DNA of 64,000 bases from Clavaria fumosa. Lineage: Eukaryota > Basidiomycota > Agaricomycetes > Agaricales > Clavariaceae. The notes below the pieces were generated by a model. The model did not search any database. It was not told the DNA's origin and worked only from the letters and a program-made list of their open reading frames with translations. Positions 1 through 64,000 of this stretch are shown here, piece by piece. Position 1 is the stretch's first letter. Every line of letters starts with the position of its first letter. The position numbers and the translations under genes are program-made. The stretch is from contig OX637795.1 in assembly GCA_951802425.1 (NCBI GenBank), positions 930,001 to 994,000 on the forward strand. The letters run 5' to 3'.

Positions 1-1122
1 TCGCTCTGTAGCCCATTCTCTCTTGGCGTGTCTTACCTTGCCGCGGAAGGCTGCTTGCGTGCGTTTGTACTGTTGCGTTAGTATGGGATTGTGAGACCTT
101 TTTATTACTTCGCTGAGTTTTCGGAGTTGCGTGATCGTTTTGGTGAGATCGTCGTTCCACCAGTGTTTGGCATGGTGGGAGTGGGGGCGTGCTTCGGGCA
201 TCGTTTGGCAGGTGGTGTGGGAGATTGCGTCTATTATGTTCTTGCTGAGTTCGTCAAGGGTTTGCGGCGTTGCGTGTGTGGGAGCTAGTTCGTAGAGGTT
301 CATTAGGGTGGGGGAAATCGTTGTCGTTGTCGTCTAGAGTTCTTTGTATTTTTCATTTAATGAGTGGTGGGGGTCAGGTGTCTGGGTTTCTGTGTACGTG
401 AAAATGTCAAACATGATAGGATAGTGATCAGACGCATAATGTTTATCAGTTATCACTCGTATTGGGCTGATATCGTAGCTCTCGAAAACTTTGATGTTTG
501 CAATGACGAGGTCATCCACTTTGGAGTACTGGAATTTTGTTCCATGAAATGTGGGTTTGTCGGGGTCATTGAGTACTTGGAATTTGTTTCGGTCGAGCCA
601 GTCTTGAAAGGTGTTTGTTCTCTCATCAGTGTGATGAACAGTTGAATCCCAGTCTGGGGAGTGAAGGTTGAAGTCGCCGCATAGGATGATGGGTTCTTCT
701 TCCGGGTCGGGTTCTCTTTGTATTTGGGTGGTAGCGTTGAATGTGGAAGGGGAGTTGTATATAGCCGTGAGTATCACCGAAAAATTGTCTCCTATGTTAA
801 TCTGCGTGTGTAAGGTGTGTTTAGTATTCTGTGAGCGGCGGGGGAGGGGAGTGACTCTGAATCGTGCGTTTTTCCGATAGTATATGACGACGTCGGCGTT
901 CTGGACATCGTTTGGTGCGATACAGGTCCAGTCTGGATGATTAACGGTGCCTTTTTCTTGCGTTTGGGCTCGTATGGTTCCAATCCAGGGTTCTGTGATA
1001 ATGATTATGTCAGTTTTGGATTTGGGGCTGGCTTGGTCTTGTAGAATGGCGTGTGTGATGTGGTTTGATCTGTGGACGTTGTTGCAGAAGACAGAGATGG
1101 TTGTGTTTGGATCACTTAGCAT
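1..1122 (-). pseudogene. LINE ORF2: endonuclease domain and start of RT linker, one in-frame stop
   Basis: The protein starts at 1122 and reads an apurinic-like endonuclease, the nicking enzyme for target-primed reverse transcription: the ILCGDFNLHSPDWDS motif (catalytic D and N) sits near residue 145 and SDHYPIMF (catalytic D and H) near residue 230. A TAG at 334-336 stops the frame. Reading past it, the same frame stays open for all 111 codons to the window edge and contains HWWNDDLTK and a basic helical segment, typical of the linker between endonuclease and RT in LINEs. The stop is therefore a point lesion in an otherwise open frame. The start codon overlaps the ORF1 stop in ATGCTAA, which suggests coupled termination and reinitiation. 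Confidence 0.85.
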
Positions 1123-2861
1123 GGCGCTTTACCCTTCGACGTGGGTGGGATAGGGTGGGCTGGGGGGCCTGGGGGGGTTAGTGCAGATATTAGAGCTTGT
1201 CTCTTGGGGCAGTTTGGGTCGTCTGTGCAATGGCTGTTTTCGTGGCAATTCGGGCAGCTTTGGTGGCTGCAAGCGGGGCTCGGTTCGGGGGAGCGTTTGC
1301 ACTCCTCGCAGTGCTGTGGGTGTTGGTCTTCTGTCCCAGGCTTACCGCACTTTCTGCATCGCTGTACGAGGGCGGGACATTGCTTTGTACTGTGGCTGAG
1401 TTTCCAACATTTTCGGCACTGGGTCGGTTTGGCTTTTTCTTTCCATCGTTCGATCCTTACCATTGAGCCGAACATGTAAAAGGGTTCCGTGAGTAGACTT
1501 GGTAGGATGGTAGTGGGGGGGTCAATGAATGCGAATGATACCGCTGCGGCCCTCTTTTCCTGGAGAGCCGTTTCCGTTTGGATCCATCTGGGGGCCTGTG
1601 CGATGTGGACTCCTGTTAGTATGGGGTTGACTCGGATGGCGTCGAGAAGGCTTTCAATCGTGCGTGGGTTTCTCTGGTCATCTAGTCTGGGTATGTTGTG
1701 TAAGACGACTTTTGCCCATGGCTGGTCTTTCGTTACGATCGCGTATGGTTGGTCGGAGGCGAGTGCTTCTGTGATAAGGTTTTTGTGTTTGTCTGCGAGG
1801 ATTGGGCACGAAAGTTCGGATAGGGTGACCACATAGTTGCCATTAGGGCGGCCCTCGGCGGCTATGGCTGTTACTTTCCCTTTTGTATCCGGGCATTGAT
1901 TGAGACATGTGTTGATCGCGTTCGTTGCTCGTTCGTTGCTGAGTCGCTTTTCTATGGGGGGGGGATGTCCTTTGAATCGCACTACATATCTGATGGAGCG
2001 CTTGGGGGGAGGGGAGGGGGCTGGGTTAGTTCGGTTGTCATTTTGTTTTTGACGGGGAGGTAGGTGCTTAGCAGCAGCTTGAGAATAGGTCAGGTTGCGG
2101 GGTTCTGTTTCCTGGCTGTTGGTTTGGGCTGGGTTGGTTGCAAATATCGCATTGTTGAACTTGCTGAGGGATTTTTCCTGGGTGCGGAGTCTGTTAGAGA
2201 CGTCTCGTATGGCGTCGAGGATTTCGTCGTGGTTGGCTTTGTCTTTGGTGTTGATGGTGGTTTGTCCGGTGAGTGCGGCATTGATATTGCGGATGATGCT
2301 TTCGAGAGTTGATCGAAGTTCTTCCATTTTTGTTACGGTGAGTTGCGTGTTGATCGAGTTGGTAATGGGAGGTAGGTTAGTGGGTACGAGATCCCATAGG
2401 AAGTGTGCTGATCCGAGCGCTTTGTCCAGCCAGTTTGGTACGTGCTGGCTGGGGGATGGAGGGATGGGGGGGAGAGAAGGCGAGAGCATAGGTGGCGAGG
2501 GGCTGGGAGAAGCTGGTGGTGGGGGTGTTGGTTGGTTTCTGTGTGGGGTCGGTAAGAGAGCCGGTGCGGGGGGAGACGGTATAATAGGGGATGGGCTTGG
2601 GATAGCGGGTGTTAGTTTGGGGGGGTTTTGGATGGGAGCAATGGGTTCCGGTGAGGGAATGGATGCATGTTCTCCGGTGGTTGGTGTTTTGGTCGGGTTT
2701 GCGTCGACGCTAGTCTCGTCTTGCTGTTTTGGTGGTATTTTGCTTGTGGGGTTTTGGGGTGGGTCTGGGGTATCTTGGAGTTCTTGGGAGTGAATCGGGC
2801 TGCTTCTTGCTGCCAAGGTTGAAGTCTTGCTGCGTAGCTTGCTTCTAGCCGCGACTGGCAT
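1116..2861 (-). CDS. LINE ORF1, Gag-like nucleic-acid-binding protein
   Basis: About 581 residues if begun at the ATG at 2861 (MPVAARSKL); the frame is open back to 2972, but that extension overlaps the neighbouring peroxiredoxin start. The N-terminal third is rich in Pro, Ser and Thr. A middle segment (VRFKGHPPP) resembles the RRM-like region of LINE ORF1 proteins. Near the C terminus are three zinc knuckles: CRKCWKLSHSTKQC (CX2CX4HX4C), a second starting CRKCGKPG, and a third starting CPNCHENSHC. It would package the element RNA. No stop or frameshift is seen, unlike ORF2. Confidence 0.85.
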   Translation of the reverse strand: MPVAARSKLRSKTSTLAARSSPIHSQELQDTPDPPQNPTSKIPPKQQDETSVDANPTKTPTTGEHASIPSPEPIAPIQNPPKLTPAIPSPSPIIPSPPAPALLPTPHRNQPTPPPPASPSPSPPMLSPSLPPIPPSPSQHVPNWLDKALGSAHFLWDLVPTNLPPITNSINTQLTVTKMEELRSTLESIIRNINAALTGQTTINTKDKANHDEILDAIRDVSNRLRTQEKSLSKFNNAIFATNPAQTNSQETEPRNLTYSQAAAKHLPPRQKQNDNRTNPAPSPPPKRSIRYVVRFKGHPPPIEKRLSNERATNAINTCLNQCPDTKGKVTAIAAEGRPNGNYVVTLSELSCPILADKHKNLITEALASDQPYAIVTKDQPWAKVVLHNIPRLDDQRNPRTIESLLDAIRVNPILTGVHIAQAPRWIQTETALQEKRAAAVSFAFIDPPTTILPSLLTEPFYMFGSMVRIERWKEKAKPTQCRKCWKLSHSTKQCPALVQRCRKCGKPGTEDQHPQHCEECKRSPEPSPACSHQSCPNCHENSHCTDDPNCPKRQALISALTPPGPPAHPIPPTSKGKAPC

Positions 2862-2946
2862 GCTTGGTGGCTCTGTCCAAGTCGCGTGACATGATGTAAT
2901 TGTCAAGTTGGGGGCCTGAGGCGTCCGACTCCAAACGCTGATACTT

Positions 2947-3853
2947 ATGGACGCTGAAACTGCCATCGTCACTGAAGTTCATACCGCTCGGAGGTCAGCC
3001 AGGATATCCTCCTTGCCACAGACTACGAAGCGCAAGGCGGATACCGTGACCGAAACTAAGAGGGGAAAAAAGGTGAGCTTGTACTACGTTTGTGTATCTG
3101 TGCTGCCTTTTCTGAACACACCCTTCTTGTTGGCTAGGCTAAAGCAGCCAAGGCTGAGGATGCAGGTCATGGAGATGAGGCGAAACAGGAGGCCTCTCCT
3201 GTACTTTCATTCGGGGACCCCCTGCCTAACATGATTCTTAAAAACGAGAAGGGAGAAGACATTGAAGTCACATCTTTGGTGTCGGAAAGAGGGTTGGTCC
3301 TTTTCTTGGTTCCCAAGGCTGATACACGTAAGAAATCGTTCTCTATTTGCCCCACTGAGTTGCCTCACAACTAGTTTTTTATTAGCTGGGTGCACAAAAC
3401 AGGCTTGCGGCTTCGGCGACATCTACCAGGATATCAAGGCGCACTTCGATGTGTGCTGCCTGAGTGCTGACACGCCTGCCGCACTGACTAAATGGCAGAC
3501 CAAGGTGCGAACCCTGTGTTGCGAGACCACAAAATAGACACCCACTCTTCATAGAAATCACTTCCGTACTCACTCTTGTCTGACCCAGAGCGGGTTCTAA
3601 TCAAAGCTCTTGGTGCCGAACAAGGGAAGAAGACCATTCGCAGCCACTTTATCTTTTCCAGAGGCGGCACTCTGCTGGATAAGAGGGTACCAGTAAAGCC
3701 CGTGGAGAGGTCAGTGCTAGAAAGGGCATTTTCCCTCTATTTCTCATCCTCACTCGACTTCACAGTCCGAGCCAGGTGTTGGAATTTATCAATCAGCTGC
3801 GCTCAGATGTACAAAGATTCATGGTACAGAGATGGTGCGGTAACAATGTCTGA
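2947..3853 (+). CDS. DOT5: nuclear PrxQ/BCP-type peroxiredoxin (Dot5-like thiol peroxidase)
   Basis: Five exons, 2947-3072, 3138-3327, 3386-3504, 3555-3709 and 3766-3853, give 225 residues with consistent phases and GT-AG introns of 50-65 bp. It reduces peroxides using a thiol, with thioredoxin as usual donor for this family. The active site is PGCTKQACGF: peroxidatic Cys108 and, five residues on, resolving Cys113, the CX4C spacing of atypical 2-Cys PrxQ/BCP enzymes. FGDPLPNMILKN marks the thioredoxin-fold start, and LSADTP and LLSDPE are family motifs. The 45-residue N-terminal extension has basic clusters (RRSARI, KRK, KRGKK) that could be nuclear localisation signals, as in yeast Dot5. It is head to head with the LINE, whose ORF1 start lies only 85 bp upstream. 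The exon model is mine; alternative splicing cannot be excluded. Confidence 0.88.
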
Positions 3854-4102
3854 TATAAGTAAGCTCTTGTCACATACAGAAATTGGAATAAATGTTTGGG
3901 TTCCTGTTCCCTATTTCTCAAACAACAACACAACAACAACAACAATCACCATCATCTGTGGTTGTGTTGAGGTTCTGAGCCTCAGGCACTTGTTACATTG
4001 CTCAGTACTGTCAAAAGACAAGTTTTCAAACCTCAAACCTCAGCTTCTCCTCCAAACCATGATGGCAGATCACCTCATCCTCCAAGCAGCTCTCAGGATT
4101 GC

Positions 4103-4404
4103 TATCAGACTGGGTCTCACAATCACACAGCTTAATGTAAGGTCAATGATGATGATACTAACATAAGGGGAAAAGGGTACAAGTAGGAAAAAGACGTAGT
4201 ATGTATAGTGGGAACCCCAGGAGTTGCTGGTGTTCCCACGCTCGGACCCATGAGTCACGTGATGCACTCAGGCCTGGGTCATGTGACTTTCACATTACAT
4301 AATCTGCCACCCATCCTGGTCACATGACTTTCCCATGATCTTCCCACATATCTTTCACAACCCTCCCTCTCGCTTCTCTGGTGCTTATGTAAGCAGTCCT
4401 GACA
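4103..4404 (-). repeat. 3' LTR of chromovirus copy A
   Basis: Aligns end to end with the 305-bp LTR of copy B, ending in the same CCTGACA. It begins TATCAG instead of TGTCAG. The internal sequence next to it carries the same C/T-rich (minus-strand purine) tract. Confidence 0.85.
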
Positions 4405-4463
4405 TCACCCCCCTCTTAAGGCTGGGTGTCTCGACCAGCCAATTTTGCTTTGTCAGGGTGTAG

Positions 4464-5626
4464 CTAGAAGAAGTCCTGGAGCAGCAGAGTCACATTGGTG
4501 AGGTTCTGGCGAGGTTCCCAAGTGTTCTCCTCCACCGGATACCCCAACCATTTCACCAAGTACTTCACCCCACGTCCCACCTTTTTGACATCAAGGATGG
4601 CCTCGACATCATACTCCAAGTGGTCATTGTCAATCATGGGAGGGGGGGACGGAGGTAGGCTCTGAGAAGGGAAAGAGGGAGTGACATATGGAGTGAGCAA
4701 CACCTCATTGAACACCCAGTGTATCCGCCACGCTCGGGGGAGCTTGAGCTGGTAGGCAGCTGGTCCAACCTTCTCTTCAACAGCAAAGGGCCCTGCTCGC
4801 TTGTTGTCAAGTTTTTTGGAGGGTTGGTCCATTTTTAAGTTCTGTGTGTCCAACCAGACTAAGTCTCCCTTCGAGTATTCCCAACTCAGCTGCTTTCCCT
4901 TATCATAGCTGGCCTTCATTGCATCTGCTGCTTTCCCCATTGCTTCCCTGGCTGCTCTTCAAGACTCCGTGAGCTTGGCCATCCACTCATCTGCCGCAGG
5001 GTTCACTTCCAAGGGTGGCCAAATTCCACCATTCCATGGGTGCCAGCCATACTCTAGGTAGAAGGGCATGAATCCAGTGGCTGAATGTTCTTGGTTATTG
5101 AGCACAAACTCAGCAGAGGACAGCCATTCTGCCCAGTTGTCCTGTAGGTGGTCCACATAGGCCTGGAGGTACACCTCAACCTCCTGGTTGACCCATTCCA
5201 TCTGTCCATCTGTCTGGGGGTGGAAGGCTGTACTCGGGTTTGCCTTAACCCCAATCATCCTGTAAAACTCCTTCGTGAACCTAGACACAAACTGGGTGCC
5301 CCAGTCACTCACAACTTTCTGTGGAACTCCATGGTCATGGAAGACCTGGTCTCAGAGGATACAAGTGGCACCAAGTCCAGTGAGGTCAAGACCGATAGCC
5401 TTGATGAGGGTCTGCTTTGTGAACTTGTCCACAATGACCAGGATTGCATTGTGCCCACGGGAGAGGGGGAAAGGGCCCACAAAGGGCCTTGGGCAGTGAT
5501 CTCTTGGGACATTGGGCACGGGGTGAGGGTGGAGTGGAGTGGCGCACCTAGTGTGGTTGGGCTTCACCTTCTGGCACATCTGACACCCTCCTGCATACTG
5601 ATTCGAATCCTTCACCATCCACACCA
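4464..5626 (-). pseudogene. decayed integrase and chromodomain of copy A
   Basis: Three broken frames (4464-4940, 4959-5312, 5352-5627) match, in order, the chromodomain (EYDVEAILDVKKVG, YLVKWLGYP, ENTWEPRQNL), the core integrase (FVSRFTKEFYRMIGVKANPS, HPQTDGQ) and the integrase zinc-binding end (YAGGCQMCQKVKP) of copy B's pol. Internal stops and frame changes separate them. Homology to B stops near 5622-5626, in the region equivalent to B position 7371. Confidence 0.85.
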
Positions 5627-5848
5627 TTCAGTCCCAAAAAGGATGCTAATATTGTGCCACCCACAAAGTACACCAGTATGTATTTAGCGTTTCGGCCAGC
5701 CTCAGCCAAGATAACATAGATTGCACAATAAATATGGCTTGGGGCAACAGAATGTGTAAACGATAATATTGTCCTTACACCGCTAATCAACAATATGCTT
5801 GACCGCTTACAGGGTGTGCAGATCTACTCGAAAATTGACCTCTGCGCC
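5627..5848 (+). pseudogene. fragment of an unrelated gypsy reverse transcriptase, left half
   Basis: The last 60 bases read PLINNMLDRLQGVQIYSKID, the finger/palm boundary of a Ty3/gypsy RT on the plus strand, opposite to copies A and B. The frame continues on the far side of copy B (11745-11785) if B and one target duplication are removed. The first ~160 bases show nothing recognisable. Confidence 0.7.
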
Positions 5849-6153
5849 TGTCAGACTTAGTCTCACGGTTCACACAACTTAACGTAAGGTCGATGATGAC
5901 GATACTAACATAAGGGGAAAAGGGTACAAGTAAGAAAGCGATGTAGTATATATAGCGAGAGGTTCGGGAGTTGCCGGCGTTCCCACGCTCGGACCCCGTG
6001 CGTCACGTGATGCGTCCAGGCCCGGGTCACGTGATTTTCCCATTATGTAAGCCACCACCCGTTCGGGTCACGTGACTCGTCCGCAAACTTCCCGCAACTC
6101 TTTTGCGATCCTTTCTTGGCCTTTCCAACCTGCTTATGTAAGCGATCCTGACA
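5849..6153 (-). repeat. 3' LTR of copy B
   Basis: 305 bp, TG...CA ends. Contains the TATA-like run and several CACGTG motifs. Differs from the other LTR at two sites in the stretch around 5937-5942, one near 5978 and one near 6012. Confidence 0.92.
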
Positions 6154-6166
6154 TCACCCCCCTCTT
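6154..6166 (-). promoter_or_regulatory. polypurine tract of copy B
   Basis: On the minus strand AAGAGGGGGGTGA lies directly against the 3' LTR, the expected primer site for plus-strand DNA synthesis. The pol stop codon (6165-6167) overlaps its upstream end. Confidence 0.8.
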
Positions 6167-9100
6167 AAGGCTGGGCGTCTCGACCTGCCAACTTCGCCTT
6201 GTCAGGGTATTGCTGGAAGAAGTCCCGGAGCAACAGTGCAACGTTAGTGAGGTTGCGACGAGGTTCCCAGGTGTTCTCCTCTGCAGGGTATCCTAACCAC
6301 TTCACCAAATACTTCACTCCCCGTCCAACCTTCTTGACATCAAGAATTTCCTCCACCTCATACTCCAAGTGGTCATCGTCAATCGTGGGGGGTGGGGGTG
6401 GAGGCAAGTTCTGGGAAGGGAAAGAGGGAGCAATATACGGGGTGAGTAGCAACTCATTGAAAACCCGGTGAATGCGCCATGCTCGGGGGAGCTTGAGTTG
6501 GTATGCTGCTGGTCCAACCTTCTCTTCGATGGTGAAGGGTCCAGCCCGCTTGTTGTCAAGCTTCTTGGATGGTCGATCCATTTTCAGGTTCCGGGTATCC
6601 AGCCAGACTAAGTCCCCCTTTGAGTATTCACGACTCGGGCACTTTCCTTTATCATAGCTAGCCTTCATCGCATCTGCCGCCTTCCCCATTGCATCCCTGG
6701 CTGCTCTTCGGGATTCCGTGAGCTTGGCCATCCACTCGTCTGCTGCAGGGTTCACTTCAGAGGGCGGCCGGATACCACCATTCCAAGGGTGCCGGCCATA
6801 CTCCAGATAGAAAGGTGTGAATCCAGTGGCTGAGTGCTCTCGGTTATTGAGCGCGAACTCGGCTGTGGATAGCCACTCTGCCCAATCATCCTGCAGATGG
6901 TCAACATAGGCCCGGAGATACACTTCAACCTCCTGATTGACCCGCTCTGTCTGTCCATCTGTTTGTGGGTGGAAGGCAGTGCTCGGGTTCGCCTTAACTC
7001 CAATCATCCCATAAAACTCCCTCATGAATCTGGACACAAATTGGGTTCCCCGGTCACTCACAACTTTCTGCGGGACTCCATGGTCGCGGAAGACCCGGTC
7101 TCGAAGGATCCGAGCAGCACCAAGTCCCGTGAGGTCAAGGCCAATAGCTTCGATGAGAGTTCGTTTTGTAAACTTGTCGACAATGACAAGGATCGCATTG
7201 TGACCACGTGAGAGGGGGAAAGGTCCAACAATGTCCCAAGAGATGACTGCCCAGGGGCTCTCAGGGACAGGGTGCGGATGGAGTGGAGCGGTGCGCCTGG
7301 TACGATCAGGCTTGATTCGTTGGCATGTCTCACATCCACCTGCATACCGATTGGAATCCTTCACCATGCCCACCCACCAATAGGACCTCAGCAGAGCCGC
7401 CCTCAGTTTCCGTGGACCAGGGTGTCCTGCGATGGGGAGGTCATGCTCAAAGGTGAGCACTGCCTCACGTGCTTCTGGGGGCACCCAAGTGATTTCTGCC
7501 TTCCGCCAGAGTCCCATCCGATCTCTCGTCCACTCATCATCAAGCTCCTCCAGCTTCTGCACATATACTGCACTGTTTTTCTGGAGTAGCGTCTCCATCT
7601 CCGATGTGAACGATGTGCGGGTCTCAGCCTCTGGGAAGACCTGTACTGGTGCATCCTCCTCCACCATCTCTCCATAGTCTGGCCTCCGTGAGAGTGCATC
7701 CGCTTTCGTGTTTGACTTCCCAGTACGGTACTTGATCTCGAAGTCAAAGCACTGGAGCTCTCCAACCCAACGGACCTGCCTCGGTTTCAACTTCTGGGGC
7801 TTCCGGAAGTACTGGAGGTTAGCATGGTCCGTCCAGATTTCGATAGTCTCTTCCACCCCAATCAGGTAAGCCCGCCACTCGCGTAGTGCCCGGATTACAG
7901 CCAGGAACTCCTTGTCGTACACATCGTAATTCTTCTCAGCTGCAGTGAGGGCTTTGGAGATGTAGTCTACAACTCTCCAAGTCCCATCCACCTGCTGCTG
8001 TGAGAGAACTCCTCCAGTCGCCAAGTTGCTCGCATCTGTTTCTACCTTCCATCTCCCTTTGTCTTGTGGTAGAGCCAAGACCGGGGCTGATACTAGTGCC
8101 AGGCGGAGATCTTGGAAGGCTGCTTCCTCCTCCTCCTCCCATCTCCACGGGACTTTCCCTGTCAGCCGGAAGAGTGGTTTTGCCCGGGCAGAGAGATTTG
8201 GGATGTGCCGGCGGAGGTAGTTCAGCATCCCGTTGAATCTTTGTACCTCTTTCACATTTTTCGGTCTGGGCCAGTTACGGATCGCCGCGCCTTTAGCTGG
8301 GTCATGCTCTAGACGGTTGTGGGAGATCTTCATCCCCAGGAAGAAAACCTCACTCTTCTCGAACTCGCACTTGCTGAGTCTGAGACACAGGCCATTCTCC
8401 CCAAACTTCTTCAAGACCTGATCCATCCAATACCGATGTGTAGCCAAATCCTCTGCAAACACTATAACATCATCGACATAGGCTCAGACATGCCCCCCTG
8501 CAATCTCTTCTCTCAACACATGGTTCATGAAGCGCTGGAAGGTTGCAGGCGCATTCTGCAGCCCAAACCACATAACTGCCGGTTCAAAGAGTCCACAGGG
8601 CGTTAGGAAAGCACAGCGGTGCTGATGTTCTGGCCAGACCTGCATCGATGGGAAACCTCCCTTCGCATCAATCTTGGAATAGATGGTCGCCCCCTTTAAC
8701 ACATCCACAGTGTCTCGTATGAGGGGGAGGGGGTACTTGTCTTTGATTAGATACGAGTTCAGCCTAGAGTAATCGATAATCGGCCGCAGCTTGTCCTTCT
8801 CACGTTTGAAGAAGAAGGGGCTTGCGTACGGGGACTTCGAAGGTCGGATTCGTCCAGAAGCTAGCTGCTCATCCACCCAGCGATTCATTTCCACCATCTC
8901 TTCTCGCGTCAGAGAGTATAGCTTAGAGGAGAGGTGTCCAGGGTCTGTTTTAAACTCGATTTTGATATCAAAGTCAGGGCGGGAGCGGGGGAGCTCATCC
9001 CACTTTGCTTCACTAAAAACCAAAGGGTAGCGGCTGGGCCAATCAGGGGTAGGGCCAGTGTTGGGAAAACGGGTGTCCGGGATACTGGCCGAGGCCAGGG

Positions 9101-9788
9101 TACTCGCTTTTGGTGGACCTGAGGGTCGAACAGGGGACCGGTGGCTGTGTGGGGAGGAGGCACAGGAGTTGGGGCAGCGGGTGAGCCTTACTTCAGCTTT
9201 CACCCAGTCAATCTCTGGATTATGACGCTTTAGCCAGTCATGCCCAAGGATCGCCGTGTGGGACTGAGTCTTCCCTAGCAGGAAGTGGATCCGCTCCTGG
9301 TGGTCGCCAACCGTCACAAGCAGCTCCATCCCATACCGGATCTTACCATCTCTGTTCTGTGTTCCATCCACATTATACATGGTGATTGGATTCAGCAAGG
9401 GAGATGGTTCCAATCCCACTTTTTTCACCCACTCCAAGTCCATAAAGCAGTTGGTGCAGCCTGAGTCGACAAGGGCTTTCGTAGTTGCCCCTTTGCCAGT
9501 GCTGAGAGCCTCCAGGTGCACCTGGATGGAGAGCTCTCGGGGCATATGCAATAGGGTGTCCTTCAGCACCTCTGCAAGGTGCTTTGTTGGCTCCACTTGG
9601 CTGCTAGTCCCCTTTTCTCTTTTCGGTATTTCACTTTTAGCGGTTTCCGTTTCCGCTTTGTCCTTCACCTCAGCCCCAATCCGGGTGTGTCTCCACTGCA
9701 AGATAGTGTATTTTGGGATACTAGCTGCGGGTACAGGGACGGGAGGGGGGCTGGGATATCTACTCCTGAGACTCCAGTTCGGACTCAC
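6165..9788 (-). pseudogene. pol: chromovirus pol (PR-RT-RH-IN-chromodomain) with one in-frame TGA
   Basis: One frame of about 1,208 codons, interrupted only by TGA at 8484-8486. Domains in order: protease (ALVDSGCTNCFMD), reverse transcriptase (RPIIDYSRLN; YSKIDAKGGF; AYVDDVIVFAED), RNase H (WKVETDASNLATGG), integrase zinc finger (H-H then CETCQRIK), integrase core (SWDIVGPFPL; VSDRGTQFVSRF; HPQTDGQTERVNQE) and a C-terminal chromodomain (LVKWLGYPAEENTWEPR). The TGA falls two codons before the YVDD catalytic box, so the copy as read cannot make full RT without suppression. The frame opens one base before the gag stop (GTGA overlap), so Pol is probably made by a frameshift or reinitiation. Confidence 0.92.
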
Positions 9789-10789
9789 TGGGCCTCGTCT
9801 CCAAAATCCGGCTCTTCAACAGGAGCCCTCTTCTCTCTCTTGAGCAAATCCAGGCGGTCTCGGAGCAGTGTGATCTCGTTCTCATAGTCCTCTGCACTAC
9901 GTGCCTGGCTTTCCACGGCGCGGATCTGCGGCCTCGGGATCTGCGGACGTGTGTCCTGGAGCTGGCAATCTCTCACCATGTGACCAGCTTGGCCACATCG
10001 GAAGCAGGTGTGCAACACTCCAGGGGCACGGGCACGATCCACCACCATGGCATCACCGGCATTGGTGGGACGCGGCATGGTGGGAGGGGCAGGGGTGCGG
10101 GCCAGAGGCTGGGCCAGGAAGGGACGGGGGGCTGGGGCGAAGCGGGTTTGTTGAGGGAGGGGGCGGCTGGTTGCGGGCAGAGCAGGACGCACAGAGTTCT
10201 GTTGTGCGATGACTCTGTCGAGGCGATGCTGCTGAGCGTCTAGCTTTTCGGCAAGTGCCTTCCACTGCACGTAGGTCTCTGGCATTGGCGAAACACCATA
10301 CACCTTTCCCACTAGCCTCCTGCTCAGATTCGACTCCAGCCAATGGACCAGGATGTCCGAATTGGCCACTTCTGTCATCCCCGCTCTTCGGAACATTGTT
10401 TCGAACTTTGCGAAGAACTCAGGTGCCGTCATGCCACCCTGTTTCAACTTCGCAATATCTGCGAGGGCAGTCGCACGGTCGTTCGGGTCATCGAACGCTC
10501 GCTTCATCTCTTCCACAAATTCTGCCCAGGTTCCAACCTCGTTGTTACCCAGGATTTCCTCTCCCTTCACATTTGCCCATTCTGCGGCAAACCCCTCGCC
10601 AGTAATTTTGCTGAGGGTGTAGAGGACCTTTGCCAGGTCCGTGGCATAGATTATCGGATTCGCCATAAACAGGAGGCGGAGCGACCGGAGGAATGTACGG
10701 AAATTTCTTTTTTGCCCATCGAATGGGGTGACGACTAAATCCAGCCTCGTGGCATGGACTTCAGGCGGGGCGACGTGGTCAGCCATCAC
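9785..10789 (-). CDS. gag: chromovirus Gag
   Basis: 334 residues, intact. The N-terminal half is a retrotransposon Gag capsid domain (VTPFDGQKRNFRTFLRSLRL, then WAEFVEEMKRAF and LADIAKLKQGG, where gypsy Gags have W-x-F and a Q-G motif). It is followed by a basic, Pro-rich linker and one zinc knuckle, CFRCGQAGHMVRDC, near residue 275, then a short coiled-coil-like tail. It forms the particle that packages element RNA. The stop overlaps the beginning of the pol frame. Confidence 0.92.
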   Translation of the reverse strand: MMADHVAPPEVHATRLDLVVTPFDGQKRNFRTFLRSLRLLFMANPIIYATDLAKVLYTLSKITGEGFAAEWANVKGEEILGNNEVGTWAEFVEEMKRAFDDPNDRATALADIAKLKQGGMTAPEFFAKFETMFRRAGMTEVANSDILVHWLESNLSRRLVGKVYGVSPMPETYVQWKALAEKLDAQQHRLDRVIAQQNSVRPALPATSRPLPQQTRFAPAPRPFLAQPLARTPAPPTMPRPTNAGDAMVVDRARAPGVLHTCFRCGQAGHMVRDCQLQDTRPQIPRPQIRAVESQARSAEDYENEITLLRDRLDLLKREKRAPVEEPDFGDEAQ

Positions 10790-11439
10790 AGACCCTGGTG
10801 GTGGTGATGGGGTTTCGGGGACGTCGGTAACAGGGGAATCGGGGGGGAGCTGGGCTCGACCCGATCTCGGACGCAGACGCTGTAAATAGAATTCCGGGCC
10901 TTGGGCACTCAGGATTTCTTCGATCTCTTAGCAGTCCTGTCCTCTCAGGCTGCTCTCTATGTATCTAGGTACTTATAGAACTCTTATTCTATAAAACTTG
11001 TTGCTAGCGTGGGGCCCAAATGGTGTCCCAGGTGGTCACTCCACAACTCCTAGTGAGTTGCCCGTGTGCCCTTCTGACAATGGTCACAGAGCAAGGGCCC
11101 TGTCCACTGGACCAGGAAACTACAGAAAAACTATGTATAGGGCCTTTCCGTGCCCTGTACACTACACGATTCACTGGTACGTAGCTGTAAAGCAAAGTTC
11201 CAGGCCTTTGGCACTCGGTGTCTCTTGGGGAGGGTCACAGTAGACTTCCTCTGGGTCTGGTCACGTGTATCTACACACAGTAAAAATTTCACACGGTTCT
11301 GTTGCACACCGTGGGCAGGGTAAAGAGAAAGAGGATGAGGGGGATAAGCTGTCACAGAGTGTGACAGTTTGAGATAGGGGTCCAGGCTAGCCGGGTTAGG
11401 ACACGGGGCTAGGGCAGACAGGGGTTGATGTTAGTATTG
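10790..11439 (-). other. long 5' leader of copy B
   Basis: About 650 non-coding bases between the 5' LTR and gag. A segment near 10869-10905 recurs diverged near 11185-11225, so the leader contains an internal duplication. The same leader survives in copy A (11786-12278). Confidence 0.7.
11428..11437 (-). promoter_or_regulatory. primer binding site, self-priming type
   Basis: Two bases inside the 5' LTR the minus strand reads ATACTAACAT. This is the exact reverse complement of ATGTTAGTAT inside the LTR (11493-11502 on this LTR), about 36 bases downstream of the TATATATA run, where the transcript should start. In Tf1-type elements the 5' end of the mRNA folds back to prime its own reverse transcription; this arrangement fits that mechanism and no tRNA end is evident. 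Confidence 0.7.
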
Positions 11440-11744
11440 TGTCAGACTTAGTCTCACGGTTCACACAACTTAACGTAAGGTCGATGATGACGATACTAAC
11501 ATAAGGGGAAAAGGGTACAAGTAAGAAAGTGACGTAGTATATATAGCGAGAGGTTCGGGAGTTGCCGGCGTTCCCACACTCGGACCCCGTGCGTCACGTG
11601 ATGCATCCAGGCCCGGGTCACGTGATTTTCCCATTATGTAAGCCACCACCCGTTCGGGTCACGTGACTCGTCCGCAAACTTCCCGCAACTCTTTTGCGAT
11701 CCTTTCTTGGCCTTTCCAACCTGCTTATGTAAGCGATCCTGACA
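11440..11744 (-). repeat. 5' LTR of copy B
   Basis: 305 bp, TG...CA ends. On the minus strand it holds a TATATATA run (about 11538-11545) as likely promoter, and repeated CACGTG motifs further upstream. Confidence 0.92.
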
Positions 11745-11785
11745 GCGCCAGATACAACAACATCTGCATCAAGGACAGCGACGAC
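11745..11785 (+). pseudogene. fragment of the unrelated gypsy RT, right half
   Basis: Starts with the target duplication GCGCC and continues the plus-strand RT frame with RYNNICIKDSDD, the LD-x-AYN-like strand that follows YSKID in Ty3/gypsy RTs. It ends where the leader of copy A begins. Confidence 0.65.
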
Positions 11786-12584
11786 CCTTACACAGACCCT
11801 GGTGGTGGTGATGGGGTTTCGGGGACGTTGGTAACAGGGGAATTGGGGGGGAGCTGGGCTTGACCTGGTCTCGGTCATAGACGCTGTAAATAAAATTCCA
11901 GGCCTTGGGCACTCAGGATTTCTTCGATCTCTTAGCAGTCCTGTCCTCTCAGGCTGCTCTCTATGTACTTAGGTACTTATAGAACTCTTATTCTATAAAA
12001 CTGTTGCTAGCATGGGGCCCAAATGGTGTCCCAGGTGGTTGCTCCACAACTCCTAATGAGTTGCCTGTGTGCCCTTCTGACAACAGAGCAAGGGCCCTGT
12101 CCACTGGACCAGGAAACTACTAGAAAGACTATGTAGAGGGCCTTTCCTTGCCCTGTACACTACACAATTCACTGGTATGTAGCTGTAAAACAAAGTTCTG
12201 GGCCTTGGGCACTCAGTATCACTTGGGGAGGGTCACAGTAGACTTCCTCTGGGTCTGGTCACATGTATCTACACACAGTGTAAGGTCAATGATGATGATA
12301 CTAACATAAGGGGAAAAGGGTACAAGTAGGAAAAAGACGTAGTATACAGTATATAGTGGGAACCCCGGGAGTTGCCGGTGTTCCCATGCTCGGACCCCGT
12401 GAGTTGCCGGTGTTCCCATGCTCGGACCCATGAGTCATGTGATGCGCTCAGGCCTGGGTCATGTGACTTTCACATTACATAATTCACCACCTGTCCTGGT
12501 CACATGACTTTCCCACAATCTTCCTGCATCTCTTTCACAACCCTCCCTCTCGCTTCTCTGGTGCTTATGTAAGCAGTCCTGACA
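11786..12584 (-). repeat. 5' leader and shortened 5' LTR of copy A
   Basis: 11786-12278 matches B's leader (from about 10788) with many C to T and G to A differences. The LTR part (about 12279-12584) lacks roughly its last 35 bases and the PBS, which were deleted. It also contains a 34-base tandem duplication near 12366-12430. Confidence 0.8.
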
Positions 12585-12744
12585 ATTGCTTAACTAAGCC
12601 ACAACAATGAATGCCAAAGCCAATAGTGAATAGCAAAGGCCAACTGAAAACTGGAGTCATGTGATTACCTGTGCAACCCCTTGTGACCTCTTGTGACCTT
12701 GCTGTGGGTTACCAGCATTACTAAGTCTAAGTAATGGGGATGGG

Positions 12745-13686
12745 CAATCCCCACTAAGAGCATGTGACACTTATATAAGCATTCTGCCTCTAAGGCTCTG
12801 ACCCAAAAACACATCTCAGTTTAGAGCCTTCCACACAACAGCTACAAAAAGACTTTGAGTGTAAAAGATGACTGAAATTAAATTTAAAAACTTTTGTTCA
12901 AGATGGATTTTCGAAAAATGCCCTATTTATTGAGATATTGTTGTTATCTAAACAAAAAAGACATTTTAAAAAATTCCATCTTGAACAAAATGTTCAAATA
13001 ATATGTCTGAACATTTCCTCTCAGCAAAAGTAAGTTCCAAAATGTGTGTAGAAGGCTCCACAAGGCCCACAGATTTGGCACTGCTGGACTAATGTGCGTA
13101 TGTAATTAGTGGCTGTGTGTATGCACTGCAAGGTTTCCTGCAGGTTTCTGTGGTCTCATTCTCTTGCTCTCATTCTCCCCCCACTTTCAAACACTCTGTG
13201 TGCACTTGTGTGCAATCTAGGTTACAAAGTAAGCCTCCAAAATTTCATATCTTATCATTTAATTTACTGTTTTCTCTCCATTTCAGGCCAATTTCATCCT
13301 TCTGTCACCCTAGGGGACTGTGTGTACCTGGGGGGAAGAATTTGGAACACCTAGGTAAGCACTATTATACCATTTTCACAAGTGGAGACTTTGTTATTGG
13401 AGGGACAGACAATCTGGAGGACTAGAAGTATGCCCTGTGATAGGTACAAGGTTTTATGTCATGACCCCTTATGTTTCTGCTGCAATTGTACATGAGTGGA
13501 GATGTTTTGAATTATGTCTGTATTTCTCCTGTAATCTACATATAAAAGAGTCTGTGTTTACAAAAAATCCCATGCCAAATGCTTCAGAATTGACTGAGGA
13601 GAGAGTAAAATATCTTTGGGTCAGTGAAATCAAGGGCTTAGGTGCATTTTGCTTATGTAAGCATCATGCACTCTTAGTGGGGATTG
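12745..13686. mobile_element. candidate non-autonomous DNA element with inverted ends
   Basis: Left end (12745-12781) and right end (13651-13686) are imperfect inverted repeats of about 37 bp. Both outermost parts read CAATCCCCACTAAGAG, then a GCATG motif and a CTTAT/ACATAAGCA stretch. The 940 bases contain only short frames without recognisable domains. No target duplication could be identified, so the exact outer ends are unsure. Confidence 0.5.
12892..12990. repeat. inverted repeat, possible hairpin
   Basis: A 16-base perfect inverted pair (TTTTGTTCAAGATGGA at 12892-12907 against 12975-12990), with a looser match continuing inward and about 67 bases between the arms. It lies inside the candidate element above. 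Confidence 0.65.
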
Positions 13687-14679
13687 ACTAGCATTAACAG
13701 CATTAATGATCAGGTGACCCACCCTGGTATTCAGTTCCCACACTTTGGAATTTGTGATGGAGGCAGATTCAAGACTGCATCACTGACACTTCCCATCAAG
13801 CAATATAGCCTAAACAGGACTAATTGAGCTTTCCCCTCAGCCTGCCAAGACTGTGCCAAGCACTCTCCTGGTTGTTATTGCTTATCTCCCCCTTGCTGCT
13901 CCCTTCTTCATTTAGTTTTCCCTTTTCCTAATCTCACTTCTCTGACTCCTCATGGTTTAGTGCACATAGCCTTGTTTCTGTACACATGACCCATTCACTG
14001 CACTGCTTTGTCTCATAGTATATATACCACCTTTGTAATAGTACTAGTTCCCCATGTTGAAATTGAGTTCTCCCCTTTAGCACCCTTTGCTGAGGATCTG
14101 GGCTGACAGCAGCCTCACTCCAATGCAGCTTGCTATGCCACCTTGTACCACACATTATATCAGTCCCCAACCACTCCCAATCAATAAAAAGTGACTTTGG
14201 GCTTCCTGCTTTGCCTCCATTTCAATAATACTCAAAAGGTTGCCTTCTGTGTCAAGAGGAAGACACTCATGAAGAGGATTAAACAATTGAAGTTTCTGAG
14301 GGGAGTGAAGGGGGACTCAGGATAGCCCACAGTTACATCTCTTTTCACCTAATGTTGGCCTGTCAAGGTGATTAGTCCTGAGTCTTTATGACAAAGGCAG
14401 ATAGCAAATTCTAAACAACCGTCATGTCAGGTGCTCGTAACCCCATCTATATCCCAATTTGTGATCCGTGGATAACAGTGTTGATAATCAGAAACCAGAA
14501 AGGGAGGTCGTGTCATCTGGCAACCATACAGCCAGGATTTGAATGCAGCAAAGGGTGTGCACACCGCCAACTCAAGGAAGTGTCCTGCCCAGAGTAGACC
14601 CATCCAAGCTTGATTCATGCGGAGAGAGAACACAGGGTACAACTCAAGTGAGGTTGATCGAAAAAAATCAATGTGACAT
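13687..14679. other. intergenic, nothing recognised
   Basis: Only short open frames without domain features or codon-like structure. Several poly-pyrimidine stretches are present. It includes the 3' flank of lpd1. Confidence 0.5.
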
Positions 14680-16624
<1,945 letters not shown>

Positions 16625-17000
16625 GGTGGAAATTAGGCGAATGAATGGCGTGGATGGACATATTTGGGTTAACTAATAAATACGTAAGCAGAAGGCACGT
16701 GACTTCCCGATGTAGGGCTCAGATGGAGACCTTCCTGCATCTGACTCCAGCTCACCATAATCAGTCTCTAGCCTGTCTTGTGTAGAATCATTTACATAAT
16801 TACATAATCCTTTCCCCTCACCTCAGCCTGAGTGCAGTGCCAAGACAAGCATTGTTCCACTCCACACCATGAGGATAGATAGGCAGCAGATCATCATAGG
16901 TTGTTTTGTCTGAAACAAACACTGGTTAGACTCTCAAGCATAGTGATGTACTTGGCCCGGCTTCAGGCCAAGGGCCGAGCTGGGCCAGGCCAAAATAGGC
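16625..17000. other. upstream region of lpd1
   Basis: Presumed promoter side of lpd1. A CACGTG box occurs at about 16697. Nothing else was recognised; the 16960-17000 part is C/G-rich with repeated GGCCA/GGCC words. Confidence 0.4.
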
Positions 17001-17550
17001 CAGGCCAAAAGTGATACATTGTGTGTGGCCGTCTCTATCCAGCCGTGGAGCGGGCGCACAAGCGGCATACCAGATTCTCCGCCAGCCACACCATGTGCAG
17101 ACTGTCCTTTTTCACTGCTGCAACAAATTCTGGTCTGCCACGCATGGACGACACGCACACACAATAAAGCGCGCAACGCACCCCGCTCCGTGCCCCTGCC
17201 AATATGGCTACTTGCCGTGACAGTATCAACAAGCAGGAACACGATATGGAACACGATATGGGAAGGAACCCTCTAGAGCCGGGTCGAAGAGAAGAGGACA
17301 AAAATGGGACCACTATAGAGATGAATAGGCCCATTCAAGTTACTCCCTTCCTCCTACCATCCTCCAGGACCAGGGCGTGTAGGATCACCCAAAATACAGG
17401 TCGGAGACACATGAAAGACATCAGAAAGAAACATCACCTAGCAGTAGTTGCAGTCGTCTTGCTGGGCCTGATCGTCGACCTGGCCTTGCCTTTGGCAAAT
17501 GCGACCGTCCTCACAAGGACATCACTTCTGCTCTGGCCGCTCACGGTGCG
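17001..17550. repeat. dispersed duplicated block R1, copy 1
   Basis: Matches 31137-31625 in the same orientation over about 500 bases, with scattered substitutions and small gaps. The short frames inside do not look like a conserved protein. Confidence 0.75.
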
Positions 17551-17689
17551 ATAGTGTTCGCAGTAAGAAATAAGTCCGACGCGGTCAGGACACAGAGACG
17601 GAAACGGTGGGGGATGAATCATCGCTGTTGGGTGGAGAATGGTGGACCGGTGAGAGTACTGTGCACGGGGAATACAAACGGACAGACGG

Positions 17690-18200
17690 TCGTAGCCAAG
17701 CAGCGGGTGGGCAGGGAGGGCAGTGACGCAGACAGACGCAGACAGACGCAGACAGACGGACCGTCTCGGAGACACACATTGTCCTATACGTTGTGAGTCA
17801 GACCTAGTCGGACAAAACTTGGTCGCATTCTGGTGACAGTCCTCTGCCCCGTCGCCGACCACAACCTTGAACAAGGAAACACTTCCTGTCCTTGACATCT
17901 CACTTGTCTGAGCAACTGGAATGGCAACCCCTGCAAACGACATCTGCGTCGAACGCGGCTTTTCCTGTCTCAATATCTCGTGCTACGTCGACCCCGAGGG
18001 TGTTGCTCTCATTCATGCGCCTGTGTTTTAGTTCTCCCCAGGAAGAGATAGGCCTTGCAAACCAGGACGGTACGCTGTATGTGGTCTTATACTTCTTGAG
18101 GACGACGGGTTGTCGCGGGGAAACGGTGCGGAGATCTCCTCTAATCCGTAGAGCCACTCCCTCCCAACCCATGCTCCTGCTTCTAGACGCCGTAAGTATT
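17690..18200. repeat. duplicated block R2, copy 1
   Basis: Closely matches 38270-38770 in the same orientation. It starts with a short array of the 10-base word CGCAGACAGA (three copies at about 17729-17759, two in the other copy), so the array length differs between copies. Confidence 0.8.
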
Positions 18201-18429
18201 AGCCACAGATACCTTTGAGGAAGCGGGATTGCGTGTACGCCTTGGAAGAGTTATAGGCGAGGCAGCCGTCAGGTGACTTCGATATGCCTGGCCAATGTAC
18301 TTGGTGCCGGTTTTGCTGACCATGATCGAATCGTGGTTGCCACTGTGAACTGACTTGTTCCACTCCACCACAAAGACGAATAGGATTCTCCGTCATCACT
18401 GGAAATCAGAGTCAGATGTTGTGTGAGTG

Positions 18430-18850
18430 TGCTCTTTGTAATTCATTTTACATCAAGGAGCAGCGGCCCTGGCGGTGTTGAACCTGAAGGGTACACATGA
18501 CACCGGACAAAGGAAGGAGGGTTCGCACGGGAGCGAATATGCTGCTCAAGGAGATCCGCCTCAGAAGCACACGCGGGCGCTGTAGTTCCTCGTTAAGGAT
18601 CGATGGCGGGACGGGACGGGGCGGGGGAACGTGAACAACGCGCTCGCTCTGCGCCCGCGGTGAATAAATTGTTGTTGGTCGCGTGGGTCCAATGCGGTCC
18701 CTTCCTCTGTGAAGCAGGTTAGAAACAGAGTATGGAGGCGGAGTAGACACACCCTCAAACGGCTCCCCAGTGAAGCCTAGATTCAGCGGCGAGCTTGCAT
18801 GTTCAAAGGTCGAGGTGGGTGGTAAGCCGAGTCTGAGTCGCCTGAGAGGG
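18430..18850. repeat. duplicated block R4, copy 1
   Basis: Related to 30530-30800 and, in its last part, to 20450-20600: all carry a GTACACATGACAC-like start, GGGGAACGTGAA and an ACCCTCGAG/AAGCCCAGATT-like end. No gene recognised. Confidence 0.6.
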
Positions 18851-19229
18851 AATGGTAATGACGGGACAGGAATAAGTAGTCATCGTAGAGAATGGCTGGT
18901 TAGTGCATGTCACAGTTTTTTTAAAAAAATCAGAATTTGTATACCGCAACATGGAAAGACGCGGTTGTACGTATGAAGGGTGAGGAGGTATGTGGATATG
19001 ATTTCGATGCTTTTATTTTGCAATGATCTAGGTGAGAATGGTGTGGCGTCGGATAAGTCCAAGCCAGGGAGGGGAACTGAGATGAGGGGACGCCCTGTCG
19101 CTGTGTTGAAGTAAGGAATTTGGCTATGGCGAGCAGCCCTTTGGTGCCACTTAGTAAGACTTGTGGTCTCTTTGAATTGCGGTGTAGGTTGGTTCAATAG
19201 TTGGAAAAACATCATCGCGGTATCTGGTG

Positions 19230-19990
19230 GCAAACGACGATGTAGACGAGGACGTGGGTGATTTTCACCTTCGTCTTCTGGGCTTAGAGAGAGAGCGCCA
19301 TGCATGCGTTCGAAGCGATGCAGACAGCAGACGCCATCTGACATCGTTTCGTCGAATATTCCCGAGGAGTACTAAATGTGGGGCTCAACGATTTCCCGCT
19401 GTCGTATCAGATCTACCCAGTGTTACTGTTTCAATTGCTAGTAGTTCCTTCATGCTCAACAATCTAAGCATGCGGAGAAAGAGCTCAGACGCAAGGTTTC
19501 CGACAATGTCAAACATGGACTTCATATAATTTTCTATCACCTGGCATGCAAGCTAAGAAATGGATAGAGGGTGGTCGGATACAATTTACTACGATTCTCC
19601 ATTCCCAACGGCCTGACACAGCTATCCTCACTCTTCCTCGTTAAAATTATTTCCAACTCTCAATTTCAGCGCTGTCCCAGCTGCAACCGCTCCAGTATCC
19701 TCTCGACACGAGAACCGAGACAGAAGATTCACGTCTGCAAGATCCTTGACCAGTCTATCTCACGGAGTAGGCCAGATAGTCAAGAGTACAGTCAAGGACT
19801 ACTAGACAGATTGACGTATCTGTCGACACTTCTCATCGAATTCTGGCCCACTGCGCCAATCGCTGTTAAGCAACCCGCGGATCGAGAGATTCCAGCAAGG
19901 CGTTTGCAGATTGAAAGAGAAACCCAATCGCTCGATCTCCATTCGAAAGTCGTCATGCGTCAAATTTTGGAAAGCTGATCTTGGAAGCAT
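19230..19990. repeat. duplicated block R3 with internally inverted segment
   Basis: The outer parts match 32685-32960 and 38768-39440 in direct orientation, but the middle (about 19388-19705) is reversed relative to 38820-39140 while the flanking words GGGCTCAACGA and GAGAACCGAGACAG keep their orientation. It holds a fragment of the gene remnant annotated at 31919-33047. Confidence 0.75.
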
Positions 19991-19999
19991 CGGCGATAC

Positions 20000-20720
20000 C
20001 TATTGGCTCTGCCTTTGTCGCTCGGGCCGATAAAGGTGGGTATTCTTTTTCCACAGAGCGGCAAGACAAGCTGCCTCGATAAAGAACAGCGTATGATCGG
20101 GGGCTACGATGATCCGCTTGGGCATAGGCGAAGGCGCGCGTCGGAGCGGGTCATGCTCTATCGCACGGCAAGCCTTACGGCCAGAGTCCACCCTTACCCT
20201 TGCGTCTGCCCCAGCGCCGGCTCCGGCGCCCGGGCCGTTGGTTTGTGTGGGGAGGCAGTTGTTTGAGGAACCAGGACGAGGAGAGGGAGGGGGGCGCGGC
20301 GTTGCATGGCGTGGGTGGGAAGAATGGGCGTGTCCTTGTGCATATAAGGCCGGGAATCAAGTGGCGACTAGGGACGTAGGCCCCGGACGGGAGAGCGTAA
20401 ACAACATGCTCGCCCTGCGCATGTGGTACCCCATATATTGCTGTTGTTCGCGTGGTCGATGCAGCCCCTTCCTCTGTAGCAGGTTAGAAACAGAATATGG
20501 AGATAAAGCAGAGTAGACGCACCCTCGAGCGTCCTCAGCGAAGCCCAGATCCGACGGCGAGGGTGCACGCTCAAAGGTCGAGGTGGCCGTTGGTAGGCCG
20601 AAGAGGGTCACTAAAATGGGCAGCACTTGCTGGCTTGTCGGTGTGGAAGCAGCCTTGCCGAGTCTGAGCAAAAAGGGAAGTGGACACGTGACCTCGGGTA
20701 CATTACAGCGAGGCTTGGCT
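20000..20720. repeat. duplicated block R5, copy 1
   Basis: Matches 39440-40025 closely and 30260-30520 in a CpG-poor, more diverged form. It ends directly upstream of the NB-ARC/TPR gene. No protein recognised. Confidence 0.7.
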
Positions 20721-20905
20721 CTCGACCATCGATAAGCGCGAGCATCGTTGTCTTCTGCCCACCGTCATCTGGACTCGATAGCAATAACCGCTGCATAGCG
20801 AGCAGATGGAAGACCGTTCAGCTACAAGCTGTGAGTCTCTCTGAGATAATCTATGCCAAGCTCATTTGTACACTATCTCTCGCAGATGTTGATAATGCTA
20901 CCAGC

Positions 20906-23900
20906 ATGTCGTTCTCACCCATGATCCAGGACTTCAGTCATTCGACTATATGTGTGTTCAAAATTTTGTCTTCCTCACTGTCTCCTCACCCTGACTCTTA
21001 CAGATGCCAGTGGAAATGTTGGTTCTGATAACATTCACCAAAGTGAGTGTGAGTAAGCATCCCGCCAAGTTTGGCTGACACAGTATTACAGCACCTGGTC
21101 TCCGTACCTTTCCGCATCGAGATTTACATATGACATACAAGCAAATGCCCCCCTTTAGCCCAAATTTCACCGGACGGGAGGGTTACCTCGAGAGATTGCG
21201 TACCCATTTCAATATGCGCCCAGGTCAACCGCACTCGAGAAGGTTTTTTCTTCTGTATGGAATGGGAGGTATTGGGAAGACTCAAATTTGTCTCAAGTTC
21301 ATTGAGGAAAACCCAGAGCTGTTCGTCAGAGCCATCCTTCTTGTCTAACTATTACACTGCTGACCAACCCCACAGGTTCCGGCATGTCTTCTGGATAGAT
21401 GCGACCAATGCTGAAACAACTCAGCAATCCATTCGTGACATTGCAAATGATTCGGCTGCACAAGCATCTGGAGTTCAAGACTCGATGCATTCAGTCCTCC
21501 AATGGATATCTTTTCTCTCACAGGAATGGTTGTTAGTGTATGATAATGCAGGAGATCCTGCTATTCTCCTTCGGTTCATGCCAACACATAGCCAGGGCAA
21601 CATCCTGATCACTAGCCGTAATCCTAGCATGCGGAGGATTGTTGGTTCTAAAGCTTGGACTGAAGTTGGAGAGTTGGGGAGTCAGGAGGCAGTCTCACTC
21701 CTTCTGAATGCTGCCTTCTGTGATGTGACTTCTGCGGAACTGAGGGATGCAGCCCTTCCTATTGTGAAGACTTTGTGCTGCTTGCCTCTTGCTGTGGATC
21801 AGGCTGGTGCATCCATTGCAAGTGGTCTATGCGATCTTGATGAATATCTTGGGATCTATCAGAAGCATCACCATGAGCTATTGGATGATCCTTCTTTCAA
21901 AGGAGCATCTGCTTATGGTCAAGCAGTTTATGGGACATGGGAACTCTCCATGAAAGAGATTCAAGCCAGGGCTTTGTCAACAAGTGAAAGTGACAATGCA
22001 CAAGCAGCATCTTGTGCAATGCTTGTATTGCAGGTGTTTGCCTTCCTCCACCATGACAACATTCCAGAAGGCATATTTAGATATGCATCTGAAGCAATGG
22101 TAGAGAAGGACAGTGTTGAACAAGACTGGAATGAGTTCCAAAGGCATTCTGTGCATTGGTCCAAGATACTACAGGTTGACAGTGAATGGCATTGGGATTT
22201 ACTGCCATTCAGGAGAGCAATTCAATTGCTGGAATCATTTTCACTGTTGAAGAGTACTCCTGGAAGATTATATAGTATGCATCCATTGGTACATATATGG
22301 TGCCAAAGAAGGTTGCCTGATAGTGAGAGGCAAGCAACATGGAACATAGTGGAAATGCTAGTGTGCAACTCCATCACCTTTGAGGGAGATAATGCATCAT
22401 TTGCATTTCAGCAATCTTTGCTACAACACATTGTTGTTATGTGCAAGCACCAAGAAAATACAACATGTACAATTGGTAATGTGCATCAGAAGGAAAAGCT
22501 CTCACGAGTCCATTATGAGTGTGGGTATTGGAAAAAGGCTGAGCAACTGCAGGTCAAAATAGTGGAAATTAGGGAAGGAATGCATGGGCAAGAGCACCCA
22601 ACCACACTGACAAGTATTTCAATGTTGGCAAAGACATATTCAAGGCAGGGAAGGTACAATGAGGCAGAGGAGCTGCAATTACATGTGATGGAAGCCAGCA
22701 AAAGATTGCTTGAACCAGAGCATCCTGACACACTGGCAAATATTGCCAATTTGGCAACCACATATTCAGCACAGGGAAAGTATAATGAGGCAGAGGTGCT
22801 GGAATCACATGTGATGGAAGCCAGCAAAAGATTGCTTGGACCAGAGCATTCATCCACACTGACAATTACCAACAATTTGGCAACCACATATTTGGCACAG
22901 GGAAAGTACAATGAGGCAGAGGAGCTGGGATTAAATGTGATGGAAGCCAGCAAAAGATTGCTTGGACCAGAACATCCTGACACACTGGTAATTATTGCCA
23001 ATTTGGCAAGGACATATTTAGCACAGGGAAAGTACAATGAGGCAGAGGAGCTGGAATTAAATGTGATGGATGCTGGCAAAAGATTGCTTGGACCAGAGCA
23101 TCCTGTCACCCTGACAATTACTGCCAATTTGGCAAAGACATATTCAGCACAGGGAAAGTACAATGAGGCAGAGGAACTGCAACTACATGTGATGGAAGCC
23201 AGCAAAAGATTGCTTGGACCAGAGCATCCTAACACACTGGCAATTATTGCCAACTTGGCAATCACATATTCAGCACAGGGAAGGCACAATGAGGCAGAGA
23301 AGTTAGAATTACAGGTGATGGAAGCCAGCAAATGATTGCTTGGACCAGAGCATCCTGATACATTGACCATTACTGCCAATTTGGCAAGGACATATGCAGC
23401 ACAGGGAAAGTACAATGAGGCAGAGGAGCTGGAGTTAAATGTGATGGAAGCCAGCAAAAGATTGCTTGGACCAGAGCATCCTGCCACCCTGACAATTATT
23501 AACAATTTGGCAACCACATATTCAGCACAGGGAAAGTACAACAAGGCACAGGAACTGCAATTACATGTGATGGAAGCCAGAAAAAGATTGCTTGGACCAG
23601 AGCATCCCAATACGCTGACAATTATTGCCAATTTGGCAACCACATCTTCAGCAAAGGGAAAGTACAATGAGGCCGAGGCATTGGAATTACATGTGATGGA
23701 AGCCAGCAAAAGATTGCTTGGACCAGAGCATTCATCCACACTGACAATTACCAACAATTTGGCAACCACATATTCAGCACAGGGAAAGTACAATGAGGCA
23801 GAGGAGCTGCAATTACAAGTCATGGAAGCCAGCAAAAGATTGCTTGGACCAGAACATCCTGACACACTGGCAATTATTGCCAATTTGGCAAGGACATATT

Positions 23901-26900
23901 CAGCACAGGGAAAGTACAATGAGGCAGAGGAGCTGCAATTAAATGTGATGGATGCCAGCAAAAGATTGCTTGGACCAGAGCATCCTGTCACCCTGATAAT
24001 TACTGCCAATTTGGCAATCACATATTCAGTACAGGGAAAGTACAATGAGGCAGAGGAACTGCAACTACATGTGGTGGAAGCCAGCAAAAGATTGCTTGAA
24101 CCAGAGCATCCTGACACACTGGCAATTATTGCCAATTTGGCAATCACATATTCAGCACAGGGAAAGTACAATAAGGCAGAGGAGCTGCAATTACATGTGA
24201 TGGAAGCCAGCAAAAGATTGCTTGGACCAGAACATCCTGTCACCCTGACAATGACTGCCAATTTGGCAAGGACATATTCAGCACAGGGAAAGTACAATGA
24301 GGCAGAGGAGCTGCAATTAAATGTGATGGAAGCCAGCAAAAGATTGCTTGGACCAGAGCATCCTGACACATTGGCAATTATTGCCAATTTGGCAACCACA
24401 TATTTAGCACAGGGAAAGTACAATGAGGCAGAGGAGCTGCAATTACATGTGATGGATGCTAGCAGAAGATTGCTTAAACCAGAGAATCCCAACACACTGG
24501 CAATTATTGCCAATTTGACAACAACATATTCAGCACAGGGAAAGTACAATGAGGCAGAGGAACTGCAACTACATGTGGTGGAAGCCAGCAAAAGATTGCT
24601 TGAACCAGAGCATCCTGACACACTGACAATTACTGCCAATTTGGCAAGGACATATTCAGCACAGGGAAAGTACAATGAGGCAGAGGAGCTGCAATTACAT
24701 GTGATGGAAGCCAGCAAAAGATTGCTTGGACCAGAGCATCCTGTCACCCTGACAATTACTGCCAATTTGGCAAGGACATATTCAGCACAGGGAAAGTACA
24801 ATGAGGCAGAGGAGCTGCAATTACATGTGATGGATGCCAGCAGAAGATTGCTTAAACCAGAGCATCCTGACACACTGGCAATTATTGCCAATTTGACAAC
24901 ATCATATTCAGCACAGGGAAAGTACAATGAGGCAGAGGAGCTGGGATTAAATGTGATGGAAGCCAGCAAAAGATTGCTTGGACCAGAGCATCCTGACACA
25001 TTGGCAATTATTGCCAATTTGGCAACCACATATTCAGCACAGGGAAAGTACAATGAGGCAGAGGAGCTGCAATTAAATGTGATGGATGCCAGCAAAAGAT
25101 TGCTTGGACCAGAGCATCCTGTCACCCTGATAATTACTGCCAATTTGGCAATCACATATTCAGTACAGGGAAAGTACAATGAGGCAGAGGAACTGCAACT
25201 ACATGTGGTGGAAGCCAGCAAAAGATTGCTTGAACCAGAGCATCCTGACACACTGGCAATTATTGCCAATTTGGCAATCACATATTCAGCACAGGGAAAG
25301 TACAATAAGGCAGAGGAGCTGCAATTACATGTGATGGAAGCCAGCAAAAGATTGCTTGGACCAGAACATCCTGTCACCCAGACAATTACTGCCAATTTGG
25401 CAAGGACATATTCAGCACAGGGAAAGTACAATGAGGCAGAGGAGCTGCAATTAAATGTGATGGAAGCCAGCAAAAGATTGCTTGGACCAGAGCATCCTGA
25501 CACATTGGCAATTATTGCCAATTTGGCAACCACATATTGAGCACAGGGAAAGTACAATGAGGCAGAGGAGCTGCAATTACATGTGATGGATGCTAGCAGA
25601 AGATTGCTTAAACCAGAGAATCCCAACACACTGGCAATTATTGCCAATTTGACAACAACATATTCAGCACAGGGAAAGTACAATGAGGCAGAGGAACTGC
25701 AACTACATGTGGTGGAAGCCAGCAAAAGATTGCTTGAACCAGAGCATCCTGACACACTGACAATTACTGCCAATTTGGCAAGGACATATTCAGCACAGGG
25801 AAAGTACAATGAGGCAGAGGAGCTGCAATTACATGTGATGGAAGCCAGCAAAAGATTGCTTGGACCAGAGCATCCTGTCACCCTGACAATTACTGCCAAT
25901 TTGGCAAGGACATATTCAGCACAGGGAAAGTACAATGAGGCAGAGGAGCTGCAATTACATGTGATGGATGCCAGCAGAAGATTGCTTAAACCAGAGCATC
26001 CTGACACACTGGCAATTATTGCCAATTTGACAACATCATATTCAGCACAGGGAAAGTACAATGAGGCAGAGGAGCTGGGATTAAATGTGATGGAAGCCAG
26101 CAAAAGATTGCTTGGACCAGAGCATCCTGACACATTGGCAATTATTGCCAATTTGGCAACCACATATTCAGCACAGGGAAAGTACAATGAGGCAGAGGAG
26201 CTGCAATTAAATGTGATGGATGCCAGCAAAAGATTGCTTGGACCAGAGCATCCTGTCACCCTGATAATTACTGCCAATTTGGCAATCACATATTCAGTAC
26301 AGGGAAAGTACAATGAGGCAGAGGAACTGCAACTACATGTGGTGGAAGCCAGCAAAAGATTGCTTGAACCAGAGCATCCTGACACACTGGCAATTATTGC
26401 CAATTTGGCAATCACATATTCAGCACAGGGAAAGTACAATAAGGCAGAGGAGCTGCAATTACATGTGATGGAAGCCAGCAAAAGATTGCTTGGACCAGAA
26501 CATCCTGTCACCCTGACAATTACTGCCAATTTGGCAAGGACATATTCAGCACAGGGAAAGTACAATGAGGCAGAGGAGCTGCAATTAAATGTGATGGAAG
26601 CCAGCAAAAGATTGCTTGGACCAGAGCATCCTGACACATTGGCAATTATTGCCAATTTGGCAACCACATATTTAGCACAGGGAAAGTACAATGAGGCAGA
26701 GGAGCTGCAATTACATGTGATGGATGCTAGCAGAAGATTGCTTAAACCAGAGAATCCCAACACACTGGCAATTATTGCCAATTTGACAACAACATATTCA
26801 GCACAGGGAAAGTACAATGAGGCCCAGGAGCTGGGATTAAATGTGATGGAAGCCAGCAAAAGATTGCTTGGACCAGAGCATCCCAACACACTGACAATTA

Positions 26901-29062
26901 CTGCCAATTTGGCAAGGACATATTCAGCACAGGGAAAGTACAATGAGGCAGAGGAGCTGCAATTACATGTGATGGAAGCCAGCAAAAGATTGCTTGGACC
27001 AGAGCATCCTGACACATTGGCAATTATTGCCAATTTGGCAACCACATATTTAGCACAGGGAAAGTACAATGAGGCAGAGGAGCTGCAATTACATGTGATG
27101 GATGCCAGCAGAAGATTGCTTAAACCAGAGCATCCTGACACACTGGCAATTATTGCCAATTTGACAACAACATATTCAGCACAGGGAAAGTACAATGAGG
27201 CAGAGGAGCTGGAATTAAATGTGATGGAAGCCAGCAAAAGATTGCTTGGACCAGAGCATCCTGACACACTGGCAATTATTGCCAATTTGGCAATCACATA
27301 TTCAGCACAGGGAAAGTACAATAAGGCAGAGGAGCTGCAATTACATGTGATGGAAGCCAGCAAAAGATTGCTTGGACCAGAACATCCTGTCACCCTGACA
27401 ATTACTGCCAATTTGGCAAGGACATATTCAGCACAGGGAAAGTACAATGAGGCAGAGGAGCTGCAATTAAATGTGATGGAAGCCAGCAAAAGATTGCTTG
27501 GACCAGAGCATCCTGACACATTGGCAATTATTGCCAATTTGGCAACCACATATTTAGCACAGGGAAAGTACAATGAGGCAGAGGAGCTGCAATTACATGT
27601 GATGGATGCTAGCAGAAGATTGCTTAAACCAGAAAATCCCAACACACTGGCAATTATTGCCAATTTGACAACAACATATTCAGCACAGGGAATGTACAAT
27701 GAGGCCCAGGAGCTGGGATTAAATGTGATGGAAGCCAGCAAAAGATTGCTTGGACCAGAGCATCCCAACACACTGACAATTACTGCCAATTTGGCAAGGA
27801 CATATTCAGCACAGGGAAAGTACAATGAGGCAGAGGAGCTGCAATTACATGTGATGGAAGCCAGCAAAAGATTGCTTGGACCAGAGCATCCTGACACATT
27901 GGCAATTATTGCCAATTTGGCAACCACATATTTAGCACAGGGAAAGTACAATGAGGCAGAGGAGCTGCAATTACATGTGATGGATGCCAGCAGAAGATTG
28001 CTTAAACCAGAGCATCCTGACACACTGGCAATTATTGCCAATTTGACAACAACATATTCAGCACAGGGAAAGTACAATGAGGCAGAGGAGCTGGAATTAA
28101 ATGTGATGGAAGCCAGCAAAAGATTGCTTGGACCAGAGCATCCCAACACACTGACAATTACTGCCAATTTGGCAAGGACATATTCAGCACAGGGAAAGTA
28201 CAATGAAGCAGAGGAGCTGGGATTAAATGTGATGGAAGCCAGCAAAAGATTGCTTGGACCAGAGCATCCTGACACACTGACAATTACTGCCAATTTGGCA
28301 AGGACATATTCAGCACAGGGAAAGTACAATGAGGCAGAGGAGTTGGGAATAAATGTGATGGAAGCCAGGAAAAGATTGCTTGGACCAGAGCATCCTGCCA
28401 CCCTGACAATTACCAACAATTTGGCAATGATATATTCAGCACAGGGAAAGTACAATGAGGCAGAGGAGCTGGGAATAAATGTGATGGAAGCCAGGAAAAG
28501 ATTGCTTGGACAAGAGCATCCTGCCACCCTGACAATTACCAACAATTTGGCAATGATATATTTAGCACAGGGAAAGCATAATGAGGCAGAGGAGCTGCAA
28601 TTACAAGTGATGGAAGCCAGCAAAAGATTGCTTGGACCAGAGCATCCTGACCCACTGAATAGCATTGCCAATTTGAGCAAGGTACATTCAGCTTACAGAA
28701 AGCATAAAGAGATACAAGAGTTGGCATTACATGTTCAGGCATCATCTCATACCTCCCAACATCCCAATTTAATTGCTGTTGAGTTGGCAGACTCCCCCTA
28801 TTCTTCAGGCATGCAGCATGATTTCACAGAACTGCAAGAGCCTCTCAACAACAGACGGAGCATCCCTAACATGTCTGAACTGCTTAGGACAGCTTCATTG
28901 CTTACCTCTCATCTACCAAACCCACAGACCCAAGTCTCCCTCTCTATCTCTAGTTCTGAAGTTAGAGTTACTAAGAATACCCGAGACACAGAAGATTTTG
29001 ACACTGCAAGATCCTCTTGTATTGCTCAACTGAGGCTCTTGTTCTCCTGCTTATGCCCCTGA
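20906..29062 (+). pseudogene. NB-ARC/TPR STAND (NLR-like) protein with 49 TPR units, two in-frame stops
   Basis: Proposed exons 20906-20951, 21004-21042, 21092-21320 and 21376-29062 add to 2,667 codons with consistent phases; an earlier 5' exon is possible. Family role: nucleotide-dependent signalling switch, in fungi linked to non-self recognition and cell death. A short N terminus is followed by FTGREGYLERL, P-loop GMGGIGKTQ, kinase-2 WLLVYDNAG, sensor GNILITSRNP, LPLAVDQAG, a winged-helix-like region and MHPLVHIW. From about 22560 come 49 kinesin-light-chain-type TPR units of 42 residues (pattern YNEAEEL-x-VMEASKRLLGPEHP, then TL-x-NLA-TY). TGA codons at 23333-23335 and 25538-25540 break the frame inside the repeats, otherwise open to 29062. 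A non-repeat tail follows unit 49. It is a pseudogene, a truncated protein, or affected by sequence errors. Confidence 0.88.
22560..28700 (+). repeat. 126-bp tandem coding repeat with higher-order 1134-bp units
   Basis: 49 units of 126 bp. The distinctive unit starting at 24451 returns at 25585 and 26719 (1134 bp = nine units each) and again at 27601 (882 bp = seven units). By eye the 1134-bp copies are nearly identical; differences noticed are 25380 (A against T) and 25539 (G against T, the stop). Confidence 0.92.
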
Positions 29063-30200
29063 ACATTATGCTCCTGCATATAGCACATGTGGGTCCTGTA
29101 TATTTTTTACTACTGTCTGTTTTCACTGTGTATTTCTAGAACCTCTGACTATATGCAGAATAAGCCTATTTCAAATGAAGTAGGACTTCAAACTATCTTA
29201 AGTGAAGCAGAATTCTTTCCATCTTTTCATATTACCCACTACAAGCAGTCAAATATTGGCTAATAGGCAGGAGGATCTCCCCCACCACTGGAGATTCCAT
29301 ACATGAATCATTTTGGCTGTACCTAGGTCCAAAGTGCAGAGAGGCATCATAAGGGTCCCCCTTAGGGGTGTAAGGGCCCCTTAGATGATTAGCTAATCAG
29401 CCACACTTATCCTACAACTGTCACTATGACTGCATAACTACTGCTACAAACAGGGTTATAATGCACTTGTTACTGAGGGATATCTGATCTCAACCCAACC
29501 AACTTTACACCTTTTTGCATTTCCTTGCCTTGGGAAGGCATTGTAGCAGTGCTATGCACTGTTTGCCATTTATCTTGGCAACCACTCAATTGAATCACTT
29601 GATTTGACTGCCAACCAATTGCCTCATCATTCACATTCAAATAAATACAGATGTGTGGGATTTGGTGGGGTGGTTGGGAAGATATGTGTGCTTGGTTCTG
29701 GAGAGATGTTTAGGTGATATCTCCACAATGTGCAGATAAAAAGTACAATATTGGGTGCATTTGAAAGGCCTGTTCAGCCATTTTCAAATGATACCTCTTG
29801 TGCACCAATCCATTCAGCTGTCATAGTGCATCACTGCCCTCTCCAATGTCCTCCCCTTTTCCCCACTTTTTTGGCATCTCTGGACCAATCCCTTTTTGAT
29901 TTAGACTCAATCTGGGCTTGTCTTCAATGCTCTTTCACATGGTATAAAGTGTTTCCAAAGAGCTTTTGTTGTTCTCAAGATATTGTGAACTTTGCACCAG
30001 CACCACTGCTCCTTAAGGTTTGCAGCAACTGGTTATTGCTGCAGGTTTGAACCCATAGTTTGGTTTTCAGTTCTCAGGCATGGGGTATTAGTAGAACAGG
30101 TTCAGAACCTTGGGTTAGAACAAACATATGGGAGAGAGAAAGAAAAATCAGCAGAGTTCATCAAAACAATAGGATACCACTTGAGGAACAAAAGAATCAA
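29063..30200. other. intergenic, nothing recognised
   Basis: AT-rich 3' flank of the NB-ARC gene. Short frames (for example at 29730-30050) show no family features. Confidence 0.5.
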
Positions 30201-31650
30201 TAACAAGATCAGACACATCAACTACAGCAGTCATCAACACACTGAGTTGAACCTGCCAAAATGGCCAGAAGTTCAAAATCTGCTCGCCCCCATAGTCGAT
30301 GCCGCATGTGGAATGGGTCATGCAATGTCACGCAGCACTCCTTGCAGCCGGAGCCTGCCTCTGCCACAGTGCCAGCTCCACTGCCCAGGATGCCACTTTG
30401 TAGCAGGGGCTTGAGGAAGCACATAGTGCTGCATGGCATGGGTGGGGGCAGGGCATGTCCTCATGCATGTGAGGGTGGGGAATCAAATTGTAACTAGGGA
30501 TGTAGTTGGGACTGGGCCCATTCAATCATAGGAAAACAAGAGTGTACATGACACAGATCAAGGGAAGGAGGGTCTGCACATGAAAGAACATGCTGCTCAG
30601 GGTGGGTCAGGGGAACGTGAATGCCCTGCGCCCATGGTGTCCCCCATGTATTACTGTTGTTCGCGTGGTTCCTTCCTCAGTGCAGTGGTTTAGAAAGATG
30701 TGTGGAGGCGAAACAAAGTGGGGGAAGACGCACCCTCGAGCAGCTCCTCAGTAAAGCCCAGATTCAGCGGGGAACGCACGCGACCAACGCTCGAGGCGGG
30801 ACCTTTGCCCTTTGGCACGCCGAGGAGCCTCATCAAAATAAGCGAGTCGGTCATCGGGAGCTCGTAGGGCCACTGCGCTAGTGTCAGTACCAGCGCCAAA
30901 ACGACGGCGCGGCAGCAGTGGATGCGGGGGTGGGCAGCAAGAGGGGAATGTAAATGTTAGGGAGCAGTGGTGCCGATGGGTGTCCGTGAGATGGGATCAG
31001 GAGGAAGTCCCAGATGAGCCTGAATCACGTAAGGGAGAACGGTGGCGACAGGAGCGGGGAGAGGTGAGATGTGAGATGGGTGAGGAGGGAATGCACAGTA
31101 ATTGGGTCGTCGACATTGGTGATTGTGTATGGCTTTATAATAGGTTGTCTCTATCCATGGAGCGGGCGGCAAATAGCATACCAAATTCTCCGTCAGCCGC
31201 CGCGCCGTAGCCTCTTCCACTGTTGCAACAGATTCAGGTCTGTCACGCACGGACGGCACGCACACACGATAAAACGCGCAACGCACCGCTCCCTGCCTCC
31301 GCCAATATGGCCATTTTTCGTGAGGGTATGAACAAGCAGGAACATGACATGAGAAGGAACCCTCTGGAGCAGAGTCGCTGAAGAGAACAGGACAACTATA
31401 GGCAGATACAGGTTACACTCTTCCTCCCACAACTTACCATCCTCCAGGACCAGGGCATGTAGGATCACCCAAAAAACAGGACGGAGACGCGTGAAAGACA
31501 TTAGCACCTAGCAGCAGTTGCAATCGTCTCGCTGGGTTTGATCATCGACCTGGTCTTGCCTTTGGTAAACGCGACCGCCCTCGCGTGAGGACATCGCCGC
31601 TGCTCCGGCACCCGCAGCGGAATAGTGTTCGCCGTAAAAAATATGTCCAA
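30201..31650. repeat. dispersed duplicated blocks R5, R4 and R1, second copies
   Basis: 30260-30520 resembles 20200-20400; 30530-30800 resembles 18470-18790; 31137-31625 resembles 17017-17545. The first of these is visibly poorer in CpG than its relatives, as if older or methylated. No gene recognised. Confidence 0.65.
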
Positions 31651-31918
31651 CAGGGACAGGGCACAGACGGAAACGTTACGTCGTTGGGAGAATGGCGGAC
31701 CTATGAATACTGCGCCCTCGGCAGTACGCATGATTTCTGAGTGGTATATTGGTCATTGAGGCCGGACGTAGGAGGATTGCGGTCCTTCGAAAGAGTGCGC
31801 GTGTAAATTGGACGTAGATGTTAAGGCCACAGGACGCATTGCTTAGTCTGCTACATTTTAGGGAAAACGCGTTCAAAATCGCGCACGCTGCCGTTGGCGC
31901 TCTCCCAACGCTTCGATC

Positions 31919-33047
31919 GTGGCAGGTTCGTATGCGAATCAGTCTACAGCGTCTACGCCCACTGAACCTCGTATATTTCAAGTAATGCCTCCAAGAGATT
32001 TGGAGACTTCTTCTCAATGTTCGTCTCGTCTCCGTCAATTGCCGTCTCCACGGCAGGTCAACAACAACGCTACCCACATCCGCAACATCAGTGCCGTCAG
32101 TGGGAGTACAACCATCCGCCCCTCGTCGATTAGCCCACCAAACGACCAGGGCATACATCAATACCCTCACTGTCTCTTCCTAGAAAATTTCCCTCAACTC
32201 CACCAGCATCCCGTGTACTCGATATAAGTGGCGTCTCCTTGGATCTCAGTCCGCTGCGCCAGAAACACAATTTGAAGGACGCTCAGCCCACCAGCCCACA
32301 AAAGCGAGGGACACCCTCCACGACCAGCTCTGTCCGCCGATCCTCTCCAGTGAAATCTCGTTCCACTAGCGAACACGTGCAACTACCAGCTGCTCGCCCC
32401 ACTGTCTTTTCTCCTCCTCCCGTAGCTCACGACAGTGGTCGGAGTGAGTCTTTGGACAAGTCTTGTATCTCTTCCAAAAGGAGTGGGCCCAGGAGTGTTG
32501 CGAAAAATTCCTATGGAAGTCCTATTATCTCCGATAGCCCTAAGGTGCCTTCTCTCCCTTCTAGCCCGACTAGCGTAGCAGCAATGCAAGAAATACGCCT
32601 TCTGAACTCGTCCTTATCCCTGGAAAATGTGGCAGAGTATTCAGTTTGGGGTGGAGACGACATGACGATGGACATGTTCACAGATGCAAACGACGGAGAT
32701 GTGGACGAGGACGTAGGTGGTTTTCTTCCTGGTCTTCTGGGCTTAGAGTGACTAATTTTGCCATGCATGCGTTTGAATCGATGCAGATGGACTTGTCCCT
32801 CAAGTCTGTCCTCGCATTGCACACCCGCAAGGTCTTGCATTACAAGCGCCTTCTCGAGCGAGCACATACGTCGTCTGCGGCGCAGCTACACGCCTTGCAA
32901 GCCGAAGTTGCGTATCTCCGCGCGCAGACACATCAGACGTCATCTGACATCGTTTCGTTGAATAATGCGTCTGTGGGGCTCCACGAGGACCGAAAAGATA
33001 CTGGAGCGGTTGGAGGGGCGGAGACGGTGAAGCTGGTACAGCTGTAA
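31919..33047 (+). pseudogene. unrecognised Ser/Pro-rich, coiled-coil-ended gene or remnant
   Basis: I do not recognise the family. A long frame with codon-like composition (32134-32751) is rich in Ser, Pro, Arg and Lys (for example SPQKRGTPSTTSSVRRSSPVK) and ends in an acidic stretch ([11 protein letters not shown]). The following part (about 32755-33047, other frame) is a likely coiled coil: [20 protein letters not shown] and [13 protein letters not shown]. The frame change at about 32750 may be an intron or a lesion. Pieces of the same sequence occur at 19230-19380 and 38768-38910, so this appears to be the best preserved copy of a duplicated gene. Confidence 0.45.
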
Positions 33048-33229
33048 GCCTTGGTACGGCGCTGAAACTGAGAGATAGAGATAATTTCAACGTGGATAGC
33101 TGTCAGGTCGTTGAGAATGGAAAACCGAATGCGCTTGTAAGTTCGCTTTCAATGAGATACACCTACGTCTCATCCTGTGCTCTACAGGATTGGCATCATT
33201 CTAGACGGTTAGTGTTAATCTATTTGCGC

Positions 33230-34800
33230 CATCGAAGTTAACCACTATCTTCTCTTCTCCACTTTCCCACTGTCGCGTTTCAGATAGACTCACCTTCCAC
33301 TAGGAATCGTCACACTATCTCGCTCCCATGCCTGCCCCCTTGCAATTTTACTAAATCTGAGGAAGCATACAAACTGTGCGGGCCACCCGTCGTTGTCCCT
33401 CACATTGCAGCCCGACGCCTCGTTCCACCCAATGTCCCCAACTCACCCAAGGCATCCAGTGGGGCTGGCCTCTTCGGTGATAGGACACATGGCTACTTCT
33501 CCGTTCCTTTTTCGGACACCCCCCTACATTGCGTCGAACCTGTCTCCCTCCATTGTTTCTGACTCGGACATCAACGTCGTCCTCGCTTCGGATGGACACG
33601 TCGAAGGGGGAGGACGCCGACGTAGCGCTGCATCGCTGCCCGAGTTTGAACAGACCGCACTACTGTTGGCTGCTCCCCACACCTAAGCTCGACGTCCGGC
33701 TCACCGGTTGCGGCGCAGATGGCGGCCAGCTCTTCCTTCGACTCTTGCTCAGACTTTTTTTTGTTTTTTTGCAAACGTGAGAGAGCGGTGGCGGCTTTGG
33801 CCGCGCGGGCGATGAACTAGCTGGATATATGTGTGGTCCGGTCGTCGAGTCCTCCGACAACGATTGGGCGTGCTCGACGCGAGACATCTTGAGGGTGAAT
33901 TCACCTTGCCTTTGGAAATGGATGCAACGATCGTTGAACCGCGTTATTGGCCTCTGCCACGGCGAGGAAACGAAGGATTGGGACCGTTCACGGCAGAAGT
34001 GTTGATCATCACCTCCCACCGGACAGCCCCAACAACGGCACGAACACAACCTCACCTTGTTTTTCCGGTAGGGTCCCCCTGGAGGGGTCGGTGGCGGAAG
34101 ATGTAAATCTAACTCATGTCCGCGATCAAGGCTGATACACAACAGGCAAACATGGGTTCCCTTCCCTGTTTCCACCAAGTCCGATGCTGTCGGTTCAGTT
34201 GGTCCGTTAATTTGCTAATTCCGGTGCTGTGAACGTTTCAAAACTGCAAATATTATTTTCTTTCGGTGTACTATACCAGAGCGCCTCAACCGACGGGCCC
34301 GTTCGACAGAGTACATCTCCAATAACTGTCTTACTACTACAGACTGATATCCTCACCTAAGCGGGAAGTGGTACGACCAACATTATGCTGATACTACGCG
34401 ATGACAAAGAGAAATATCTTACTCCAAAGCCAGTCTGGACTGAATTACACACCAGCTCAAGTGAGAAGTGTTGTCTACACGATCGAGGGAACACTCCCCT
34501 TCCGTCTCATGTACTCTGAGCGCGTGACACGGATGCGAAAAAATGGAAGATGGCTGTTCTTGACGGAGCCGTCGGACGAGATAATCGACAAGTTTGATCA
34601 TAAACTCACTCACCTTGTTTTATGTCCGACCCCTGGAGGGGTTGGGGTGGCGGAAGGCTAACACTGTCTCAGCTAGTCAAGAGAGGTTGCGGGTGTTCCC
34701 CTATCTAACAATCACAGATGAGTAATCCCGAGGTAGGTCTAACTCTGATACACAAGAGTCCGATGCTGTGGTCCGGTACTGCCTTGAACATTTTAGTATA
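33230..34800. repeat. tandemly duplicated block R6, copy 1
   Basis: Matches 36180-37860 in the same order and orientation, about 3 kb apart, with small gaps. Words such as CCCCAACTCACCCAAGGCAT, and a later segment with GATGAGTAATCCCGAGGTA, occur in both. Both strands have medium-length frames but I recognise no domain. Confidence 0.7.
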
Positions 34801-36180
34801 TGAAGAGGTAGTTCAGAGACACAGGAGAGAAACCGCAACTAAAATCAACTGCGAAGGTAAAATGAGCAGTCCCCCTCAAGTGCGTCTGCAATACTGTCTT
34901 GTCTTACTGTACTAATGAACCGGGGCAGGTGGAGAACCCGGCCTTCGAGTCTGTCAACACTGTCCAATTCGAGTCGGACTCTGTCCAACCCGACCCTGTC
35001 CAATCGTCCTCGGCCTTATGCTGCTGTAGTTCTGAGAAAGTGCGTCTGCAATACTGCTGTAATACAAACTGACAATTTTCTAGCCTGATGACTTGACGAA
35101 TAATGAACCACAACCGAACACTACTTACCCCACTCACCACCTTCAACGAGTGCCCCCCGGAATGGACGCCCAACAATACCGAGGCGAAGGTAACCAAGCT
35201 CCTACCCCATCCGTTACTTTCGATATTTTATACGAACGCTCACCCGAATGGACCAAGCTCCTAGAACGCTCGCCGAAGTATACGGAAGTGACCGAGCTCC
35301 TCCCGCATCCAATATTTTCGATCCTTCAAGTTCCACTTCCGGATCCTCCTAAACTTGAAGGTTCGAAAAAACCCACACCTTTTACCCATCTCTTCCTCCT
35401 CACCATTCTGGTTCTCAGATGTCCTCGTGGCTACCTGAGGCAAAGCAATAAATTGAATGCGAGAGTTTTCTTATAGAATGTGTTCTTATAGAATGTGTCT
35501 GTACAAATATGTTGTTTGAATCGAAAGAAATGTCTGTCATACACGCGTGCACAGTGCACACTCCCTCTCTGCCTCGTGGCCTTCCTCCCGCTCCCACCCA
35601 GCTCCAGATTCTCCCCGCTCCCGCTCCCGCCCCTTCACCCCCTTTTCACAACTTGCAGGTCTCCCGTCCCCCTCCCACCATCCTGCTATGACCACGTTCG
35701 GCGATTTCTCCGTTCTATGCAGAAATATCCCTTCCCATCACAGAGTGGTGTCATCTGTTCTATCGTCAGAAATCCCCGCACCCAGCCGCTGCATCGCAGA
35801 GGTCCTTTCCACCCCAGCTCTTGGAATCATCTACCCTCAAGTGCCTTTCTGCTAACCCAGCGAGTGCTCCCGTCGGCATCAACTCGGTTTGTGGTGTATA
35901 CCCATGCTCGGTTTCAATGGTTCATTTGCCAACGTCGCCAACATCATTGTGTCTGGCATCAGCGTGGTCGTCGTCTTCTTCGTAATATTACGCACGCATA
36001 GGAGGAAAGCTGCTATCAATATGTCACCAACGAGCCCACACTACTCCTCCGTTCACTTCTCCACCCCTCCGAAAGTAGACGGGTTACTCTGCTTGAGATT
36101 ATATCGGTGGTGTCGCTTATGGGCAGCTTGGGCATGTACTGCAGAAAGTGCGTCGTCTTCTCCACTTTCGCGTTTCAGAT
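34801..36180. other. single-copy stretch between R6 copies, no gene recognised
   Basis: Open frames at 35093-35476 and 35495-36001 are short and without family features. A C-rich run lies at about 35565-35690. Confidence 0.4.
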
Positions 36181-37860
36181 AGTCTCACCACTGTTTCTTC
36201 CGTTTAGGGGAGTTCCACTGGGAATCGTCACACTAACTCGTTCCCATGCCCCCTTGCAATTCTACTAAATTTGAGGAAACATGCAAACTGTGCGGGCTAC
36301 CGTTGCAGTCCGACGCCTCATTCCATCCAATGTCCCCAACTCACCCAAGGCATCCAGTGGGGCTGGCCTCCTCGGACATGGCTACTTCTCCGTTCCTTTG
36401 TTGGACACCCCCATATATGTGCCCCTCATTGGATTGCCGAACCTCTCTCCCTCCATTGTTTCTGATTCGGACGGCAACGTCGTCCTCGCTCCGGATGGAC
36501 ACGTCGAAGGGGGAGGACGCCGATGTAGCGCTGCGTTCGCGTGCCCCGAGTTCGAACACACCGCACCCCTGTTGGCTGCTCCTCACACAGCCTCGAATTA
36601 TGCCAGGCAGTGAATCGCAGGGCACTCCTGATCTGGGAGGCGGACTGACCCAACCATTCCCTGCTCCAGCGTGTTCGTTAAACTGATGTAGGGTCAAGTG
36701 CCCCCTCCATCTGTACTCCACGACCTCGCCGGCAGTCAATCTCCGCCTCACGCTCTGCTCGGTGGCCGATGGAACCGATATGTCAACGACTTGCCCCACC
36801 TTAGGTTCATCAGGGCGAAGACGCGAAACGAAAAGATGAATGCCGACCACACGTGCAATGTCCGCGCCTTCCATATTGACCTCGCTGATGCCGGGGATCT
36901 GAGAAATGATAAATATCCACTTCCAGATCTTGTGTTGCGCCGCGGGGGCGAGTGGAGGCGAAAGACGGAAAGGCCATGCACCCATTTCCACTCGTCGTCC
37001 GCGTAATCGAGAGTCCCGCTATCGTTGCCGCTGCTGCTGCCTCCACAGGCAATATGTCGCGGTCATCACTGCAGACCATTCAGCTAGTCCACCAACACGC
37101 GTTCTACCTCGGCGCAATGCACCACAACTCTCGCAGCTATCCCAGCTCGACGTCTGGCTTATCGGTCTCGGCGCAGATGGCGGCCAGCTCTTCCTTCAAC
37201 TCCCTCTCGCTCGGACTTACTTTTTTTGCAAACGCGAGAGAGCGGCGGTGGCCTTGGCCGCGCGGGCTGATGAATTGGCTGCGTGGCATATATAAGTGGT
37301 CCGTCGTCGAGCCCTCGGATGACGATTGGGCATGCTCGACACGAGAGATCTCGAGGTCGAGTTCATCTGCGGCCTTTGAATCGGAAAAGGGTGCGGCGGT
37401 CGGTGAACTGCGTGATTGGCCTTTGCCGCGGCGAGGAAACGACGGGTTGGGTCCGTCTTCGAACACGTTCATTTCCTGCCGCGTTGAAAGGAAGATGGCC
37501 GTCTGACAGAGCCGTCGGACGAGAAGTTTTGATCATCGCCTCCTGCTGAACAGCCCCAACAACACAAACTCACCTTGTTTTATCTCTCCTGGAGGGGTCG
37601 GTGGCGAAAGACATAACGAGTTAACACTGGTAATTTTCTGTTTTACACTTCGCAAATGGTTTAATCATAGATGAGTAGTCCCGAGGTAAGTCTAACTAAT
37701 GAGTCTAACTAATGTCCGCGATCGACGTTGATACACAACAGCTGCCACCAAGTCCAATGCTGTCGGTTCAGTTGGTCCGCTAGTTAGCTAATTCGCAGCA
37801 GTCTGGTGCCGTGAACGTTTCAAACCAGTAAATCTTATTTTCTTTCGCTGTACTATGCAA
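36181..37860. repeat. tandemly duplicated block R6, copy 2
   Basis: Second copy of 33230-34800. On the minus strand a frame at 37137-37472 reads SRVEHAQSSSEGST and ELKEELAAICAETDKPDVEL, and its counterpart at 33660-34178 shares these words, so a minus-strand coding remnant is possible; it cannot be identified. Confidence 0.65.
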
Positions 37861-38269
37861 TACAAGACTAGAGTCAGGCTCGTAAGAGTCTTTAGCAGTG
37901 CCAGGGCTGCGCGGTTGACCTGGGACAACGAATCTACTGGACTGAAGCGGCAAGATCTTCAATTTCAGTCATACCGTACCGAGTTTGCGAAAATGACCGC
38001 AACTCCCCGAAAAATTTGCCGAAATTTTTATTATATAAAGAGGTATTTCAGAGACTGCAATTAAAGCTAAAGCAACAGCAACAGTGAAGATAAAATGTCC
38101 GTAGACCCGTGGGCGCGGGCGCGAGTACGTTTCAACACTACAAACTGCTGACCCCAATGATGATGATGGCCCAAAAAGGTGATTGTTGATCAAGCCGACC
38201 CCACCGACTATGATATTATCTATTTCATGCTCCTACATGTACACGTCTCCAATAACTGAACCATCTTAG

Positions 38270-40030
38270 TAAGCAGCGGGTGGGCAGGCAGAGCAGTGAC
38301 GCAGACAGACGCAGACAGACGGACCGTCTCGGAGACACACAGGCTTGGTTCCGTTGTCCTATACGTTGTGAGTCAGACCTAGTCGGGAATGGCCACGAAA
38401 CTTGGTCGCATTTAGCCGACAATTCTGGGGACAGTCCTCTGCCCCATGGCCGACCACAACCTCGAACACGGAAACACACTTCGTGTCATTGACATCTCAC
38501 TTGTTTGAGCAACTGGAATGGCAACCCCTGCAGACGACATCTGCGTCGAACGCGGCTTTTCCTATCTCAACATCTCGTGCTACGTCGACCCCGAGGGTGC
38601 TGCTCTCATTCATGCGCCTGTGTTTTAGTTCTCCCCAGGAAGAGATAGGCCTTGCAAACCAGGACGGTACGTTGTATGTGGTCTTATGCTTCTTGAGGAC
38701 GACGGGTTGTCGCGGGGAACTGGTGCGGAGATCTCCTCTAATATGTAGAGCTACTCCCTCCCAACCCCATCTGACACCGTTTCGTCGAATATTCTCGAGG
38801 AGTACTGTAAATGCGGGGCTCAACGAGGGTCGAGAGGATAATGAAGGGGTTGCAGTTGGGACGGCGCTGAAATTGAGAGTTGGAAATAATTTTAACGAGG
38901 AAGAGTGAGGATAGCTGTCAGGTCGTTGGGAATGGAGAATCGAAGTTAATTGTATCCGACCACCCTCTATCCATTTCTTAGCTTGCATGCCAGGTGATAG
39001 AAAAATACATGAAGTCCATGTTTAGCATTGTCGGAAATCTTGCGTCTGAGCTCTTTTTCCGCTTAGATTGTTGAGCACCAAGGAACTACTAGCAATTGAG
39101 ACAGTAACACTGGGTAGATCTGATACGACGGCGGAAAATGAGAACCGAGACAGAAGACTCACGTCTGCAAGATCCTGATGACTCCATTGATGTATCTCAC
39201 GGAGTAGGCCAGACAGTTAAGAGTACAGTCAGGGACTACTAGACCGACGGACGTATCTGTCGACACTTCTCATCGAATTCTGGCCCACTGTGTCAATCGC
39301 TGTTAAGCAACCCGCGGATCAAGAGATTCCAGCAAGGCGTTTGCAGATTGAAAGAGAAACCCAATCGCTCGATCTCCATTCAAACCCTCAAAGTTATTTC
39401 CGAAAGTCGTCATGCCGTCAAAATTTGGAAAGCTGATCTCGGAAGCATCGGCGATGATTGGCTCTGCTTTTGTCGCTCGGGCCGATAAAGGTGGGTATTC
39501 TTTTTTCCACAGAGCGGCAGGACAAGCTGCCTCGAAAAAGAACAGCGTATGATCGGGGGCTACGATGATCCGCTTGGGTATCGGCGAAGGCGCGCGTCGG
39601 AGCGGGTCATGCTCGCACGGCAATCCTTACGTCCGGAGTCCACCCTTACCCTTGCGTCTGCCCAGGGCCGGCTCAGGCGCCCGGGCCGTTGGTTTGTGTG
39701 GGGAGGGGGTTGTTTGAGGAACCAGGACGAGGAGAGGGAGGGGGGCGCGGCGTTGCATGGCGTGGGTAGGGGGAAATGGGCGTGTCCTTGTGCATATAAG
39801 GCCGGGAATCAAGTGGCGACTAGGGACGTAGGGTCACTAAAATGGGCAGCACTACTAGTGCTAGCGCCAAAATGCATGCCAATGACAGCCGCGTCAGCAG
39901 GGACGTAGGAGTAGGCAGCGAGAGGGGAACGTCAATGCTGGCTTGTCGATGGTGCAGATGGGTGTGGAAGAAGCCTTGACGAGTCTGAGCAGGCAAAAAG
40001 GGAAGTGGACACGTGACTCCGGGTACATTG
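38270..40030. repeat. duplicated blocks R2, R3 and R5, second copies joined together
   Basis: 38270-38770 equals R2, 38768-39440 equals R3 and 39440-40025 equals R5. Relative to 17.7-20.7 kb, about 1.1 kb between R2 and R3 is absent here and the R3 core is reversed. No gene recognised. Confidence 0.75.
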
Positions 40031-40659
40031 CACGCATGACCCTCTAGATCTGTAGAAACACAAAGTCATCTTATTGTGAAGTAATAGTCAGGTTTCAAGG
40101 GCAACTTGACTAAATGCTCTTTTCGGTGCATCTACCTGACTTCCTTCGGACTGAGTCAGTCATGTAATAGTCAACTGGTACTGCGTGTGCACTGATTGTT
40201 CTAGTTGCTAAAGTCAGCTTCATCAGGAAAAGTGCAAAGTGACTTAGGCAGTCTTAGACCTGTCTTAAATTGGATTTAAGAAAAATTAAGACAAATTGGA
40301 CTAAGACGAGACTGTCTTAGTCTAAGACAATCCAATTTTCCAGATTTGTCTTAGATACATCTTAATAATCTTGGCAGGCCTTAATGATTCTTAGCATCTG
40401 GCAGACCAAGAGGTATCAAGTATAATTAAGAACCAAAAGTTAGCCTTACAGCTACTGAATCTGACTGAAACCTGTCTTAAACACCTCAGGAAACATAAAA
40501 CTTTCTTGACCAGAACTTGGCCAAACTTCAATGATCTTAATCCTCAAATTAGACTCAACTTATTAGTAATCAAGTAGTTGATTAAAAAATATTATTAATC
40601 AAGTACAGTCAAGTACAGTCAAGTACATGTAAGAACATATAAGGCCTATGTAAGGAGCA

Positions 40660-41110
40660 ACAGCAGCTGCTGCCGCTGCTGCTGCTATTGCTCTGCCACT
40701 GCCGCCATCGCTGCCGCCGCCGCTGCTGTTGCTGCCGCCGTTGCTGCTGCTGTTGCTCCATCGCAGCTGTTGCTGCTGCTGCTGCTGCTGCCGTCGATGT
40801 TGCTGTCGCCGCCGCCGCCGTCGATGTTGCTGTCGCCGCCGCCGCCGTCGATGTTGCTGTCGCCGCCGCCGCCGTCGATGTTGCTGCCGCCGCCGCCGTT
40901 GTTTTGCTGTCACTGCCGCCGCCGCCCCGTTGCTTTGCTGCCGCTGCCGCCCCGTTGCTTTGCTTTGCTGCCGCTGCCGTCAATGTTGCTTTGCTGTCGC
41001 CGCCGCCGCCGCCATGGTTGTTGCTGCCGTAGCCGCTGCTGTTGTTGCTGCCACCGCCGCTGTTGCTTTGCTGCTGCTGCCACTGCTGCCGCCGTCGTCG
41101 TCGATGCCGG
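40660..41110. repeat. GCT/GCC trinucleotide-rich low-complexity tract
   Basis: About 450 bases of GCTGCT and GCCGCC runs with a degenerate 36-base superunit (40795-40890). All six frames stay open here and yield Gln, Ala, Arg or Cys runs, which is not evidence of a gene. Confidence 0.9.
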
Positions 41111-41610
41111 AGGAGAAAGATAGGGAAAGGAAGGGGAGAGAGGAGAGGGAGGAGAGGGAAAGAGAGGAGAGGGAGAAGCCGCCCTCACCATCGCTCTGTA
41201 AATAATAAAAAATGAAAAGAATATGAACAAAAGGGGAGAGGACGCACCTGATGGACCCTCCCTGAGGGTGCCGCCGCCGTTGTTGTTGTGAGGAGAGAGA
41301 GGGGGAGAGGGCCGCCACCGCCGCAGTCATCGCTGGAGGAGAGAGAGGGTGAGGGTGAAGGTGCCACCGTCGTCGTCGCTGGAGGTGAGGGCGAGGGTGC
41401 CATCGCCATTGTCGTCGTTGCTGGAGGTGAGGGTGAGGGTGCCGTTGTCGTCGCTGATGGGATAGAGGGAGGAGAGAGAGGGAGAGAAGAGGAGAGGAGA
41501 GGAGAGGGAGAGGGTGTCGCCGCCGTTGTTGTCATTGCTGGGGATGAGAGAGAGGGAAGGGAAAGTGAGAAGGTGCCGCCGCCGTCGTCATCAGAGAGGC
41601 ATGGGTGATG
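41111..41610. repeat. GGAGAG-rich low-complexity tract
   Basis: Purine-rich AGGAGAGGGAG runs mixed with GCCGCCGTCGTC words. It continues the simple-sequence core of the surrounding element. Confidence 0.8.
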
Positions 41611-43269
41611 GTGGGAGAACGACAAGTTCAACATAGCATGTGACGACTTTCTGAAGGTCGGAGTTTAAAATAAACACAACGCGGATTTGTTCCTGCACCC
41701 TCAGTAAATGTGTATAAATCATGAAAATATTAATATAAGCCATCCTAATAAGCATTTATATCCTATCAAAATTTGAAGGTAATCCATTCATTGGTTGTTG
41801 AGAACCCACAGTGTTGTCATGCTGAGTTTGAAATTGCAGGAACTTCGCACTTCACACTGCAGGCAAATGCAATGCTGACACAGCCTCACCCTGATTAGGC
41901 AGTACCCTCTAATAGTGAACCCTGAACTGAACTGCAAGTTCAGTTCAGGTGAGGAAGTGAACATCTGAGGACTGAACCAAAGCTTGGATTTAGTGACCAG
42001 TTCAGACTGAACTTTGACTGCACCATGGGGATCTTTGGCCATAAGGGTGCTCAAGCACCACACCTAAGACAACATTCATTCTAAGACCAACAGCAACAGC
42101 AGCATCAGCAGCAAAGCAGTGATGGTGGCAGAAATGCAGCAGCAGTGGCAAAGCAGTGACAGTGGTGGCAGCTTGTCTTATACATCTTAGCCATCTTAGC
42201 TGTCTTATTTGATATGTAGCTACTTGTGTCAAGCTGGCTAAGGTGCTTTAAGCTGGCTAAGTTCAGCTATGTTTGGTTAAGAAAATTTGATGTTTCTTGA
42301 TGCAGCAGATTAAGTCATTTTAAGACATTTGATTAAGACTCTGCTGGCCATTTTCATGGTCTTGGCTTCAATGGCTTGGGTGCACCACTTCATTGAATCA
42401 CATTTTAATATCTGAATGGTCTTAGAAAAGATATTACCTTAATATCTAGATGGTCTTAGAAAAGTTATTTTCTTAGGTTTAGATCTTGTCATCTTGAGAA
42501 AGATGGAGCTGTACTTGCCACCTTATTTGGTCTTGGATTGGGTGGCACCCTCCTCTTTGTAATTACATCTGGATGGTCTTAGAATTTTTTTTTTTTTAAG
42601 TTTAAAGCTTGTCATCTAGCCATCTTATTTGGTCTTCCATTGGGTGAAACCATTTCTTAAAATTACATCTCAACTTCTGGATGGTCTTATGAAAGATATT
42701 ATCTTAATACCTGGACAGTCTTAGGACAGATGTTTTCTTAGGCATAGCACTTGAGCTCTTATACCATGACTTTTTGCTCTTAGTACTATTTTCATCTGGT
42801 GCTTATGATCTTGGCTACTTGATTATACTTATCATGTCTTAGATTCCATTATTTATAAAAAAATTAAGACATCCCCAAGACAACTTTGTCATCCGAGACT
42901 GTCTTGATAGTCTTAATCACACATTTAAGATGGCTAAGTAAAGTTAAGTAATCATCAGTCACTTTGCACTTCTCCTGATGTTACAGTCATGTGTGCTCCA
43001 TGTAAAAGTCAACTGATAGTTGCAGGAACTGTGCCTGAAATTAGGGGAAGTCACATTGAAGTCATAGTATAGTCAAGCTACAGTCAAGTCAGGCGCACTA
43101 AAAGTCACCTAATCGTCAACTCGAAGTCAATTTAGTCAACCTGAAGTCAACCTAACATCAAGTCATGGTCGTTCATAGTCACACAAAAGTCATGAATTGT
43201 TACATAAAAGTCAAGCGAAAGTCAAACAATTTCAAGACAATGGTACATCATCCCCTCCAAGCTCCTTTC

Positions 43270-46077
43270 CTCCCTTGTCGCTAAGGCAGGTGCAGTAAGC
43301 TCAATAATGTAATTGTAGAAGAATGAATACTTACAGCCTCAACGATGGCATCAATTATCTCTACTGATACATCAATCTCACACACAATCACAGAAATGAG
43401 ATCTGTGGCACAAAGGTCAGAATTATGTCTGAAATTTAGAAGAAAGAGTACCTTCTTTGGTGCAGCTCTTCTTTGCTGCACCAGGCTGAGAACTTTGTTT
43501 GATGAGCTCCTTGAGCTCATCTTTTGTCAGGAGCTGGATATGGTGAGTCATTTGCAGACAAAATAAAAGTAATACTCACCTGCAAGTGGGTGTGGAGCAC
43601 AGCTGATGATTGCAGAGAGCGTGAAACCTTGCTGCTGGTCGAGGGGCTGGGTGCCATCTGCGTCGGAGGTGGGGCAGTTGCCGCACTGGATGACGAAGAG
43701 AGACTGGCAACCTAAATATTAATAATAAGTAGAGAAATAGTTTGAAAAAGTAATAACATACTGCTTTTTTGGCTTTCCATGCCTCCCAGAGCTGCTCGAT
43801 TACCATATCCAAGTACATGTTGCTCAAGTATGACGAGGGTTGAATCCCTTTCTGGCAACAAATCTGCCTCGCAACTAATGATGTCCTGACAGCTGTGGCA
43901 ATCAATCTACAGGCCACTGTGGCATTCCCAACACTATCCCAACCAGTTAGTACACTTCGCAGAGTGAGATCACCAGATGTAAATTGGGAATGTCCCCAGC
44001 TTTCATTTCCATCATCTTTGGAGATGCCTGGGTCGTTGGGATTGGCATTCTCAATACGTTCGATGAAGGAGGTCATTTTTTGTGATGGCTGGGTGTTCTC
44101 TTCGATATTGCTTGTGCTCAGAGCATCGAGGAGGTCGAGAGCGAGTGGAATTGACGAAAAGTGTTGAGAAAACACATCTTTTGAAGTAGTGAAAGTAACG
44201 AAGTCAGCAACACTGAAATAAAGGCAAATTAGACATATTACGCACCTTTCAGACTTGCATCTAGCAGAAATATATTCAGAAGACGACTGGACAGCAAAAT
44301 TAAATGACATACATGAGGTATTGACCGAGCCTGCCTTCACACTCCCACTGCTCACACCTTGGATGGCCTTGTGAGTTGTATCAGCACTGATGCTTGTGCT
44401 GATGTTGCTGTCGGCGCGCGCCTTCCCCTTGTCAGTTGGTGGATCCAAAGGGCTTTCAGTAGTCGTGTTGGCACTCGCACGTGCCTTGCCCTTGTTGATC
44501 CGCGGAATCGCAGGGCCACAGGTTTGGGTGTCAGTATTTTTGCTGCCGCTCATGGTCACAGTGTCAATGCTTGGACTTATGGTGGTGAGAGCACTGCCAG
44601 TGGGGGCTAGGGATGCCATGGTCCGGTTAAGTCTGGTTCAGGCCAAATTCCGAACCTTAAACCTGAGTTCGGTCCAAGTCCGGTTCGTTGGACCGGACTT
44701 TTACTAAATAAGGTAATGGTTCGCCCAAATTTGGGCTTCTGAACCAAAATTTTGGTTTGGTTCACCCACTTGGCTGAACCTGAACCTCATTTTCGGTTCG
44801 GTCCAGTCCAGTTCAGGTTCAAACCAAAGTTCAGAACCGAACTGTGGCATCCCTAGCGGGGGCATTCATGCCGGTACTAGAGCCTGCATTGGCAATGGCA
44901 CTTGTTGATGCGACTTTGCTCTTGGGCTTTAGGAAGCTTGACGCTGCAAGCTTGGTTCGTTTTGAAGAATCTGAACATGGTGAGAGACAACGAATGAAGG
45001 CTGGAACGCATGGCGTACCATTAGTTTTACTCTTCTTGCCCTTCGGAGACAGTATAGGTGATGTGGGTCGCTTCGAACCACTAGTGGAGGGCGGGGAAGC
45101 TGGAGAACGAGCGGTAGAATGGGCGGGAGGATGGATGTCGCTGTGCGTCGTGGTGTCATTGTCAATTTCGTCATTATTGCCATCCTTTGGCTTGGCTGGT
45201 CCAAGATTACTGCTACTTCGAATGAGAAGAGAATTACCGAGAATGTGATTGGCTTTCCAGTGCGCAGCACAGAGCCTGAGAAGCGGCTGTTGTTTCTCCA
45301 TCTTCCCGACCGCAGTGGCCCATTCTTGAGGGTAATATGTCCGGAAATACGTCTTCGTCTTTGGGCATGCTTTTGCTCGTCGATCAGGTGGGAGGGGGAG
45401 CTTGAGGAGGTCAAGTTTGACGACCCGTGCTGTGGCTTTGATTGCTGACCATTCACCGGCCGAGATCATCGTCCCATCGGCGTGATGGACAGCTTTGTCC
45501 ATCGCCGGTCTTGATGCATTGGCCTCGCTAATGTCAATATCAGGATCATGCTTGCAGTCATCGAGGCACCAGAGGATCTCTTGCAGGTACTCGGTTGGCC
45601 TCGTGGCTGGTTGGTGGTCGAGAGATACGCTTGAAAAAGAATCACTGGGTGAGATTGATATGGCTTCTCATGAGGATGAGATTGCCTTTGCTCTGTAGTA
45701 GAACTTATGAGTACAGGAAAATGGAAAAAGAAATGAAAAAACCCTAATCGCTGCCAATTTGCGGTTTTGAGGTCCTCGATCTCGGTGCGAAGGCGGTTAT
45801 TTTCCGTGTAGAGTACTTGCTGCATTTGCAGTGCCTTGACGGCTTGTGTCGATGCATCCTGCCAATTTTTGTGCATCTGTTGGATGTGGGGGTTCTTCAA
45901 TAAATCTGCAAGCTCAAGATGTTCTATTCGAGGTGAGAGGTGTTGTGTCATTGCATCGTTCTGGTGCATTGGCTGGTGTGGAAGTGTTGGTGGATATGAG
46001 GGGCCATTTGGAAGTTGGGAGAAGAGGGAATCATTGTCAAAGATGAGTCGCTGGGGGAACAATGAACCTGAAGCCAT
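43270..46077 (-). pseudogene. unrecognised gene with MITE insertion in an exon
   Basis: Starts at MASGSLFPQRL (46077). A first exon to about 45748 contains a probable coiled coil (AVKALQMQQVLYTENNRLRT). After an intron of about 97 bases a long exon runs from about 45650, with TYFRTYYPQEWATAVGKMEK and LRLCAAHWKANHILG followed by a Ser/Pro/Lys-rich region. The 248-bp MITE at 44608-44855 cuts this exon. Beyond it come repeated KGKARA motifs, then after an intron an exon of about 155 residues (DSVGNATVACRLIATAVRTS) and small 3' exons containing LLTKDELKELIKQ, ending near 43270-43320. No known domain recognised. It is divergent from the gene at 46243, with 165 bp between start codons. Confidence 0.6.
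44608..44855. mobile_element. hAT-like MITE, 248 bp
   Basis: Ends are inverted repeats TAGGGATGCCA...TGGCATCCCTA. The flanking eight bases are GTGGGGGC (44600-44607) and GCGGGGGC (44856-44863), an 8-bp target duplication with one C/T difference. TAGGG-type ends with 8-bp duplications are characteristic of hAT elements. The interior is made of GGTTC/GAACC words and could fold on itself; it codes for nothing. Confidence 0.8.
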
Positions 46078-46242
46078 GGATAGGCCTAGCAAGGGCGCCA
46101 CTGGGGTGAAACAAACTTTGTATTTTTGCATTATGTGGTTTGAGTTCCCACACCCCACCCAAAGCCCCACCCAAATGGATGGATGGCTGATAGTGCTGAT
46201 AGCACATTACATCCCACCATCCCCTCCCCGATAGCTTTCCCT

Positions 46243-47309
46243 ATGCTTTGCTACTGCTCTCAGTGCTATCCAAGTCACAATCAGACTCTTAGGACAATCC
46301 AAAAGCATCTCAAAGAGGACTTGGACTTGCTTAGCCAAGGTAGCCACACTGATGAGTTCCTTATTCACTTACAGGACTGCATTGAGAGGACTGGGGACTC
46401 CCTCTCAAGCATAGAATCTGGCAAACAAGGTATGTTTCATTCCATATCTTTAAAATACTTCTTTGCTCATGGTCTCATTTACACTAGCTGAGATGGACCT
46501 TAAAGGTATATTTATTTGATGCAAAGATGGGATAAATTGACATTTCTGGCCCTTCAGAATCCTACACCGGCCAAGGTAAGATAACTTTTACCTGACTGAA
46601 CTGTTTCATATGCTGATGCTGACATATAGGGACCATGGACATAGATCAAGGTACAGTAGGCCTGGGACCAATTTAAGAGAAACTAATTTGTTTATTATGT
46701 GCTCAGATTTTCTGGCAATACAAGGTAAAGCTTTTCTCACCTTAATTTTATTCATACTCAAATGACAAACTTAACAGATGCTGAACAATCAGATGATGCA
46801 GATGGTGAGTAGTTTTTACTTTATATTACATGCTAGTCTATATGTACCATAAATCTGAACTGAAAGCAGATGAAGATGAAGATGTCTCATCTTCTATAGA
46901 GCTGCTGGTGTTCCCTGCAGCAGAGGATCAGATAGCCAGTTCCAATGGCTCAGAAAGTTCTGGGAGCAAGGGTGATGATGAGATGGATGATGGCCTGGAT
47001 GATGGCCTGGATAGTGAGGTTGATGTTGGGTGGGAGAGGAGCCATTCAGATGATGAACCAGAGGGGGTTGTACAATTCAGTCTCCCAAGTTCATTGATAG
47101 AACTCCATCAGAAACTGCTTCACATAGTTCAGTCGGATATTCTAGTATACAACGGGATACCGGACACTGCAAATCCCCTGTATATAATGGGGTACCGGAT
47201 TCCGCCGGAGATATCTGATTTTCTAGTAATATATGTGGCCGGCGGAGGATATCCTTGCCAGGATAACCATGGGTTCAGCGAATTAAATAGGATATTCTTG
47301 ACCGGATAA
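46243..47309 (+). pseudogene. unrecognised gene with five micro-exons, running into satellite DNA
   Basis: Exon 1 (46243-46429) begins MLCYCSQCYPSHNQTLRTIQ, a CX2C-containing start of the kind I associate with Agaricomycete transposon-borne proteins (from memory, unverified). Then come exons 46488-46505, 46558-46575, 46630-46650, 46707-46724 and 46778-46804 (18, 18, 21, 18 and 27 nt), all flanked by phase-1 introns, and exon 7 from 46867. The encoded linker is short and acidic (for example DAEQSDDAD and ADEDEDVSSS). Exon 7 is coding-like to about 47120 (VVQFSLPSSLIELHQKLLHI) and then becomes satellite sequence with a stop at 47307-47309. The gene is truncated or interrupted here. Confidence 0.6.
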
Positions 47310-50300
47310 CCTCAGGTCCAGCAAAATTGGATAGGGTATCCATGACTGGATTGAATCCAGGCCACCAAATTAAATAGGATATCCTTAACTGGATTGAATC
47401 CAAGCAACCATAATAAATAGGATATCCATGACTGAAGAAAATCCAGGCCACCAAATTAAATGGAATATCCTTGATTGGATTGAATCAGGGATACCATAAT
47501 AAATAGGATATCCTTGACAGGTTTGAATCCAAGCCAGCAAATTACATAGGATATCCTTGACTGGTTTAAATCCAAGCCACCAATTTAAATAGGTTATCCT
47601 TGACTGGTTTCAATCCAAGGTACCAAATTAAATAGGATATCATATCCTTGACTGGATTGAATCCAAGCCACCAAATGAAATAGGATATCCATCAATCAAT
47701 CACATCCAGGCTACCAAATTAAATAGGATATCCTTGATTGGATTGAATCCAGGCAGATATATTAAATAGGATATCCTTGACTGGTGTGAATCCAAGCCAC
47801 CAAATTTAATAGGATATCCTTGACAGGTTTGAATCCAAGCCACCACATTAAATAGGATATCCTTGACTGGTTTGAATTGAAGCCACCAAATTAAATAGGA
47901 TATCCTTAACTAGTTTGAATCCAAGCCAACAAATTAAATAGGATATCCTTGACAGGTTTGAATCCAATCCACCAAATTAAATAGGATATCCTTGACTGGT
48001 TTGAATCCAAGCCAACAAATTAAATAGGATATCCTTGACTGGTTTGAATCCAGGCCAACAAATTAAATAGGATATCCTTGACTGGTTTGAATTGAAGCCA
48101 CCAAATTAAATAGGATATCCTTAACTAGTTTGAATCCAAGCCAACAAATTAAATGGGATATCCTTGACTGGTTTGAATCCAATCCACCAAATTAAATAGG
48201 ATATCCTTGACTGGTTTGAATCCAAGCCAACAAATTAAATAGGATATCCTTGACTGGTTTGAATCCAAGCCACCAAATTAAATAGGATATCCTTAACTAG
48301 TTTGAATCCAAGCCAACAAATTAAATGGGATATCCTTGACTGGTTTGAATCCAATCCACCAAATTAAATAGGATATCCTTGACTGGTGTGAATCCAATCC
48401 ACCAAATTAAATAGGATATCCTTGACTGGTTTGAATCCAAGCCACCAAATTAAATAGGATATCCTTAACTAGTTTGAATCCAAGCCAACAAATTAAATGG
48501 GATATCCTTGGCTGGTTTGAATTGAAGCCACCAAATTAAATAGGATATCCTTAACTAGTTTGAATCCAAGCCAACAAATTAAATGGGATATCCTTGACTG
48601 GTTTGAATTGAAGCCACCAAATTAAATAGGATATCCTTAACTAGTTTGAATCCAAGCCAACAAATTAAATGGGATATCCTTGACTGGTTTGAATCCAATC
48701 CACCAAATTAAATAGGATATCCTTGACTGGTGTGAATCCAATCCACCAAATTAAATAGGATATCCTTGACTGGTTTGAATCCAAGCCACCAAATTAAATA
48801 GGATATCCTTAACTAGTTTGAATCCAAGCCAACAAATTAAATGGGATATCCTTGACTGGTTTGAATTGAAGCCACCAAATTAAATAGGATATCCTTAACT
48901 AGTTTGAATCCAAGCCAACAAATTAAATGGGATATCCTTGACTGGTTTGAATCCAATCCACCAAATTAAATAGGATATCCTTGACTGGTTTGAATTGAAG
49001 CCACCAAATTAAATAGGATATCCTTAACTAGTTTGAATCCAAGCCAACAAATTAAATGGGATATCCTTGACTGGTTTGAATTGAAGCCACCAAATTAAAT
49101 AGGATATCCTTAACTAGTTTGAATCCAAGCCAACAAATTAAATGGGATATCCTTGACTGGTTTGAATCCAATCCACCAAATTAAATAGGATATCCTTGAC
49201 TGGTTTGAATCCAAGCCAACAAATTAAATAGGATATCCTTGACTGGTTTGAATCCAGGCCAACAAATTAAATAGGATATCCTTGACTGGTTTGAATCCAG
49301 GCCAACAAATTAAATAGGATATCCTTGACTGGTTTGAATTGAAGCCACCAAATTAAATAGAATATCCTTAACTAGTTTGAATCCAAGCCAACAAATTAAA
49401 TGGGATATCCTTGACTGGTTTGAATCCAATCCACCAAATTAAATAGGATATCCTTGACTGGTTTGAATCCAAGCCAACAAATTAAATAGGATATCCTTGA
49501 CTGGTTTGAATCCAGGCCAACAAATTAAATAGGATATCCTTGACTGGTTTGAATGCAGGCCACCAAATTAAATAGGATATCCTTGACTGGTTTGAATGCA
49601 GGCCACCAAATTAAATAGGATATCCTTGGCTGGTTTGAATTGAAGCCACCAAATTAAATAGGATATCCTTAACTAGTTTGAATCCAAGCCAACAAATTAA
49701 ATGGGATATCCTTGACTGGTTTGAATCCAATCCACCAAAGTAAATAGGATACCCTTGACTGGTTTGAATCCAAGCCAACAAATTAAATAGGATATCCTTG
49801 ACTGGTTTGAATCTAGGCCAACAAATTAAATAGGATATCCTTGACTGGTTTGAATGCAGGCCACCAAATTAAATAGGATATCCTTGGCTGGATTGAATTG
49901 AAGCCACCAAATTAAATAGGATATCCTTATCTAGTTTGAATCCAAGCCAACAAATTAAATAGGATATCCTTGACTGGTTTGAATTGAAGCCACCAAATTA
50001 AATAGGATATCCTTAACTAGTTTGAATCCAAGCCAACAAATTAAATGGGATATCCTTGACTGGTTTGAATCCAGGCCACCAAATTAAATAGGATATCCTT
50101 GGCTGGTTTGAATTGAAGCCACCAAATTAAATAGGATATCCTTAACTAGTTTGAATCCAAGCCACCAAATGAAATAGGATATCCATGACTGGTTTGAATT
50201 GAAGCCACCAAATTAAATAGGATATCCTTAACTACTTTGAATCCAAGCCAACAAATTAAATGGGATATCCTTGACTGGTTTGAATCCAATCCACCAAATT

Positions 50301-50395
50301 AAATAGGATATCCTTGACTGGTGTGAATCCAGGCCACCAAATTAAATAGGATATCCTTGACTGGTTTGAATCAAGGCCACCACATTACATAGGAT
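47246..50395 (+). repeat. 43-bp satellite, left array (about 73 copies)
   Basis: Head-to-tail 43-bp units, each containing the palindrome GGATATCC and words such as GGTTTGAATCCAAGCC and AAATTAAATA. Units are more diverged at the outer end (47.25-47.7 kb). Inside, a three-unit (129-bp) superrepeat alternating GAATTGAAG, TTAACTAG and AATCCAATCC variants is visible. Confidence 0.95.
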
Positions 50396-50618
50396 ATTTT
50401 GCATCTCTGGCAACTGTCATGTGATTCACTTTATGTACGTGGTTACTGTCCACAATATTTCCATGTACTTCATTGATAAGTAGCATATTTCAAGTCGCAG
50501 TTCCCACTTTGACTCTTTTTGCACCTATCACTGCCTCTTTTCCTTGGTCTCTTCCTCTCCTTAGTGATTTATTCCTGTGCTTTGTTAATAGTTGTAATCA
50601 CAATTATTTGAGATAGAC

Positions 50619-53264
50619 TCACAGGCCTCGAGCCAATGGAATCAGTTTGAAAACAGCTGAAATTTCTCGTACCATTGTGGTCCAGTCGACCTTGTCGTCG
50701 TCTTTCAGCGTCAATCCCCACGTCTTCATTCCTACCATAACCATCGCAATACCTGCGAGCCCTGCCCCACACCAGTCAGTCAGGATGAGCGCATCTGCAT
50801 CGCGCAGAACTCCATGTGGCATTATTTGTTGCCACCAGTTGGCCATGTCGTCTGCAATCCCCGAAAAGTCTTGTGTGTCATCCCAGTTACGAGCTTGGCG
50901 TGCTTGACTCCAGTTCCTGAGTGATTCAGGAACTGCAACCTGTCGATTCTCCAATTTTAATGGAGTCCCTCCAAGGCTCCCCAAAGCTGTCTCAGCGGCA
51001 ATCCATGCCTCACATAACGCATACCAATCATTGCCAAGGCTTTGTACGTCATGGTGACCCAGACCCATATCCTGTGATGCCCGTTGGATCAAAGATGGAA
51101 GGCTGCTGAGCTTAAATGGTCGAGGCTTCAGAGTCCGCATAACACCCTGAGAGGTTTGCAATGCGTTGGCTTCCAGTCTAAATTTTCATTTAGACTTAAA
51201 AGAGACAGAACAAATAAATTCTTACGTTTTAACACTAGCAGACAAGTAAGCAGCAGCTTGGGTCATTGCATCCCACAGTGGAAGCTCAGCATTGAGACAA
51301 TATCCTGGTGTATTTGGCGCAATAGAGTCAGGCTCAGTGAAAAGGATTTCGCTGAGTTGTTTGAGTCCGAGTCCTAGGCCGAGCAATATCCTTTCGATGA
51401 ACCCAGGTGGTGCCACTGAGTTTGGCAAAGAGCCTCTCCAAGACGATGCCCTGATCCAATCAGAAAAGGCAACAGCACTGTCCGGATGTTCAAGGTCTGA
51501 AGAGAAAAATTCCTTCGGTAGCCATTCGTTGTCAAATGTCCAGCAGGCGAAGGTTGCTGGGATGAGACGGCTGGTGGTTCCTGGACGCTGCCACAGACTC
51601 AGATACTGACCCTCAAAAGACAAATAAACATACTGCATATTGGAGAAGCTTGAGTGCATGGACGTAGTCTTGTTGATTTGTTAGTTTCTTCAGGTATGCA
51701 AGACGGTTGACGGCTGTTGCTGGAGAGCCTGGGGCAGGCTCGAATCCAACTACTTTCTTGCCCTTGTCAACTGTCAGCGCTCTCTCAGACAGCGCGTCTG
51801 TCCCCTTTGCCTCCGGCTCTGCGTCCTTGTCAGCGGCGTCTGGACCATCATCTAACACTTCGTTTCCCACATCTGAATCCATACCCAACCTGATGAATGT
51901 CAAAGGCCTCAGGCCTTGCTGCTGTTTCGTGTACCAGTAAGAATACAAGGCAATTGCCTCAGTCTTGGGCATGTATGAAGGATCTTGAAGGCGGCTGTCT
52001 GGCAGAATGCCATCCTTTACAAATTCTTCAGGACTGGCAGCGATTCTTTTCCATGGAACAAGTGCAGTTTGCTTTTGAACCACTGAAAATGATATAAGTC
52101 ATGATTCAGAAGTGAGAAAAAAATCTTACAGTAGACAGCCTTCACAAATTCACGAATCACGTCCTTCAAAGAAGGAAGTGAGACGTCAAGTGGGAGTTTC
52201 CCAAGGAGGGGGTAGCCAGCATCGTCGTAGTTCAGCTTCCCCCAAGATCTGTCGTCTTCTTGATAATTATCTGGATGATAATTAATACCAGACAACTTAG
52301 TGAAATAAACTACTTACTATTTCCCAAAGACGCATTGTATCTGCACCAGCTGGGCCAAATTTTCCCAGTTTTCCAATCCGCACATGCCTTGGTGAATTTT
52401 TGCCCTTTGTTGCTCGTTTCGAACCTTAGACATAGATTAGCATGGAGAGACAGCAGACAAAGCAAAAATTACTTTGAGCAAATCGCCTGACCCTCCTCAT
52501 CCTCAAATGACGTGAGCATGAAGACATGTACCCCCATCTTGTGGTACACATCGTCCATGAATTGTGTGACAACTTTATATAAGTCTTTCTCGGCCATCCT
52601 AAACAGGAATGAGAAGGGGAGAATGTCACAGATATAAAATACTCACTCCCTCTGCAGATCATGAGGCCATGCACCTGAATTCCAAGCGTGTGCTTGGTCC
52701 GTACATTGTTTCCTGTCCGCTTCGGAAAGGCCATTCAACACTTTCGTGAGTGCTGGCTGATATGCCGCAAATGGTGTCCGGCCCTCCTCGACCAACCTCG
52801 TTACTTCCTGCTGCACTTCCTCTTGATAAACTCGTCCAACTACTCGTCTCAGGTTCCATTTACGCCCCCACACCGACCTCTCATTATTCTTATCTTCCCC
52901 CTCAACATCATCATCACTCCCATTGTTGCCATCACCTTGGCCATTTCCATCATCAGCATCATCTCGACTGCGAGACATTGGGTGACCCCCTGATACTCGT
53001 TTGGCTCTCGCATTTTTGAACCATGTTTGAACAGCCTACTGAGTTTTTAGTCCAAAAAAATGTAATTACTTGTCAATTTACCTTTGAGAGATCCAGAGGC
53101 AGCTCAGGCAGCCGTTTTCCCTTGGAAACCCGTTGCTGATGAGCCTCCCGCAACTGCTGCACAGTAGTTCTGATGTGATCTGACCGCTCCTTACCCTTTG
53201 TGGCAAGCCACATTGGGAAGGCATTTTCTAGGATAGGAATATAGAGATCGATAGCCCAAGGCAT
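50619..53264 (-). CDS. unrecognised protein with WFKN motif, KDZ-element neighbour
   Basis: Exons (partly approximate): 53082-53264, 52647-53035, 52473-52598, 52318-52424, 52130-52270, about 51665-52083, about 51222-51613, and about 50619-51180. Frames join without lesions, about 800 residues. It starts MPWAIDLYIPILENAFPMWL. The second exon opens with VQTWFKNARAKR, which resembles the recognition helix of a homeodomain (WF-x-N-x-R-x-K), then an acidic stretch. Next come MGVHVFMLTSFEDEEG, FTKACADWKTGKIWPSWCRY and a C-terminal region rich in Trp. From memory, proteins of this layout are common hypothetical proteins in Agaricomycetes; no biochemical role is known to me. It reads away from the histone-mimic gene across a palindromic intergenic region. 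Confidence 0.65.
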
Positions 53265-53304
53265 GCCTGACTTAGCTTTGAGGCAGGGAGGCAGGAGGCA
53301 GAGG

Positions 53305-53760
53305 TGGAAATATTTTAAACGAACGATCACGTGACCGTTGGATCCCCGCGCGACACGGTCACATGGTCTGACCACGTTGCATAATCCAGTGCTCGTATTT
53401 AAATATTGAGGGAGAAATTAGAAATTTCATCTTGGACAATCTACCCAAATTAAATCTGTGATCATTTTGTCTCACTAAAACTAAGCTTCAAAATGCCTGT
53501 GTAAGCCTGCAACTTCGTCGCAACTTTTGGGTCAGTGGTGGGAGGTCACAACATTTACAAACAACCCTGTGTTGGCAGGGATTGCCCCCATATCATGTGC
53601 AACGTAGTCAGACCATGTGACCGTGGGAGGTCACAACATTTACAAACAACCCCGTGTTTGGCAGGGATTGCCCCCATATCATGTGCAACATAGTCAGACC
53701 ATGTGACCGTGTCGCGCGGGGATCCAACGGTCACGTGATCGTTCGTTTAAAATATTTCCA
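53305..53760. repeat. perfect 68-bp inverted repeat between divergent genes
   Basis: 53305-53372 and 53693-53760 are exact reverse complements, 68 of 68 by my reading, separated by 320 bases. Each arm contains TCACGTGA and a CGCGCG run. Next to the right arm an 85-bp direct duplication lies at 53538-53707. The left arm abuts the start of the minus-strand gene, so the arms may be a shared promoter or internal element ends. Confidence 0.9.
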
Positions 53761-53892
53761 ACTCCGACCGCTTCGACGCTCATCTCTTTCTCCTTAACCA
53801 CTACTACCGTCTTCTTTCCTCGAACTCATCAACTCTCTTGACTCACAGGTACGTATTTTATTTTATCTTTTATGTAGCCTTAGTAGACGGTG

Positions 53893-53942
53893 GCCTTAGT
53901 AGACAAATGACCGGATGCATACGGTCATTTGTCTACTAAGGC
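53893..53942. repeat. perfect 21-bp stem hairpin
   Basis: 53893-53913 and 53922-53942 pair perfectly around the 8-base loop GATGCATA. A further copy of the outer arm (GCCTTAGTAGAC) precedes it at about 53878. Confidence 0.9.
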
Positions 53943-53981
53943 TACCTTAGATACATAAACATCTCTTTTGCAGTCTTTTGG

Positions 53982-54460
53982 TCTGGGGGTAGGGAGTGAG
54001 CGCCTCGGTGCGCTCACTCCCAAGACCCTCGGTGGTCTTTTTCGATCTGGGGGCAGGGGGTGAGCGCCTCGGTGCGCTCACTCCCAAGACCCTCGGTGGT
54101 CTTTTTCGATCTGGGGGCAGGGGGTGAGCGCCTCGGTGCGCTCACTCCCAAGACCCTCGGTGGTCTTTTTCGATCTGTGGGCAGGGAGTGAGCGCCTCGG
54201 TGTGCTCACTCCCAAGACCCTCGGTGGTCTTTTTCGATCTGTGGGCAGGGAGTGAGCGCCTCGGTGCGCTCACTCCCAAGACCCTCGGTGGTCTTTTTCA
54301 ATGGTCTTTTTCGATCTGGGGGCAGGGGGTGAGCGCCTCGGTGCGCTCACTCCCAAGACCCTCGGTGGTCTTGATGATCTGGGGCAGGGCTGGGCACCTC
54401 GGCGCATGCCACAGACCTTCGGCAGTCTTGAAGATCTAGGGCCGCAGGCACTTTGGTGCG
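53982..54460. repeat. 64-bp tandem repeat, each unit with two hairpins
   Basis: Units start at 53982, 54046, 54110, 54174, 54238 and 54315, with diverged ones at 54378 and 54435. Each good unit contains stem GTGAGCGC/GCGCTCAC and stem AAGACC/GGTCTT, and both stems enclose the same loop CTCGGT. One unit carries a 13-base extra piece. Confidence 0.92.
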
Positions 54461-54479
54461 TTTCCATTTCCCATTTTAC

Positions 54480-54830
54480 TCATATTGACACTCTCTATCC
54501 TTCTGGCAAAGCGTGTCTTGACACATGGGTCTTCGCACCTGACACTTGTATTTGTTGGGAATGTGGGTGTTTCGTGCGTTTCCATTTACTGTTTTACTGA
54601 CATTGACACTGACTATCCCTCCAGCACAATCACGTCCTCGACACATCCCGACTCACCGGTCTTCACACCCGACACACGGGTCTTCGCACCTGACACTTGT
54701 CTGGAGCAGGGAATGTGGGTGTTTCGTGTGTTTCCATTTACTATTTTACTGACATTGACACTGACTATCCCTCCAGCACAATCACGTCTTCGACACATCC
54801 CGACTCACCGGTCTTCACACCAAACATCCG
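54480..54830. repeat. 152-bp tandem repeat, about 2.3 copies
   Basis: The word GGGAATGTGGGTGTTTCGTG recurs 152 bases apart (54557 and 54709) with surrounding sequence also repeated, and a partial copy follows. The region is non-coding by appearance and lies upstream of the histone-mimic gene. Confidence 0.8.
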
Positions 54831-55099
54831 CTGACAAGTCATCCTTTTTTTGTCTTTTGCGCGCTGTAGCAGTAGTTATTCATGTCGTAGTAGGGGAGGG
54901 GTAGCGGGGATATTCAATGCTGGCCACATTGAGTATCCTTTCTGCCCTGACCATATACTTTTTTCATGTGACTTGTAATAATTACTTGTAATTTGTCGAA
55001 CTCTCATACCCGTTATAAGGCGAGATTCTGCTCCTACGTGTAAGTCACGTGACCACCGAGTGGCTGAGCGGCTAAGCACTTTGACCTCGAACCGTCACA

Positions 55100-56753
55100 A
55101 TGCCAAGAACGAAACAATCGGCATCCAGGTCAACTGGTGCTCCATGTGTGAGAGTGACCCTTCACCCGTCTGCCATCAAACAAAATGCGCAGCCTATCGC
55201 TCAACCGATTGGAATTAGGGTGAGTCCTCGACTCTTCTGTCGATTTGATCGAGCTGATCAAGGGACACAGACAGGTGACAGAGCCCCAAATGATGAAGTC
55301 AGACTACTTAACTCCATCTAATATAGTACTGACCTTTTGCAGTGGTGCTGCAGCTGCGGCGATGGCGGAAATCTCTTGGACTGCGATTTTTGTGAGCGAG
55401 CCGTGTGCAGCAAATGCCTCGATCTTTCTGGAGGCTCCAAGCTCATCAAAGAGCCCGACGTCAATTTTTTTTGCATGGGCTGTCATTTAGGCTCAGAGAA
55501 TCGAGCTGAGCCCTTCTATGTAAGTACTGATCTTTATCAACACAAATTTATTGACATAGAATGTTGAATTACAGCCTCTCTACCGCAACGGCGAGCCCAT
55601 CAAAAGTGTCATTGGGCATATCAAGCCCACGACACTAAGGGGCAATTACGCACGGCAAAACACGAACTCGTTGGCCATCGTCAACATTCGACTGTGCACG
55701 ATCCCAACCCAAGGCGATCCATACATTTCCGTCGCCAACACCTTGGCCGGCTGGTTCGCCAGCATATCTGAAAGAAGGATGTTATTTACCAAAGAGGTAG
55801 TCTTGGATATTGATGCGGCGAATCCAAGATCATTGGCCAAGCATCAGAGAGTTCTCAAGGATATCATCAAAAGCTTTCAACAGTGAGTCCGTTTTATTAC
55901 GATTGAATGCAGCTGATTGCTCCAAACAGATTTGGAGTCCGGAGGCTCGTCGTATTCCTGTTTACCCACGCCAATCCCGAGAATGGTGACCTCCATTGTG
56001 CTAATAACTCAGGAATCCAAGTTGAAAGCGTAAGCTCATCCATACCATCAAATGGTCGCTTACTGATGTAGTCTACCTTTTCAAAAGTTTCTGGCTCAAA
56101 TTTTTGGGCAAGATCTCCTTCAGTTTGCACAGGAAGTACATTCACTTCTTGTCCTCGAGGTTTGTGGCGGAGTTTGGGAGAACGCGGCGTCGTGCAAAGC
56201 AGTGACGGATTTTGCTCAAAGGTATGTCTTGGCCCCACCCCTGCTTCCAATGCTGATGATGCCCAGTGCATATTTCAATCACGTCATTGGCTTTGGCCAA
56301 GCCAATTTCTTTCCCCATCTAGCTATTCCATTCCTCACAAAACTTATCATCAAAAATTTCATCGAATGTTTCTCGATCCTCCGAATTCTGCCAGATCTTC
56401 TCAAGGAGGAGGAGGGTCTTGGTGCCCACACCTCCATCCTTCTTTTGTCTCACAGATTCGCCTTGGAATACATATGGGTTCACCACCAACTCCGCCCATT
56501 CGGTGATGCCGTCGCCCTCCAGTGCCCGAAGTGTTACGCAATTCGGACCCTCACATTCAAGCTACTGGACAGCAAATCGGGCAGTTACCAGGCAAGCTGT
56601 CCTTGTGGTTGGGCCGACAAGAAACCCTCTGGCTTGGGTGACGCAACCTTGCCAAAGGGCCCGACGGGATGGGCCACTCGCCTGTTGTATGGAACTCCGG
56701 CCATTGTGGATGGTATATGGAAGTTGCCACGTTTGATGTATAATATTGTCTGA
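55100..56753 (+). CDS. histone-H3-tail mimic with ADD/PHD-like zinc finger
   Basis: Exons 55100-55219, 55271-55297, 55343-55519, 55575-55882, 55930-56029, 56088-56221 and 56267-56753 give 450 residues; the 45-nt last intron is optional because it is in frame. Residues 1-15 read MPRTKQSASRSTGAP, close to the H3 tail ARTKQTARKSTGGKAP. Residues 50-93 form a cysteine finger (CCSCGDGGNLLDCDFCERAV, then CSKC and CMGC) that resembles the PHD part of ATRX/DNMT3 ADD domains, which read H3 tails. The remainder has FLAQIFGQDLLQFAQE and YIWVHHQLRPFGD, and a C-terminal zinc-ribbon-like pair (CPKC, CPCGW). It is probably nuclear and may bind or imitate chromatin. It is intact, on the same strand as and 533 bp upstream of the KDZ transposase. 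Confidence 0.8.
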
Positions 56754-57286
56754 GCCATGTACAAGTTTGTCTTGTTTGCCTCCATGCTACCCATGTCTAC
56801 CTACGAAATTCCAATGCTACCCGTGTCTACCTACGCAATTCCAAGATCACCTTCAGTGAAAACAAGATAGGCCATCGCTTCGCTCTGGCAGTTTTCTATT
56901 TATCCAGCAGTTTTCTAATAATCTGAAGTCCTGTATTATATACATTACATTAGTAGTGCTATGTTCACCACTACGTAGGCAGATTAGGAGGTCACATCGT
57001 CTTTGGGGAAGGAGGACGCAGGCATGCTCTATGTAAAAAACGCAGCGTCTCATGTTACGAAAGACACACTACATCACGAAATGGACTACAACATGGCATT
57101 AGGCAACAACCGAACGACCTCCGAACAGTACGGGACGTTGAACACATGAAACGGCAGACAATATGGAACAGGATGAAAACAGCCTGCGCCGCACCTACCT
57201 CACACACAAAATCATGTGACTGATCACATGTTGAGATGTTGAGAGCACATCATGTGACACTGACAGTATTCTGAACGTCACTCAAG
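56754..57286. other. intergenic before the KDZ gene
   Basis: Contains a 31-32 base direct duplication at about 56782-56843 (both with GTCTACCTACG). Otherwise no feature recognised; presumed to hold the terminator of the upstream gene and the promoter of the transposase. Confidence 0.5.
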
Positions 57287-60200
57287 ATGCGGTCAGTCAT
57301 TGGGAAAGAAGGACGAGCAGTAGAGAGAACATACACAATAAAAAAGCTCTCAAGGGGGAGGAAGGTCAGGAAAAAAGATCAGCAGATCACTCATAACACT
57401 AGAGCAGGTTCTCAATCCCCATCTCAACCTAAAAAACGAGCAAGGGAGCCCAGCCATCTGTATGAAAATTTGGATTTTGGGAAGGACGACATACTGCCTG
57501 GACAGGAAAGTTCAGATTCAAATTCAAAAAGGCCAAGAAAGGGGAAGGTAGTTGAATTAATTCTGACCAATTTTGATTTACATTGACATTCTGCAGACAC
57601 AAAATGATTTCCTTCAAGAATGGAAGGACAATGCATGCAATCTGCATCTCTCTGAATTAATGGAGTTTGAAGCTCCTCCTGAAAACCAGAACTGCATGCT
57701 CTGTCACAAACCCTTGGCTTTATACCGGTGTTTTGACTGTTTGTACAGCACCCAACTCGTCTGCCTTGATTGCTGTCTTCTGCAACATCAACGCCATCCA
57801 TTCCATCAAATCAAAAAATGGACAGGAACATTTTTTGACAGGAGCGACCTTGGAGATATGGGGCTTTCCATCAATCTTGGCCATGGCGGCAATTTGTGCC
57901 CTGGATACCATGCTGAACTTCCTCACACTGTGATTGATGAACGAAGAATCTGGGATGGGGATGAGTCTGATGATGATGAGTCTCTGGAAGAACTGCTGCC
58001 AGGGGTGGACAGCTTTCAACAGACTCATGGAATAACATTCATAACCAGCTCTGGTGTTTTCAAGCGTCCAGTGAAATGGTGCATCTGTCCAAATGCACCA
58101 TCTAATCATCTCCAGCTGCTTCGGATGCGCTTTTTCCCTGCCAGTCTTCAGAGGCCCTCAACTGCATTCACATTTGATGTCCTCAAGTTGTTTCATATCG
58201 ATGTTATGGAGTGCAAAACTGCTGCACGAAGCTTCTACTCAAAGCTGCAGAGAATGACTAATAGTGGATTTCCCTCTTCGATCCCAGTAAGTAGCAAAAC
58301 CTCCTGATTAGATACAACATCCTAACCCCAAAGGTTTTCAGGATCGTTACCGTGAACTCATGAGGGTCTCAAGACAGTGGAGGCATCTGGAAATGCTTAA
58401 GAGGGCAGGATTTGCACATCATCCTGAGCAAGAGCAGACACCTGGTGACCTTGCACTTTTTTGCCCTACCTGCCCTCAACCTGGAATAAATGTGGCAGTT
58501 GAAGAGGTGAAAGAATCCATGAATCCGTAAGTTCATTAAATTTTTTTCCAAATGCAGAAATTGATTAAAAATTACAGTAGCATTTATCACCGATCTATCG
58601 TAGCTGATGGAAATTTTAAACTGGAGCATGTGAAGTCGAAATGGTCTGAGGGTGATGTCTCCTTAAGTGATGGAAGAGGTTTTATGGTCCAGGATAAACC
58701 CTACCAAGCTCACATTGCTGCATCTGTCGAAGTAAAACAGGTGACCCTTCAAGTTGGACACCATTCAGGATATTTGTTGACAACATTCTATAGAAACCAA
58801 GATGTCACAATCATCGAGCAATTACCCAGGTGAACGGTCACAGTGGACGAAAACGAGATCACCTACGAGCAACTGGAGGCGGAGTATGTGCTTGTGCACG
58901 TCATGGATGCTTTTATCCACACAGCTTCGTTGATTTTCAGAAGGGAGAGAGGTAAGACTTATAATCTTCAAGGTGTCTGGGCTAAGTTTTGTTTTTTCAG
59001 GCAGGCAAACATTGATTATTCACTTTGCCAAGCCCTTCAGAGAGTAAATGTCATCAAGAAGGTGCTTTTTGTCTATGACATAGGATGTGAATGGGGAAGA
59101 CACTTTCGGGACCGAGTTGAAGCAAGCAAATACCTGCATCTCGATGATGGCCTGAAGATTATCACAACAGTAGGGAAATTTCACTTGGGAGCACATATCA
59201 AGGAGTGCTTTGCACTTTTCTCCTTGAACTTTGTTCAAGGTGTGGGGCAATTGGATGGCGAGATTTTGGAAAGTCTCTGGTCAACCCTTGGCAAAGCAGC
59301 CAGCCATACCAGAGGAATGTCTCAAGCTCATCGACAGGAGGTTCTCGACAACCACATGAATGATTCTAACTGGAAGAAGATGATCAAAGCATGTAAGTAT
59401 GTGTTCTTATGGTCATAGATATTTTTTTGATGTGTTTAAAACAAAGCACATTCAATCCTTACGAAGTGGAAGAATGCGCAACAGCAACAGGCAGAAACTA
59501 AATCAGCTCTGGATGAATTGACAGCTAGAATCAGCCATACATGGGTATCAGAGTGGAGGCAATTGGAGGAAAGAGCAATGACTGAGCGAGGAGATTTGCT
59601 CAGAATATATGATGTTGCAAAAACAAATGGTCGGCCATTTCTTACCCCTTTTTGCTTTTGATTGAAGTGCTTTGAAGCCCCTAGCTGTGCAGAAATTGAA
59701 CTAGAGCTATCACAGAAGGAACGGAACGCAGGTGATTTATCTGGTGGTGCCAGTCTTCTAGCTTTAGGCATACAGTTGGAAAATGAACAGTAAGTTCTCA
59801 TTATGACGTGTATTTCTTTGCGATTTACATTCACATACCACTAGAGCATCATTAGCAGCATATACAAAGACACTGAGAAAACCTTCAACATCCCAGCGAA
59901 GAGAGCTTGAGGAGAAAAGAAGGCGCCTTCAAATCAGGATTACAAAATATGAGAAATGCTGGTCTGACTCGACTCTCTTCATGGGCAAGGCTATTGACTT
60001 GGGAGAAAACCATCTATTGTACCAGGAGAATGAAAGCGAGATCGAGGACAATGATCTGGGCACAGCTGATGAGTGGGAGGATGACAGCAATGGGCTTCAC
60101 CCCGAGGCGATGACTATATTCCTTCCATCAAACATGGGTGGCGAGAATCACATGGAAAGTGGTTTGGAAGACATGGCTGCATGTGAAGCAAAACTCCGGG

Positions 60201-60923
60201 TTGGACAAATGAATGATGCCCTTGAAAAACTTAGGATTGCCTTGGGGGAGAAGTCTCTTATATTCAGAGAAAAGGTGGGCTCATTGATCATTTTAATACC
60301 AGCACTGAGATATCAATTGTTCAGGTCCAGAAGTGCAAGAGTCAACAACTTGCTACCAGAGCTTGGAGTCAAGTGCACTCCATGGAGTCACGGGTACAGC
60401 AGGCAGTCAGGGAATATAAAAGGGCTCGAGCTGCAGCCCAGAGACTGGGGTCCCTGGATCCAAAGTATCAGGACATCTCAAAAGATGACTTGAAAATGCC
60501 TGGGGATGTGATCGAAGAAAACAGGATTGGTCAGTGATCAGAGAAACTATCCTGGTTGTGGAGGTTGGATAGTGGGATGAACAAAGGAGAATGCAGTGAG
60601 AGAATGAAGGAATGTGAGTGGATGGTGTGGTATGTCATGAATGAAAAATTGACAAATGATTAGTCTACAGAGTGGTTTGGTTGAGAGCAAGTGCAAGGTT
60701 CAATCGCTGGAATGAGGAAGTCACTTTGCTTCAGCAGGAAATGAAGTGGACAGCCACATTTTTCAAGCACAAGAAAGATCAATGGGAGCAAATAGCAATG
60801 AATGAAAGAAATGTAAGGAGTGGGCTGGCATGTTATGCTCACAAGCAGGAGGTGGTATGGGAAAGATTTGAAGGACATGCAAGGAAGATTTTTAGAAGTA
60901 GTTGTCAACTGGAGCCAATCTAA
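57287..60923 (+). pseudogene. KDZ-type transposase, complete except one nonsense codon
   Basis: Exons 57287-57547, 57597-58286, 58342-58526, 58578-58740, 58794-58951, 59001-59392, 59447-59629, 59678-59789, 59845-60274, 60325-60613 and 60664-60923 total 1,041 codons with consistent phases. Features: basic N terminus, CxC2-like cluster (CMLCHKPLALYRCFDCLY, then HPFHQIKKW and NLGHGGNLCP), FTFDVLKLFHIDVMECKTAA, CHNHRAI, ACARHGCFYPHSFVDFQKGE, and catalytic-region motifs VYDIGCEWG (Asp), VGKFHLGAHIKEC and GQLDGEILESLW (Glu). A TGA at 60535-60537 lies where the frame otherwise continues (GQ, stop, SEKLSWLWRL). A CGA to TGA change at CpG is the simplest cause. About 107 C-terminal residues would be lost, including the FYRVVWLRA motif. 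Confidence 0.9.
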
Positions 60924-61012
60924 TGAGCCTTCTTCATAGAGCAGTTGATAGGTCTACTGTGAAGTGCAGGAATATCTCTGCTGGACTGGTGTCATACAGG
61001 ACATGGATATCC

Positions 61013-64000
61013 CAATATCTCTAATGATATCCTATTTAATGTAGTGGCTTGGATTCAAACCAGTCACGGATATCCTATTGACTTTGGCAGCTTGGATTAC
61101 AACCGTTCAAGGATATCCTATTTAATTTGGTGGTCTGGATTGAAACTAGTCAAGGATATCCTATTTAATTTGGTGGTCTGGATTGAAACAGGTCAAGGAT
61201 ATCCTATGTATTTTGGTAGCCTTGATTCGCACAAGTCAAGGATATCCTATTTACTGTGGCGGCTTGGATCCAAACCAGTCAAGGATATCCTATTTAATTT
61301 GGTGGTCTGGATTGAAACTAGTCAAGGATATCCTATTTAATCTGGTAGCTTGGATTGAAACTAGTCAAGGATATCCTATTTACTTTGGTAGCCTTGATTC
61401 AAACTAGTCAAGGATATCCTATTTACTTTGGTAGCCTGGATTGGAACTAGTCAAGGATATCCTATTTATTTTGGTAGCCTTGATTCAAACTAGTCAAGGA
61501 TATCCTATTTACTTTGGTAGCCTTGATTCAAACCAGTCACGGATATCCTATTGACTTTGGCGGCTTGGATTACAACCAGTCAAGGATATCCTATTTACTT
61601 TGGTAGCCTAGATTGGAACTAGTCAAGGATATCCTATTTATTGTGGTAGCCTGGATTCAAACTAATCAAGGATATCCCATTTATTTTGGTAGCCTTGATT
61701 CAAACTAGGTAAGGATATCCTATTTACTTTGGTAGCCTGGATTCAAACTAATCAAGGATATCCTATTTACTTTGGTAGCCTAGATTGGAACTAGTCAAGG
61801 ATATCCTATTTATTTTGGTAGCCTGGATTCAAACTAATCAAGGATATCCCATTTATTTTGGTAGCCTTGATTCAAACTAGGTAAGGATATCCTATTTACT
61901 TTGGTAGCCTTGATTCAAACCAGTCACGGATATCCTATTGACTTTGGCAGCTTGGATTACAACCAGTCAAGGATATCCTATTTACTTTGGTAGCCTAGAT
62001 TGGAACTAGTCAAGGATATCCTATTTATTGTGGTAGCCTGGATTCAAACTAATCAAGGATATCCCATTTATTTTGGTAGCCTTGATTCAAACTAATCAAG
62101 GATATCCTATTTACTTTGGTAGCCTGGATTGGAACTAGTCAAGGATATCCTATTTATTTTGGTAGCCTTGATTCAAACTAGGCAAGGATATCCTATTTAC
62201 TTTGGTAGCCTGGATTGGAACTAGTCAAGGATATCCTATTTATTTTGGTAGCCTGGATTGGAACTAGTCAAGGATATCCTATTTACTTTGGTAGCCTTGA
62301 TTCAAACCAGTCACGGATATCCTATTGACTTTGGCGGCTTGGATTACAACCAGTCAAGGATATCCTATTTACTTTGGTAGCCTAGATTGGAACTAGTCAA
62401 GGATATCCTATTTATTTTGGTAGCCTGGATTCAAACTAATCAAGGATATCCCATTTATTTTGGTAGCCTTGATTCAAACTAGGTAAGGATATCCTATTTA
62501 CTTTGGTAGCCTAGATTGGAACTAGGCAAGGATATCCTATTTATTTTGGTAGCCTAGATTGGAACTAGTCAAGGGTATCCTATTTATTTTGGTAGCCTGG
62601 ATTCAAGCTAGTCAAGGATATCCCATTTATTTTGGTAGCCTTGATTCAAACTAGGTAAGGATATCCTATTTACTTTGGTAGCCTGGATTCAAACTAATCA
62701 AGGATATCCTATTTACTTTGGTAGCCTGGATTGGAACTAGTCAAGGATATCCCATTTATTTTGGTACCTTGATTCAAACTAGGCAAGGATATCCTATTTA
62801 TTTTGGTAGCCTAGATTGGAACTAGTCAAGGGTATCCTATTTATTTTGGTAGCCTGGATTCAAGCTAGTCAAGGATATCCCATTTATTTTGGTAGCCTTG
62901 ATTCAAACTAGGTAAGGATATCCTATTTACTTTGGTAGCCTGGATTCAAACTAATCAAGGATATCCTATTTACTTTGGTAGCCTGGATTGGAACTAGTCA
63001 AGGATATCCCATTTATTTTGGTACCTTGATTCAAACTAGGCAAGGATATCCTATTTATTTTGGTAGCCTAGATTGGAACTAGTCAAGGGTATCCTATTTA
63101 TTTTGGTAGCCTTGATTCAAACTAGTCAAGGATATCCCATTTATTTTGGTACCTTGATTCAAACTAGGCAAGGATATCCTATCTATTTTGGTAGCCTTGA
63201 TTCAAACTAGGCAAGGATATCCTATTTATTATGGTAGCCTTGATTCAAACTAGGCAAGGATATCTTATTTATTTTGGTACCTTGATTCAAACTAGGCAAG
63301 GATATCCTATTTATTTTGGTAGCCTAGATTGGAACTAGTCAAGGGTATCCTATTTATTTTGGTAGCCTGGATTCAAACTAGTCAAGGATATCCCATTTAT
63401 TTTGGTAGCCTTGATTCAAACTAGGTAAGGATATCCTATTTACTTTGGTAGCCTGGATTCAAACTAATCAAGGATATCCTATTTACTTTGGTAGCCTGGA
63501 TTGGAACTAGTCAAGGATATCCCATTTATTTTGGTACCTTGATTCAAACTAGGCAAGGATATCCTATTTACTTTGGTAGCCTGGATTCAAACTAGTCAAG
63601 GATATCCCATTTATTTTGGTAGCCTGGATTCAAACTAGTCAAGGATATCCTATTTATTTTGGTAGCCTTGATTCAAACTAGGCAAGGATATCCTATTTAC
63701 TTTGGTAGCCTGGATTGGAACTAGTCAAGGATATCCTATTTATTTTGGTAGCCTTGATTCAAACTAGGCAAGGATATCCTATTTACTTTGGTAGCCTGGA
63801 TTGGAACTAGTCAAGGATATCCTATTTATTTTGGTAGCCTTGATTCAAACTAGGCAAGGATATCCTATTTACTTTGGTAGCCTGGATTGGAACTAGTCAA
63901 GGATATCCTATTTATTTTGGTAGCCTGTATTGGAACTAGTCAAGGATATCCTATTTATTTTGGTAGCCTTGATTCAAACTAGTCAAGGATATCCCATTTA
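61013..64000 (-). repeat. 43-bp satellite, right array (at least 69 copies), inverted to the left array
   Basis: 43-bp units running to the window edge. Their reverse complement is about 90% identical to the left-array unit, including GGATATCC. Units in the first 300 bases resemble the left array more (AATTTGGTGG); later ones share TTTGGTAGCC. Confidence 0.95.

Follow-up and report, generated by a model that had tools for sequence, protein, structure and literature searches.

The two opposed arrays of a 43-bp satellite at the right of the window, a stretch of 64,000 bp corresponding to C2:930001-994000, appear to be the ends of a KDZ transposon and to move with it, a reading well supported by comparing the copies of the element in the genome (48.76 Mb, 17 contigs). 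In the window's copy, both arrays sit within the target site duplication. We consider it rather probable that this is a cut-and-paste KDZ DNA transposon whose arrays are bound by the transposase and grow in place. The element is probably autonomous, and Kyakuja would be its most likely placement among the KDZ groups.

The element in the window

The copy spans C2:977121-996459 (19,339 bp; window positions 47121 to 66459), its right end at C2:996459 lying 2,459 bp past the end of the window, and is bounded on both sides by the 7-bp target site duplication ACTGCTT. Its features within the window are as follows.

47114..47120, no strand: left target site duplication ACTGCTT, with the same 7 bp immediately following the right tip (C2:996460-996466) and contiguous empty-site relatives elsewhere (92-97%)
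47121..47280, plus strand: left terminal tip (TIR proper), starting with CACATAGTTCAGTCGGATATTCTAG, with a sharp alignment border across copies, differing from the right tip at 3 of 160 bp
47281..50397, plus strand: left satellite array with left-type consensus, the 43-bp monomer being present in 72.3 copies at 87% matches (TRF, monomer typing)
50619..53375, minus strand: cargo gene region in several open pieces, with a homeodomain helix-3-like WFKNARAK segment (open reading frames; Pfam Homeodomain below cut-off)
53982..54389, no strand: 64-bp hairpin-forming tandem repeat between divergent genes (TRF; single-strand DNA fold of 53982-54180, z -6.48)
55085..56753, plus strand: second cargo gene region, with a PHD-like zinc-binding segment (open frames; Pfam PHD below cut-off)
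57287..60493, plus strand: KDZ transposase gene region in several open pieces, CxC2 then KDZ domain (Pfam CxC2 E 1.8e-24, KDZ E 5.8e-30)
60971..61022, minus strand: relic monomer of the sister type (B) where the right array begins on its inner side, 52 bp (C2:990971-991022; sequence read), matching the family-B array at 87%
61026..64000, minus strand: right satellite array, inverted, right-type consensus, 69.3 copies within the window, going on past it (TRF; tip and target duplication)

The initial annotation had set the left limit of the structure at 47127, where an array-bearing element does lie, although its true end is 6 bp further out, and had proposed looking for a target duplication matching about 47.12 kb, which was found as ACTGCTT. 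The element termini read CACATAG...CTATGTG, and eight aligned loci, six in one orientation and two in the other, share a sharp border at CACATAGTTCAGTCGGATATT. The TIR proper is a non-satellite tip of about 160 bp, outside the array at each end; eight of the nine whole copies have 1-3 differences in 160 bp between left and right tip, the ninth (C5a) being without a left tip. The view that terminal inverted repeats had expanded into satellites is supported, the arrays lying inside the target duplication, with the refinement that the TIR proper is the tip. The tip pattern gave 71 matches genome-wide and none for a reversed control, which excludes chance as their source.

The annotated numbers of satellite copies, about 73 on the left and at least 69 inverted on the right, agree with TRF (72.3 and 69.3). 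For the right array of the whole element, TRF reports 110.3 copies plus an adjoining 11.5 and a monomer scan 112, all array copy numbers being those of the assembly. We think it unlikely that the arrays are an assembly artefact, as their lengths differ and left and right monomer types are consistent over nine loci.

The KDZ transposase gene annotated between the arrays is confirmed by matches over the Pfam cut-offs to the KDZ domain (PF18758) and, N-terminal to it, to the CxC2 cysteine cluster; the genome holds 185 KDZ matches. A gene had also been placed close to the left array, and the nearest open frame, on the minus strand, ends 222 bp away (50619 vs 50397). In this minus-strand cargo, Homeodomain matches with E 0.019 and 15.2 bits against a cut-off of 22.9 when candidate exons are joined by eye, and with E 0.081 in a single open piece. 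In the second cargo gene, PHD matches one open piece of 66 aa with E 0.017 and 15.5 bits (cut-off 24), and Pfam finds no PHD in the longer joined candidate. As both matches are sub-threshold, named functions were rejected for the two genes. We also rejected TET/JBP as cargo of family A, to which the window's copy belongs, since none of the genome's 64 TET/JBP matches lies inside a family-A tip pair (positions compared by eye). Several TET/JBP matches lie about 2 kb from KDZ matches (e.g. C1:479215/481297, C8:739298/741382).

The hairpins of the 64-bp repeat are near-perfect, and its copy number varies among copies of the element. Beside them, the window contains a short inverted sequence, GTAGCCTTAGTAGAC / GTCTACTAAGGCTAC (53880-53960). 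Outside the element, positions 22603-28680 hold 48 copies of a 126-bp (42-residue) repeat with 89% matches, whose unit resembles a TPR-type repeat, and this region has long open frames on both strands (2055 aa on the minus strand; 692, 734, and 1159 aa on the plus strand).

Copies, target duplications and empty sites

Many matches of a 274-bp left-border query (best 40 of 92 candidates) occur as opposed pairs, and 24 tip pairs were found among 73 of 95 tips, so that further 43-bp array pairs, for which the initial annotation had proposed a search, do exist in the genome. All nine whole copies of family A have both arrays, with about 28-92 monomers on the left and 37-112 on the right of a core that measures roughly 10.3-11.2 kb. 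In 18 places, including the window, the KDZ half (about 3.7 kb) of another query is present at 99-100% identity. The burst of family A looks recent, because the cores of the nine copies differ pairwise at only 30-88 positions in about 10.5 kb.

Perfect 7-bp duplications flank 13 of the 16 family-A tip pairs whose flanks were read (7 of 8 in a first set, 5 of 7 in a second, and C2:1961624-1979301). The duplications of C9 and C12 are imperfect, with one and two mismatches, and the flanks of C7a contain no matching target duplication. The 13 perfect duplications represent 11 distinct sites, because C3a, C4a, and C2:4719918 share one host site. C2:4719918, C3:237957, C4:4000408, and C7:191953, which lie about 190-600 kb from contig ends, have one host flank in common (C7:191953 on a single side); these loci are probably duplicated subterminal segments.

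When the flanks of ten insertions were joined with one copy of the duplication and searched against the genome, a contiguous empty site was found elsewhere for seven (C2a, C11a, C8a, C5b, C1b, L049, and L052; 92-100%), while C4a, L051, and L054 gave no through-junction match among the best 40 of 364 candidates. The initial annotation had looked to alleles lacking the insertion; loci without it do occur, but as paralogous sites in repeated sequence, not alleles. Among the insertions, C11a appears to lie in a reading frame of Copia type (judged by eye), and C5:1428481-1443219 sits inside the 43-bp array of another copy, its duplication TTTTGGT being taken from the monomer.

Satellites free of such elements had been named as evidence against the proposal, and none turned up among the family-A arrays listed. 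Merging 64 matches of a 2.3-kb array query (best 39 of 51 candidates) gave at least 40 family-A arrays, and 36 of the 40 listed are in a tip pair (27) or beside a single tip (9). The other four have no tip within 1.5 kb; they lie 8-14 kb from a tip, one being the left array of C5a, and look like arms of truncated copies. Single tips with an array and no partner found also occur, e.g. C2:696517, C13:795712, and C2:3938817.

The passages of Kojima 2025 (PMC12730594) on Kyakuja-1_LB and Kyakuja-2_LB of Laccaria bicolor describe 7-bp duplications, 5'-CA..TG-3' termini, no TIRs, and carriage of TET/JBP, and those on Zisupton and a Dileera family give 8-bp duplications. Compared with these descriptions, family A resembles Kyakuja in its KDZ transposase, its 7-bp duplication, and its CA..TG termini, and differs in its long TIRs, which bear satellite arrays, and in its tip pairs, where no TET/JBP match falls. 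We take the lack of TIRs as descriptive of the two L. bicolor families, not as defining, and the probable assignment to Kyakuja follows duplication length and termini. Zisupton and Dileera, as described there, are KDZ transposase relatives with a duplication of 8 bp, whereas that of family A is 7 bp: the flanking 8 bases differ in eight of eight copies and 7 agree in seven of eight.

Related families and the monomer motif

The tip pattern also picks up shorter tip pairs, six of which were read (3.4-6.8 kb). All six have perfect 7-bp duplications, corresponding to four distinct sites because three share flanks; their arrays, likewise opposed, consist of another 43-bp monomer, and we assign them to family B. 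Tips were compared with those of family A in five of the six elements (all but L054): identity is 80-84% along 137 bp in four of them, for L050 at just one end, while L051 reaches 76-78% along 134-161 bp. A nucleotide comparison of four of these elements with family-A cores gave no match, and the middle of L049 reads as a long palindrome (by eye). Besides the annotated arrangement of KDZ and cargo genes between opposed arrays, opposed arrays of a sister satellite are therefore also present in short elements, with no KDZ core detected in the four compared.

Larger relatives in family B, with KDZ regions 86-89% identical to family A, were found at C3:1767008, C8:559986, and C2:220559. The first two carry B-type arrays of 50 and 43 monomers on their right arms, and the third has B-type arrays nearby. 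C8:548660-565650, the only long B element with both flanks read, has no matching duplication. At least 31 family-B arrays were obtained by merging 37 of 46 matches (best 40 of 52 candidates); the remaining 9 matches were family-A arrays hit at their inner edges. Those listed comprise 16 in pairs, 9 beside a tip, and 6 without a tip, one of which, C1:812911, is far from any tip.

The A-left, A-right, and B consensus monomers have in common an unbroken 12-nt run, TAGGATATCCTT, a length that only 1 of 20,000 shuffled B monomers reaches in any rotation. Outside the run, the three consensuses agree at only 13 of 31 positions, although the KDZ regions are 86-89% identical. The palindrome GGATATCC is exact in 88% of 484 left, 90% of 624 right, and 92% of 357 B monomers, all gathered by similarity to the consensus with at most 16 mismatches, the 484 including strays outside contiguous left runs, which hold 457. 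The most conserved 8-mer windows are those covering GGATATCC or most of it, and mean conservation is 0.964-0.969 at monomer positions 9-19 vs 0.895-0.910 elsewhere, a modest gap between core and spacer within a family. Successive GGATATCC lie 43 bp apart far more often than at any other spacing (family A, 900 cases; short B elements, 268). Ahead of the array, the family-A tip has GGATATTC at 15 and GGATATCC at 127, and the one B tip tested also has GGATATCC at 127.

A third KDZ family, f237 (KDZ protein identity 68% over 139 aa), has GRATATYC at 44/88-bp spacing. Its arrays of 44/88-bp period contain GAATATTC 13 times in each of two stretches, leaving out a repeat inserted between them, and not in the rest of the 13 kb. 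Its right tip, CACATCGTTCAGTCAGATATT, is a related sequence, and the search for a left tip over the 6.5 kb upstream gave only two chance-like matches with 4 substitutions. In the 13 kb read, the f237 array looks one-sided, unless the left end is further out, as expected of a Kyakuja element without TIRs. Two more distant families with 36-37% identity, f421 and f488, lack GGATATCC throughout the 13 kb examined of each and have ATGCAT-type repeats instead, in f421 (L061-L062) as a 21-bp array near the right end and in f488 (L059-L060) as other inverted repeats beside the KDZ gene. The GGATATCC motif is therefore not KDZ-wide, and we rejected satellite ends with a common motif as a property of KDZ elements in general.

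The foldback elements FB of Drosophila and Galileo have long inverted ends of tandem repeats, variable copy number, and transposase-less derivatives, and their transposases belong to non-KDZ superfamilies. Family A is like them in its long inverted tandem-repeat ends inside a target duplication, and the short B derivatives in having the same kind of ends, with no KDZ core detected in the four of six compared. Family A differs in its fixed 43-bp period, in a palindromic core kept across two monomer types, and in its KDZ transposase, which led us to reject membership in FB or Galileo. KDZ elements of Marasmius oreades have characterised TIR motifs, given in the supplement of that study (PMC8290104), whose main text contains neither 'satellite' nor 'tandem repeat'.

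Growth of the arrays and their possible role

In each of the nine whole family-A copies, monomer typing assigned nearly all monomers of the left array to the left type and nearly all of the right array to the right type. Because the two are distinct in sequence in all nine, the arrays appear to expand in place. All nine copies have near-identical outermost monomers and, on the right, a B-like innermost one; B-like inner edges were found at at least nine places among the B-array matches listed, six of them in these copies. Together with the separation of arm types, this argues for growth that is internal and arm-specific, and a B-like array seems to have given way to the A-type. We see no support for exchange between an element's two arms, the types being separate except for tip-proximal and inner-edge monomers and scattered calls. 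C3a and C4a have the same duplication and flanks 99.4% and 98.8% identical over 494 bp on the two sides, yet 106 and 45 right monomers (a difference of 61), so array length probably changes without transposition.

The best inference from motif and spacing is that the KDZ transposase binds the arrays at a pitch of four helical turns. The ends would be foldback-like, with a tip of about 160 bp followed inward by tens to more than a hundred 43-bp monomers, inverted between the ends. The transposase may bind the palindrome GGATATCC, or more widely GRATATYC, first at the spaced tip sites and then once per monomer, and these sites, about four helical turns apart, would thus face one side of the DNA. 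Each array would grow or shrink in place, independently at the two ends, via unequal exchange or slippage, its spacer sequence turning over while motif and period are retained. Long arrays might raise end capture by the transposase and would for that reason be favoured in competition among copies.

Alternatively, the mobile ends may carry functionless arrays made by tandem duplication inside a long TIR, a neutral account that we regard as rather unlikely, although several observations fit it. Copy numbers vary as widely as described above, left arrays differ by about 4-12% (BLAST) vs the few differences among cores, and the contrast between C3a and C4a is what in-place turnover predicts. The common run is in itself no proof of selection, because A and B share ancestry, as their related tips and the B-like relic inside A indicate; it could reflect descent rather than selection, and amplification of one seed monomer, if recent, could also have kept the motif. 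Functionless arrays are harder to reconcile with the loss of an array in none of the nine whole copies, with a motif and period that outlast the change of monomer between families, and with a third family having a similar palindrome at a 44-bp period.

Satellites can affect chromatin, and instead of binding transposase the arrays might have a role in chromatin or in evading silencing, or buffer recombination. The 64 genomic TET/JBP matches, none in family-A tip pairs, are a possible sign of methylation conflict, but such a role alone leaves the fixed-spacing palindrome, also found in the tips, unexplained, and we judge it improbable. Least credible of all is a host satellite that the transposon entered or captured, the arrays not being part of the element: C5:1428481-1443219 does lie inside a 43-bp array, but this array borders on a different copy at its tip C5:1444587, 36 of the 40 listed arrays are tied to tips, and a chance KDZ insertion is refuted by target duplications outside both arrays and by joined, satellite-free flanks that match contiguously elsewhere.

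Returning to binding by the transposase, we tentatively raise a broader possibility, in which the transposase of one KDZ lineage reads GRATATYC at a fixed pitch of about 43-44 bp and copies compete by multiplying this site into hundred-unit satellites. Families would then carry unrelated-looking satellites in the same helical register, because the intervening sequence is free to turn over.

The target duplications and empty sites show that a mobile DNA transposon can have satellite arrays of kilobase length as its ends, here in the KDZ superfamily, whose Kyakuja branch was described without TIRs in the L. bicolor accounts cited. Two families with different monomers and the same core and pitch amount to a natural experiment that predicts a binding site and its spacing. 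Transposons may also be a route by which satellites are seeded at many loci and, if the selfish competition among copies holds true, satellites would arise as ligand arrays of a transposase.
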